A stretch of 64,000 bases of DNA from Gigantopelta aegis (taxonomy: Eukaryota > Mollusca > Gastropoda > Neomphalida > Peltospiridae), in contig NC_054707.1 of assembly GCF_016097555.1 (NCBI RefSeq), forward strand, positions 47,023,692 to 47,087,691, written 5' to 3'. This document shows, one piece after another, positions 1 to 64,000 of the stretch; position 1 is the first letter of the stretch; every line of letters begins with the position of its first letter. The notes under the pieces were generated by a model. That model saw only the letters and a list, made by a program, of their open reading frames with translations, did no database searches and was not told where the DNA came from. The position numbers were made by a program, and so were the translations under genes.

Positions 1-206
1 ATAAAGTTGAAAAGCGACCTATTTACTTTTCATCTGAAAATGCTGAAGTATAAACAGGCACTTCTCTTTATAGGAGATGCAGGACGCTCTACGTAGAGCC
101 TGTGATACTTCAGTAGGACCAGATGAAATACACTACGAACTCTTAAAACACTTACCTGAATCAACCTTAATGGTTCTGTTAAATATCTTTAACAAAATCT
201 GGATTT
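1..206 (+). mobile_element. LINE reverse transcriptase fragment
   Basis: This piece matches the reverse-transcriptase entry region of the LINE copy at 47141-47340 almost base for base, including the stretch for VGPDEIHY. It carries an early stop and is cut at both sides: by the window edge, and at 206 by a SINE tail. It is a dead fragment. Confidence 0.85.
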
Positions 207-305
207 CCTCTCTCCTTATCTGTGTGGTCCTTAACCATATGTTTGACACAATATAACCGTAAATAAAATGTGTTGAGTTCGTTGTTAAATAAAACCGTTC
301 TTTCT
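207..305 (+). mobile_element. SINE tail fragment
   Basis: The stretch 'taaccgtaaataaaatgtg' followed by 'gttaaataaaac' and a TTTC-rich end is the 3' tail of the tRNA-derived SINE seen complete at 63392-63728. Only the tail is present, wedged between two LINE pieces. Confidence 0.75.
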
Positions 306-700
306 TTCATTTATTTTAAAGGACTCTCGTCCTCCGTGTGAACAGTGTCAGTGTACACTGACTGTGCGCCACCTTTTCTGGGGTGTGATCATCTCATGCC
401 AATGAAAAATGATATATTTGGCAACAGAATTGTTTTGGAATCTTTTAAATCCATCCAGAATGAATTGTAAAGCTTTAGAAACACTTTGACTTCTATACAA
501 AGTTTATATACTTACCTTATTTATGTATTATATTATACTTTTCACCCACAGCTCCTTACACTGTGGTTTTAAATTATTATATATACATGCATATATAAAT
601 AATACTTTGATATACTTAGGCTACCATTTGGACACTCAATAGCCGTGGTGTATTTTTGTGCTGGGGTGTCGTTAAAACATTCATTCATTCATTCTGTGAC
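306..700 (+). mobile_element. LINE 3' end and 3' UTR (type A)
   Basis: It starts in the C-terminal zinc-finger codons (CEQCQCTLTVRHL-like) and runs through the 3' UTR to the family signature 'gctggggtgtcgttaaaac' and an ATTC tail. The UTR is the variant containing 'cacagctccttacactgtgg' (type A); the full-length copy at 18929 carries a different UTR (type B). Confidence 0.85.
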
Positions 701-735
701 CCGTCAAAAGCGTTGAGCATACCACTAGAGAATTA

Positions 736-983
736 GAAGGAAATGTTTTATTTAACGACGCACACAACACATTTTATGTACGGTTATATGGCGTCGGACA
801 TGTGGTTAAGGATCACACAGATAATGAGAGAGGAAACCCGCTTTCCCCACTTCATGGGCTACTCTTTTCGATTAGCAGCAAAGGACAGGATAGTACATAC
901 CACGGCCTTTGTTACACCAGTTGTGGAGCACTGGCTGTAACGAGAAATAGCCCAGTGGGCTTACCAACGGGAATCGGTCCTAG
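736..983 (-). mobile_element. tRNA-derived SINE copy with target duplication
   Basis: A minus-strand SINE beginning at 736 with the tail 'gttttatttaacgacgcac'. It is flanked by a direct repeat ACTAGAGAATTA at 724-735 and 984-995, which gives exact boundaries. The tRNA-like head is truncated. Open frames here are chance. Confidence 0.8.
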
Positions 984-1095
984 ACTAGAGAATTACGACC
1001 ACGAGAGTAGTACTCGGGCCTGTATAAGAGTCATGACCTACTTTCCGTGACCTTGACCTTGATGACGTCACGGCCTTGTGCCGTGACCTCGTCCT

Positions 1096-3300
1096 ACTGG
1101 CCCTGACCTACTTAGACTGGCACGAAAGAGTATAAAAAGGCTAGATACGGTTTAATTGTCATTCGCTCGCCTAAAACGATTGTTATTCAATCACATCTAC
1201 TACGTCATTGTTAGGAGATTCGTTTGAGATATTTCGTCATTGTTAGAAGAAAGAAGATTCGTTTGGATCATTTTGAGAGATTTTGTCACTGTTAGAAATC
1301 GACTGGATGAAGACTTCATCTGAAANNNNNNNNNNNNNNNNNNNNNNNNNNNNNNNNNNNNNNNNNNNNNNNNNNNNNNNNNNNNNNNNNNNNNNNNNNN
1401 NNNNNNNNNNNNNNNNNNNNNNNNNNNNNNNNNNNNNNNNNNNNNNNNNNNNNNNNNNNNNNNNNNNNNNNNNNNNNNNNNNNNNNNNNNNNNNNNNNNN
1501 NNNNNNNNNNNNNNNNNNNNNNNNNTGCCTTGTCAATGACATTAATCTAGGCACATTCGCATATATTTGTTATTAACAATTCGACTGAACCAGCCTTTAC
1601 GTGATCTACGATTCGCCCGCTATCCTGTCAACGCCAGGTGTATTATTTGCAAGGTCAACGCTCTAGATTAAACAAATATTTTTTTCAGGAAATAAGTGTA
1701 TTTATGATTTTAAAATATTTAGCGGATGAGCATTTGTAATTGGGTTGTAATGTCCCGTTCTACAATATGTCGATAACACAACCGTGTTACAAGCCAGGCG
1801 CAGATCCCGGGTGGGGGGAGTGGTGGGATGACGCTGACAGTCACTGCTCGCACTATCATTTTGGCTTCGGTCATTATCCCATGTTTATATGTTAACTTTA
1901 AATTATTTTGTTGAAGTATTCAACCGACATGTAAACGGTGTTGTCTGATCAGTATCGAATACCATTTTAGCATGGGACCCTGATAAGTCGAGGTACTTAA
2001 TAATTGTATTAATCTATTTTAAAACTGCTTTGTAAATTTATTATAATTATTAGTCAAATTACTTTTTTAATTGTTACTTGAACCAACAATGCAGAAAAAT
2101 CTACATATTTGATGCAATCAAAAGTACACACGTGCTTACAATCGGTCTACCCTCGCCCACTAAACGAAAAAACACAAGTCGTGTTATTTAGTATGTTCAA
2201 GAATAGAAGCGCAAAACGTTATAAAACAAAGTATATAGCTGCAATTTGCTTGGTTGAATTTATATCTTAAAGAAATCAATAAAAAAAAAAGAACTGTTTT
2301 TATGAAAAACATGATCGATTTAGCGGTCAACATTTTGCTACATGGTGTTTAAAAAATATTGCATGCAAGATAAGGTGGGACAAACTTCTTTTTTGTTTTT
2401 TAAATAGGTTTGATTATTTCTAATTGTATTGATCTACATCTTAGTTTACGTTTTCAAATTTTAGCGCCCTTATTTGCTTGCATGAAAAAATGATTGACGT
2501 GTGACCTCACATTTTTACTGACGTCACTCACTAATGCGTAAAAATATACATGCAGGCGACACTTCGATAGATATTTTGGGCATGATCGCCATAAATTACG
2601 AAAACTACAAATGTCATACGGTACGTGTGTTTTTGACCTATTTTGGTTCCTGTGTAGAAAAACTAATTTTTAAGGTAACAAATAATTGGATATACATAAA
2701 AATTTCTTAGCTATTTGACTGTCTACACATCTTACAGACTTAGAAAGTAAACAAACGGTAGGTACTTTAAAAAGAGGTGAAATCCTAAATGACACGACTT
2801 AATAGAGACAACGACTCAACAGGGGTGAGAGTATAACGCGTTTATAATGTTTGAATGACGTCAGTCTTTGAATGACGTTGCATACAAGAACAACTGCTTC
2901 CGTTTTTAGAAGGCAGGAAACTTTCAATGTAAAATTGTTATTTATTTCACCGTGTTTGAAGAAAGAACGATTTTCAAAAAGTACCATTTGTTAAAACGTT
3001 ATATTTGTCCACCACTGCAAACACATAGATCTTCAAACTAAATCAGTATAAGAAAATTAACTTACTATTTTCAAGTCTTGATCCAGTCGATTTCTAACAG
3101 TGACAAAATCTCTCAAAATGATCCAAATGAATCTTCTTCTAACAATGACGAAATATCTCAAACGAATCTCCTAACAATGACGTAGTAGATGTGATCGAAT
3201 ATCAATCGTTTTCGGCGAGCGAATGACAATGAAACCGTATCTAGCCTTTTTATACTCTTTCGTGCCACTCTAAGTAGGTCAGGGCCGGGTTAGTAGGACG
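1096..3300. repeat. Long inverted repeat with convergent TATA boxes
   Basis: Arms of about 230 bp at 1096-1325 and 3066-3300 are inverted copies of each other at roughly 90 percent. Each carries TATAAAA (1131-1137 on +, 3248-3254 on -) followed by matching sequence, so both would fire inward. The arms resemble LTR U3/R regions in opposite orientation, or a foldback transposon. The left arm abuts the assembly gap, so a misjoin cannot be excluded. The interior 1526-3065 is AT-rich and shows no recognisable gene. Confidence 0.65.
1326..1525. other. Assembly gap, 200 N
   Basis: Exactly 200 N, a conventional placeholder for a gap of unknown size. Reading frames across it are artefacts. Confidence 0.99.
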
Positions 3301-3399
3301 TTGCACACGGCACAGTAGGCCAGTCTAAGTAGGTCAAGGTCAGTCTAAGTAGGTCAAGGACAGGCCTTGGTACTACTCACATGCACATTTAAATGCAGG

Positions 3400-3729
3400 T
3401 TGATTGAATGTTTGTTTAACGACACCCCAGCACAAAAATACATATCGGCTATTGGGTGTCACAAATGGTAAGTATATGAACATATTTATATACACTCATG
3501 TAAAACCACAGTGTAAGGAGCTGGGGGGGGGGGGGGGGAGTATAATACAATATATAAAATCAAGTTAAGTATATCTTAAAATTTTGTATAGAAGTCAAAG
3601 TGTTTTAAAAACTTTACAATTAACATTGGATGGAATTTAAATGATTCCAAAACATTTCTGTTGCCAAATATATCATTTCTTGTCGGCTTGAGATGATCAC
3701 ACTCCACCAAAATGTGCCGCACAGTCAGT
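3400..3729 (-). mobile_element. 5'-truncated LINE 3' end (type A) with TSD
   Basis: A 330-bp insertion holding the 3' UTR and last codons of the LINE on the minus strand, interrupted by a run of 17 G. The direct repeat ATTTAAATGCAGG at 3387-3399 is found again at 3730-3742, so this is a clean 5'-truncated retrotransposition event. Confidence 0.88.
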
Positions 3730-3742
3730 ATTTAAATGCAGG

Positions 3743-5140
3743 CGAACCTTGAAGTATCAAATAAACTGTTCTTTAATTATTTGCAATTTAAGTACACAAA
3801 TATAATCCATGCAACCAAATAATCGGTTGCCTAGGCAAAATCATGTGTTCAACCGATTACAGGCTACATAAGATTTTAAAATACTGTACCCTGGTGCGCC
3901 ATGAAATGATTACAATATAAAAAGCATTTTGACAACTTGCTTCTGTGCATTTATAGAAACATTTAGTTGAATGAATAATAAATGGAATATTATAACATCA
4001 TGTACAAATGTGAAATACAAGCTCGAATGCACTTTTAAAAAAGTAGTGTGTTCGCTATGAACGGATATCGTCAAACGTATACGCTTGATTCGTCGCCTGT
4101 GCCGCCATAGCTCGGCAAAGTACAAACGACAGCCTGTTGTCAGTTTCAGTTAACACTTGCGTTTGTCGATTTCAAATTGTAGGGTTCGTCTCAAAAAATT
4201 AAAACAGAAGTCTTGCGCGGTACGAGTCTTTAGTTAAAACCGGTTTGATCTTGACAACGTATTATCGACAGTCGTACCTTCCTATTTCAGAATTGATCTT
4301 TTATAAAGTGTTAGTAGAATTTAATTCTACTAACACATTAATAATGTATATATTTTAAAAATAAAATATACTAAAGTAGACAATGAACGTTTTCACTTCC
4401 TAATTTTACGTGGTAAAATCGACAAATTCAAATAAATATTATTTCGTTTCGAAAGGGTAGTTGGGGGGGGGGGGGGGTTGACGGCATCAAAGATAAAGCA
4501 TATTGATTTAATAATCATCCTACCCCATATAACCGTAAATAAAATGTGATGAGTGCGTCGTTAAATAAAACATATCCTATCCTTCCTTCCATCTGCTATT
4601 GGATGTCTAACATTTGGTAATTTTGACATAATCTTCGAGGAATCGGGTGCATGTGCAGGAGGGTATTGGAGGTCGAAACCCTTACTTGTCCAAGCTCAAC
4701 ACAGTCTATAACCCAACCCCGCAGAAATCCCCGCTACCATTTTTATTTTTTTTAGCAAGGGATCGTTTATTGTACCATCCCACAGACAGGATATCGCATA
4801 CCATCGCATAATATGCCTACTGATGGGGATCGATCCTAGACTGACCGCGCATTTCCCCAAAACACCTTTTTAGGTCTGAGTAATGAATAAAAATGTCTTA
4901 AAAAATGTTACGTAAATCGAACACAGTACCCTCTTCCTCTACCCCTACGTAATTAGTAACACCCCCTTACATGTAACGCGTATGCCAACAGCTGGCTACT
5001 GTCAACATTTTAAGGCAAATCCCCAACTCACCGACCCCTGGAAAGGCGTTGTACCATACCTCTATGGATATAAAAATGTTTTGGAGATATGAGACGACCC
5101 CTCAATCAACACAGTTAAATTTGTTCAAAAATTGCGAAAT
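3743..5140. other. Unassigned with SINE remnants
   Basis: No gene seen. There is a G run near 4465-4478, a SINE tail on + at about 4515-4580 and a decayed minus-strand SINE body at about 4595-4855 (signature 'gatggggatcgatcc'). Confidence 0.5.
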
Positions 5141-5142
5141 CT

Positions 5143-5365
5143 CACGTGATCTCTTGTTGGGAAATTCTATACTTGTGATAAGCCAATGAAAACCGAGATC
5201 GGTACGAGTCCGTCAGAAGTGTTCCACTTTCAAAATCATGGCTTTTGTTTTTGACCTGGATAAGCCAGCGTAGTGAAACCAATGCGGAGTGCGGCGTCAT
5301 ATATGAACCAAACGTAATTGGATTTTCTGTTCTATATGCTTAAATAATAAAAATATTCCATGGAA
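5143..5365 (+). repeat. Dispersed repeat R1, copy 1
   Basis: About 220 bp starting 'tcacgtgatctcttgttggg' recurs in the same orientation at 15716-15915 with small indels. It includes shared blocks such as 'accgagatcggtacgag' and 'ttggattttctgttctatat'. No coding frame and no terminal repeats are visible. It may be a duplicated regulatory region or an unrecognised low-copy element. Confidence 0.7.
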
Positions 5366-5787
5366 TGTCATTTTAAATATCATATGCATTCTGTGTACTG
5401 ACGCGTCCCGTGATTCGGTAAAAACTGTATTTTGCGTATTTATAACCAACAAGTTATAATGGCGATTGACAAGTAACGTGTGTCATCTCGTGCAATGTCA
5501 ACGCACCGACTTTATAATTATACGACTTCACTCACACCAGGAAGTGTGTGATTACATTGGTATCGTGTAGCGTCGCCTATACATTCACGTTATTTCTGGT
5601 TTTTGCCACATTTATTTCAGGTGTTTAAACTTGCTGTAAACAAAACAGAGAGGACATTAAACTGGTGTGAAATTGTGGATCAACTTTTAAACATTTGAAT
5701 CGAAATAAATAAAGTTTTATCCTCATGATAGCTGTATTTAAATGCGGTCCGACGGAGGATGAAATTCGTGATTGTGGATGTTAAAGT

Positions 5788-6220
5788 TTGTTTTGTTTAA
5801 CGACACCGCTAGAGCACATTGATTATTTAATAATTGGCTATTTGATGTCAAACAGTTGGTAATGTTAACATAGTCTTAGAGAGGAAACCCGCTACATTTT
5901 TCCATTAGTGGCAAGGGATCTTTTATATGCATCATACCACAGACAGGATAGTACATACCACGGCCTTTGATATATCAGTCGTGGTGCACTGTGTGCAACA
6001 AGATTTAATATTATTTGGGCTCACCGACGGGGATCGATCCAAACCCGACCGCGCATCAGGCGATCACTTTACAAATGAACTACGTCCATGCATGCAGATT
6101 GTTCAGTGTTCCTCGTATCCATTTGTTTGAGTCCTTAAACCATATGTTAGGCGCAACATTATCAATAATTAAAATAATGATGAGTGCGTCGTTAAATAAA
6201 ATATTTCTTTCTTTCCATTT
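5788..6220 (-). mobile_element. Second SINE family copy plus SINE tail
   Basis: From 5788 to about 6085 lies a minus-strand SINE of the family whose tRNA-like head reads, on its own strand, through a B-box-like GGATCGATCCC and a 'gcgcggtcgg' segment. Its tail contains 'ggctatttgatgtcaaac'. A plus-strand tail of the first SINE family follows at about 6125-6220. Confidence 0.65.
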
Positions 6221-6229
6221 GAACGTTTG

Positions 6230-7110
6230 CAACTGTATAATTATTGAATTGGTTTAATATACTTTAATATTTAAGAATATCATCAGTTCCATCTACATAC
6301 CTTTGTTTCACACCCAACAGACGATGTGTTTTGCGAGTCGGAGCACAAGCGTGCGAGACAGGGGCAACACATCAAATTCGGGGGGAAAGGTATACAGATA
6401 AGCGGGCAAAATATGCTAACCTGAGAGATTTTTGCCATGTATTTCCATCGTTCTACCCTAAAAATTAGTTGTAATCCATGTAATAATGTACAGTGATGTG
6501 TCTGCAACCCTATATAGGCTGTGTGTTAGTAATGCTAATATGAATTATTGCTGTAATTCGGGTAACAGCCAGCCACTACAAAAATGGGATCCCATATGCC
6601 TATGTGCTGGGGTGTCATTAAACATTAATTCTTTAATTTCTTAGTATGCATCTAGATATGTAAACAGTATTCACGTCGCGGCTGTTGGAGGTGGAAATCA
6701 AGTGGATTAAAAACAAATGCATATGGTTTGTGCCATGCATGAGATAATGGCCACAAGTGATATAAGGACTGAATACCCCCTCCAATATTTGTATTTATTA
6801 CATACCTATTCAATCTTACTATAGTGATAAAGGCCTTTTGAAACCGTGTAATAAATTCACCCTGTATTGCACAAAAATGCAATCTGGACCGGAACTTTTA
6901 AATGGGGAATTCCCTTTTTCTTTTTACTGCAGTGTGTCTTTTATTTACTTACGTCACAAACGATGTCATATCGTATTTGAAACATTACACAAGGCTTCCG
7001 CAGAGTATGATTCTTGACGTTAAATGAATCCATCAAAGGAATTTTGATCATAGATTTAACAAAGTGTTTTTATGACGTCAAATTAAAAACAGTTTTTGTA
7101 AAACATAAAA
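6230..7110. other. Unassigned, LINE tail scrap at 6603-6635
   Basis: No gene recognised. A short LINE 3' signature 'gtgctggggtgtcattaaac' lies at about 6600-6620. Confidence 0.45.
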
Positions 7111-7117
7111 GAAGGTA

Positions 7118-7785
7118 TGTAATAAATACAGACCTTCACATACGTTATTTTCGCTTCCTATTTATTGCACTCGTTTATTTTGCGAAAGAAAATACCACTC
7201 GACCGCTACGCGGTCTCGTGGTATATATTCTTCGCAAAATAAACTCGTAGAACAGGGGCGGCGGCCGCCCCAAAATTTCGACCAAAAAACATCACCTTTA
7301 ATTTTTGGGTGTGAGGTCGGGATCGGGACATGATTTGGGTAAAGATTACAAGCACCCTGTGCGATGTAGTGATTATTTTGTTAATAACACTTTAATTAGA
7401 TGATGTAATTTCAGATGTCAAATATTGACTTTATCCGACGCGGGAACAGTGCCATTCCTGGTGAGACATTTGGTGCTCCGAAAATTAGCGCGGTGTTAAT
7501 TTTTAACTAGTCAACAACAACAACAAACATCGGGGAAATTGTGAAACATGTGAATTTAGTTTTCCTAAGAGATCATTTGGTCAGAAAAATCCCGAGAAGC
7601 GTTCCTTCAATGCGCAGTGGTTTAAGCTACATCCATGGATTCATTAAGACGAGGTAATTCATTGAATAGGTTGTTGCGGATAACCAGATACCGACCGCAA
7701 CCGCCTCCCCAATATTAATTTGCTTCCGACGCCCTTGGCAATAAATAGGAAGCGAAAACAACGTATGTGAAGTTCTGTATATATA
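7118..7785. repeat. Inverted-repeat element with internal hairpin
   Basis: About 48 bp at 7118-7165 (including 'tttcgcttcctatttattgc') is repeated inverted at 7737-7785, giving an element of about 670 bp. A separate, near-perfect hairpin lies at 7168-7250: arms 'ttattttgcgaaagaa' and 'ttcttcgcaaaataa' around a core where CGACCGC pairs with GCGGTCT. It looks like a non-autonomous DNA element holding or abutting a small palindromic MITE. No frame worth calling. Confidence 0.55.
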
Positions 7786-8267
7786 TTGGCTCAGGGGTTG
7801 CACATCTCTACACAATCATCATAACACATTGCTTGTAATGAGCAGGAGGAGGGAATCAAGAAAACAAAACATATTTCCTGTCTAGACCATGCATATGTTG
7901 CAATTACAATATTGTTACACACCTAATATAGCGGAGATTGAAATGTCACGTGACGTAAATGAATAAACTACTGTTTAACTAGCTAAGCAAACGAATCACA
8001 ATAACCGTTAATTAAAACAACCAACAACAATATAGTTAATCATTTATTTCAAAGTACAAAACATATAAATGTTTTTTGTTTCTTTTTTCTGATGCATTTA
8101 AGTAGGCTAATAAGTTTCACTTGAGGCCTGAAACATAAAATACATGTATTTTTAAACACGATACACAAACAACAGCAAAATTAAAATTATTTTTGGTGTA
8201 TGAAAACATTTAAATTAGAATATAGTACAAACACGTAACAGTTCATTGATCACTTTGATCTTCTTAA

Positions 8268-8872
8268 AGGGACATTCCTGAGTTTGCTGCAGCGTTTTAA
8301 GATACTTACATATTAAATATATTTTCTTCTTTAGAATATTAGTGGCTGTATATTAAAAGTGTTTCTGATCGTTCTAATATTTGTACTAGGTTAACTTTCG
8401 TTACATGTCCGAAAAAATTTTGTTTCATACATACGAAATTATTTGAAAACAAAATCCAGTTTGGGCTTCTTACAAATATTAAAGGGACATTCCTGAGTTT
8501 GCTGCATTGTAAGATGTTTCCGACTAATAAAATATTTTTACGATTAAACGTACATATTAAATATAGGTTCTTGTTTAGAATATCAGTGTCTGTATATTGA
8601 ATGTGTTTCTGGTCGTCGTAAAAGCCACTAATATTTTATGCAGAAAAATATATTTGAAATGAATTACATTTGTTAAAAAGTCTCTGTTAGTCGGTAACGT
8701 CTTAAAAAGTGCAGCAAACTCTGGAATGTCCCTTTAAGACGACCAGAAACACATTGAATATACAGACACTAATGCTCTAAACAAGAAAATATATTTAATA
8801 TGTAAGTTTAATCGTAGAAATATTTTATTAGTCGGAAACATTTTGCAATGGAGCAAACTCGGGAATGTCCCT
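8268..8872 (+). mobile_element. TTAA MITE, split by a second copy
   Basis: The outer element begins AGGGACATTCCTGAGTTTGC after TTAA (8264-8267) and ends with the inverted sequence before 8872, where the right TTAA has decayed to TTAC. It is interrupted at its internal TTAA by another copy of the same family (8483-8733). It is non-coding, about 354 bp without the insert. Confidence 0.85.
8483..8733 (+). mobile_element. TTAA MITE nested inside another
   Basis: A 251-bp palindromic element with AGGGACATTCC ends and TTAA duplicated at 8479-8482 and 8734-8737. The empty site can be read from sister copies, for example the one at 51099, which have 'aaatattaagacgacc' uninterrupted. TTAA specificity is thus demonstrated within the window, and is the target preference of piggyBac-type transposases. 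Confidence 0.9.
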
Positions 8873-9065
8873 TTACGAGTTGTTCTAATACAAGTGTACT
8901 ATGTCTAATAATGTGTTGAATATCTAGGTTTATTATAAGAATGTAACTATTCACTGTCCATTTCCATCTTTTCAGAGTATTGAAATTCGTAATTGTAGTG
9001 GTTCACACGTAAGTATTATTCGAATCATTACTACAAAAATCGTACCATGAAAACGCCCCTTTATG

Positions 9066-12000
9066 GAAAATACATACATAGGGTTTACATAGTCAAATAC
9101 ACTATCCTGAGTTTGCTGCCATTGTAAGCTGTTTTCGACTCACGGCGACTAAAATGATGCATTACACACAATATATATATATTAGTTTTATGTATAGTTC
9201 ATGTGTGCTGATATTTGTAGGAGTCACTGTTGATTTTCTTCCTAATACATACATAGGGTTTACATAGTCAAATACACTATCCTGAGTTTGCTGCCATTGT
9301 AAGCTGTTTTCGACTCACGGCGACTAAAATGATGCATTACACACAATATATATATATTAGTTTTATGTATAGTTCATGTGTGCTGATATTTGTAGGAGTC
9401 ACTGTTGATTTTCTTCCTAATACATACATAGGGTTTACATAGTCAAATACACTATCCTGAGTTTGCTGCCATTGTAAGCTGTTTTCGACTCACGGCGACT
9501 AAAATGATGCATTACACACAATATATATATATTAGTTTTATGTATAGTTCATGTGTGCTGATATTTGTAGGAGTCACTGTTGATTTTCTTCCTAATACAT
9601 ACATAGGGTTTACATAGTCAAATACACTATCCTGAGTTTGCTGCCATTGTAAGCTGTTTTCGACTCACGGCGACTAAAATGATGCATTACACACAATATA
9701 TATATATTAGTTTTATGTATAGTTCATGTGTGCTGATATTTGTAGGAGTCACTGTTGATTTTCTTCCTAATACATACATAGGGTTTACATAGTCAAATAC
9801 ACTATCCTGAGTTTGCTGCCATTGTAAGCTGTTTTCGACTCACGGCGACTAAAATGATGTTTTATGTATAGTTCATTACACACAATATATATTTACATAG
9901 TCAAATACACTATCCTGTTTTATGTATAGTTTTTCATGTGTGCTGATATTTGTAGTAGTCACTGTTGATTTTCTTCCTAATACATACATAGGGTTTACAT
10001 AGTCAAATACACTATCCTGAGTTTGCTGCCATTGTAAGCTGTTTTCGACTCACGGCGACTAAAATGATGCATTACACACAATATATATATATTAGTTTTA
10101 TGTATAGTTCATGTGTGCTGATATTTGTAGGAGTCACTGTTGATTTTCTTCCTAATACATACATAGGGTTTACATAGTCAAATACACTATCCTGAGTTTG
10201 CTGCCATTGTAAGCTGTTTTCGACTCACGGCGACTAAAATGATGCATTACACACAATATATATATATTAGTTTTATGTATAGTTCATGTGTGCTGATATT
10301 TGTAGGAGTCACTGTTGATTTTCTTCCTAATACATACATAGGGTTTACATAGTCAAATACACTATCCTGAGTTTGCTGCCATTGTAAGCTGTTTTCGACT
10401 CACGGCGACTAAAATGATGCATTACACACAATATATATATATTAGTTTTATGTATAGTTCATGTGTGCTGATATTTGTAGGAGTCACTGTTGATTTTCTT
10501 CCTAATACATACATAGGGTTTACATAGTCAAATACACTATCCTGAGTTTGCTGCCATTGTAAGCTGTTTTCGACTCACGGCGACTAAAATGATGCATTAC
10601 ACACAATATATATATATTAGTTTTATGTATAGTTCATGTGTGCTGATATTTGTAGGAGTCACTGTTGATTTTCTTCCTAATACATACATAGGGTTTACAT
10701 AGTCAAATACACTATCCTGAGTTTGCTGCCATTGTAAGCTGTTTTCGACTCACGGCGACTAAAATGATGCATTACACACAATATATATATATTAGTTTTA
10801 TGTATAGTTCATGTGTGCTGATATTTGTAGGAGTCACTGTTGATTTTCTTCCTAATACATACATAGGGTTTACATAGTCAAATACACTATCCTGAGTTTG
10901 CTGCCATTGTAAGCTGTTTTCGACTCACGGCGACTAAAATGATGCATTACACACAATATATATATTAGTTTTATGTATAGTTCATGTGTGCTGATATTTG
11001 TAGGAGTCACTGTTGATTTTCTTCCTAATACATACATAGGGTTTACATAGTCAAATACACTATCCTGAGTTTGCTGCCATTGTAAGCTGTTTTCGACTCA
11101 CGGCGACTAAAATGATGCATTACACACAATATATATATATTAGTTTTATGTATAGTTCATGTGTGCTGATATTTGTAGGAGTCACTGTTGATTTTCTTCC
11201 TAATACATACATAGGGTTTACATAGTCAAATACACTATCCTGAGTTTGCTGCCATTGTAAGCTGTTTTCGACTCACGGCGACTAAAATGATGCATTACAC
11301 ACAATATATATATATTAGTTTTATGTATAGTTCATGTGTGCTGATATTTGTAGGAGTCACTGTTGATTTTCTTCCTAATACATACATAGGGTTTACATAG
11401 TCAAATACACTATCCTGAGTTTGCTGCCATTGTAAGCTGTTTTCGACTCACGGCGACTAAAATGATGCATTACACACAATATATATATATTAGTTTTATG
11501 TATAGTTCATGTGTGCTGATATTTGTAGGAGTCACTGTTGATTTTCTTCCTAATACATACATAGGGTTTACATAGTCAAATACACTATCCTGAGTTTGCT
11601 GCCATTGTAAGCTGTTTTCGACTCACGGCGACTAAAATGATGCATTACACACAATATATATATATTAGTTTTATGTATAGTTCATGTGTGCTGATATTTG
11701 TAGGAGTCACTGTTGATTTTCTTCCTAATACATACATAGGGTTTACATAGTCAAATACACTATCCTGAGTTTGCTGCCATTGTAAGCTGTTTTCGACTCA
11801 CGGCGACTAAAATGATGCATTACACACAATATATATATATTAGTTTTATGTATAGTTCATGTGTGCTGATATTTGTAGGAGTCACTGTTGATTTTCTTCC
11901 TAATACATACATAGGGTTTACATAGTCAAATACACTATCCTGAGTTTGCTGCCATTGTAAGCTGTTTTCGACTCACGGCGACTAAAATGATGCATTACAC

Positions 12001-13292
12001 ACAATATATATTAGTTTTATGTATAGTTCATGTGTGCTGATATTTGTAGGAGTCACTGTTGATTTTCTTCCTAATACATACATAGGGTTTACATAGTCAA
12101 ATACACTATCCTGAGTTTGCTGCCATTGTAAGCTGTTTTCGACTCACGGCGACTAAAATGATGCATTACACACAATATATATATATTAGTTTTATGTATA
12201 GTTCATGTGTGCTGATATTTGTAGTAGTCACTGTTGATTTTCTTCCTAATACATACATAGGGTTTACATAGTCAAATACACTATCCTGAGTTTGCTGCCA
12301 TTGTAAGCTGTTTTCGACTCACGGCGACTAAAATGATGCATTACACACAATATATATATATTAGTTTTATGTATAGTTCATGTGTGCTGATATTTGTAGG
12401 AGTCACTGTTGATTTTCTTCCTAATACATACATAGGGTTTACATAGTCAAATACACTATCCTGAGTTTGCTGCCATTGTAAGCTGTTTTCGACTCACGGC
12501 GACTAAAATGATGCATTACACACAATATATATATATTAGTTTTATGTATAGTTCATGTGTGCTGATATTTGTAGGAGTCACTGTTGATTTTCTTCCTAAT
12601 ACATACATAGGGTTTACATAGTCAAATACACTATCCTGAGTTTGCTGCCATTGTAAGCTGTTTTCGACTCACGGCGACTAAAATGATGCATTACACACAA
12701 TATATATATATTAGTTTTATGTATAGTTCATGTGTGCTGATATTTGTAGGAGTCACTGTTGATTTTCTTCCTAATACATACATAGGGTTTACATAGTCAA
12801 ATACACTATCCTGAGTTTGCTGCCATTGTAAGCTGTTTTCGACTCACGGCGACTAAAATGATGCATTACACACAATATATATATATTAGTTTTATGTATA
12901 GTTCATGTGTGCTGATATTTGTAGGAGTCACTGTTGATTTTCTTCCTAATACATACATAGGGTTTACATAGTCAAATACACTATCCTGAGTTTGCTGCCA
13001 TTGTAAGCTGTTTTCGACTCACGGCGACTAAAATGATGCATTACACACAATATATATTAGTTTTATGTATAGTTCATGTGTGCTGATATTTGTAGGAGTC
13101 ACTGTTGATTTTCTTCCTAATACATACATAGGGTTTACATAGTCAAATACACTATCCTGAGTTTGCTGCCATTGTAAGCTGTTTTCGACTCACGGCGACT
13201 AAAATGATGCATTACACACAATATATATTAGTTTTATGTATAGTTCATGTGTGCTGATATTTGTAGGAGTCACTGTTGATTTTCTTCCTAAT
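9066..13292 (+). repeat. 175-bp satellite array, about 24 units
   Basis: Head-to-tail units with a 175-bp period (starts at 9241, 9416, 9591 and so on), nearly identical apart from AT-microsatellite length changes that shorten some units by 2-4 bp. One scrambled unit lies at about 9857-9960. Each unit contains 'actatcctgagtttgctgcc', 'gtaagctgttttcgactc' and 'cgactaaaatgatgc', which align with the left end of the TTAA MITE family (ACATTCCTGAGTTTGCTGC, GTAAGATGTTTTCGACT). The near-identity implies recent amplification or homogenisation. Confidence 0.97.
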
Positions 13293-13495
13293 ATGATTTT
13301 TTTTTCGTACGTACGAAATTAAAATCTGGTTTGGTCTACTACAAACATCAGGACAACAAACACCTTGTTTATACAGATACTATAAAAAACCATATATTTA
13401 TCATGTAATTTTAATCATCGAAAAGGAAATGTTAGTTGTAAACATTTTACAATATGACGTTAGTGGCCGAAAACTGAGGATAGTGTCTTTAATGA
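13293..13495 (+). mobile_element. Right half of the MITE carrying the satellite
   Basis: Immediately after the last unit come the MITE landmarks in order: 'tcgtacgtacgaaatt', 'tacagatactat', an 'attttaatcat' stretch and a terminal 'aaactgaggatagtgtc', which is inverted relative to the array's 'acactatcctgagttt'. The array therefore sits where the left half of the MITE should be. Confidence 0.7.
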
Positions 13496-13535
13496 TTTGT
13501 GTTTTCAATACTATGTGTCAATGTTACAATATCAC

Positions 13536-14272
13536 CTGTTTCGAACTGACTACTTCTTTGGTCTTAGGTTACTTCTTGTCACGGTGGCAGCAGCAGGCTT
13601 TAGCTCCCGCAATCAGAGACACTGAAACTGTTAAAGAGTCGATATTTTATCTTGACTTTGATGTTTAACGATAAATAGATAGAATAGATGTTTAACGACA
13701 CCCCAGCACACACACACACACACACACACAAAATACATCGGCTATTGGATGTCAAACAAAGGTAAATAATATGAATGAAGTGATAATCAAATCAATATAA
13801 AAATTCAAAAGTTACATTACACATTCTTGCCCACTGGACTGAATTAGGTACTTTTTGCATGGTGCTAGATAAAAATAACATACAATGAGAGGCTGTTGAA
13901 GACAGTGAAATCCCAACCCGAGAGATAAAATGTGTTACATTTATTTAGTCAATAAAATAAAATTTAAAATGAAAAATACTTTTCAACCAGTTACCTTTTT
14001 TTCATTTTGTCTGATGACAGAATATATAAAAAATATTAATAATTAAAATATGTAAAATCCATGACTTACACTTGATAATTAAAACATGAAAAAGTCATAA
14101 CTTACGACTGATAATTAAAATATGTAAAATCCATGATTTACGATTGATAATTAAAATATGTAAAATCCATGATTGATAATTAAAATATGTAAAATCCATT
14201 ACTTACGATTGATAAAATATGTAAACTTTATTACTTACTGATTAGAACAGTCACAATCTTGATGAAATTCAT
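13536..14272 (-). CDS. Putative secreted micropeptide gene, copy A
   Basis: Two exons on the minus strand. Exon 1 (14272-14239) starts ATG, encodes MNFIKIVTVLI and ends in phase 1 before GTAAGT. Exon 2 (13627-13536) follows a TTTAACAG acceptor, begins TT, encodes SVSLIAGAKACCCHRDKK and stops at 13571-13569. A GT donor-like site after 'aaacag' ends the exon, as in copies B and C. The product would be about 30 residues: a signal-peptide-like hydrophobic segment, an AKA signal-peptidase site, then three Cys and a basic tail. No known family is recognised. The coding call rests on conservation of frame, phase and splice sites across copies. The intron holds a LINE scrap. Confidence 0.55.
13684..13830 (-). 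mobile_element. LINE 3' end scrap with CA repeat
   Basis: The LINE terminal signature 'gtttaacgacaccccagcac' is followed by a (CA)n expansion and the type B 3' UTR ('atcaatataaaaattcaa'). It is a short 5'-truncated insertion within the intron of micropeptide gene A. Confidence 0.75.
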
Positions 14273-14370
14273 GATGATTCTTTATCTGTGCAAAGGTATG
14301 TCTCGATGTAATAGCAAACTAATGTTTACTTTCTTGGTCGAAGGTTATTTTGTAGTTTCAGTTCCATTAC

Positions 14371-14377
14371 TTTTATA
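14371..14377 (-). promoter_or_regulatory. TATA box of micropeptide gene A
   Basis: TATAAAA on the minus strand about 100 bp upstream of the ATG at 14272. Copy C has a TATAAAA at a similar distance (41654-41660), which supports both as core promoters. Confidence 0.45.
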
Positions 14378-14379
14378 CA

Positions 14380-15710
14380 AAACACAAGGAAATTCAGAAC
14401 ATTTAATTCATACACTATCCTGGTGTTGACCAGGTCAAGTACATGCTAATCTGTAATATAAGCTTTGTAATTATGAAGTAGGTGGTGTAAATTTTAATTG
14501 TCTTTTATTTTTTTAAAACGTTATTTCCGTTTGTATTATAATATGAAAAGAAAAACAAACTAAAAAACCTCCAAAAAGTACACATCCACGTTAATAATCA
14601 CAAAGAGATGATATGCAAGATTAATTCATATTATAAAACAGAAAGGAAGTTGTTAAAAACATGAGTTTTTCTTCCTCCAATGTTATATATAAAACAGCGG
14701 TGAATCGATTATTCCTTCATCATCTCACAAGGACAGACAACTGGACATTCAGAAGCCTTGACAGAACAGATATAAGTTTAATAGTGAACAGTTTAAGAGT
14801 GGATTATGTTATGCCTTTATGCATATACGTGACATTTAAATCTGCGCTATATTAGGTGTGTAACATAATATTGTAATTTGGTAGGGAAAACATGACTTTT
14901 GTGTGACACAACGATTGAAAATTTCAGTGGTTCAAAATACACATCAGGAAATATGTAACACCATATATGATGAAAAACCACAGCAATTATGGAGATATAC
15001 AAATCCAAGAAAATACTTCAAGAATTTAACATTGAAGGCCCGTCCTGTTTCAAAACAAAAGCTATGTTTATGACTTTAAAGCTAAAATAACCAAGTAAAC
15101 AACAAATGGATAAAACAGTAACACCTTTGAACCATATCAAAATTGCCAGTTAAAAAATAAAATTTAAATTTCTTCAGATTTTTTTTTAAAGAGAGGAAAA
15201 TGTTACTTCAAGAAGTTTGTGTGACACAATGGTTAGGCAAGATTAACCATATATTTTTGGTTGTGAACAAATGACCAACATTTTGGTTTGATGAGATCTC
15301 CACAAACAGCACAGTAATTAATCGCTGAAAATGTTAAAATAGTGGTATATTGTTAAAATCCTGACATATGTCAAGTTAAAATTTGTATGCCCATTTAATT
15401 GTTTTAGGGTTAAATTATGATATTGTATGCCTTTAATCACAGTAGTATGTAAATGAAACCCATGGATAACTTTATTATCACATAATAGCTAGCATATCCA
15501 GTGTAATAAGTATGTGATATTTTATATCACATACTTTGAGAATTTGATAACTGCAATGTAAATTAATCGAGATCACGGCACTACGTTTATTGACATTTAA
15601 ACAAACGTACTTGGGAATCGCGCAATAATGGATGTATGCATTAATAGTGATCAAACAAAAACATTTCAATTGCAACTTGACACTGAACGCTGTCTGTATG
15701 TAAGGATATC
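14380..15710. other. Unassigned AT-rich sequence
   Basis: No gene, repeat family or structured element recognised. Short frames here look random. Confidence 0.4.
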
Positions 15711-15715
15711 CAAAG

Positions 15716-15915
15716 ACTTCACGTGATCTCTTGTTGGGGAATTCTATACTTGTGATATGCCAATGAAAACCGAGATCGGTACGAGCCCGTCAAAAGTGTC
15801 CCAGTTTCAAAGTACTGGCTTTGTTTTTGACCTGGACAAGGCAGCGGCGTCATATATGCACCAAACGTAGTTGGATTTTCTGTTCTATATGGTTAAATAA
15901 TAAAAATTATTCCGG
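15716..15915 (+). repeat. Dispersed repeat R1, copy 2
   Basis: Direct-orientation homologue of 5143-5365 with a deletion of about 20 bp near 15840. The two copies are 10.5 kb apart with no shared sequence evident beyond the ends. Confidence 0.7.
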
Positions 15916-16780
15916 ATACTGCCGCTTTAAACGAGCTGCCATGTATTATCAGGTTGAAGTTCCGAGGGAAATAATGTTCATGTCACGATTTGTAGTAAAT
16001 TAAAATTATTTTACGTGGAACTTAAAACTTGATAAGACATGTAAGCAAGTTTAATATTCTATTTATTTCCCCAGACTAAATGTGTGGGGGTTTTATTTCT
16101 TTAAAAATGGTTTTCTGTCCTGATTATTTACAATGCAATAAAACATACAAACGTCATCTTTATGAGTGAGTCAAACTAGGCATTAGATGTAATGTGAAAC
16201 TACATGTATACGTTTGTTTTGGTTTTCATAATAGCAACAAGTTTATTGGTCACAATTACCAGAAAGGGCCAATTAAATGACAGGTAATTAACTTTTTCAT
16301 AATTTATCACTGAGAAAAAAAAAAATCCCAGGTATTGCTGCCCAAAGGGGTAATTAAAAAATCTTTCTTTTCAGGTACAGGAATAATTCCACTTGCACAT
16401 TATCATCTGAAGTAAAATAGTAATGTTTCAATTTATAACACAGTTAGTTGTGAAAAGGGTAAATAAAAAAAAAAAGCTTCCCAAAACCTATATTTTGAAT
16501 GCATAAGTGCCAAATAACTGACAATTGTAAACATGTAAATACTTCATGTACTTAAAATGTGTCAACAGTTGTTGGAGTAAGCAACATGAAGCAAAAAGTT
16601 ACATCAATATTCTTCATAGCCATTTCATTTGTGGGAATGTTATCTCAACATCTTGTGAATTGTTTTCATGTATGAATTAAAACTTTACAAAAATGGTCTA
16701 CAAACAATATGTTCACTGAATATTACACGTATAACATATTTTAATTTATTTATAAATTAAATTTCACTCCACAATACAAA
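15916..16780. other. Unassigned AT-rich sequence
   Basis: No feature seen apart from A runs. Confidence 0.35.
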
Positions 16781-16872
16781 TTAGTTCTGACAGGTCTGTT
16801 GTGTTAAATTTTTCATTGGTACCTCATTCAGCCATGGCACACCATCTTGTGTCATTTCTGTTACTTCAATTA
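16781..16872 (-). CDS. Candidate last exon of the Myb/SANT-like gene
   Basis: On the minus strand an acceptor 'ttatttttag' precedes an open frame IEVTEMTQDGVPWLNE followed by VPMKNLTQQTCQN and a stop at 16783-16781. The composition is protein-like and unlike the surroundings. It may be the 3' terminal coding exon of the gene whose other candidate exons lie at 17873-17990, 18516-18582 and 28550-28734, but its phase does not join cleanly to the 17990 exon. Confidence 0.35.
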
Positions 16873-17020
16873 CTAAAAATAAAATAGTGTTGTTGTAAAA
16901 GTGGTAATGAAATGAATTAACAATATTCAATATAGCATAATTATTTGAAAAATTACTGTTACATCAGGGTTTAAAAAAAAAAAAAAAAAAGGAAATCGGT
17001 CCCAGCATTGACATCATGAA

Positions 17021-17312
17021 TGAATGAATGAATGAATGAATGAATGTTTAACGACACCCCAGCACGAAAAATACATCGGCTATTGGGTGTCAAACTATGG
17101 TAATGCAAATAAAGTGATGATCAACATCAATATAAAAATTCAAGGTTTAAACAAAAACAGTGTAAAGAACTGTGCCAAAAATACAAATACAAATATCACC
17201 GAATTTTACGGACACCGAATTTTACTCTAAACTTCAATTTGTGCTGTATTGGCCATTCTCAAAGAGAATGTTACACCCCTGCACCACGGTGAGGTTACAG
17301 CACGCGCAGTGG
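17021..17312 (-). mobile_element. Short ribozyme-LINE derivative, copy 1
   Basis: A 292-bp element with direct repeats TGACATCATGAA at 17009-17020 and 17313-17324. On the minus strand it begins at 17312 with the HDV-like ribozyme fold, here with one mismatch in P1 (CCACTGC against GCAGGGG). It continues into the LINE 3' UTR and ends in the (ATTC)n tail. It has no coding capacity and depends on LINE proteins. Confidence 0.9.
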
Positions 17313-17324
17313 TGACATCATGAA

Positions 17325-17870
17325 AGTAACACTCCGTTTTGCTATATAATAAGGTTGATATAAAAAAAAAAACATACTGTATATTTACATTAAAATTATG
17401 CTTTAGACAAATAAAAATTCAAAAGGCTAACCTACAAGCATGTTGTTTTCAACATTAATTTAACTTTTAAAGAAATATAAATTGTGAAAAATTGAATTTC
17501 CATATCCCTGTATAATATGTAACATGTTAAATAATACAAAAAAGTATTTAGTTAAAAATATGTGATTTGAATTCATTTATATCAGAAGCGTACAATATGT
17601 TTGAGGTATGACTGCATTGTATTTGGTTTTAAGTATATGCATTCTATTTTCTTTTAAAATATATTATTTTATACCAAAAAACTTGTATTTAGAATGATAA
17701 GTTAAAGAAGAATTTTTATTTTTATTTTATTTAACTTGTATTAGAATTATTTTATTAAAAGCATTATTGAAAATATTTAGTTTGAAAATTAATGCATCGG
17801 AATTTAATTATCATTATCAATAATTTTATTAATTTGTTTACCGTTGGTGTCCACACCACCACTCACGCCA
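17325..17870. other. Unassigned AT-rich sequence
   Basis: Nothing recognised. Confidence 0.35.
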
Positions 17871-17872
17871 AT

Positions 17873-17990
17873 GATCCCCTCCTTCTCTCCAAATAAATCT
17901 TAAGTAGAGACCATCTGTCTTGGTAAGTTGGTTCTTTAGAGAACCTCCACCTGTTTTTGGCCTCTTCATAAGCATCTACTCGATCTTTGG
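17873..17990 (-). CDS. Candidate Myb/SANT-like gene exon 3
   Basis: After a 'gttggtag' acceptor the minus strand encodes KDRVDAYEEAKNRWRFSKEP and on to a GTGAGT donor near 17877 or a stop at 17875. KDRVDAYEEAKN reads like the last helix of a Myb_DNA-bind_5 type domain and continues LKKE of the exon at 18516. One base appears to be missing at the junction: phase 0 donor, but the frame needs phase 1. The copy may be a pseudogene, or the junction may be mis-assigned. Confidence 0.4.
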
Positions 17991-18402
17991 CTACCAACAG
18001 AAAATAACTAATTATGACACTTACTGCACAATACATGTAGTCATTCCCATAATATATGGTGTACTATATATTTAAGAAATACATTATAGTTGTTGTTTTT
18101 ATTTAACAATGTTATTTCTTCACCTATATGAACCTTGTTGCAGGGTGTATTTAAAAGGTTTCACATAAAACCAAGTATAGTAAGATGTTCAAATGAATGT
18201 GTGAATATAGTTATATATTTCAACAATGAATATGTACATAGGTTTAGTAATCATTCATTTATTAATGTATTGTACATATAATTAATGTTATGGGTTTTTT
18301 ATGTTTAAATATTTAGTGTATTTTTATTATTCTTATTTACTGTTGGTTTTCAAAATATAATTTAAATATTAAACTGATATGCCAGTCATAAAATGTTATT
18401 CC

Positions 18403-18424
18403 CCCCCCCCCCCCCCCCCCCCCC
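18403..18424. repeat. Poly-C run
   Basis: An uninterrupted run of about 22 C. Length is unreliable in assemblies. Confidence 0.9.
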
Positions 18425-18515
18425 ATTATAGTAGTATTTATACCACTCAAAATTATAACCGACTAAAGTTACAGTTCCTGCTTGAATGTTGATATAATAT
18501 GCTATTAAAATGTAC

Positions 18516-18582
18516 CTCTTTTTTAAGATTCTGAAACTTCTTACTGGCTTCATCAACAGTTCTGATTACTGAGTGGTTTTCA
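18516..18582 (-). CDS. Candidate Myb/SANT-like gene exon 2
   Basis: A 67-bp minus-strand exon between acceptor 'aattcacag' and donor GTACAT, encoding ENHSVIRTVDEASKKFQNLK and KE. It enters in phase 2, exactly matching the end of the exon at 28550-28734 (AAT TG plus T). The RTVDEASKKFQNLKKE segment is typical of the third helix of Myb/SANT-like DNA-binding domains (RTxxExxKKxxNLK). The intervening intron of about 10 kb holds the full-length LINE. Confidence 0.5.
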
Positions 18583-18913
18583 CTGTGAATTAAGATGATT
18601 GTTACAATAATAATAATCAATGAATATCATGTTAATAATTAAAGTGTGTGTGTTTTTTAACGATTATACATTTGTGCATTTCAAAAAAATATATTGGTAC
18701 GTAATACACATATGACATGTAATAATGTCTACTATCATTAATTAAATAAAAAATAAAAATTTCTAATATGCAGCCAATGTATTTAAGGATAAGCTTAAAT
18801 GTACAATGTTATGTAATATTATTAATGCAAACAATTGAATACTGCCTGTATTATTTATATATAAAGGAAATGTATACCTGTATGATTCTTGAATCAGATT
18901 TTACAAATTACAT

Positions 18914-18928
18914 TGAGGAAGAAATGGA
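18914..18928. repeat. Target-site duplication, 3' side of the LINE
   Basis: TGAGGAAGAAATGGA, identical to 24254-24268 on the other side of the LINE. Confidence 0.93.
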
Positions 18929-19039
18929 ATGAATGAATGTTTAACGACACCCCAGCACGAAAAATACATCGGCTATTGGGTGTCAAACTATGGTAAAATG
19001 AAACAACAGTGTGATGAGCATCATCAATATAAAAATTCA

Positions 19040-22000
19040 ACAGTTAAATAAAAACACAGTGTAAAGGACCGTGTAAAAATCTTTTCGAATTTCTTTCAGA
19101 TGGGTACACTCCACCAAAATGTGTCGCACAGTCAGAAGACACTGACAGTGCTCACACTGAGATGGAGGATCTTTCTTTAAGATAAATGAATGGGTTAAAT
19201 ATATATGCCCGATGCGGGAACGACACAAGACTATTTCATCCTTCCTGCACTGTCTATAGGAGGACTGCCACTCTCCCAAGACTGGCTTGATAGCATGAAG
19301 CTTGTTCGCAACCTCACCGTCCCAATCGAAAAGATAAATTTGTTAATACCATATTTAAAATCAGTATACGGTACACCAACCCTGGCATGAGGCAAATCCA
19401 AAGCAGACTTGGCAGCTAAATCTGCCTTTTCATTACCCCTGATGCCAACATGGCTGGGTACCCAACAAAATACAATGTCTTTATTAGCAATAGATAAAAA
19501 GACACACTTTCGTATCACCATCCCAATTAAGGGATGGTCCAGCTTCATATTACGTAAAGCTTGGAGACACGAAAGTGAGTCAGTAAAAATAATAAATTTG
19601 GATGCACTAGAATCCTTTATTTCTTCTAAGGCTTTAATGACTGCCCAAACTTCAGCACTAAAGATCGATGCTGAGTCAGGCAGTCGCATGGAAAGTATTG
19701 TGTCTGATGGAAACACTGTAGCACAAGCCACAGAATTCCCATCCCGTGATCCATCTGTATACACAGGAATGTAATCACGGTACTTGTCCTGAATTTCCAT
19801 GAAAAACTGTTTGTACACAACAGCATCTGTACGATCTTTCTTTAGATGCGAATGATGAAACACAATTTTAGGTGGAGTAATACACCAAGGTGGTAAAACA
19901 AAATATGAAGGAGTTTCCAAAGTGTCAGTTAAATCAATGTTGGAAAGCAACAAAATACGCTTAATGCGAAGACCAAATGTACGAATAGCATCTAGCCTTG
20001 CATCAAACAACTTCATATATTTGTTGTCAAACACCGCATCATGTGTTGGATGTGTTGGTAATGATTTAATCTTGGCAGCATACTGCAGAGAAAACTTGGC
20101 ACGTCTAGCACCCAAACAAGGTTCGTGTGCATCAACGTACAGGCTCTCTACAGGAGATAGTCCCTGATTGTGTATAGGATCTAGCATCTGCAAGTAAGAC
20201 TTGCGTGCCGACCCATACACAATGCATCCATAATCTAGTTTTGATCTGACTAAAGATCTATACAGACGGAGCATAACCTTTCGGTCTGCTCCCCAATAAC
20301 TTTTAAATATTAAGAGCTTTTAAGCCCTTCTTTTTTACATATTTAAGATGGGGCACAAAAGATAGTTTCCTGTCAAATATCACCCCCAGAAATTTAGTCT
20401 CCTCCACAACTGGAATTGGATTTTTGTCCAAAAACAACTGTGGATCTAAGTGAAAACCTCTTTTCTGGCAGATATGCATACAAACCGTTTTTGCCTTTCA
20501 GAATCTAAAGCCATTGTCAGTTGCCAATTGATGAAGTTTATTCAAACAAAGCTGCAACTTACGTTCAATGATACTCATATTGGACTATCTGTAAGAAATC
20601 TGAAAATCATCGACATATAACGAGCAATCCACACCAGGTGTTAAACACTGGGAGATGCTGTTAATTTTCACAGAAAATAAAGTTACAGACAGGATACTAC
20701 CTTGAGGCACACCCATCTCCTGTGGGTGAATGTCGGACAATGTCGACCCCACCCGAACTTTAAAAGATCTATCTTTTAAAAATTGTGAAATAAAAACTGG
20801 AAGTCGACCTCTCAGGCCCATGCCATGGAGGTCGTTTAAAATCCCATACTTCCACGTGGTATCGTAAGCTTTCTCCAAATCAAAAAACACTGAAACCAAG
20901 TGCTGATTATGGATGAAAGCTTCCCTACAAAACGGTTTAGTCTAGATCTGAACCCACACTGCACGTTAGTAAGCAATTTGTGGGATTCAAGATACCAGAC
21001 AAGTCTACGATTGATCATTCGTTCCATGGTTTTACAAATGCAACTTGTCAAAGCGATAGGGCGATAACTAGTAGGATTGGTTGGATCCTTACCAGGCTTG
21101 GGAATAGGAATAGTAATAGCTTTCCTCCAATCAGAAGGAAAGTCTCCAGAAATCCAGATGTTATTAAAAGTATTCAACAGAACCATCAAAGATGATTCAG
21201 GTAAATGTTTCAATAACTGATAATGAATTTCATCCGGTCCTACTGAAGTATCATGGGCTCGACGAAGAGCATCCTGCAATTCCTCCATAGAGAAATGCCT
21301 GTTGTATACTTCAGCATTTTCGGATGAAAAATTAATGGACTGCTTTTCAGCTTTAGTTCGGACAGATGTAAAAGCATCTGTACTGAAAGCAGAAGATGAA
21401 TTACGAGAAACGTTATCTGCCAATGCATTGGCAATGTCACGATGAGACGCGACATCCGTGTCATTGACAGACAAATGATGAACTGTATTACTGGATTCTT
21501 TACCTTTGATTTTACGGATCCTATTCCAGACAGATTTTACTGATGTTTGTGAATTCAACTTGGAGATAAAAGTTCTCCAAGGTGATTTCTTACTCTGTCT
21601 AATCTCTCTGCGAGCGTTAGCCCTAGCAATACGAAATGCATCCAGGTTGTCTGCTGTAGGTTCACGTTTGAACCGCTCAAGCAACCTGTTTCGCTCTTTG
21701 AATGCATCTTTGCACGTATCATTAAACCATGGTTTATTGAAACGCTTTGGCACTGCCGAAGTCTTAGGAATAGTTTCATCTGCAATGTCCTTCAAGATGG
21801 AAGTGAACAAAGACATGGGAGCATCAGTAATGGCAAATTGTTGCAGACGAGTGCTGCACAGATGCTGAAACTGACCCCAATTTGCCTTCGCCAACTTCCA
21901 TCTTTGAACCCTTTCAAGTGATGGTGGTCCATCATTCCCCAAAATAATGGGAAAGTGGTCACTACCACAAAGGTCTGAACCAACTTTCCAGGAGAAATTA

Positions 22001-22490
22001 AGAAAAGTGATGGACTACAAAGAGTTAAATCTATGGAAGTGAAAGATCCACTTGCAGAATGAAAATATGTACGACTTTTATCATTGAATAAAAGTAAGTC
22101 GTTTTTGAGAATTAAGTTCCAATTGTTTTCTCTAATATTGACATTTTCGCATACCCACAAAGTGTGGTGACCATTAAAATCTCCCATAATAATAAAGGGA
22201 GTAGGGAGCTGATCAAGAAGACCTTGAAGATCCCTAGGATTAAAATTAAAATAATTACGTGGCAAGTAAACTGAGCACAGAGTAACAGTTTTATGAGCCG
22301 TGACTTTGACAGCCACAGCTTGTAAATTGGTATTTAATGTTACTGAACTCTGAGGAATGTTTTCATTAACAATAATGGAAACACCCCCAGATGCTCTATT
22401 TTCAGTTTCTTGAAACTTATGATAGAGGTTAAATCCTCATGGTAATATGATCAGTGTCCTTCAAGAAAGTTTCTTGAAGACACACTGCAA
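19040..22490 (-). pseudogene. LINE ORF2: endonuclease-RT-RNase H-CCHC
   Basis: This polyprotein nicks the target and copies its RNA by target-primed reverse transcription. Endonuclease landmarks are CLQET near 22470, IMGDFNGHHTLW near 22185 and SDHFP near 21955. RT shows PKPGKDPTNPTSYRPIAL, FFDLEKAYD, PQGSILSV and the catalytic YVDD near 20605. RNase H shows YTDGSRDGN, FTDSLSC and VPSHVGIRGNEKAD. The C-terminal finger is CEHCQCLLTVRHILVEC near 19130. The frame breaks between endonuclease and RT, within RT near 20900 and 20585, and before the C-terminal finger near 19260. All are ordinary decay. Confidence 0.92.
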
Positions 22491-22495
22491 GAGGA

Positions 22496-23752
22496 TTATG
22501 TTTTTGAATTATGAGATCTCTGTGGGTGTGGACGGTCATCTGGCACTATATCCATTTGATCATCCACATCAGCCAAAGCTTCAAATGGATTGTTGGTCGA
22601 AACCAACGTTTTTTCCGCTTTCTTCAGTCGTCCTGAAGAAGAATCCTTTTTCTGCTTTTTAGTGTCTTTTCTTGACGGAGGCTTACTGGGACCTGGCTCC
22701 CCACACGATGAGCCTCTTGGTGGATTCCTAGAATCCAAAGACACTTGAGTAGATGTTGAAACTTGTTAATAGCAGCTTTTGTATTTTGTTTAGTAACTTT
22801 TTCAATATCAGAAATCTTCTTAAATTTATCCTCACCATTAGGCCATGTAAGGTCAGTCTGAACGGCTATACTGGTTGTAGATACCTTCACAGCAGCGGCA
22901 TACGATTTACCAGCTGCTGGGGGTGTTGATGCTTCCACAACCTTTCTAGCCTCTGTGAAAGAGAGGTGTTTTTCCACTTTCACATGTTGTACCTCTTTTT
23001 ACACTTTCCACCTTGGGCACTCTCGCGAGTACGCAAAGTGTTTCCCTTTACAGTTGGTACATGCCATATCATTTTGACATGCCTTGCTGTCATGGTCAAA
23101 TTGGCCACAACGAGCACATGTCAGTCTGTTACGGCATGTATTTTGTCCATGTCCAAATCTTTGGCATTTGAAACATCGTAAAGGGTTGGGAATATACGGC
23201 ACAACAGGTATATTTAAATAACCTGCTTTGACAGAATTTGGAAGCGTCGGCAAATTAAATGTGAGGATTAAGGTGTTCGTCGAAACCAGTTCATTGTTCC
23301 GACGGACTTTAATCCGCTTGACTGATGTGACACCTTGTGAGGAGAGATTTTCGCAAATCTCATCCTCACTGACTCCGTCCAAATCCCTAGACCGAACTAC
23401 TCCTTTACAAGAATTAAGGCTAGTGTGAGGAGAAATGTTGCATAAATGTTTGGATTTAAGAAGATTTCTGGAATGACTCTGTTAATGAGCCACTCCTTAA
23501 TTTCTTAACAGTTTTGGGCTCGCCGGCCAAGCCTTCGAGCCCTTTTTGAATCGCAAAAGGCGACAATTTCTTCAAGGCCTCATCATCGGTAGACCCGATG
23601 ACAAGAAACCGTGGCCAGGTTTTAGAAGAAATCACTCTGGATTTCTTTGCAGTCAATGTCGTAGACTCTTCATCTGATGATGAAGAGTCTGAAACTTCGA
23701 TGTGGACCCTTTTCAGGGTCCCATCAATTGATATTAAATTGCTTGTAGCCAT
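22496..23752 (-). pseudogene. LINE ORF1: Gag-like nucleic acid chaperone
   Basis: It starts MATSNLISIDG at 23752. An RRM-like section (WPRFLVIGSTDDEALKKLSP) is followed by three zinc knuckles: CFKCQRFGHGQNTC, CARCGQFDHDSKAC and CTNCKGKHFAYSREC (near 23170-23000). A Lys/Ser-rich tail follows. At least three frameshifts (near 23456, 23000 and 22740) split the reading frame. In this clade ORF1 coats the element RNA. Confidence 0.9.
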
Positions 23753-24181
23753 AATTTAGCTCATACAATTCGTCAACCATGCCCCCCACCACGGAGTCCA
23801 ACAAGGGGACATGAAGCTGCGGATAACCACCAGACAATCATGCCAGGGATACATGGTTGATATACTCGGGTAATAAGAAACAAATCACCTGATTGACCCT
23901 AGCCACCGCCTCAAGAGCAACAAATACAAATGGTAATTCACACAATGTTTGTTCTTGGGTAATGTAACACAACAAAAGATTGTTTGCTCTTGAGCTTGGC
24001 ATGACCAGCCGATTGATCAGGTCGGGCCTTCCTGACCACCCGTCTATTTGAACTCCGGGCCAAAGTGATGTATTGTCAGAAGTCATACCCGCAGGTATGC
24101 CCCAACTCAATCACCAGGATCCCATCATCCATCTTCACGGGATGCACCTCACGGCAAACAAGGCGCCTCATACGAGGAGTT

Positions 24182-24253
24182 GTGCATTTATTGGCCATTC
24201 TATAAAAGAATGTTCACCCCTGCACCACGGTGAGGTTAATGTACACGCAGGGG
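24182..24253 (-). ncRNA. HDV-like ribozyme at the LINE 5' end
   Basis: On the minus strand the first 72 nt fold as a nested double pseudoknot. P1 pairs CCCCTGC (24253-24247) with GCAGGGG (24223-24217). P3 is ACC/GGT around loop UCACCGU. P4 pairs CATTCT with AGAATG (24212-24196). The catalytic joining strand is GCCAA (24195-24191), matching the HDV pattern G-C-N-R-A. P2 has 5 pairs here, against 8 in the copy at 49613. P1 begins at the exact first base of the element as set by the target duplication, where such ribozymes cut. Confidence 0.8.
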
Positions 24254-24268
24254 TGAGGAAGAAATGGA
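24254..24268. repeat. Target-site duplication, 5' side of the LINE
   Basis: TGAGGAAGAAATGGA, the partner of 18914-18928. Confidence 0.93.
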
Positions 24269-24759
24269 TGAAAAATTATACAGCAAAAGAATATGCATGG
24301 AAGCCCAGGTTAGACATAAATACCAACAATATGGCTCCCAGTCCCCCAAACAGGATACAAAATTGATGTTTTTATCTATTTGTATTATCCACTCATATCA
24401 CTTGCATAAATAAGCAGTATGACGGTGGGGGTATCACAGTAACCAAACTGCTCATTGTTGCTGGGAAGAATTATGAATAATGTATGAATCAATGTTATTG
24501 TTTCGCATGAATAACTATTGAATTACACATAATACAGTAGAATACATGCTTAACATGCATTAGGATAATTGGTAACATTTTGTAAATGAACTACATATAT
24601 ACTTCGCGTCACGGCAATCGGCACCTACGTTTTTAGCAATAACTTTACTTTTAAAGGGTACTTTTCATTTACCAATTTTGGGGATTAAATATTATTTAAT
24701 ACATTTCGTATGTGCCAAAAAAACCCAATAATGTTTAGCAGTTTTTCTTCATTGTGCTT

Positions 24760-24922
24760 TCCTGTCTGTGGGAAAGTGCATATAAAAGATCCCTTGCTGC
24801 ATTAAGAAAATGTCGCGGGTTTCCTCTAGTGACTACGAGTCAGATTTACCAAATGTTTGACATCTAATAGCCGATGATTAATAATGAATGTGCTCCAGAG
24901 GTATCGTTAAACAAAACAAAGT
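24760..24922 (+). mobile_element. SINE fragment, second family
   Basis: 3' half of the SINE family with 'tataaaagatcccttgctg', 'gacatctaatagccgatg' and 'gttaaacaaaac'. The tRNA-like head is absent. Flanks 24270-24759 and 24923-25985 hold nothing I recognise. Confidence 0.65.
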
Positions 24923-25987
24923 TATATTCTTCATTCTTGCACTTTTCATTTGCTATTTCTTTTACTGTAGCACCCCATATCACAAGAAATGTTATGAATT
25001 TAAATACTTTTGTATATATACCGGTACACTGTCCATTAAGTTTAAAAGACAGGTTATTCTAAAAAAAATGTACTCGAATTATTTAATTCAAAACCATGGT
25101 GTTTTGATGTGCTGATTGTCGTGACGCGTACTATATATAATGCATGTTATGAACTGTGAGCAATTGCAATGTCATTAGTGTGGTCATCACATAGAAGTTA
25201 CATATAATACACCATGAAAAATAAACACAGCAGTTTTGGTTTCATTGTGTGATTAGAAGTTACCACACCAAAATTATGAAGTATCGTCAACGTTCCTAAC
25301 TGCATTATGCTTCATTCAGGGTTTTTTCTCGTGCACGGTTTGCGCAATCAACATCCGATTCGCTTGTCTTTCATTTGTGAGTTTTTTCTTCAGTTTTAGA
25401 ACATTTTCATTAACAATAAATTTCAGACAACTGCAAAAGGTATGCTACATTTTTGTGCCTCTACTGTAGTGAATAGTATTCATAATCCATCCATAACAAT
25501 TGTAAATAATTTTGAGTGTATAAATTGTGTTAATTAAGAATCAATTCATTAAACAAGAAACATATTTTACAAACTATTCACTGGTATGAATGTAATGTCA
25601 ATCAGTATTGACATCAAGTGTTAGCGATGAACGTTGGTAAAATGCGGACCGGACCAGAATGCTTGACAAACTGAATTTGTCCTTTAATTTTTTATTTGTT
25701 TTACTAAGAGTTCACCGACTGTGCATAGTTAAGAACATATAGTTTGTTATAGTCTGGAGGAAATTGGGCCAAAACAACCCAACCTTGCTGAAAATGGCGT
25801 ACATGAGGTTTTGACTGATTTTCACTCCTTAAATGCCCTTCTTTGAGAAACTGATGGGTACCGGTGCAGTACCCTCGAGGAAAATCCGGTACTGAAGATG
25901 AAGTCCAAGATGGCCACCATCAAAGAGACAATTTTGTAACTTTTCAACTAAATGTCACAGAGTAACATATAATACCACTTTTTCTAT

Positions 25988-27560
25988 ATGTTTAGGGTCA
26001 AGGAATCCATTTGTGAATTTCAAGGTCAGAAAAAAGCTCAGTATCAAGTTAATGGTCATTTCATCCCAAAAGTCACCAATTTGAAAGTATCTCGGCTAAT
26101 ATTTCAGAAAGGCCTTATTCAAGTCATCATTGATAATGTTGATGCTGATGTTGCAACACAGAATAGCCTTGCAAAGGTTCATAAATTGGCCATGATACTT
26201 TGTCAGACCCCTAATGAAAGCGATGCATATAACCTCATGGTTGGAGTTCAGGTCATTCGTCGCATGACAAAGCCAGAGATGACTCTACCGATTGAGCTGC
26301 CAATACATGTGCACACATATCTGGGTCCTAAAAACCCTGACATGATCTCCTCTTTTGGATTTGGCCATGACTCAAGTCGGCTAGACATCACAGCTAAAGT
26401 CAGTGTTGCTAGAGCATGTGACCTAGACTTTGATTTTCTACAAGTGCGTATCTACCACAGACAAGCCAGTTGAGTATGCGGGTTTCATAACAATGGCTGC
26501 TCGTCATCAGGGCCAGTCGGTTCAGCCAGCTTCGTTCATTGAGTATCAACCCCTTATCAATATGAATCCTTTAGACCAAACAACAATCAGAACATCACTT
26601 GTTGCAGGTCAGCCATTCACCGTCCTCACAGCTGACCAAGCCATATACAAGCTCATAGTTGACAATCTCTGGATGGATCCTGACGAGCAGTTCACAAATG
26701 TGTATCCACGACTTGGTGAGTTTTGTGGAATGTGTTGGCAAACTCATGCAAGAGACGGGTCTTTATGATATCCTGGGTTGTGCCTTTGGTGGAGTGGAGA
26801 AGATGATGTCAGGTGAAAGATACCCACAAAATGTTCGGGCTCTTCGGATGGTGGCTGAAGTTTTACTGTCTCCACATATGAAGGACATTGCTAGTATTGA
26901 TGATTTGGATAAAGTCCTTCTTAATGTCTCATCTGAAAGTCCAACCTCAAAACTTTGGGTAGATAACCTCATCCGACCAGTGAACATAATGATGTTGTTC
27001 ATAAGAACTGAGAGGGAGTCTGACTGGTACCTGCGAGTTTTATGCAGCTCATAAGATGATCCATTATTTCCATGCAGCAGCTCTTCCAACCCAATGGTGA
27101 AATAAGGCCAGCAACTGACAAGTCCAAGCTCATGAATAGTCTAGCTAGCATAAAGTCATACAGAACGATACCCAAGCCAGATACTGTTATCATTGATGGA
27201 GTCGGCATGTACTGGCCTGCTGATGGGACAGTTCGTGATCTGGTGCATGGTGTGTCTCGGCAGCTTACACCATCTGTGTTAGGTGTGCATCTGATACGAG
27301 ATCAGCACGAGCTGATGCTACCATTAGCGAAGAGTACACATTCGCACTAGATTTACCCCTCCAGTTTTTCTCAAAGTCGAAGAAAACAAAGTCCAGCTGA
27401 TTAGCTTCATCACTGACAATATCTGGGTGTATGTTGAGGGTCACCTATCGGCCCAACAATATATTATCGGAGTGAAAATCAGTCATAATCTCATGTACGC
27501 CATTTTCAACAAGGTTCACCCAATTTCCTCCAGACTATTATGTAGTGGCCTTAAAAGTGG
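25988..27560 (+). pseudogene. Fragment of a long uncharacterised repetitive protein
   Basis: Successive shifted frames read as one protein: VSRLIFQKGLIQVIIDNVDA, then YAGFITMAARHQGQSVQPAS, then GKLMQETGLYDILGCAFGGV, then KLWVDNLIRPVNIMMLFIRT, then PDTVIIDGVGMYWPADGT. I recognise this as the middle and C-terminal part of a very long, multi-copy, functionally unknown protein family common in mollusc and cnidarian genomes. The copy is broken by frameshifts near 26430-26470, 26740, 27050 and 27310 and lacks a section after WYL. Whether the family is a transposon gene or a host expansion is not known to me. Confidence 0.7.
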
Positions 27561-28110
27561 AAAATGACGAACAGCACATGCACTGTACGATACTTTTTTG
27601 TAAACGTAGTTAGAAACGTTGCACTCTTTCCTGTTTACTGGAGGGTGTTTCACTTGGTTTACTAGAATCAATTTGTTTTAAGTCCACATTGTTGATTTTT
27701 TACGTTAACCGATTGCAATCTATCTTGTCTCACGTACCATAGCTTAAAAATGTAGAATAGTATTTTCTTAAGTCGCGTTCATGTTTTTGTTGCTTTGTGA
27801 ACGCAGTTTGGGACATCGATTATATGTTCATTATTATCTTTGGCACAGCTGTAATAGAGACTAACTTATGTTATACCCCTTTAATGTCCTTCTCCCTTGT
27901 GCAGTTGAAAACAGGACTTTAATTTTTGTTTTAAAATTTACATGGAATTATAAATTAACAACAGAGGAACGAAATAGCTTTTAACGTTTTACACACCACT
28001 TACAGCCCTCTCTCTCTCTCCCCCCCCCCCCCCCCCCCCCCTCCCACCCCAAGCTAGTTTTGGTAAAACAACATATATTACAGAATACACCAAAATTGAC
28101 CTGTCAAAAA
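27561..28110. other. Unassigned, with CT/C homopolymer tract
   Basis: No gene seen. A (CT)n then C20 tract lies at about 28009-28041. Confidence 0.4.
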
Positions 28111-28117
28111 CCTTTAA

Positions 28118-28495
28118 AGAGACATTCCTGAGTTTGCTGCACTTTTTAAGACGTTATCGACTAAGAGTTTTTAACGATTGTAATTACATATCAAATATAT
28201 TTTTCTGTATAAAATATTAGTGGCTGTATATTAAACGTGTTTTTCATCGTTCTAATATTTGTACTGGATTAAACTTTATTTTATTTCCTAAAAATGATTT
28301 TTTCGTACGTACGAAATTATTTGAAGACAAAATCCAGTTTGGGCTTCTTACAAATATTAAGACGACCAGAAACACATTGAATATACAGACACTAATATTC
28401 TAAACCAGAAAATATATTTAATATGCAAGTTTAATCGTAGAAATATTTTATTTGTCGGAAACATCTTACAATGCAGAAAACTCGGGAATGTCCCT
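28118..28495 (+). mobile_element. TTAA MITE, near full length
   Basis: TTAA at 28114-28117 and 28496-28499 flanks inverted ends (AGAGACATTCCTGAG against CTCGGGAATGTCCCT). The internal palindrome TCGTACGTACGA lies at mid-element. Confidence 0.9.
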
Positions 28496-28549
28496 TTAAG
28501 GGGTTGTGTGCACACTCTATTACAAAATCCTGGATCCACGCAGACTTAC

Positions 28550-28734
28550 CAATTGAGAGAATTAACAATTGATGTCCATCTCGCCTCCCGCAGCTCTCGC
28601 CTCTTTTCTAGCCTTTTAAACATACCGAACAATACTTTATGATTTACATGCACAAACCTCAACAGTTGTTCTTCTTCGCGTTCATCCCACCTCCCCTTTC
28701 TTAATTTTTTGAATGGTGAACCGTCGTTCGACAT
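28550..28734 (-). CDS. Myb/SANT-like gene, first coding exon
   Basis: ATG at 28734 opens MSNDGSPFKKLRKGRWDERE, then EEQLLRFVHVNHKVLFGMFK and RLEKRRELREARWTSIVNSLN, ending phase 2 before GTAAGT. The W-spaced helices (RWDEREEEQLLRFV, ARWTSIVNSLN) resemble the first two helices of a Myb_DNA-bind_5 / NAIF1-like DNA-binding domain. The exon at 18516 supplies the expected third helix in phase. The product would be a nuclear DNA-binding protein, either a host regulator or a domesticated transposon protein. The long intron contains the pseudogene and LINE. Confidence 0.6.
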
Positions 28735-28920
28735 TACACAAATTCTCCAAAAATTTACAATAAATTTCAATATAGCAGACGTTTCTTAACCGGAAGTGTA
28801 CACTGGGCCGCTCGTGCGAAATACAAATGAGACTTTATAAAGTCGAAACTTTAAGAAGTTTTATAAGCACAAACTTTATGAAGTCTAAGTTAAAGACTAA
28901 AGTCTGAACTTTATTACAGT

Positions 28921-29200
28921 CCCCCTGCGCGTGCTGTAACCTCACCGTGGTGCAGGGGTGTAACATTTTCTTTGAGAATGGCCAATACAGCACAAATTCA
29001 AATTTTGAGTAAAAGTCAATATCTATCTGTGACATTTGTAGTTTTGCACAGTTCTTTACACTGTTTTTATTTAAATCTTGAATTTTTATAGTGATGTTGA
29101 TCATCACCTTATTTGTTTGCATTATCATAGTTTGACACCCAATAGCCGATGTATTTTTCGTGCTGGGGTGTCGTTAAACATTCATTCATTCATTTATTCA
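28921..29200 (+). mobile_element. Short ribozyme-LINE derivative, copy 2
   Basis: Plus-strand element starting CCCCCTGCGCGTGCTG (one extra C before P1) and ending in the ATTC tail. It is flanked by TTATTACAGT (28911-28920) and TTATTAAAGT (29201-29210), 9 of 10 matching. The ribozyme keeps all helices, P4 has one U-G pair, and GCCAA is intact. Confidence 0.88.
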
Positions 29201-29295
29201 TTATTAAAGTCTGCACTTTAAAAGTTTTATAAGCACGGGGCCTGGTCCACTGTGTTTACAGATTAACTGGCGAATGTGATTTTATTTTTTAGAAT

Positions 29296-29573
29296 GAATG
29301 AATGAATGAATGAATGTTTAACGACACCCCAGCACGAAAAATACATCGGCTATTGGGTGTCAAACTATGGTAATGGAAACAAATAAGGTGATGATCAACA
29401 TCAACAAAAAAATTCAAGATACAAATAAAAACAGTGCAAAGAACTGTGCAAAATACAAATACCACAGAGAGATACTGACTTTTACTCTAAACTTCAATGT
29501 GTGCTGTATTGGCCATTCTCAAAGAGAATGTTACACCCCTGCACCACGGTGAGGTTACAGCACGCGCAAGGGC
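29296..29573 (-). mobile_element. Short ribozyme-LINE derivative, copy 3
   Basis: Minus-strand element with flanks TTATTTTTTAGAAT (about 29282-29295) and TTATTTTTTTAGAAT (29574-29588). Its P1 5' strand is CCCTTGC, which still makes seven pairs with GCAGGGG using one U-G, a compensated change from the CCCCTGC of other copies. Confidence 0.88.
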
Positions 29574-29599
29574 TTATTTTTTTAGAATCAAGGGGATTT

Positions 29600-30460
29600 T
29601 TTAATCGCTATAGCGAGTATTTTACTCGCTTTGTAGAGCGAATATGCTCTAGTGGTGTTGTTAAACAAAATCTATCTCGTATCATCACAAACGTATCCGC
29701 AGTGACATTATAATACGTCGAGAGCTTGCGGTAATAAGTTAAGCACTCGATAAAACAAGTCCAGATTTCGAGATATAAGTCGCAGTTCCAGAAATTTAAA
29801 AGTAAGAAAACAAATGTTTTTTGGGGGTTTTCCCAGATTATATAAGAATGATTGAGGTCTTAGTACATTTTAAATTACTGGTATTTTGGTGTTCAACATA
29901 ATTGTGGTTATTTCGACACTGTATTGCCGAACGTTCATTTATTTCAGTGGTTTTGTGGCCGAACGTTAATTCATTTCCATATACGCAATTCACGGCTGTT
30001 ACAGCCGTGGTTCATATAGCCTCTCCAGTTCAATTTGTTGCCCAAGCGATAGGCGAACGCATTGGTCTGTTTTAACGTTTAAAAAAACGCGGAAAACAAG
30101 CAGTAATAAACTTCGGAGTATGTACTAGAAGAAATTTATTTTATGGCTATACTATCAAGTTTGTTTCAGTCTTCAAACAAAAGTTCAACATTAAAATTAT
30201 TTTACATAGATATTAGTTTCCGGCATAATTCGTAATTCATCCGAAGCATTCCGTATACATTTGGCATAATTTAGAATGTTTTCTAATCGCTGGCATGATT
30301 CCGATTAGTCGAATGAAAGGTCACCTGGACATGACCTCCAATGGAATGCTGTCAGATTAACAGGTAATACACCAGTGGAGTTAATTTTAATCAGACTGAC
30401 AGGAATCACTTGACAAAGTTAGTCAAAAAAAATCCCAACCCAACAACGTAAGCATAACAA
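29600..30460. other. Unassigned, SINE tail scrap at 29640-29675
   Basis: 'atgctctagtggtgttgtt' near 29643 is a decayed SINE 3' end. Nothing else recognised. Confidence 0.4.
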
Positions 30461-30461
30461 T

Positions 30462-30990
30462 TCTAAATGTTTGGGCGCTAGAACTTTTATTCATCACATA
30501 CATAATAATATTGAAGTCGTTGAGAAAAAGGTCTGGAACAATTTAACACCATATGAGAGGACACGCAAACGTGTAAATGCTCGTTTCTTAAACAAGAAAG
30601 AAGTGTTTTATTTAACGACGCACTCAACACATTTTATTTACGGTTATATGGCGTCATACATATGGTTAAGGACCACACAGATTTTGAGAGGAAACCCACT
30701 GTCGCCACTATATGGGCTACTCTTCCGAGTGGCAGCAAGGGATCTTTTATTTGCGCTTCCCACAGGCAGGATAGCACAAACCATGGCCTTTGTTGAAGCA
30801 GTTATGGATCACTGGTCGGTGCAAGTGGTTTACACCTACCCATTGAGCCTTGCGGAGCACTCAGGGTTTGGAGTCGGTATCTGGATTAAAAATCCCATGC
30901 CTCGACTGGGATCCGAACCCAGTACCTACCAGCCTGTAGACCGATGACCTGCCATGACGCCAGCGTTTCTTAAACAAGGCGCCTTCATAA
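30462..30990 (+). pseudogene. Unknown coding-like segment split by a SINE
   Basis: Reading through 30471-30596, a plus-strand frame encodes GARTFIHHIHNNIEVVEKKV then WNNLTPYERTRKRVNARFLN. Removing the SINE and one duplication continues it for a few residues (KAPS, then stop). It looks protein-like (helical, basic) but I recognise no family. It could be an exon remnant. Confidence 0.3.
30597..30963 (-). mobile_element. tRNA-derived SINE, full copy with TSD
   Basis: Direct repeats CGTTTCTTAAACAAG at 30582-30596 and 30964-30978. Read on the minus strand, the 5' end is tRNA-like (B box GGTTCGGATCCC) and the 3' tail ends 'gttaaataaaacac'. Length 367 bp. Confidence 0.92.
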
Positions 30991-31012
30991 ATAATGAATG
31001 AAAGAATGTTTA

Positions 31013-31316
31013 AAGGGGCATTCCTGAGTTTGCTGCATTATAAGATGTTTTCGACTAATAAAATAGTTCTACGATTAAACTTACATATTAAATATAGTTT
31101 TTTGTTTAGAATATCAGTGTCTGTATATTCAATGTGTTTCTGGTCGTCTTAATATTTGTAAGAAGCCCAAAATGGATTTTGTCTTTAAATAATAACGACC
31201 AGAAATACTTTGAATATACAGACACTGCGATTCTAAACAAGAAAATATATTTAATATGTAAGTTTAATCGTAGAAATATCTTACAATGCAGCAAACTCAG
31301 GAATGTCCCTTTAATG
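31013..31316 (-). mobile_element. TTAA MITE, internally deleted
   Basis: Starts 'aaaggggcattcctgagttt' and ends 'aaactcaggaatgtccctttaa'. It is 300 bp because the central palindrome and part of one arm are missing, leaving a nearly perfect inverted repeat. Confidence 0.85.
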
Positions 31317-31399
31317 GATGTTTCCGTAATGGTGTCGTTAAACAAAAATAACTTGTTTTGTTGGACATGTAACGAAAACTTTGAAACTGGATTACTTGC

Positions 31400-31433
31400 C
31401 AATTAGAATAGTGACAATCTTGATGAAATTCAT
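31400..31433 (-). CDS. Orphan first exon of the micropeptide family, copy D
   Basis: ATG at 31433, encoding MNFIKIVTILI, then phase 1 and a GCAAGT donor (non-canonical GC) where the sister copies have GTAAGT. No matching second exon is visible downstream before 13.6 kb. The short LINE derivative at 31448-31692 inserted within the 5' leader, its duplication starting one base before the ATG. Probably a dead copy, or an alternative first exon of copy A. Confidence 0.45.
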
Positions 31434-31447
31434 TGTCTAGATTAAAG

Positions 31448-31692
31448 AATGAATGAATGAATGTTTAACGACACCCCAGCACGAAAAATACATCGGCTAT
31501 TGGGTGTCAAACTATGGTAATGCAAACACATAAAGTAATGATCAACATCAATATAATAATTCAAGATTTAAATAAAAACAAATACAAATATCACAGATAG
31601 ATACTGACTTTTACTCAAAATTTCAATTATGCTGTATTGGCCATTCTCAAAGAGAATGTTGCACCACGGTGAGGTTACAGCACGCGCAGGAG
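31448..31692 (-). mobile_element. Short ribozyme-LINE derivative, copy 4 (ribozyme broken)
   Basis: Perfect duplications TGTCTAGATTAAAG at 31434-31447 and 31693-31706. The 5' end is CTCCTGC. Seven bases including the P1 3' strand GGGG are deleted, so P1 cannot form, although P2, P4 and GCCAA remain. Confidence 0.9.
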
Positions 31693-31706
31693 TGTCTAGA
31701 TTAAAG

Positions 31707-32675
31707 TGACTCGACCTTTTAAACTTCAGAAGGTTTGTTATTTTGTGTCAAGTGTCCTAATGTTGGCGATTTTATAAGAAACACGAGGAAATTAAATATC
31801 TAATATAGAAATATAACTCCTTTTGGTTACTTTATTTTAAAAATATTTTTTGCGATTATGAAATTAAGATGTAATAAACAGGAAAAGGACATTATAGCAC
31901 AATATACATTTTCCGCATGTGTTTATAAACAGTGCACATCTTTTGACTTAAACATCTCCGCAGGTTTATCAAATTAAGTAATAGCTCTTTTTATCAAAAT
32001 TATCCAACTTCTTCATCATTACTTATACACTACGTATGTGCCAAAACTAATGTTATTTTATTATAATACTGGGATATCCCGATTGTTTACGGAAATATCC
32101 AATAAAGCATAATATATACACGTTGTGTTATCTCGGTCATATGATTGCATATATATTAACTGATCACATTGCTACATGTACAATAATTAATACCAACAGA
32201 TCAACATATGTGGATTAGTCAAATATTTTGTTTTAAAAATAAATTAAAAAACGTATTTAATCCGAAGGGGAATAAGAAGTAAAGGCTTAACGTGAATCCA
32301 TATGGACTCCGTTCGTGTTTTAAACTTTACAAATATACATGTATGACTATTCTTTGGTAGAACACTTTACTAGTAAATCCGTGAACGTCACTGCTTCTCA
32401 ATATTAATATAATACAGGAATAAAATATAAATTAAAATAGCAATACATACTTAAGACATTTTATTTCAAAAGTACAAAATTAAGTAAAGTTGTGTTGAAA
32501 GTGATTTGTCGTCTGCAGTTAAGTGGCCATTTTCACTGTATCTGAAATATAATGGAACAATGCTATTTAAAAATATACCTGAGAATGTATACATCCATGG
32601 GTGCCTATGACACATCTGAACTGATCATATAGCAAATTTGGCAAGGGCGTCCATGCATATACGACTCGAACAGAA
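31707..32675. other. Unassigned AT-rich sequence
   Basis: Nothing recognised. A minus-strand SINE scrap follows at about 32680-32765. Confidence 0.4.
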
Positions 32676-32807
32676 ACAAAGAAATGTGTTATTTAATTAA
32701 CAACGCACTTAACACGTATGCTAAGGACCACAGAAATAATTAGAGGAATTTGTTTTTGTTACTCATTTGTCTGTTAACGAGTGCTGAGGTCGCCTCGGCG
32801 GACTTGA

Positions 32808-33063
32808 AGGGACATTCCTGAGTTTGCTGCAATTTTTAAGATCTTATCGACTAAAATACTTTTTAACGATTGTAATTACATATGACATACATTTTTCTGC
32901 ATAAATATTAGTGGCTGTACATTAAACGTGTTTCTGATCGTTCTAATATTTGTACTGGGTTAAATTTCATTTTATTTACAAAAATGTGGGGTTTTTTTTC
33001 GCAGAAATATTGTACTAGTCGGAAACATCTTACAATGCAGCAAACTCAGGAATGTCTCTTTAA
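32808..33063 (+). mobile_element. TTAA MITE, internally deleted
   Basis: AGGGACATTCCTGAGTTTGC at 32808 and the inverted end 'aaactcaggaatgtctcttt' at about 33043-33062. The right interior is deleted. Confidence 0.85.
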
Positions 33064-33139
33064 TGTTTTGTGTTGATCTCCCACCAATCACTTATAACTA
33101 GTATATATAAATACCCATACATACATAGCGTAGGGTGTC

Positions 33140-33672
33140 TTTATAGAAACTATAGCCGACGAGAAATGATATATTTGGCAACAGAAATGTTTTGGAATCC
33201 TTTAAATTCCATCCAGAATAATTCCATCCAATGTTAATTGTAAAGTTTTTAAAACACTTTGACTTCTATACAAAAATTTAAGATATACTTAACTTGATTT
33301 TATATATTGTATTATACTTTCCCCCCACAGCTCCTTACACTGTGGTTTTACATGAGTCTATATAAATATGTTCATATACTTACCATTTGTGACACCCAAT
33401 AGCCGATATGTATTTTTGTGCTGGGGTGTCGTTAAACAAACATTCAATCAATCAATCATAATTGTAAAGTTTTTGAAACATTCTGACTTCTATAGAAAAG
33501 TTTTAAGGTTTACTTACCTCGATTTTATGTATTGTATTATACTTTTCCCCACAGCTCCTTACACTGTGGTTTTACATAAATAATGTTTTCATATACTTAC
33601 CATTTGTGACACCCAATAGCCGATGTGTATTTTTGTGCTGGGGTGTCGTTAAACATTCATTCATTCATTCTA
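33140..33672 (+). mobile_element. Two tandem LINE 3' ends (type A)
   Basis: First copy about 33149-33450, ending 'gtcgttaaacaaacattc'. A second, shorter one at 33456-33672 starts within the 3' UTR ('attgtaaagtttttgaaac'). This is either two insertions at the same ATTC tail or a local tandem duplication. Confidence 0.85.
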
Positions 33673-33896
33673 GAAACTATATAAAAGATTTCCTTTCACT
33701 ATACTAAAAATACTATGAGATTTTACGTAACCGTAATTTAATAATTAATTTTATCCAGTAGCTCATTTCATGTCAGGTTATTGGTTTAAATGTTTTTAAA
33801 TAATAATTAGTCATTTTGATATTCCCCAATCATAAAATATCGTATGGCGTTGCATTCAGAATAAGTATTAAATAGATTTTAGTTACCTGTTAACAA

Positions 33897-36800
33897 CGCA
33901 TGTAGATTTTAGTCTACTTCTTCTTGTCACGGTGGCAACAGGCTTTGGCCCCCACAATTATAGACACTGAAACTGTAAACAATCATATTTAAAACATATT
34001 TATTACCCCAGCGGTCACTCATAATAGGAAAATTATTTTCCATATTTTTTCAGTGAGAAATATTCTGCATTGGTCTAACTAACAATACTATTGGACAATT
34101 TGACGCTTACAAACCAATGACTTTGTCGGTACTACATATGACGTCATCACGATTTGACGTCATGTAGTTTAAAGAGTTTGGCTTTACGGGTCTCTGTTTT
34201 TGGTGTTAAATTAATAACAAAATGTCATTTTAATGCAATTCATTATAGATTTAAAGAGAACTTGTGGGTTTTTTTAATTATCTATGAACGTGATTAAATT
34301 ACAACGTTATAGTAATTCTCAGAACAGTGCGTAAAGTGGTTTACATCGTTCCTATAGGGCCAGTGCGCGTGACGTCACCACTTTTGCGATCCGCCATTTT
34401 GGAGGACAAGCTTTGAGCACAAGCTTTGTGCATTGTTGTATACGTTGTTGTTGTTTTGTAATATACTTAAAATGGTAAACTTCTGTGGGGTTTTTGGTTG
34501 CGGAAACCGTGCGGGCAGAGACTGTGCATTTTCCTTCTTCAGACTTCCAACAGTTCGTTTGTCACAAGGAGAACAGACCCACGAATTGTCAGACGAACGG
34601 AGACGAGTGTGGCTTTCGAACATTGGACGGGTCGATATAAAACCATGAAGTTACCCATATTTTCGCATCTGTTCTTTGCATTTTATAAATGGTGAGTTAA
34701 CATTTTATTAATTTCTACCTAATCCAAACTATGTCAGTATATGTCTGTGTGTCTCTCTCTCTCTCTATCCCTCTCTCTATCTTCTCTATCTTCTCTCTCC
34801 CTCTTCTCTCTCTCTCTCTATCTATCTCTATCTTCTCTCTCTCTCTCTCTCTGGGAGAGCTTGCATTATAATATTGGGGTGCATACATTGTATGAAATGT
34901 TGACATTTAGATTTACAAGATTTAGTAGTAAAATGTAGGCCTAGTAAATAAAGACATTTAGTAAATAATTAAAAATAATAATAAAAAACCAAAAACCACA
35001 TTTAAACCTGTCCAAACAAAGTTGTTTATTATTTATATCATTTGCACTGGTATTTTACAATTCATACTACATAAACTCGCATGCACACTAGTTGTTTTAT
35101 ACTTATTAACATTTGATTAAAATTTAATATAAATTAATTTTTTTTTTTTACAGTAAGTGATTGTAATAGGCCTTGTATTGCTTTTTGATGTAGATATTAA
35201 TATATTAAATTTGTTTTATCATTTTAAGTTATAATTCTCTTGTGTTATGCAGGTAAACCTTCAGCCCTTTATGACAAGACTAATCCAGATTGGGCACCAA
35301 CATTACATCTTGGTCATGATAAATTTAAATTGACCACAGGAAAAGAAAATTCTTCTCGACATGAACGGATCATTGGCCGCACCACAAAACGGAAAAGGAC
35401 TGAAGCAGCTCAGTCCCTACTATCTCTCCAAGACGTGATAGTTGAAGACCAGTCCACCGAAGTTGAACCATCTGACGACACCACTACAAAGGAAAGCCAA
35501 ACATCAACTACTGGTGATCAACTTGTGTCAATGGAAGAGGAAATGAGAAGACTCACAGTTGAAAATATTGATTTGAAATGTGAGTTGGCTTCCATGAAAC
35601 TAACTGAAGAAGGGTTGAAAGGCAATGATGAGAAAGTTAACTTTATGACTGGACTGCCAACTCATCACATTCTAATGCAACTTCTGGAATACATTTCAAT
35701 ACATCAAAATGTCACACCCAGATCAGCATTATCTGGATTTCAACAGCTATTGCTTACACTGATGAAACTTAGGTTAAATGTTACAAATGTACTTTTAGGG
35801 TTTATTTTTAATATTGATAAGACAACAGTCTCAAGAACCTTTTTAAATACAATTGATATTTTACATGTTATGCTTCAACCACTTATCAATTGGCCAGGAC
35901 GTGATGAATTGAAGAAGACAATGCCTATGGAATTCCGTCGTTACTTAGAATCTAAAGTTGTTGTCATAATAGACTGTTTTGAGGTTTTCATTGACACACC
36001 TTCCAATCTGGAGGCAAGGGCCCTTACTTGGTCAACATACAAGCACCACAATACTGTTAAATTTCTTATTGGAATTACACCACAGGGAACAGTTTCCTTC
36101 ATTTCAAGAGCCTGGGGTGGTCGAGTCAGTGATAAGTTCTTGACTGAACACTGTGGATTTCTCAATAAACTTCTGCCTGGTGATGTTATTTTAGCTGACA
36201 GAGGATTCGACATCGCTGATAGTGTTGGACTTATGATGGCAACTATAAAAATGCCCGCATTCACTAAAGGGAAAACTCAGATGCCTGCATTGGAACTGGA
36301 AAAATCACGTAAAATTGCCCATCTTCGAATTCATGTAGAGCGTGTTATTGGATTGTCGAGGCAGAAATACACTTTACTTGCTGAAACTCTTCCAATAGAT
36401 TATTTGATTGTCAAGGATGGTAAAGATGTTACCACTGTCGACAAAATTGCTGTTGTTTGCTGTGCTTTAATTAATTTGAATGGGCCGATTGTTCCATCTG
36501 ATTAAAAACACTTGCTTTACCACAATTTGGAATCCTGCAAAAACCTATTCAACTGCAGCCATACTTATTTGGTGTACATGTACATTTCTGCTATAACAGT
36601 TAACAAATGTTTACATGTATGTGAAGCAACAAGATGTGTGACCTAAATGTACATGTTGTACTCCACAAAACCTATCCTGAACATCTTTATAAAAAAAAGC
36701 ATATTACAAATATTGAGGCTATAACTCTAGTTATCAGCAGTGAGACAGTATTTAGAAATTAAATGTGGACAAAACCAAAACATGTCTGTAGTTTTTCATT

Positions 36801-39800
36801 AATATTGAAATCCAAGCTACACTGATGAGTCCTGGAGGGACGAAACATGTTTCTCTGTTAAAGACACACAAGTGTTCTATCGAGTTAACTGAAATAATAT
36901 GGTGAGAACATCTATTAGTACATGTATGAGCCACAGACTAAAAAAAAAAATGTGGCACACTTGGGAAAGAAACATGATATTCTAATCCAAATGACTCCCC
37001 ATTGTTCAGCTATATATATAGCTAATTTTTTCTCTTTAACACCAATGGGAGGGGGGGGGGGGGGGGGGGGGGATTGTTTTATTTAACAATACTCTCAACA
37101 CATTTTACTTGTGATTATACTGGCATTGATGTACGGTATTGTTAAAATAAAATATTTTATGTGAACTTTCCCATAGACAGGACACTACATACCTCAGTCA
37201 ACTAAATAAAACTTTACTACAAATTTAGCATTTTTGTGTTTAAATTTGTATAATTTATTTTCTCCAGATTAACAAATGGTCAGTTATACTTTATTCATGA
37301 ATATCAATAAATGAAATACATGTGTATATTTAAATGTTTAGTAGTTTGGAATTTAATACATATAGTATGTACATTGGTCATCTATCTACATGTTTCTATC
37401 AGTTAATTGTTCATACTGCACATCATCAGTTTGTGTGACCCAAGTGTCCTGACCTTACTTATAAGTAAACTTTTTAAATGTTCAATGGCCAATTTGTGTC
37501 TAGCATATGGTTATTTCAACACTATGTCAAAACAGCTACAGTGAATACTTTGCCACTACATAAGTTAAAAACATGTTTCGTCCCTCCAGGACTCTTCAGT
37601 GTAGCTTGGATTTCCATATTAATGGAAAACTACAGACATGTTTTGGTTTTGTCCACATATAATGTTATTAATGTTAACATTTCAGTTTAATAATGTTATT
37701 TCTGTTATCCCTTTATCATTCATGATTTTCTCCTTGTTCATTATCGCTTCACCATTCTTGATTTCCTCCTGTCTTTTCTGCATTCAGGGCAGTACCACTT
37801 GCCTTTAGGTTCTGTCAATATACCTACACACCCATAGTGGAACCAATGAATGGGGCAGTTCTGACCGTCGCAAGCAACCATGTCTCCAAATTCTTCCTTT
37901 TTGCAGAAACACCACACTTCGGCAATCTCAGCTTGAGGGCTTGCTTTCTTTTGCTGATTTGTGTGGTCAAGTAGAGGCATCCGTGAATAATATTTCGCAA
38001 GCAACTCTGGCAGAATTCCAACTTGAAAAATGAATAGAACTGCTTGTGTAGTATCTGGCCAGAATGTCTCCTCTTTGTAAATCCTTTCGCAGTGATAGGA
38101 TTTGGTTGTCCAGAGATAAAAGTCTCCATACGTTCGTCCACAAACAAACAGCTGACACTGAACTTGGTAAAAGTATTCATGTTTTCTGTCCAACATCCAT
38201 TTACCTTCCTCATTAAAAACCAAACACATTTCTTCAGATTTAACATTTTGAAGATCTCTGTCTCTGATGAGATACGGGCATTTTATTTCTAAGCAACCAT
38301 CACCACAACAGTCACAGGTGACACATCCATCGGGTGATGCTCCAATCTGTGGGTGCTCCTCACTAATGACAAAACCAGAATCTCTCATCTTGAAGTTGAC
38401 ATGTTTCATTTTCATCAGCTCCAAGTACTGCTCCTTTGCTTTTCTTTCCTTTAACAGACCCCATCGTGTTGCTGGTGTATTTACATTTTTTTTCTCGGGA
38501 TAGCAAATATCCTTAATCAAGCTGGGAGATGGCTGTGAAGGATCAGTTTTACAAACCTTTCGGAATTTTGATGCAGTTATGCGCCCCGCTCGATAACGCT
38601 GCCACAGTCGGGAATTTGATTGACCCCTAGTTGCCATTTCTGTGGCTTCAATCTGCTCCCTTGTAGCACTGATGTTAACTGAAGTACATTTTTGCAAAAT
38701 GATGTTATACGGTTGCATATAAAGTTCTTCTTGGAACATGTCAGAAAGAACATCTGGAAAAATATTTTGAGCCTGTTGAGGAATGAAGTGATCATTGAAC
38801 GGTTCTATAACTGATAAGACAGCAGGTTTTACCCTACCAATACTAAGTCCCTGCAGGAACTTGTCCAATCTGTTAGCACTTGGAGCAGGTATTTCCTTAG
38901 GCTGGCGAATACGACATGCAACAGGCGTCCCAGTTGCAATTGAATGGTCCAAATTCAAGCGTTTGGTCTGGGCTGATGTGAAGTCAATCTCGCCGACTGG
39001 TCGATACTTTATGTCTTTCAGTGCAGACGGTAAAAGCCAATAGGCCGGCTCTTGGGTGACAGTCTTCGAATCTCTGATCTTCACAGTTGCATCAATTGCA
39101 AACAGTAGTGTTGCAATGTGTGTGCAAGCCTCACCTAACCCTGCCATACAATCACAGTGTGCTGTGCAGACCATGCCATTCTTCTCCGCAATGACCCAGG
39201 GTTGCAAAGGCTTTTCTCTCAGTCTTTGCGAATGTAACACCTGAAATAATTTGTATTGATAATTTTACTTTATAACTTCAATAAAAAGTATGTTATTAGT
39301 AGCAATAAAAAATATTACAATCATTTACCACATGTTTAAGTTATATTGGTTATAGTTATATATCTGATAAGTAAATTCTTAATAAATTACAGCAAACAGC
39401 ATTTCTTCTAAGTCAAGGTTCATACATGTATATATAACAATGTATTGGTTTGTTTAATCAATAAATGGTATAATATCCGCCTGGTCCCCTCCATTATTAT
39501 TATTAGTTAGGGTTAGGGGTTGGGGTTAGGGTTAGGGGAGGGGGGGACCGGGCGGATATTTTTCCGTACTTATAGTAGTAGTATGTACAGGGCTTTTGAT
39601 TGCACTGAAGTGAAGTACAAATACATATCGTATGCCAAAATTAAGTACAAACATGCTCCTCAAGCCCTACTAAAATATTAACTTAATAATTACTGCACCA
39701 AAAAGTCCTTCTTATGCTTAAACAAAGTCCCCAAATTAGTGACACTTAAAGCCCTGGTATATCTCTATAGTATATATATATTATATGAACACGTGACCTA

Positions 39801-40679
39801 CCTTCGCTCGAACAATGTGAAATCCATTCTTAATGCAGACTGCAACGTCACTAATCCATCCAGAGGTCAGCTGGTTAAAAGCATCTAAACTTTTCCATGC
39901 CTTCATGTCGTCCATAGTATAAAAACTTTTTGTAAATATCAAGTAATTTACAATGTCTGGATACAAAACACTCGGAAAGTTTTTCTCACTGTTGGACCAC
40001 TCGAGTTTCGTCACTTCATATGGATCGACATTATTAATAATACTTATTTTGCTTAAATATCGGTCTCTAGATAGACTATCCAGTGTACCAACATAACCTG
40101 GTTTAGGCACGGGTAATGATTTTAGTTGTTTAGACATAATAACATCAATTTTCTACTTCGCTGAACACTAACAATGATAATACTTCTTTTGTTTGTCCTC
40201 CAAAATGGCTGCCGGGACTTGCGTACACAGAAACTGTGACGTCATCGCACACACTCTATACAGGTTGGCCTTCGTGCATGTGCGTCGAAAATAAAGGCTT
40301 TTAGAGAAAAAATAGCTGAGGTAATAAATAGAATAACAAACTCGGTACCAGTTATTATCAAATTTATGCCCCTTGTTAAGATGTTGCCGACTAAATTATA
40401 CTTTCATGACTATAATTGGATATTATATGTTTCAAATATCAGTGTCGTCATCTATTCTGTATTCAATGTGGATTTGATCATTCTAACTCCATTTCCACGG
40501 ACAGTCAAGTAAATATGATGGGCGATTACCTACAAAAATGGGCCTAGCCTACATATGATTGAAAAGATTAAAAGATGTAGTTTAAAAAAAAGTTAACATT
40601 CATATGAAATATTAAGTGCTACAATATACAAATTCGATTACTTACCGATAAGAATAGTCACAATCTTGACGAAATTCAT
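33897..40679 (-). CDS. Putative secreted micropeptide gene, copy B
   Basis: Exon 1 (40679-40646) encodes [11 protein letters not shown], phase 1, donor GTAAGT. Exon 2 (33972-33897) follows acceptor TTTACAG, encodes [18 protein letters not shown], stops at 33916-33914, and ends at a conserved 'aacag' donor-like site. The predicted mature part after the AKA site is CCHRDKKK, with two Cys. The 6.7-kb intron contains the whole ISL2EU transposon; without it the intron would be about 0.8 kb, close to copy A. The ATG abuts the foldback element at 40680. Confidence 0.5.
34361..34409 (+). repeat. ISL2EU left terminal inverted repeat
   Basis: Contains the palindrome GTGACGTCAC and GCCATTTTGGAGGACAA; pairs with 40193-40254 in inverted orientation. 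Confidence 0.75.
34472..36505 (+). pseudogene. ISL2EU transposase (THAP + DDE), one nonsense codon
   Basis: Exon 1 (34472-34691) starts [20 protein letters not shown], the C-x4-C start of a THAP zinc finger, and ends ...[11 protein letters not shown] with the C-x2-H pair. Exon 2 (35253-36505) joins in phase to give GKPSALYD, then a coiled region, a helix-turn-helix ([11 protein letters not shown]) and a DDE_Tnp_4 catalytic core with D in [10 protein letters not shown] in ILADRGFD and E in RIHVERVIG. The THAP binds the element ends and the DDE core does the cutting. TGA at 34646-34648 interrupts the THAP, so this copy should be inactive unless read through or assembled wrongly. Confidence 0.9.
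34741..34857. repeat. CT-rich microsatellite in the transposase intron
   Basis: About 115 bp of imperfect (CT)n/(TCTCTAT)n. It provides a pyrimidine tract but lies 400 bp from the acceptor. Confidence 0.9.
36778..36852 (+). ncRNA. Type III hammerhead ribozyme, copy 1
   Basis: All core parts are present in order. Stem III 5' strand AAACATG leads to cleavage triplet GTC (cut predicted after 36786). Stem I pairs TGTAGT with GCTACA and has an upper helix and loop. Core CTGATGA is at 36822-36828. Stem II is GTCC/GGAC. GAAA is at 36842-36845, followed by stem III 3' strand CATGTTT. Stem III makes 8 pairs including the required U-A. It lies 273 bp downstream of the transposase stop, in sense orientation. 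Confidence 0.88.
37568..37644 (-). ncRNA. Type III hammerhead ribozyme, copy 2
   Basis: Minus-strand counterpart of 36778-36852 with the same order of parts: AAAACATG, GTC (cut after the base at 37635), TGTAG/CTACA, CTGAAGA, GTCC/GGAC, GAAA, CATGTTTT. The only core difference is position 7 (A for U), which is variable in natural hammerheads. The stem I upper helix is better paired than in copy 1 (CC/GG). It lies about 97 bp downstream of the YqaJ gene's stop, in sense. Confidence 0.88.
37741..40137 (-). CDS. SWIM-YqaJ exonuclease-PHD protein of ISL2EU
   Basis: Exon 1 (40137-39802) starts [20 protein letters not shown] and ends RAK before GTAGGT. Exon 2 (39240-37741) follows 'ttatttcag' and starts [13 protein letters not shown], in phase. 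A SWIM zinc finger ([13 protein letters not shown]) precedes a YqaJ-type PD-(D/E)XK nuclease: [27 protein letters not shown]-like [12 protein letters not shown]-terminal PHD finger follows ([20 protein letters not shown] ... WFHYGC ... WYCPEC). The frame is open throughout, about 611 residues. In ISL2EU elements this second gene accompanies the transposase. Its precise role in transposition is unproven; end processing is inferred. Confidence 0.93.
39472..39562. repeat. Hairpin with telomere-like GGGTTA repeats
   Basis: Inverted arms AATATCCGCCTGGTCCCC and GGGGACCGGGCGGATATT enclose ATT repeats and five degenerate GGGTTA units. Within the intron of the YqaJ gene. A G-quadruplex on one strand is plausible. 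Confidence 0.75.
40365..40525 (+). mobile_element. Decayed TTAA MITE half
   Basis: 'gttaagatgttgccgacta' followed by 'caaatatcagtgtcgtcat' and 'attctaactcc' matches one arm of the MITE family at low identity. No ends remain. Confidence 0.45.
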
Positions 40680-41341
40680 TTTGACGAACCAAATTGTTAA
40701 CAACTACGAAAAATTACTCTCCTACCTTTAATTGCCGTTAAATTTCCTCCAAACTTTGTCCAGACACAAATCTTGAAAAAGCCATTACAATGACACAGAT
40801 TCCACATACCAGATAATAACCATGTCACCTATATCGACTTCGCTAAGAGTGCATAAGGGAAAAAAGCATGTAATTTTGTATCGGCTGCCATTTTGACTTT
40901 TTATGGAATATTCTTCAAGAGGGGTGAAAGGATAGGACTTAATATAACAACATCATAACATGTTATGATATAAAAGCAAACGTGATGACGTCATATTATT
41001 ATTATTTTTTATTATTATTACTATTATTATTATTTTAATGATACCACTAGAGATCATCGATTTCATAGTAATTGTGTCACATACTTTGGAGGCTTTCACC
41101 CCTCTTGAAGAGTATTCCATAAACAAGCAACATGGCAGACGGCAGAAAACTGCATGTATTTTTCCCTATGCAATCTCAGCAAAGACGATATCAGCGACAT
41201 CGTTAGTCTCGTGTGTGGGGAATCTGTATACTTGTAGTGGGTTTTTTGCGATTTGTGTCTGGACAAACTTTGGAGGAAATGTAACGGCAATTAAAGGTAG
41301 GAGAGTAATTTTTTGTAGTTGTTAACAATTTGGTTCGGACA
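40680..41341. mobile_element. Foldback element, copy 1
   Basis: Inverted arms of about 245 bp (40686-40928 and 41092-41335) around an ATT-rich spacer. Ends contain GGTTCGGACA. Each arm reads, outward, an ATG (MAADTKLHAF or MADGRKLHVF) and later a splice-donor-like AAAGGTAGGAG, so it resembles a captured, inverted first exon. Micropeptide gene B begins immediately left of it, and gene C starts 400 bp to the right in the opposite direction. Confidence 0.7.
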
Positions 41342-41653
41342 ATAGCTTCTTACTGCTTTCTACTATATAGTCACGCTACTCGTTTTTATACCCAAAAATA
41401 CAAGGACATATAACCCGCTTTAGTTAGTGCATTAAGTGCGATTGTCAGTTTAAAAAATACATCATAATACTTTGTTTATGAAGTGGAAGGTTTCTTTCAT
41501 AGTTGTGAGAGAGATAAATAAAATATATATATCACGAATCTACACCTCCCATTTTATAGACAGAACAAAAATGATTTATTTAACCATTTCCTATCAACTA
41601 AGCGGAAAAGGAAGTCGCCGCACTTGAAATATTTTAATTTCCTTGTATTTTGT

Positions 41654-41660
41654 TATAAAA
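41654..41660 (+). promoter_or_regulatory. TATA box of micropeptide gene C
   Basis: TATAAAA 82-88 bp upstream of the ATG at 41742; mirrors the TATA of copy A. Confidence 0.45.
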
Positions 41661-41741
41661 CTGCAAACCACAGTGGTGAAGACATCCTGACTGCCACAAC
41701 ATTGATAACATCTTGTTTACGGTTAATACGTTTGAAGCATC

Positions 41742-44700
41742 ATGGACATCGTGAAAATTGTGACAATTCTTATCAGTAAGTAAAACCTGTCTTATGCTAG
41801 TCTCGGACTGTTACAACGAAGTTGGCCAACACGGCGGTTGCGTTGTTATTTCCCTAACTCTCCAAATAATGGATTATACGACGAGAATCGAGTTGGCGAA
41901 CTTTGTCCTGGCAGTTGGTAATCTGAAAATAGCATTATATATAGCAGTCTTTTAATGATTGTAATTACATATTAAATGTATTTTCCTGCATAACGTATTA
42001 GTGGCTATATATTAAACGTGTTTCTGGTCGTTCTAATATTTCTACTAGCGTAAATTTAATTTTATTTCCTAATTTTTTTTAAAAATATTTTCGTTCGTAC
42101 GAAAATATTTGAAGACAAAATCCTGTTTGGGCTTTTTACAAATATTAAGACGACCAGAAACACACTGAATATACAGACACTGATATTCTAAACAAGAAAA
42201 TAGATTTAATATGCAAATTTAATCGTACAAGTATAATGTTAGTCGGAAACATCTTACAATGCAGCAAACTCGGGAATGTCCCTTTAAACATCTATTATAT
42301 TATATTCAATACACTTTTAAAAAAAAGAAGCTTTTTAAAACAGCGACAATATATATTTGTTACTTTTAGAATAACAGACATACCATCTAGATGGCTATAC
42401 ATGTATACAGTAAATGGCTGGTGCAAAGCATTGAGGACTATAGTCCGTTCCATCATTTTATAAAAATGTTTTTTTTTTTGTAAATAATTTCAGTTTTGTT
42501 TGATGTAAGAAGAAAAGTTAAGTGCTTTGAAAAAAAAAAAAAGACAAATTGTGTGTTCAATTAAACAAATATTCGGTTTAGAAATTAATAAAATTCCATA
42601 GTAAGAAAGCAACGCTTGCAGCGTTATGGACGCCATTTTGATTTTATGGGCTGGCGGTATTGATTCGAAATAAATCTATTTGATTAATTTCACTACAGTG
42701 GGAGCAACAAGAGAATAATCAGTTATTATTCACATAGTTCAAGATATTCAGGGAAATATAACCAGTATGACCCACGTGTCATGATTTCACATGCACCACG
42801 AATGACGTAACTTTGTGAAGCGACGTCATAGCTTACAACCGTGTCCGGTGTATCGGCGCACTTGGTATTTTGCTTGAGTATGCTTAGGAAGTTGTCATGT
42901 TGTCGGAGTTTTTAACGAATTAAAGTTCAGTTCCTTTTTCAATGGTTAATCAAGTATCAACATATTTATTGTTAAGGGTGCAATTTTTTTATTTTTTAGA
43001 ATTATCAATAATTAGGCCTATATAATAATTTCACAATAAATCATTCACCTGTTTTCGTGTTTATAAACGCGAAGTAGTTCATCCTTATTGATATTAATTA
43101 AGAATGTTAAAACCAGTCTAAAAACACCTTTCCCACATTTTAAAAATTATAGTAAACAGTATAAATGTAATTATTTTTGTTCAGTTATTTTTTTATTTAA
43201 ACCGAAAAAGAAAACAGGCAAATGCAAACCAAACGAAAATTTTACACCTTCATTGACAGTCATTCCTATAAAAAAACATAAAAGCGAAATAAGATCCACG
43301 TGTGTGCACAATCTACCCGAGAAAAATCAAATCAATGTAGGCATCTTAGCCATGCATGACAATGAACACGTATGCTTCTGCAGTATTGTGCCACTCAAGA
43401 AAACGATTCCGAAACTGATCATGAGATGGGTCATATGTGATCGTTCATTTTCATAGTAATTCATAGTAATATTTTTAACAAGACAAAACAAAAAAGTACT
43501 AAAATAATTCAGGGACAATAGTGTAGCGTTTATGGGCTAAAAGTGAGGTCATGGGCGGTTTATAAATAGCGGGGTCAACGATCTACATCTACTGCGCCGA
43601 ATCACCGGACATGCAAATCGTTTTGGATACAAGGGGGCGCCTATATTTATGCACCATTTTAAAATGCGTATTTACTACAGACATAAAACAGTTTGTAGTG
43701 TATTTCAGATTATGCACTTCTTCATTGGTGAGAGACGCATTTTATTAAATATTTTACAATGTTCACTTGAAAGCTTAGGTGCGCCGATACACCGGACAGC
43801 ACTGTAATGTGACTTCTTCAATGTAAACGCTTATAAAAAAAAATGACGTCGTTACGTCGTCTCTTTTTAGTAAGTTTCAAACGTTTTGACATGGTCCAAG
43901 CTTGATATTCATAACAGTAATATTTTGGATAATGTGGATAGATACTAAAGAAATTATTACACGTGTGTGAATCATACTGATTTTACGAAACTCGTGTCAG
44001 GATTCATGCATTACCTGAGCGAGACCATAATCCTGGGATACTCGTTTCGTAAAATCAGTACGACACAAAAGCTCGTATAATAATCTCTGTTTATGTGCTA
44101 TCCTGTATATGGGATGGTACATATAAAAGACCCCTTGCTATAGATGGAATAAATGTAGCGGGTTTCCCCTCTAAGACTGAAAAATTATCAAATGTTTGAC
44201 ATCCAATAGCCGACGATTAATAAATCAATAAGCAAAACTCATATATATTCTTCAGTAATTTTCAAATTGTTTCTCATACATATTTGAACCACTAATTTAT
44301 CTTGAACAAGAATCCTCCGCCCCAGTGCGAGCACTGTCGGTTACTCTGACGGTATGCCATATTTTCGTGGAGTGCAATCTGAAGGAAACCAAAATATTAA
44401 CCAATATATCTTTTCGAATTGGCAAGATCACTGGGAAGGTGCAGTCTCGAACAAGCTTCGTCCTGTCAAGCCAGTCCTGTAAGAATGGCAGTCATCCTAC
44501 AGGCCGTGCAGGAAGGATGAAGTAGTCTTTTGCCGTGTCCAATTCGGCCATACGTATTTGACGCATTCATTTATTTTTAAAAAGGGCCCTCGTGGTCAGT
44601 TTGTGCACGGACTGTTCCGCCACACTTTGGTGGAGTAATCTCAATCCGACTGCTTTGAACTTTTCCCCTACAATGATTTTAAATTCATATTAACGACTGG

Positions 44701-45300
44701 GCAAGATGATTGGGGCGGTGCGGTTCGGTTGCGAACAAGCTTCATTCTCCTATAGGCGGTGCTGGAAGGATGAATTAGTCGTGTGCCGTGCCGGCATTCA
44801 TGAAGGAATGGATATTTAAAAGGACATTTCTGATTAAACTTACATATTAAATATATTTTCTTGTTTAGAATATCAGTGTGTGTATGGTCGTATTAATATT
44901 TGTAAGAAGTCCAAAATGGATTTTGTTTTCAAATAATTTCGTACGTACGAAAAAAATATATTTGAGGAAATGAAATGAAATTTAACCTATTGTCCGAACA
45001 AAATTGTTAACAACTACGAAAAATTACTCTCTTACCTTTAATTGCCGTTAGGTTTCCTCCAAAGTCTGTCCAGACAGAAATCTTGAAAAAACCATTACAA
45101 TGACACAGAATCAGATGATATCTATGTCTCCTATATCGACTTCGCCGAGAGCGCATAGGGAAAAAGCATGTAATTTTGTATCAGCTGCCATTTTGACTTT
45201 TTATGGAATATTCTTCAAGAGGTGTGAAAGGATAGGACTTAATCTAACAACGTTATGATATAAAAGCAAACGCGATGACGTCATATTATTATTATTATTA

Positions 45301-45332
<32 letters not shown>

Positions 45333-46865
45333 GATACCACATTAATTGTGTCAAATACTTTGGAGGCTTTCACCCCTCTTGAAGAGCATTCCATAAAAAA
45401 GCAACATGGCAGAAAACTGCATGTATTTTTCCCTATGCAATCTCAGCAAAGACGATATCGGCGACACGTTGCAGTCTCGTGTGTGGGGAATCTGTATATT
45501 TGTAGTGGGTTTTTTTGCGATTTCTGTGTGGACAAACTTTGGAGGAAATCCAACGGCAATTAAAGGTAGGAGAGTAATTTTTCGTAGTTAAGAATTTGGT
45601 TCGGACACTAGTACAACGATCAAAAACACGTTTAATATACAGCCACTAATATATTTGATATGTAATTACATTCGTCGAAACGTCTGTTAGTCAATAACAT
45701 CTAAAAAAAAAAAAAAAATTGCAGCAAACTCAGGAATGTCCCTTTAACATAAACATATAAGTACCATTTGTGACATCGAATAGCCGATGTGTATTTGTTG
45801 TGCTGCGGTGTCATTAAACATTCATTCATTCACTCCAGTTAACGAGACATAATATATTCGGCAACAGAAATGTTTTTGGAATCTTTAAATTCCACCCAGA
45901 ATTAATTTTAAAGTTAAATTAAAAAACCACTGATTTTTATACAAAGTTTTCACATATACTTCCCTTGATTTGTGTATTGTATTATACTTTTAAGTGGTTT
46001 TATATAATTATATAAATAATATTTTCATATACTTACCATTTGTGACAACCAGTAGACGATGTGTATTTTTGTGTTGGGGTGTCGTTAAACACTCCTTCTT
46101 TCATTAATTATTTTTTGCATTTGCCATAGTTTGATACCCAATAGCCGATGTATTTTTCGTGCTGTGGTGTTAAACATTCAAACAGGTTCATTGTTGTTGG
46201 TTGGGACATTTTGTTTTGTTTTGGGTTGGGGTTTTATATATGGAATATGGAATAAGTACTTGTAGTCAAAATAAGATATGGCGATGATAACGTATGAATA
46301 TATTATTAAACAGTTTCAGTGTCCATGATTGCGGGAGCCAAAGCCTGCTGCTGCTGCCATCGGGACAAGAAGAAGTAACGATCGAAATCATAGGTCTATT
46401 ACAAACGGGTAACCAAATTTTCATGAAACTAATCTTTCTAGCCTTCTCACGCACGAACACCCAGATTTCGTAACTTTCACGTGAAATTAATGTCTTCCGT
46501 TTCCATCTGTTATGCAATTTTATGATTTTTATAAAATCTTGTTCAGAAAAGGAAAATAGCAGTCATTACTACTGGTTATTATTTCACTAAATGTGATAGG
46601 AAAGAGCTCCATTTTCTGCTGTCTGCTCCCACCCACCCGTCTGTTCTGTAGTTTTGTGATTTTCGAATTGACACCAAAACATGAAAGATGCACAACAAAT
46701 TAAGCACATGTACAGAACTGTTTCTCTTGTTTTTCAGCTACAAGTCGAAAATATTGCCATGCCTAACTGAAGATGAACGACAAGAATCCTATTATAAATG
46801 TTTTATAAGCAGTAATGATACATTTGATAATTTTATACTTTGAAATAAATGTCTGTCAAGTGTGT
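41742..46865 (+). CDS. Putative secreted micropeptide gene, copy C
   Basis: Exon 1 (41742-41775) encodes [11 protein letters not shown], ends phase 1 at GTAAGT. Exon 2 (46314-46408) follows 'ttattaaacag', encodes [20 protein letters not shown] and stops at 46376-46378; a donor-like GTAACC lies 30 bp later. A strong acceptor (TTTCTCTTGTTTTTCAG) at 46737 and AATAAA at 46844-46849 suggest a non-coding third exon. The cleaved product would be [10 protein letters not shown]. The 4.5-kb intron is packed with transposons. No known homologue; function unknown. Confidence 0.55.
41948..42289 (+). mobile_element. TTAA MITE, left end missing
   Basis: Body and right end of the family ('gcagcaaactcgggaatgtc'), with TTAA at the right. 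The left 50 bp are absent. Confidence 0.85.
42842..43798. mobile_element. DNA element with 20-bp terminal inverted repeats
   Basis: TGTCCGGTGTATCGGCGCAC at 42842-42861 is repeated perfectly inverted at 43779-43798. A third, imperfect copy (GCGCCGAATCACCGGACA) lies inside near 43599. Flanks show no clear target duplication. Superfamily not recognised. Confidence 0.7.
43088..43456 (+). CDS. Unknown ORF inside the TIR element
   Basis: An open frame of up to 122 codons, Lys-rich at first, then NENFTPSLTVIPIKKHKSEI and later CVHNLPEKNQINVGILAMHD and VCFCSIVPL. The second half looks more protein-like than random AT-rich DNA. It is the only long frame within the 957-bp element, so it may be a relic of its transposase. 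No motif recognised. Confidence 0.25.
   Translation: MILIKNVKTSLKTPFPHFKNYSKQYKCNYFCSVIFLFKPKKKTGKCKPNENFTPSLTVIPIKKHKSEIRSTCVHNLPEKNQINVGILAMHDNEHVCFCSIVPLKKTIPKLIMRWVICDRSFS
43945..44080. repeat. Small palindromic element
   Basis: ACTGATTTTACGAAACTCG near 43978 is mirrored by CGTTTCGTAAAATCAGT near 44044, with further pairing outward (ATTATTACACG / CTCGTATAATAAT). A short MITE-like hairpin of about 130 bp. Confidence 0.7.
44095..44235 (+). mobile_element. SINE fragment, second family
   Basis: 'tataaaagaccccttgcta' and 'gacatccaatagccgacg' identify the 3' half of the second SINE family. Confidence 0.65.
44305..44815 (+). mobile_element. Scrambled LINE C-terminal fragments
   Basis: Pieces of the RNase H-distal and zinc-finger region in mixed order: CEHCRLL-like codons at 44325, then 'ctggcaagatcactgggaag', then repeats of the 'gcggtgcaggaaggatga' segment at 44500 and 44757. 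Product of repeated insertion and deletion. Confidence 0.6.
44818..45748 (-). mobile_element. TTAA MITE split by the foldback element
   Basis: MITE halves at 44818-44985 and 45613-45748 in minus orientation join to the family consensus when the foldback copy is removed. This shows the foldback sequence is mobile. Confidence 0.8.
44986..45612. mobile_element. Foldback element, copy 2
   Basis: Inverted arms 44986-45230 and 45360-45612 with ends TTGTCCGAAC and GTTCGGACA inserted into a MITE at CTAG, duplicating TA (or CTA). The right arm has an intact frame MAENCMYFSLCNLSKDDIGD, then a hydrophobic VWGICIFVVGFFAISVW, then a donor-like AAAGGTAGGAG, so it could be a captured membrane-protein first exon. 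The spacer has a T26 run. Confidence 0.75.
45749..46175 (+). mobile_element. LINE 3' ends (two nested tails)
   Basis: A tail ending 'gtcattaaacattcattcat' at about 45820 is followed by a type A 3' UTR to about 46105 and a type B end at about 46120-46175. Several 5'-truncated insertions stacked at ATTC tails. Confidence 0.75.
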
Positions 46866-47029
46866 TTTTGTTGTTAATATATACTCGATTACGAAATATA
46901 TTGCAAGTTCACGTATTTAGATATGCAGCTGTTTTTGGACAAAGTCCATTCGTCATTTCCAATAAATATTATGTTAAAAAGGAAGGGCTTAAAAGTGATT
47001 GACAAGACAGAATAGAGAGCAGATCGAAA

Positions 47030-49313
47030 AGTTATGCTCCATCTCAACGTGACATCGCCAATGCACTGGCAGACAACTTTTCTCACAACTCCTCTTCTGC
47101 TTTCAGCTCAGATGCTTTTACATCTGTCCGTACTAAAGCTGAAAAGCAACCTATTAATTTTTCATCTGAGAATGCTGAAGTATACAACAGGCCCTTCTCT
47201 TCGGAGGAGTTGCAGGATGCTCTTCGAAAAGCCCATGATACTTCGGTGGGACCAGATGAAATACATTACCAACTACTAAAACACTTACCCAAATCTTCTC
47301 TTGTAGTTCTTTTGAACATCTTTAATAAAATCTGGAGTTCTGGTGACTTTCCTTCTGATTGGAGGAAGGCTATTATAATTCCTATTCCAAAGCCTGGCAA
47401 GGATCCTACTGACCCTACCAGTTACCGCCCTCACAAGCTGCATCTGCAAAACTATGGAACGAATGATCAGTCGTAGACTTGTCTGGTTTCTCGAGTCCCA
47501 CAAATTGCTTACTAACGTGCAATGTGGGTTCAGATCCAGTCGAGGTACGGTTGATCATCTCGTTCGTTTTGAAACGTTTTGTCGCGAGGCCTTCGTCAAT
47601 AATCAACACCTGGTTTCTGTGTTCTTTGATTTGGAAAAGGCCTACGATACCACATGGAAGTATGGGATTTTAAAAGACCTCCATGGCATGGGCCTAAGAG
47701 GTCTTCTTCCAAATTTTATTTCTAACTTTTTAAAAGATAGAATTTTTAAAGTGCGAGTGGGATCCACGTTTTCAGATTCCCACTCACAAGACATGGGGGT
47801 GCCCCAAGGTAGCATCCTGTCGGTTACCCTATTCTTAATTAAAATTAACAGCATCGCCCAGTGTTTAAAACCTGGTGTCGATTGCTCACTATACGTTGAC
47901 GATTTTCAGATTTGTTACAGGTCGTCCAATATGAGTATCATTGAGCGTCAGTTGCAGCTTTGTTTGAATAAGCTTCAACAATGGACAACTGACAATGGCT
48001 TTCGATTCTCAAAGTCAAAAACGGTCTGTATGCACTTCTGCCAGAAAAGAGGTCACCGCCTAGACCCTCAGCTGTTTCTGGACAAAAGCCCGATTACCGT
48101 GGTCGAGGAGACCAAATTTCTGGGAATTATATTTGACAGGAAGCTATCTTTCATACCTCATTTAAAATATGTTAAAAAGAAAGGGCTAAAGGCCCTAAAT
48201 ATTCTCAAAGTTATTGCCAGCACAGAGTGGGTAGCAGACCGTAAAGGTTATGCTCCGACCTTTGATTAGATCTAAACTAGATTACGGCTCTATTGTGTAT
48301 GGGTCGGCACGCAAGACTTACTTGCAGATGCTTGATCCCATACACAACCAGGGACTTGTTCTGAAAGAACATCTCCTGTGGAAAGTTTGTACGTCGATGC
48401 ACACGAACCTAGTTTGGGTGCTAGACGTGCAAAGCTGTCTCTGCAGTATGCTACCAAGATAAAGTCAATGCCAAAACACCCCACCCATAACGCTATCTTT
48501 GACAACCGATTTATGAACTTGTTTGATGCGAAGCCAAATGCAATCTGCACATTTGGTCTTCGCATTAGGCAGCTTTTATCTGCTTCCAACATTGATCTTT
48601 CAGACATTTTGGAAACACCTTCATATTTTGTTTTGCCACCTTGGTGCATAAAACCACCTAAAATTGTGTTGGATCTCGTGCATCTGAAGAAAGATCGCAC
48701 AGATCCAATTATTTATAACCAATATTTTATGGAAATAAAAGAGAAATACTGTGACTACATCCCTATTTACACGGATGGGTCACGGGATGGGAATTCTGTG
48801 GCTTGTGCCACAGTTTTTCCATGAGACAAAATAATCTCTATGAGATTGCCTGATTTGGCATCTATATTTAGTGCCGAAACTTGGGCAATTATTAAAGCCC
48901 TAGAGAAAATCAAAAACTCTAGCTCCTCTAAATTTATAATCTATACCGACTCACTTTCGTGTCTCCAGTCTTTACAATATATGAAGCTGGAACATCCCTT
49001 AATTGGGATGCTGATACGAAAGTGTGTCTTTTTATCTATTAACAATAAGAATATTGTGTTTTGTTGGGTACCCAGCTATGTTGGCATTAGAGGCAATGAA
49101 AGGGCAGATTGTGCTGCCAAGTCTGCTTTGACTTTGCCACGTGCCAATGCTGGTATTCCCTATAGTGATCTCAAACATCACATAAATAATTATATCTTTT
49201 CTACTTGGCAAGATGATTGGAACGGTGCGGTTGCGAACAAGCTTCATTCTGTTAAGCCAGTCCTCCTATAGGCGGTGCAGAAGGGATGAAATAGTTTTGT
49301 GTCGTGCTCGCAT
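47030..49313 (+). mobile_element. LINE copy, RT to RNase H (5'-truncated)
   Basis: From RHDIANALADN through RT and RNase H. RT motifs include PKPGKDPTDPTSYRP, FFDLEKAYDTTWKYG, PQGSILSVTLF and YVDD (near 47897). RNase H includes YTDGSRDGN and VPSYVGIRGNERAD, where the usual His of VPSH is Tyr. One open frame covers 47454-48269. It is interrupted at 49314 by a short ribozyme element and resumes at 49628. Confidence 0.93.
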
Positions 49314-49327
49314 CGGACATACTTACA

Positions 49328-49613
49328 GAATGAATGAATGAATATTTAACGACACCCCAACACGAAAAATACATCGGCTATTGGGTGTCAAACTATGGTA
49401 ATGCAAATAAATAAAGTGATGATCAACATCAATATAAAAATTCAAGGTTTAAACAAAAACAGTGTAAAGAACTGTGCAAAAATACAAATACAAATATCAC
49501 AGAATTTTACGGACACCGAATTTTACTCTAAACTTCAATTTGTGCTGTATTGGCCATTCTCAAAGAGAATGTTACACCCCTGCACCACGGTGAGGTTACA
49601 GCACGCGCAGGGG
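49328..49613 (-). mobile_element. Short ribozyme-LINE derivative, copy 5 (best preserved)
   Basis: 286 bp inserted into the LINE copy, with perfect CGGACATACTTACA at 49314-49327 and 49614-49627. On the minus strand it starts exactly at P1 and then runs into LINE 3' UTR and an ATTC tail. Confidence 0.95.
49541..49613 (-). ncRNA. HDV-like ribozyme, reference copy
   Basis: Reading 5' to 3' from 49613: P1 CCCCTGC; linker GC; P2 GTGCTGTA; P3 ACC; loop UCACCGU; P3' GGT; P1' GCAGGGG; UGUAA; P4 CATTCTC-TTT-GAGAATG; joining GCCAA; P2' TACAGCAC. P1 has 7, P2 8, P3 3 and P4 7 pairs with no mismatch. The order, the 2-nt P1/P2 linker, the UCNNCGY-type L3 and the GCNRA joining strand with its catalytic C all match the HDV family. 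P1.1 would be weak. Confidence 0.88.
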
Positions 49614-49627
49614 CGGACATACTTACA

Positions 49628-50062
49628 TTACCCATTCATTTATTCTCAAGAAGGATCCTCCACCTCAGTGTTAGCATTGTCAGTGTACACTGACGGTGCA
49701 CCATATGTTGGTGGAGTGTAATCATCTGATCCAGACTAGAAACGATATATTCGAAGCAAGGGATGTGGTGGATTCCACTCTGAACTTGTACTAAAGTTTT
49801 TAAAAGAAACTGGATTTTATTCCAAATTTATATTTAATATTTGATTTGTAACATGAATTCTACCTTTATAACAAATGTGATATGTATTATTTTGTACAGC
49901 TCTTTACACTGTCTTTGACTTAACATTTCAAATTTCATGTACCACTACACAGCTCTATACACTGTTTTTAACCTAACCTTTTATTTTTACCATTGTATGA
50001 CACCCAATAGCCGATGTATTATTTGTGCTGGGGTGTCGTTAAACATCCATTCAATACAATAC
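49628..50062 (+). mobile_element. Continuation of the interrupted LINE, 3' end
   Basis: Resumes with 'ttacccattcatttattctc', the zinc-finger codons and the 3' UTR to 'gctggggtgtcgttaaac', then a (CAATA)n tail. Confidence 0.88.
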
Positions 50063-50094
50063 AATACAATGCTCCACTTATATAGATATCTAGT

Positions 50095-50915
50095 GAGGTG
50101 AAAACATGACTATGGATGCATTGTGTATGGGTCAGCACAATTACATCCCAGTCTACACAGACGCCGGATCACAGGATTGGAATTCTGTGGATTCTTTTAG
50201 TTTTTCGGACAATTTCCATAAGATTGGATAGCTGATTCAGCATCAGTCTTTACTGCTGAAATTTGGGCAATCATTGAAGCCGTGGAACAGATTAAGAATC
50301 TTTTTTACAGACTCACTTCCGTGTCTTAAAGTTTTATACCACATGAAATTGAAGCATATTGGATGGTGAGACGAAAGTGTTTCTTTTTATCCATTGCCAA
50401 TAAAAAATGTTATATCTTGTTGGGTATCTTTTTGATTTGGAAAGATGATCGGGACGTGGTCGTGGCAGGAAGGATGAAGTAGTCTTGTGCCACGCCCGTA
50501 TAGCCGAACAGGCTTCATTTTGTCGTGGGAGTCGAACTACAGGCGGTGCAGGAAGGATGAAGTAGTCTTGTGCCACGCCCGTATAGACCATAGCTATTTG
50601 ACGCATTCATTTATGTAAAGAAAGTCCCTCAGTGTAAACTGACTGGGCCACATTTTGGTGGAGTGTAATCATCTGAAGACGTTGAAAAGTGATATATTTG
50701 ACAACAGAAATGTTTGGGAATCTTTTAAATACCACCCTCAATTTTAAAATTTTAAAACACTTTGATTTCTATACCAAATTTTAAAACATACTTACCTTGA
50801 TATTTGTATTTATACTGTGGGGTTTTTTACATAATTGTATAAAACTTCCCTAATACTTACCTTGTTATGACACCCAATAGCCGATGTGTATTTTTGTGTT
50901 GGGGTGTCTGGTGAG
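50095..50915 (+). mobile_element. Degraded LINE 3' portion
   Basis: RNase H scraps (YTDAGSQDWN-like at about 50150), a local duplication of 'gcaggaaggatgaagtagtc' (50466 and 50550), then a type A 3' UTR to 50915. Many deletions. Confidence 0.75.
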
Positions 50916-51098
50916 GTCTGTGGAAGTAAGGTAGGTTTAACCCGAGTACTCTGCCAATACAGACACCCCGTTCGATAATGTACCGGTTAAATACGTAAGT
51001 GCTGACGGGTTTCTTCCTGTAGTGTGTGTGTGTGTATTTGTTATCTGCGAACTCAAAAATTATGAATGCAATGGGTCAAATTTACAAAGCCTGTTTAA

Positions 51099-51457
51099 AG
51101 GGACATTCCTGAGTTTGCTGCACTTTTCAAGATGATGTCGACTTTCAGAGACTTTTTAACGATTGTATTACATATCAAATATATTTTTCTGCATACTATA
51201 TTAGTGGCTATATATTAAACGTCTTTCTGATCGTTCTAATATTTGTACTAGATTAAATTTAATTTCATTTCCTAAAATATGTTTTTTTCGTACGTACGAA
51301 TTTATTTGAAGACAAATATTAAGACGACCAGAAACACATTGAATATACAGACATTGATATTCTAAACAAGAACACATATTTAATATGTAAGTTTAATCGT
51401 AAAAAGATTTTATTAGTCGGAAACATCTTACAATGCAGCAAACTCAGGAATGTCCCT
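51099..51457 (+). mobile_element. TTAA MITE, full-length reference
   Basis: TTAA at 51095-51098 and 51458-51461. Inverted ends AGGGACATTCCTGAGTTTGC and its complement extend imperfectly along both arms to a central TTCGTACGTACGAA. 359 bp, non-coding. Confidence 0.93.
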
Positions 51458-51966
51458 TTAAGACATGCACACGTGTAACTTTGTGCATTTACAATCCTGC
51501 GTATTAAGAAAAACAGGCTTCGTAAATGCGGCCCTAGAAGATCACCATTTGTAGATTGTCACAAAGTAAAATGGCTCTATTGATGGAAAGTTTACAATAA
51601 CTACACTACGAAATAACTGTTGTACAAATATCGGAAGTTTGGTTCAAAACGAAGTTTCACATTTTAAATGTTTTGGTAAATGCATTGCTACATCTTCACA
51701 ACACCCTGTTATCCTTGGAACAAACGCTCTTTTCGCAAATAGGGGTTGGTTAAACCACATAGCATTCATAAAGATTGGCTCCTCTTCCAGTAGACTATGA
51801 TTTCCAACAAAATAATCTTCGCTATTCTGGAGCCTCTCTAAAGAAAATGACGGGAAGGTGTTGGTCGGCAGGTTCGCTTGCACTCCTTGTTGATTGACCT
51901 CCATTGGTGGTCAATTGGATCCCGCACTGCTGGAGAACATCCAGGAGGGGAGGGTAGGCGATGACG

Positions 51967-52219
51967 TTAAGGCGGGGCCATCTGCTGCAGGGGCTCGCAG
52001 AGTCCACGAAACTCGTTCAACCTCCTTTCTTTGGTTTTGATAACCCGGTCCAAAGTATCCGTTAACTCCCTCCCCTGCAACCGATGGAGACGACGTAGAT
52101 GTGTTGCATCAGACAGCCTCTTGTGATTGGTTTCATATCGTGTACAGGGATAGTAAATGCAGGTCCTGGCGTGGACTTGGTCCAGTGGACGATGTACTTC
52201 TTCTTGCCTTTGAAGAATA
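51967..52219 (-). CDS. Unknown exon-like open frame
   Basis: After a 'gcgttacag' acceptor the minus strand encodes ILQRQEEVHRPLDQVHARTC, then IYYPCTRYETNHKRLSDATH, then LRRLHRLQGRELTDTLDRVI and a stop at 51969-51967. Composition and length (about 83 codons) suggest a real exon or exon relic. Family not recognised. 51465-51966 contains no other recognised feature. Confidence 0.35.
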
Positions 52220-52511
52220 CTGTAACGCCTTTAATCCAAAATAACTATATAAATAGCCAGTCAAATAATTATGAATCTACGGATTTGATAGATAATTTTA
52301 AAAATCAATATCATCCATTACATAGCTTTTTACATGTTGGCGTGACGACGACGTGAGTATTCTCTTTAAGACTTCATGAAAGCTTGGTTTGAAAAAGAAA
52401 AAACTTACAAAAAATCATGTCGTTAGTAAATAAACACAAGACTTTCTTTCGAAAATGGAATTTGATTACCGAAATTATTTCTGCACATTTTTACACTTTA
52501 CTCAAAATTCC

Positions 52512-52655
52512 ATATCCTCTGCAAACAGGACAGGTAAAGTGACTTAACCTCCCTCTTTTTACCCTCCTGAACCACCTGTCACCACCACATCCTCTGGAAA
52601 CGGGGCAGGTAAAGTGAGCTAACCTCCCTCTTTCTCCCCTCCTGAATCACCTGCC
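52512..52655. repeat. Two-unit tandem duplication
   Basis: About 73 bp containing 'ggtaaagtgacttaacctcc' is repeated once as 'ggtaaagtgagctaacctcc'. No coding frame evident. Confidence 0.7.
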
Positions 52656-52699
52656 CCAGACGTTTCTTCTGACGAATCTGTTTTGTCGTGTCTCTTTTT

Positions 52700-53130
52700 A
52701 AAATATTTTATTTAACGATGAACTCAACACATTTTATTTACAGATAACGAAGGAGGAACCCCGCTGTCACCACTTCATGGGCTATTTTCATATCCAAAGA
52801 CAGAATAGCACATACCACGGCCTTTGATGTACCAGTCGTGATGCACTGGCTGGAGCGAGAAACAGCTCAATCGGCCGACTGACGGGGATCGATCCCAAAC
52901 TGACCGCGCATCAAGCGAGCGCTTTACCACTTGCTTACGTCTCGCCCGTTTTGTGGTGGTGTGATTTATTAACCATCGGCTATTGGATGTAAACATTTGG
53001 TAATTCTAACATAGTTTACATTAATAGCAAGGGGTCTTTTATATATCCCACAGGCAAGATAGTACATTACCACGGCCTTTGATATACCAGAAGTGGTGCA
53101 CTGCCTGGAGCGATAAATAGCCCCCCCCCC
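52700..53130 (-). mobile_element. SINE copy and second SINE fragment
   Basis: 52700-52950 is a minus-strand hybrid SINE ending in the tRNA-like head ('gcgctttaccacttgctta' on +, B-box GGATCGATCCC). 52972-53130 is another fragment of the second family, followed by C17. Confidence 0.7.
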
Positions 53131-53309
53131 CCCCCCAACAAATAAAATATTTTGTGTAGGTGAATCCTTGTGTAAGTCTTTTTAAGGCTAATTGAAGGTG
53201 TAATATTATTTAGACTTCATTCCAAACTAAAATCGTCAACAATTGAAATGTCCATATTTTCTTCCAAACAGCACTTGTAATCCCATACATGTTCTTCGAT
53301 TTTCTTCGA

Positions 53310-53868
53310 CACCTAATAGCCAATCTTTATTTTTGTGCTGGTGTGTCGTTGTACATTCATCCATTCACTCAAAAACGTGGAATAAGATATCCTTTCTGTA
53401 CAATAAGACGAAATGTTCTTGATCTGGCCATATAAAAAAAAAAAAAATCTTATCAAGAAATGACATTTAACAACCAAACTCTTGATTCATTGTCCAGTAT
53501 TTCTCAGCTTCATTTGGCTCCGCACCTGCGGCTAAGAAGGACCCTCCTTCTCAGTATGAACGTTGTCGTGTCCACTGGTGCGCCACATTTTGGTGGAGTG
53601 TAATCGTCTGAAGCCGACGAGAAATGGTATGTTTGGCAACAGAAATGTGTTGGAATCTTTTACATTCCACTCAGAATTAATTTTAAAACACTGATTTCTA
53701 TACAAAATTTTAAAATATACTTACCTTGATGTTTGTATTGTACTTGTCCACACAGCCGTGGTTTTACATAATTGTATAAATAATATTTCCATATACTTAC
53801 CTTTTATAACACCCAATAGCCGATGTGTATTTTTGTGCTGGGGTGTCGTTAAACATTAATTAATTCAT
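53310..53868 (+). mobile_element. LINE 3' end fragments
   Basis: A bare tail at about 53310-53370 and, after a 150-bp unassigned stretch, a longer type A 3' end from about 53535 to 53868. Confidence 0.75.
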
Positions 53869-54040
53869 TGTTGCATCAATTCTTAGTTGAGTTAAATATT
53901 TTCCCTTTAGACCATCTTTGGTATGTTGATCTGAAAGGGTGTAGCTCTTTGTCGTCTTTCCTTTCCTCTTTTTAATACTCCTGGGGGTTTTTTCTAGCTT
54001 AGATGTCAGACCTATTAATCAGGTTAAACATGTCCATCAA

Positions 54041-54394
54041 AGGGACATTCCTGAGTTTGCTGCAATTTTTAAGATGTTATCGATTATAATTACATATCTA
54101 ATATATAAAATATTAGTAGCTGTATATTAGGTGTTTCTGATCGTTCCAATATTTGTACTAGGTTAAATTTCATTTTATTTCTTAAAATATTGTTTTTTAG
54201 TACACGTACGAAATTATTTGAAGACAAAATCCAGTTTGGGCTTCTTAGAAATATCAAGATGACCAGAAAATATTGAATATACAGACACTGATATTCTCAA
54301 CAAGAAACTATATTTAATATGTAACTTTAATCCTAGAAATATTTTATTAGTTTGAAACATCTTACAATGGAGCAAACTCAAGAATGTCCCTTTT
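54041..54394 (+). mobile_element. TTAA MITE, near full length
   Basis: AGGGACATTCCTGAGTTTGC at 54041 and inverted end at 54394. The left TTAA has changed to ATCAA. 54400-54820 contains no recognised feature. Confidence 0.87.
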
Positions 54395-54829
54395 AAAAGG
54401 AGCTTAGAGTATCTAAAAACAAGCCTAACACAATAATTTCAACCATCTTAATCCAAACCCGACGTCTACTGTAAAGAATAATTTAGAGAACAGTTGGTTC
54501 AGGAAACACGTTTGATGAAATGTAACGTAAGCGGTGTCCCGATTGTGTTCCGCTTCGCTCAAACTATCCAAAAGAAAGATATACTGAAACGACTTGGAAT
54601 ACATATAGCACAGGGATAAATTAATAGAAGTTTAAGAACAAGAGTTGTCGATTATAGTATCCTTCGACTATAAACAACAAAACCGTGCGAGTTTCCATTA
54701 CTTATTTAAGCAGTAAGCATCGTGACATGGGGGTATTAATTTCCAGAATAACAACTGACGGATTATTAATCGAGTACAGTCAGTAACGTGTGTGACCACC
54801 TCTGTCAAGGCAGTCCCGGGAGTGGTAGT

Positions 54830-55498
54830 CTTGTGCCGTGTCCGCATCGGCCATACATATTTGACACATTTATTTAGTTTAAAGGACCCTGCTCCTTAGT
54901 GTGAACATTGCCAGTGTACGCTGACTGTGCGCCACATTTTGGTGGAGTGTGATCATTTCAAGCCGACGACAAATGATATATTTGGCAACAGAAATGTTTT
55001 GGAATCCTTTAAATTCCATCCAGAATTAATTGTAAAGTTTTTGAAACAAGTTTTAAAGGCATGTTGGCACAGACCACTGACCTATTTAATGGTCTAACAA
55101 AGTATTATCTGAACAAATATAATTTGATTTGTCCCTAAATGTACTTTATTCAACCATCTTCATAACCACCATACTCCATTTATTAATGATATTTTCTAAA
55201 AATAATTGAATTATAGCAATGGTCCATAATTCAAAAACTAAAATTGCCGAGAAGGTCGACATGGATTTCACTCCATCATGGTTCAGTTAAGGGTGATACA
55301 ATACCTAGATTTGGTTTCTAACAATTAATGTAATTTTTAGAGAAATAAGGTCCTTAAATCCGTGACAGTATCCATTAAGGTTTACTTACCTTGATTTTTA
55401 TGTATTGTATTATACTTTCCCCATAACTCCTCACACTTATAATTTGTGATAGCCGATGTGTATTTTTGTGCTGGGGTGTCGTTAAACATTCATTCATT
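54830..55498 (+). mobile_element. LINE 3' end with a 320-bp insert
   Basis: LINE sequence 54830-55057 and 55375-55498 is interrupted by an unknown AT-rich block (55058-55374) without obvious inverted ends. It inserted into the Tc1 relic to its right. Confidence 0.75.
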
Positions 55499-55511
55499 CC
55501 ATTGCTGTACA

Positions 55512-55892
55512 CCGGCGTAGTGATTAGACCATCGGTTTATAGGCTGGTAGGTACTGGGTTCGGATCCCAGTCGAGGCATGGGATTTTTAATCAGATACCG
55601 ACTCCAAACCCTGAGTGAGTGCTCCGCAAGTCTCAATGGGTAGGTGTAAGCCACTTGCACCGACCAGTGTTCTATAACTGGTTCAACAAAGGCCATGGCT
55701 TGTGCTATCCTGCCTGTGGGAAGCGCAAATAAAATATTTCTTGCTGTTAATCGGAAAGAGTATCCCATGTAGTGCCGACAGCGGGTTTCCTCTCAAAATC
55801 TGCGTGGTCTTTAACGATATGTCTGACGCCATATAACCGTAAATAAAAAGTGTTGAGGGCGTCGTTAAATAAATAAATAAAAATATTTCTTT
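55512..55892 (+). mobile_element. tRNA-derived SINE, full copy with TSD
   Basis: Duplications CCATTGCTGTACA at 55499-55511 and 55893-55905. The head has a box A-like 'ggcgtagtgattagacc' and box B GGTTCGGATCCC; the tail ends 'gttaaataaataaata'. 381 bp. Confidence 0.93.
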
Positions 55893-57935
55893 CCATTGCT
55901 GTACAAGCGCCATCCTCTTGATTGTTCTGAAGTTCATCCTAAATGTGCTCGATAGGTCTGGTGAGCAGGACGGCCATTCCATGACATTCACACCGGCATT
56001 GCGTAAGAAGTTTCGTGTCACGGCTGTTGTGTGGGGCGTAGCATTGTCATACTGAAACGTTAGTCCTGGTCCATTTTGGCGAGGAAATAGAAGGAGTTCT
56101 GGCGTCAACACTTGGTCACGATATTGCTGTCCTATTAGGTTGCCATTAATGACAAGGAGTCGGGATCGACCGTTTCTGTAAAAGCACCCCAAACCATAAC
56201 GCTTCCGCCTCCAAATCTATCCACCTCTCGTACACAACATCGAGCAAATCGTTCTCGGTAAATCTCGGCGAGAAATGAAACTCGTCACTGAATACAACCC
56301 TATTCCACTGTCTGCGTGAATCTCACATGTCTCCGTGCCCAGTGATGCATTGTGTATGGGTCGGCACGCAAGTCTTACTTGCATATGCTAGATCCTATAC
56401 ACAACCAGGGACTTGGGCTTTGTCTTGGTGCTTTCAAAACATCACGTGTAGAGAGCTTGTACATTGATGCACACGAACCTTGTTTGGGTGCTAGACGTGC
56501 AAAGCTTTCTCTGCAGTGTGTGCCACCAAGATTAACTCGTTACCAACACATGATGCGCTGTTTGACAACAAATATATGAGGTTGTTTGATGCAAGGCCAA
56601 ATGATATTCGTACATTTGGTCTTCGCATTAAGCGATTTTTATCGCTTTCCAACATTGATTTATCAGACACTTTGGAAACTCCTTCATATTTTGTTTTACC
56701 ACCATGGTGTATTACACCACCTAAGATTGTGTTTGATCTTTCGCATCTGCTGTTGTGTATAAACAGTTTTTCATGGAAATTCAGGACAAGTACCGTGATT
56801 ACATTCCTGTTTATACAGATGGATCACGGGATGCGAATTCTGTGGCTTGTGCTAGTTTTTCCATCAGACGCAATACTTTCCATGAGACTGCCCGACTCGG
56901 CATTGATTTTGTAGTGCTGAAGTTTGGGCAGTCATTAAAGCCTTAGAAGAAATCAAAGATTCAATAGCATCCAAGTTTATTATTTTTACTGACTCACTGT
57001 CGTGTCTCCAAGCTTTATGTAATATGAAGCTGGACCATCCCTTAATTGGAATGGTGATACGAAAGTATCTTTTTATCCATTGCCAATAAAGTTATTGTAT
57101 TTTGTTGGGTGTTCAGCCATGTTGGCATCAGGGGTAATGAAACGGTAGATTCAGCTGCCAAGTCTGCTTTGGATTTGCCTCATGCCAGGGTTGGTGTGCC
57201 TTATACTGATTTTAAAACCAATATCAACAAATTTATCTTTTCCGACTTGGCAACGTGATTGGGACGGTGAAGCCAGTCTTGGGAGAGTGGCAGTCCTCGT
57301 ATAGACGGTGCAGGAAGGATCAGGATATTTACTTGACCCATTCATTTATCTTAAAGAAAGATCCTCCACTGTCAGTGTACTCTGACTGTGCGTCACATTT
57401 TGGCGGAGTGTCAGTTTTTGAAAGAAATTCGAAAAGATATATTTTGATCATGAACTGTGATGGAATCATTTCGATTCCATCCAGAACTTTTATTGTAATT
57501 TTTACGTGATACTGGAGTTTTATTCTAAATTTTAATTATATCTGTCTGTGATATTTGTATTTTTACAGAGTCCTTTACACTGTGTTGAATTTTTTTATAT
57601 TGATGATCATCATCACACTGTTGTTGCATTTTACCATAGTTTGACACCCAATAGCCGATGTATTTTTCGTGCTGGGGTGTCGTTAAACATTCATTCATTC
57701 CGTGCCCAGTGTAAACGCTGAAGACGATGATTTGCCGTCAACATGGGCCCAAAGTAAGGACGTCTGGCACGAAGTCCTGCAACGTGCAACCGGTTTCGAA
57801 TGGACTGTGGTGTCACCCTCCCCCTGAACAATTCCATTGATGTTAAAACGGAAGTGATAAAGCGATTGCGTAGATTACGTAACCTTATTTGTTAGTCTTC
57901 GAAAATCGGCTGGTCACGCCAAGCTCGAGAGCATA
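55893..57935 (-). pseudogene. Tc1/mariner transposase relic, split by a LINE
   Basis: Minus-strand pieces at 57700-57935 and 55893-56344. Recognisable stretches are RNRLHVAGLRARRPYFGPML (57850-57750), VVFSDEFHFSPR (near 56290), VINGNLIGQQYRDQVLTPEL, FQYDNATPHTTAV and WPSCSPDL. The first two catalytic Asp regions remain; the third acidic residue region is scrambled. The LINE at 56345-57699 splits it. Confidence 0.9.
56345..57699 (+). mobile_element. 5'-truncated LINE in the Tc1 relic
   Basis: Begins in the RT C-terminal region (YGSARKSYLHMLDPIHNQG) and continues through RNase H to the type B 3' UTR and ATTC tail. Target duplication CCGTGCCCAGTG at 56333-56344 and 57700-57711. Several frameshifts. 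Confidence 0.93.
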
Positions 57936-57940
57936 CAAAT

Positions 57941-60025
57941 GAATGAATGAATGAATGAATGAATGTTTAACGACACCCCAGCACGAAAAATACATCGGCC
58001 ATTGGGTGTCAAACCATGGTAAAAGGGAAAAAAAATGTGATGATCACCATCAATATATATATATATGTATTTGTTGCAGTTCTTTACATTGTATTTTAAT
58101 ACAGTGTTAAGAACTGCAACAAATACAAATATAATAGATATATAAAATTATAATTTAGAATAAACGTCCATGTCACGTAACATTTCTCTCACCAAAAATA
58201 TCTTTTCGCGTTTCTTCAGAAACTGACACTCCAGACACTGAGCTGGAGGATCCTTCTTCAAGATAAATGAATGGGTCAAGTAAGTGTGACCGATGCGGGC
58301 ATCCTTCCTACACCGTCTATAGGAGGACTGGCTTTGCAACCGCACCATCCCAATCATGTTGCCATGTCAAAAAGATAAATTTGTTGATATTATTTTTTAA
58401 ATCAGTATAAGGCACACCAACCCTGGCATGAGGCAAATTCAAAGCAGACTTGGCAGCTGAATCTGCCTTTTCATTACCTCTGATGCCAACATGGCTGGGC
58501 ACCCAACAAAATACAACAAGTTTATTCGCAGTAGATAAAAAGACACACTTTCGTATCACAATCCGAATTAAGGGATGTCCAGCTTCATATTACGTAAACC
58601 TTGGAGACACGAAAGCGAGTCAGTAAGGCTTTAATGACTGCCCAAACTTCAGCACTAAAAATTCATCCCGAGTCTCATGGAAATGATTGTGTCTGATGGA
58701 AAAACTAGCACAAACCACTGAATTCCTATCCCGTGATCCATCTGTATACACAGGAATGTAATCACGGTACTTGTCCTCAATTTCCATGAAAAACTTTTTA
58801 TACACAACAGCATCTGTGCGATCTTTCTTTAGATGCGCCCGATCAAACACAATTTAGGGTGGTAAAACAAAATATGAAGGAGTTTCCAAAGTGTCAGTTA
58901 AATCAATGTTGGAAATCGACGAAAAGCGCTTAATGCGAAGACCAAATGTACGCATAGCAGTTAGCCTTGCATCAAACAACTTCATATATTTGTTATCAAA
59001 CACCGCATCGTGTGTAGGATGTGGTAAAGAGTTAATCTTGGTAGCATACTGCAGAGAAAGCTTTGCACGCCTAGCACCCAAACAAGGTTTGTGTGCATCA
59101 GCATACAAGCTCTCTACAGGAGATGTTCTAAATGCACCAAGACATAGCCTAAGTCCCTGGTTGTGTATAGGATCTAGCATCTGCAAGTAAGACTTGCGTG
59201 TCGACCCATACACAATGCATCCATAATCTAGTTTAGACCTCACACGAGTTCTATACAGACGGAGCATAACCTTTCGGTCTGCTACCCATTCTGTATTACC
59301 AATAGTTCTTAAAATATTGAGAGCTATCAAGCCCTTTTTTTTTTAACATATTTGAGATGGGGAACAAAAGATAGCTTCCTGTCAAATATAACCCCCAGAA
59401 ATTTAGTGGAAACTGGAATTGGATTTTTGTCCAAAAACAACTGTGGATCTAAGTGGAGACCTTTTCTGGCAGATATGCATACAAACCGTTTTTGCCTTTG
59501 AGAATCTAAAGCCATTGTCAGTTGCCCATTGATGAAGTTTAATCAAACAAAGCTGCAACTTACGTTCAATGATACTCATATTGGACGATCTATAGAAAAT
59601 CTGAAAATCATCGACATATAACGAGCAATCCACACCAGGATACTACCTTGAGGCACACTCATCTCCTGTGGGTGAATGTCGGACAAAGTCGACCCCACCC
59701 GAACTTTAAAAGATCTATCTGTTAAAAATTGAGAAATAAAAATAGGAAGTCGACCTCTAAGGCCCATACTTCCATGTGGTATCATAAGCTTTCTCCAAAT
59801 CATAAAACACTGAAACCAAGTGCTGATTATGGAAGCTTCCCTACAAAACGTTTCAAATCGAACAAGATGATCAACCGTGCTACGTCTAGATCTGAACCCA
59901 CATTGCACGTTAGTAAGCTATTTGTGGGATTCACGATACCAGACAAGTCTACGATTGATCATGCGTTCCATGGTTTTACAAATGCAACTTGTCAAAGCGA
60001 CAGGGTGATGAGTAGTCAGGGAGAT
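57941..60025 (-). mobile_element. 5'-truncated LINE, minus strand
   Basis: From the RT region VQCGFRSRRSTVDHLVRFET (59908) through YVDD (59605), RNase H (YTDGSRDRN, VPSHVGIRGNEKAD) and zinc finger to the tail at 57941. Internally deleted between PQGSIL and the YVDD region, with frameshifts throughout. Confidence 0.9.
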
Positions 60026-60029
60026 TAGT

Positions 60030-60376
60030 GAAATTACCGTTACTGGGCGGATAAAAGCACCATATTGGCACAAGGCTCCCGTAGGTCCTATTAATTAATG
60101 TTAGCCTAGGAGCCCTCCGGAGTTTTAAAAAAATTCAAGATGGCCGACATCTATGACAAAATATCACATTTCTCGAGTCCTGGGAATTATAAGAAGTTCA
60201 GAGTGGTTGCAAAATATTGTTTTTGGGGCCACTGAACAAACTGAATCCGATTTTGAATATTGCAATACTACCAGTAGACTTACAAGCAGTTCCAGCAAAG
60301 TAATTATGGAACTATAAACAGAAAATGGGTTCTTAATATTCCAATACGCTTGAATCTTTTCAGTGTGTGACTCAAC
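60030..60376. other. Unassigned
   Basis: Sequence upstream of the pseudogene. 'caagatggccgacatctatg' near 60136 suggests gene-like 5' sequence, but no exon is called. Confidence 0.3.
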
Positions 60377-62035
60377 ATGGAGCTAAATTGGGATTGCTGT
60401 GTGATTTGCCAGCAACACACTGCTGAACCCTTGAAGTGTCCCTTGCAGAGTCCTGGAACAAGAGATGACAAGGCAGATGCCTACACATCATTTCTGACCA
60501 ACGTAGAACAGTTCCGGGCCATTGGTGCTCTTCCAGCTGAACTCTATTTTGAGAGTGATGAAACTGCTGACAATTTTGTTTCTCATTCTGCTTCCTAGCA
60601 CAAATCTTGCCATTTGAAATTCAATAATTCTAAGTTGGCAAAGGCAAATCACTAGACGTTCAAAAGTGTTTCTTCTGTGGGAAAGGCGAAGAGGAAAATG
60701 TTCTCCATGAAGTTTCAACATTTGATGCCGACAAAAATATCCGGGTCATGATCGGAGAGCTAAACAACACCCTGCTTATGACTAGAATAGTTGGAGCAGA
60801 TCTAATTGCAATCGATACAAAATACCATCTGACATGTTTGGTCAACCTGAGAAATCGCTACCGTAGTCACACTCGTAAGGCAGGCGAAACACCTGAAAAA
60901 ACCAGATGAGAAAATGAACGAGTCTCGGGCATTTGTAGAACTGACCAGCTACATTGAGAAATCTGTAGATTCAGGAACTCTCCTCTTCAAGCTGAATGAG
61001 ATTCACTATCTGTATGTGAATCGTCTTGAGGAACTGGGCATCAAGAAACTAGTCAACAAGACCAGACTGAAGGGTCATTTGATAGAACGCTTCCCAGAGG
61101 CACAAGAACAGTATGATGGGAGAAATACTGTTCTCATTTTCAAGGAAGGCATGAGAAATATGTTGAAGGAAGCTCTGAAGAAGCCGTTATTCTGGCCACA
61201 TCTTCAGCCATCAAGGCTTCAAATTCACTGGTTGCTTCCCGGAAGAATGTCAAGAAGACTCACTAGCCTCAAGTCTCCATGATCTTGAATGGTCCCAACT
61301 TGAAAGATCAAGACAAGCATGACTCCCATCGGCCAGGGCATCGTTTACAATACACAGAAACGAACATCTCCTACTGTTGTGAAGACCAGACACACTTTGG
61401 AGCGTGAGCCACCCCTCGCCATCTACATTGGCATCAATGTGCATACACTGACCAGAAGCAAGAAACTCATCAAGCAGTTATACTACCTAGGCATCAGCAT
61501 TTCTTATGACAGAATTATGGAGATTGAGGACTGGATCGCCACTTCTACCTGTGAACGCTTTGTAGAAGATGGAGTGGTGTCCGACTAGCCTTCGGAAAGG
61601 GTTGTTCACTGTTGGCGCCCTGGACCACAACCCCAGCTCAACCACTTCCCTGACCTCATTCCATGGGACTGGAATCAGCCTTTTCCAGTTGCCTACCAAG
61701 ACCAAACCTGGTGAGAGCAGACCTTCTGGAAATGAAAAGCACACTCTTCCTGACAGCTACGTCTCTGTCCCAGCTGTTGCGGTGTCGGAGTGTGACGTAG
61801 TTCCAGTCGAGAGCTGCTTAGATGAGGAACACAGCTGGGTAGAGCATGCACTGCCACTTCTAGAGACAGAAGAACTCACCAGTGGAGATGCCATTGTATG
61901 GTCTCCAGAGGGAGGCTTTCATGCTCAGCGAGGGCCCCAAAGATGGAGAGACGACATGCAGAAGAAGAGTCCTTTCATGTACTGGGACCTGATCATGAGA
62001 TGTGAAACCCTCATTCTCATCCTCATCAGAGCTCA
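60377..62035 (+). pseudogene. N-terminal half of the long uncharacterised repetitive protein
   Basis: Frames join to MELNWDCCVICQQHTAEPLK (a Cys-pair zinc-binding start), then CFFCGKGEEENVLHEVSTFD, then YHLTCLVNLRNRYRSHTRKA, then LERPEPPLAIYIGI-like and KKLIKQLYYLGISISYDRIM, then NPSSTTSLTSFHGTGISLFQ, and finally YWDLIMRCETLILILIRAH, where a LINE cuts it off at about 62035. I recognise the same kind of very long, multi-copy metazoan protein as at 25988-27560. Stops near 60598 and 60905 and frameshifts near 61190-61370 and 61590 show it is dead. Confidence 0.75.
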
Positions 62036-62998
62036 CATTCCTGTTTACACAGACGGATCACGGGGTGGGAATTCTGTGGCTTGTGCTAGTTTTTCTCTTT
62101 ACTGCTGAAATTTGGGCAATCATTAAAGCCCTGGAACAGATTAAGGATTCATCCAAATATATTATTTTTACAGACTCACTTTCGTGTCTTCAAGCTCTAC
62201 AGTACATGAAATTGGAGCACCCCTTAGTTGGGATGGTGATACGAAAGTGTGTCTTTTTATCAATTGCCAATAAAGATGTTATACTGTGTTGGGTACCCAG
62301 CCATGTTGGCATTAGGGGTAACGAAAAGGCAGATGTTGCTGCCAAGTCTGCTTTGAACTTGCCCCGTGTCCATGTTGGTGTCCCCTACAGTGATTTTAAA
62401 TTTCATATAAAGCAATATATCTTTTCGACTTGGCAAGACGATTGGGACGGTGCGATTGCGAACAAGCTTCATTCTGTCAAAGCAGTCCTGGGGGAGTGGC
62501 AGTCATCCTACTGGCGATGCAGGAAGGATGAAGTAGTCTTGTGCCGTGCCCGCATCGGCCATACGTATTTGACGCATTCATTTATTTTAAAGAAGGACCC
62601 TCCTCCTCAGTGTGAACACTGTAAGTGTACACTGACTGCGGCACATTTTGGTGGAGTGTGATCATCTCCAGCAGACGAGAAATGATATATTTGGCAACAG
62701 AAATGTTTTGGAATCTTTTAAATTCCACCCAGAATTAATTGTAAAGTTTTTAAAACACTTTGACTTCTATACAAAGTTTTAAAATGTACTCACTTTGACT
62801 TCTATACAAAGTTTTAAAATGTACTTACCTTGATTTTATGTATTGTATTATACTTTTTTCCCCACAGCTCCTTACACTGTGGTTTTACATGAATATATAT
62901 AAATAATATTTCCATATACTTACCATTTGTGACACCCAATAGCCGATATGTATTTTTGTGCTGGGGTGTCGTTAAATAAACATTCATTCATTCTGACG
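62036..62998 (+). mobile_element. LINE RNase H to 3' end
   Basis: Starts HIPVYTDGSRGGNS within RNase H, includes CWVPSHVGIRGNEKADVAAK and the CEHCKCTLTAAHF finger, then a type A 3' UTR with a 50-bp tandem repeat (62757-62830) and an ATTC tail. Confidence 0.9.
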
Positions 62999-63225
62999 GT
63001 ACGCCACATTTTGGTGGAGTGTCCTCATCTCAGAGAAACCAGAAAATATATTTTTGGTCAGAGAAATATGATGGAATCATTTCGATTCCATCTAACTGTG
63101 ATATTTGTATTTTTGCAGAGTTCTTTACATTTAACTGTTGACTTTTTATATTGATGTTGATCATCACATCTGTTTACATTTACCATAGTGTAACACCCAA
63201 TACCCGACATATTTTTCGTCTTCTA
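62999..63225 (+). mobile_element. LINE 3' end scrap (type B)
   Basis: Directly abuts the previous tail: 'acgccacattttggtggag' to 'acacccaatacccgacat'. Confidence 0.75.
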
Positions 63226-63227
63226 AT

Positions 63228-64000
63228 TCAAAAGTATAATCCTCTTGCAGTGCGTCGTGTCTTCAGGAAACCTTCCTGAAGGATACTGACAGTATGAGAG
63301 GATTTAATCTCTACCATAAATGTCAAGAAACTGAAAATAGAGCGTCTGGGGGCGTTTCCATTATTGTAAATTAAAACATTCCCCAGAGTGAGTGATCGGC
63401 CTTGGTGGCGTGGTGGTTAGGCCATCGCTCTACACGCTGGTAGGTACTGGGTTCGGATCCCAGTCGAGGCATGGGATTTTTAATCCAGATACCGACTCCA
63501 AATCCTGAGTGAGTGCAAGGCTCAATGGGTAGGTGTAAACCACTTGCACCGACCATGGTTTATGCTATCCTGCCTGTGGGAAGCGCAAATAAAAGAACCC
63601 TTGCTGCTAATCGGAAAGAGTAGACCATGTAGTAGCGACAGCGGGTTTCCTCTCAAAATCTGTGTGGTCCTTAACCGTAAATAAAATGTGTTGAGTGCGT
63701 CGGTAAATAAAACATTTCTTTCTTTTTCCCCCAGAGTGAAGTCATATTAAAGTCAAATTTACAAACTGGCTCATAAAACTATTACTCTCTGTTCAGTTTA
63801 TTTTACCCCCTCGAAACAATTGCAATTTTAACACCAGGGACTTTCAAGGTCTTCTTGATCAATTCCCTACTCCCTTTATTATTATGGGATATTTTAATGC
63901 TCACCACACACTGTGGGGATGCGATGACATAAATACTAGAGGTAAACAATTAGAAGACTTAATTCTCAAAAATTACTTAATGAAAAATGTCATACATACT
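63228..64000 (+). mobile_element. LINE endonuclease fragment split by a SINE
   Basis: 63228-63380 and 63740-64000 align with the start of the LINE endonuclease (about 22510-22120, opposite strand), including PTPFIIMGYFNAHHTLW where the catalytic D of GDFN is Y. Continues past the window edge. Confidence 0.85.
63392..63728 (+). mobile_element. tRNA-derived SINE inside LINE endonuclease
   Basis: Duplications CCCCAGAGTGA at 63381-63391 and 63729-63739. The best-preserved tRNA-like head in the window: 'tggcgtggtggttaggcc' (box A) and GGTTCGGATCCC (box B). Tail 'ggtaaataaaacatttc'. Confidence 0.95.

Follow-up and report, generated by a model that had tools for sequence, protein, structure and literature searches.

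The window analysed here, a stretch of 64,000 nucleotides from the gastropod Gigantopelta aegis (contig NC_054707.1), contains a mobile element in which a transposase gene and a YqaJ gene converge, each followed by a predicted hammerhead ribozyme (Table 1). By its transposase with DDE, HTH and THAP domains, its YqaJ gene and its AT ends, the element is an ISL2EU DNA transposon, as the initial annotation had proposed; the THAP domain (PF05485) was found by Pfam in P0001, the protein of a sister copy, and the THAP exon of the window copy carries an in-frame TGA at 34646-34648. ISL2EU is described as a group of the PHIS superfamily with an AT target-site duplication, a THAP/HTH/DDE transposase and a YqaJ gene (PMC4482050), all of which the window element shares. 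AT at both ends and terminal inverted repeats were present in all four copies compared, two base pairs being little in themselves. The inner ends read AGGGCCAGTGCGCGTGACGTCAC and, as the reverse complement of the other end, AGAGTGTGTGCGATGACGTCAC; the repeats start with AGGG and AGAG after the AT and not with GG, which is given as the way in which ISL2EU repeats "usually" begin and is thus not a defining feature (PMC4482050). In Pfam, the main YqaJ exon also matched Viral_alk_exo and, slightly below the cut-off, PHD; the open reading frame of the probable first coding exon matched no family. ISL2EU relatives are also listed in other molluscs, in priapulids, in hemichordates and in fishes.

Table 1. 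Features of the ISL2EU element and its hammerhead ribozymes (window coordinates)
Feature	Position	Strand	Evidence or detail
ISL2EU element	34354..40259		AT at each end; copy alignments stop there
AT ends	34354-34355; 40258-40259		Probable 2-bp target-site duplication
Transposase THAP-domain exon	34472..34690	+	NCBI protein P0001 aligned to the window
Transposase ORF (HTH_Tnp_4, DDE_Tnp_4)	35240..36505	+	ORF list, Pfam
Inverted repeat, left arm	36758..36852	+	Contains the transposase-side hammerhead
Transposase-side type III hammerhead	36778..36852	+	RF00008 match, alignments
Its stem III	36778-36785/36845-36852	+
Its C17	36786	+	Predicted cleavage between 36786 and 36787
Its stem I	36787-36791/36817-36821	+
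Its stem I bulge TCC	36811..36813	+	Predicted pseudoknot with loop II GGA 36834-36836
Its stem II	36829-36832/36838-36841	+
Its core	36822-36828; 36842-36844	+	CTGATGA; GAA
Central zone	37083..37306		AATAAA on both strands; beyond both hammerheads
AATAAA	37146, 37205, 37306	+
AATAAA	37295, 37259, 37083	-
YqaJ-side type III hammerhead	37568..37644	-	Core CTGAAGA; C17 37635; predicted to cut between 37635 and 37634
Inverted repeat, right arm	37569..37663	-
YqaJ gene, main exon	37741..39240	-	YqaJ PF09588, 89 bits
YqaJ gene, probable first coding exon	39781..40137	-	ORF, conserved in other copies

Sequence and structure confirm both intergenic features as type III hammerhead ribozymes lying tail to tail. 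Each has three stems round CUGANGA ... GAAA, an H17 cleavage residue and an open stem III, and the coordinates, strands and cores first assigned to them hold, as does their sense orientation downstream of the stop codons of both genes, where C17 follows the transposase stop (36505) by 281 nt and the YqaJ stop (37741) by 106 nt. An Rfam scan of 36500-37800 matched Hammerhead_3 (RF00008) to 36779-36851 on the forward strand (45.3 bits, E 2.1e-8) and to 37570-37642 on the reverse strand (40.8 bits, E 4e-7). Both scores fall below the gathering score of 48.5 bits, which is a curation cut-off and not a defining feature of hammerheads, so that Rfam at the gathering threshold listed nothing over the whole window. 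The three stems are present in the minimum-energy folds of both ribozymes; the fold energy is only modestly special, being equalled by 15 of 200 shuffled sequences in one case and by 2 of 200 in the other. Together the units make up a single 95-nt inverted repeat with arms that are 96% complementary, and are therefore not independent of each other.

Sites with a hammerhead core occur elsewhere in the 1.15-Gb genome. The core pattern CTGANGAGNCCTGGN{1,4}GGNNGAAAC, which leaves mutated cores outside the count, occurred at 99 sites and its reversed control at none, and a chance match was rejected on that ground. Family E, whose hammerheads differ in their stems but stand at the same places in the element, was found with a pattern of its own at 9 sites (control 0), so that this one genome holds 108 pattern sites and, at one and the same position, two kinds of ribozyme architecture. 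Among the gene matches listed (transposase from the best 99 of 404 candidates, YqaJ from the best 86 of 555, with 96 of 103 and 75 of 96 listed matches used, the rest being second pieces at listed places), at least 45 of the 99 sites have a transposase or YqaJ match no more than 4 kb away. Downstream of the gene and in its sense lie 38 of these (18 transposase, 20 YqaJ), and each of the other 7 forms a convergent pair with another site, the gene that would be its own being absent among the matches listed; 8 of the 9 family E sites lie 133-376 bp downstream and in sense of a gene among the same matches. Where two sites are closer than 3.5 kb, 19 of 20 pairs are tail to tail. Another 54 sites are away from genes among the matches listed, and all seven sampled lie in ISL2EU-derived sequence. 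A genome search with RF00008 gave no matches among the best 68 of 126137 candidates, which reflects a limit of that method, as 99 sites are detected with the pattern, and Rfam at the gathering threshold gave none in 20 related loci. The hammerhead pattern had no sites in viral contigs, where a transposase search returned 7 stretches, none confirmed.

Comparison with sister copies, named in the initial annotation as the test for a chance later insertion, spoke against such an insertion. All eight close loci with a transposase-side hammerhead also have the YqaJ-side one, and three other ISL2EU lineages, with transposases 46-58% identical, carry hammerheads at the same two sites and in the same sense. 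Other ISL2EU lineages of the same genome gave no hammerhead matches in 19 sources, and the ribozymes are therefore a trait of part of ISL2EU; a relaxed Rfam search of nine loci without hammerheads returned 10 matches, all far below gathering scores and no ribozyme. In a tree of 27 transposases, one branch (support 93/93) separates the 18 hammerhead-bearing rows from the 9 that have none, and presence of the ribozymes takes a single change, a number as low being reached in none of 500 shuffles. This tree left out L018, L019, L037, L046, L011 (badly broken) and L025 (truncated), and an earlier one L018, L019, L037 and L046. Late insertion into one copy was rejected on the alignments of other copies and the paired hammerheads of the close loci. 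Also rejected was a nested mobile unit with the 95-nt repeats as its borders, since no duplication was seen by eye and hammerheads persist in lineages where they alone align.

The type III stems have been kept between lineages by compensatory changes. A helix comparison of 21 rows of families A-D and two of family E that fitted two fixed patterns, condensed to 9 distinct helix rows, found both-side changes in 11 of 15 pairs and 132 of 135 stem cells paired, the latter an upper figure because the fixed patterns leave out damaged hammerheads; once partners are slid, pairing is left in 22 of 108 cells and in 54 of 81. In alignment A3, 99.0% of cells are paired versus 33-48% when slid; four pairs are changed on both sides, which 41 of 500 shuffles also achieve, and all 500 attain the pair-type count. 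The outer pair of its bulge-loop contact (columns 46-48 with 69-71) is UA in five of nine rows and CG in four. Intergenic alignments between lineages A, B/D and C fall on the hammerheads, except for one 46-bp repeat, and in families C and B/D the loop length differs between the two hammerhead sides.

Hammerheads in distantly related ISL2EU copies suggest that these elements trim the ends of the messages they encode. From sequence and structure, position, orientation, related copies, compensatory changes and tree clustering we infer, at a probability of roughly one half or slightly above, that the ribozymes act in cis, each cutting its own mRNA between stop codon and poly(A) signal. Upon transcription of the gene the hammerhead would fold and cut its mRNA after C17. 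The coding 5' fragment would thereby lose the poly(A) tail and end in a 2',3'-cyclic phosphate. Transposase and YqaJ protein would then probably be made in smaller amounts or for a shorter time, a form of self-restraint, and coding RNAs would end before the stretch where the convergent transcripts would overlap. In the seven copies checked, no AATAAA lies between the transposase stop and C17, and the first lies 66-296 nt past the hammerhead; an ATTAAA at 36758 is upstream of the transposase-side ribozyme. The placement of AATAAA fits the trimming of poly(A) tails envisaged in the initial annotation, yet is weak evidence because the DNA is A+T-rich. Several ISL2EU lineages manage without hammerheads, a point against the self-cutting model.

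The same cuts could serve insulation in place of lower expression, freeing each message from its overlapping antisense part and from readthrough, with less double-stranded RNA and small-RNA silencing avoided. Such a role would suit the tail-to-tail order of 19 of 20 close site pairs and the position of each hammerhead between its own gene and the central zone with AATAAA on both strands; we consider it unlikely, since the two genes also converge in lineages that have no hammerheads, at loci with both genes listed such as L026 and L028, and since both ribozymes are often not intact together. Families B-E have 13 sources in which both hammerheads were matched, and by scanner just 4 of these have both undamaged, a low share that counts against present function, and one side is damaged in the other 9 (7 YqaJ side, 2 transposase side), which would favour ribozymes that were active in an ancestor and are without effect in present elements. 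Further signs of such leftovers are that the core is mutated in all five sampled deleted copies carrying the transposase-side hammerhead (L051-L055), and that synonymous and other sites differ about equally among four family A transposase copies, as expected of decaying copies. The YqaJ-side hammerhead is damaged in L011, L016 and L017 of family A, and two further B-E sources show one hammerhead only. We regard mere ancestral activity as quite improbable, because at least one hammerhead is undamaged in 15 of 15 B-E sources, and because helices, core and bulge-loop pairing persist at 46-58% transposase identity where other intergenic sequence is unalignable.

Conservation at the level of DNA, as internal inverted repeats bound by the transposase and not as RNA, would account for the 95-nt repeat with its 96% complementarity in the window's family. 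Both-side changes, in both alignments, maintain RNA helices together with the bulge-loop contact, the loop lengths of the two sides differ in families C and B/D, and family E has different stems at the same sites; conservation as DNA alone was thus rejected, and we see very little prospect for it. Retrozyme-like excision of an RNA that circularises and spreads recalls plant retrozymes, described as having two type III hammerheads and circular RNAs of 600-1000 nt, but a retrozyme has two hammerheads in the same direction delimiting an RNA unit, and those in the window lie on opposite strands, so that each transcript holds one active copy and there is no excisable unit. Because of these opposite strands and the ISL2EU origin of all seven sampled far sites, a retrozyme or satellite was rejected, and its chance is close to nil.

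Cis-cleavage of both messages would have a wider meaning. We hold tentatively, at slightly less than an even chance, that a clade of cut-and-paste DNA transposons, since before its divergence to about 50% transposase identity, has retained self-cleaving ribozymes by which the 3' ends of both its mRNAs are processed. To our knowledge, no class II transposon has so far been described as doing so, and no description of a hammerhead in a DNA transposon was found in the literature searched. In the published accounts drawn upon here, animal hammerheads belong to retroelements or satellites, to a small number of host genes, or to circular RNA agents, whereas here they are shared by the two genes in a DNA transposon, which has no RNA intermediate to process, suggesting a role in gene control. 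Such a role has so far been hard to test for genomic hammerheads, and this one genome offers 108 sites and two architectures, besides copies broken by nature and related lineages that lack ribozymes. If the reading is true, the pseudoknotted type III hammerheads of deltavirus-like agents may also have come from such elements in animals.

Type III hammerheads with a loop-loop pseudoknot have been described in deltavirus-like RNAs of toad and termite, and similar ones in the genomes of termite, Drosophila pseudoobscura and other flies (PMC7936874). As far as the portions considered describe them, they share with those of the window an animal host, an open stem III, a 5-bp first part of stem I, an internal loop and a capping hairpin. 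In both, loop II is the partner of the internal loop, through GCCR/YGGC in the deltavirus-like RNAs and, as predicted, through TCC/CCC with GGA/GGG here. Stem II has 6 bp in the deltavirus-like RNAs and 4-5 here, and those RNAs are circular agents, whereas the window hammerheads stand after both genes of a DNA transposon; the termite genomic hammerheads are isolated motifs with no recognisable ORF within 2 kb. The account of ISL2EU makes no mention of a hammerhead ribozyme or of a UTR (PMC4482050), whereas the window element bears hammerheads. Plant LTR retrozymes (PMC4918200) carry type III hammerheads, as described in PMC7229834 and PMC7761336, two in each element and several hundred bp apart as in the window; according to the same partial accounts, they are same-direction repeats releasing circular RNA for retrotransposition, whereas those here are inverted within a coding cut-and-paste element. 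In animals, Penelope-like elements, Terminons and non-LTR retrozymes have hammerheads (PMC7229834, PMC7761336, PMC6431247), likewise inside mobile elements, those of mussel included, but of type I or minimal form and in retroelements, as there described. The mammalian Clec2 3' UTR holds a discontinuous, atypical type III hammerhead (PMC6155905), and the window elements resemble it in placing a type III ribozyme in the (here predicted) 3' UTR of a protein gene; in the portion considered, Clec2 is a host gene whose ribozyme has a very large helix I, whereas here both genes of a transposon are concerned.

The genome of the deep-sea vent gastropod Gigantopelta aegis (1.15 Gb) carries in the window an ISL2EU transposon with two convergent genes, a transposase and YqaJ, each followed on its own sense strand by a type III hammerhead ribozyme (HHR). 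The ends of the element are inverted repeats, with AT at both ends in the four copies shown. Its transposase has HTH_Tnp_4 and DDE_Tnp_4 domains; THAP is found in NCBI's protein from a sister copy, and the THAP exon of the window copy has one in-frame stop. The element fits the published description of ISL2EU except at the start of its terminal repeats, which read AGGG/AGAG, whereas those of published elements usually start with GG, according to the part of that account available (PMC4482050). Among the four transposase copies compared in family A, the window's lineage, dN is about equal to dS, as expected for copies drifting after insertion.

Features of the window, with coordinates as positions in the window
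Feature	Position	Strand	Description
Tandem satellite	9069-13293		175-bp unit, 24 copies, 93% matches
ORF	19231-21942	-	resembles reverse transcriptase/RNase H pieces of non-LTR retrotransposons, by eye
ISL2EU element	34354-40259		about 5.9 kb, AT at each end counted; alignment of other copies runs to both ends
Transposase-side HHR	36779-36851	+	Rfam type III model (RF00008), 45.3 bits
YqaJ-side HHR	37570-37642	-	Rfam type III model (RF00008), 40.8 bits
Repeat	40685-41345		about 650 bp, strong inverted-repeat structure, just beyond the element's right end
ORF	47454-48269	+	as ORF 19231-21942
Repeat, second copy	44995-45611		about 4 kb further
ORF	62002-62661	+	as ORF 19231-21942

Three stems are present in the predicted folds of both window HHRs, and the two units are 96% complementary across 95 nt. 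The predicted cleavage position, C17, is at 36786, 281 nt beyond the transposase stop, and at 37635, 106 nt beyond the YqaJ stop. Because both scores fall below the RF00008 gathering score of 48.5 bits, a scan at that threshold is blind to them, and it reported no HHR in the window or in 20 related loci; as the cut-off misses this group, similar HHRs may go unnoticed in other animal genomes. In the published accounts consulted, animal HHRs belong to Penelope-like elements, Terminons, type I retrozymes, satellites, and Clec2 3' UTRs. Most similar in structure are type III HHRs, with a loop-loop pseudoknot, that occur in deltavirus-like RNAs from a toad and a termite and in some insect genomes, the termite genomic copies having no recognisable ORF within 2 kb and the fly copies being left by that study to work then in preparation (PMC7936874). 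Among the papers listed from a mainly open-access, non-preprint literature, judged by titles and the openings of abstracts, none describes HHRs in a DNA transposon, and priority is not proven.

The position of the HHRs relative to potential polyadenylation signals is similar among copies. AATAAA is absent between the transposase stop and C17 in the seven copies with a known transposase stop, in which the first such hexamer lies 66-296 nt beyond the HHR, and between the YqaJ stop and C17 in the four copies with a readable stop; one AATAAA overlaps the YqaJ stop codon of copy L027, and the window has ATTAAA at 36758, ahead of the transposase-side HHR. In A+T-rich DNA, these positions hint weakly that both HHRs would lie in 3' UTRs, in the order stop, HHR, signal.

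The arrangement recurs throughout the genome, in which a 91-base query has 20 matches and the pattern CTGANGAGNCCTGGN{1,4}GGNNGAAAC has 99 sites, vs none for the reversed control. Of the 99 sites, 45 have a transposase or YqaJ match within 4 kb among the matches listed; 38 of these are sense and downstream of it, and seven, whose own gene is not listed, are the convergent partner of another site. The other 54 are distant from the genes listed, and the seven of these that were inspected (L050-L055 and L019) all fall in deleted or decayed ISL2EU sequence. Site pairs less than 3.5 kb apart are tail to tail in 19 cases and divergent in one (n = 20). The YqaJ-side core is also present, 741-792 bp away, in all eight close loci with a transposase-side HHR, one of which (L011) has a damaged YqaJ-side HHR; in two further loci, L016 and L017, only pieces of YqaJ remain, with a YqaJ-side HHR that is damaged.

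HHRs occupy the same place beside transposases only 46-58% identical to that of the window, giving four HHR lineages: A, B/D (B being the YqaJ-side and D the transposase-side HHR of one lineage), C, and E. A covariance model derived from nine HHRs, taken from A, B, and C and matching by construction, found both sides in 13 of 15 sources of B/D, C, and E and one side in two (L031, L043), and had no match in 19 sources that are truncated copies or belong to other ISL2EU lineages. Sampled intergenic stretches of the ISL2EU loci L056-L061 and L064-L066 contained no HHR. In a 27-row transposase tree, from which L011 and L025 were additionally dropped, a single branch (support 93/93) separates the 18 HHR-bearing rows from all others, and none of 500 label shuffles gave a value as low. 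Near-copies favour such clustering, and the distribution on this unrooted tree is compatible with HHRs having been gained once or lost once.

Base pairing is retained as the sequences diverge. In nine distinct helix rows, counted only among HHRs fitting two fixed patterns, 132 of 135 cells are paired and 11 of 15 pairs have changes on both sides, vs 22/108 and 54/81 paired cells with partners slid by one or two places. In A3, a nine-row HHR alignment, 99.0% of cells are paired vs 33-48% with partners slid; its covariation score was attained by none of 500 shuffles, its four pairs with both-side change by 41, and its pair-type count by all 500. The stem I bulge (TCC or CCC) complements loop II (GGA or GGG) in all 21 rows of A-D. 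The outer bulge-loop pair is UA in five A3 rows and CG in four, and within lineage B it is altered on both sides, being UA in L018 and CG in L019 and L039. Family E, whose pattern has nine sites vs none for its control, keeps the core at the same two sites, but its stems differ, stem I being compact and lacking this bulge. Intergenic alignments among six loci of A, B/D, and C coincide with the HHRs except for one 46-bp match (A 647-692) that resembles a dispersed repeat, and one E locus gave no intergenic alignment with loci of the other lineages.

Most likely, each HHR would cut its own mRNA after C17, so that the coding part would lose its poly(A) tail and end in a 2',3'-cyclic phosphate; protein would then be expected to be low or brief, which would suit an element that profits from restraint. 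The convergence of the genes allows a rival reading, in which the cut would release the coding RNA of either gene from the antisense part that overlaps it. Retrozyme-like excision of an RNA unit is ruled out by the opposite strands of the two HHRs. A present role is argued against by frequent one-sided damage and by mutated cores in the deleted ISL2EU copies L051-L055. The transposase-side core is mutated (CTGG or TTGG, not CTGA) in all five of these copies, which were selected by pattern for an intact YqaJ-side core, so that the contrast between sides comes partly from selection; stem III of the YqaJ-side HHR is damaged in L055. According to the scanner, only four of the 13 two-sided sources of B/D, C, and E (L027, L029, L033, L040) have both HHRs undamaged, one side being damaged in nine. 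The YqaJ side is affected in seven (L030, L038, L041, L042, L049, L062, L063) and the transposase side in two (L039, L044), a count open to bias as copies were found via the transposase or picked from gene lists. At least one HHR is undamaged in all 15 sources.
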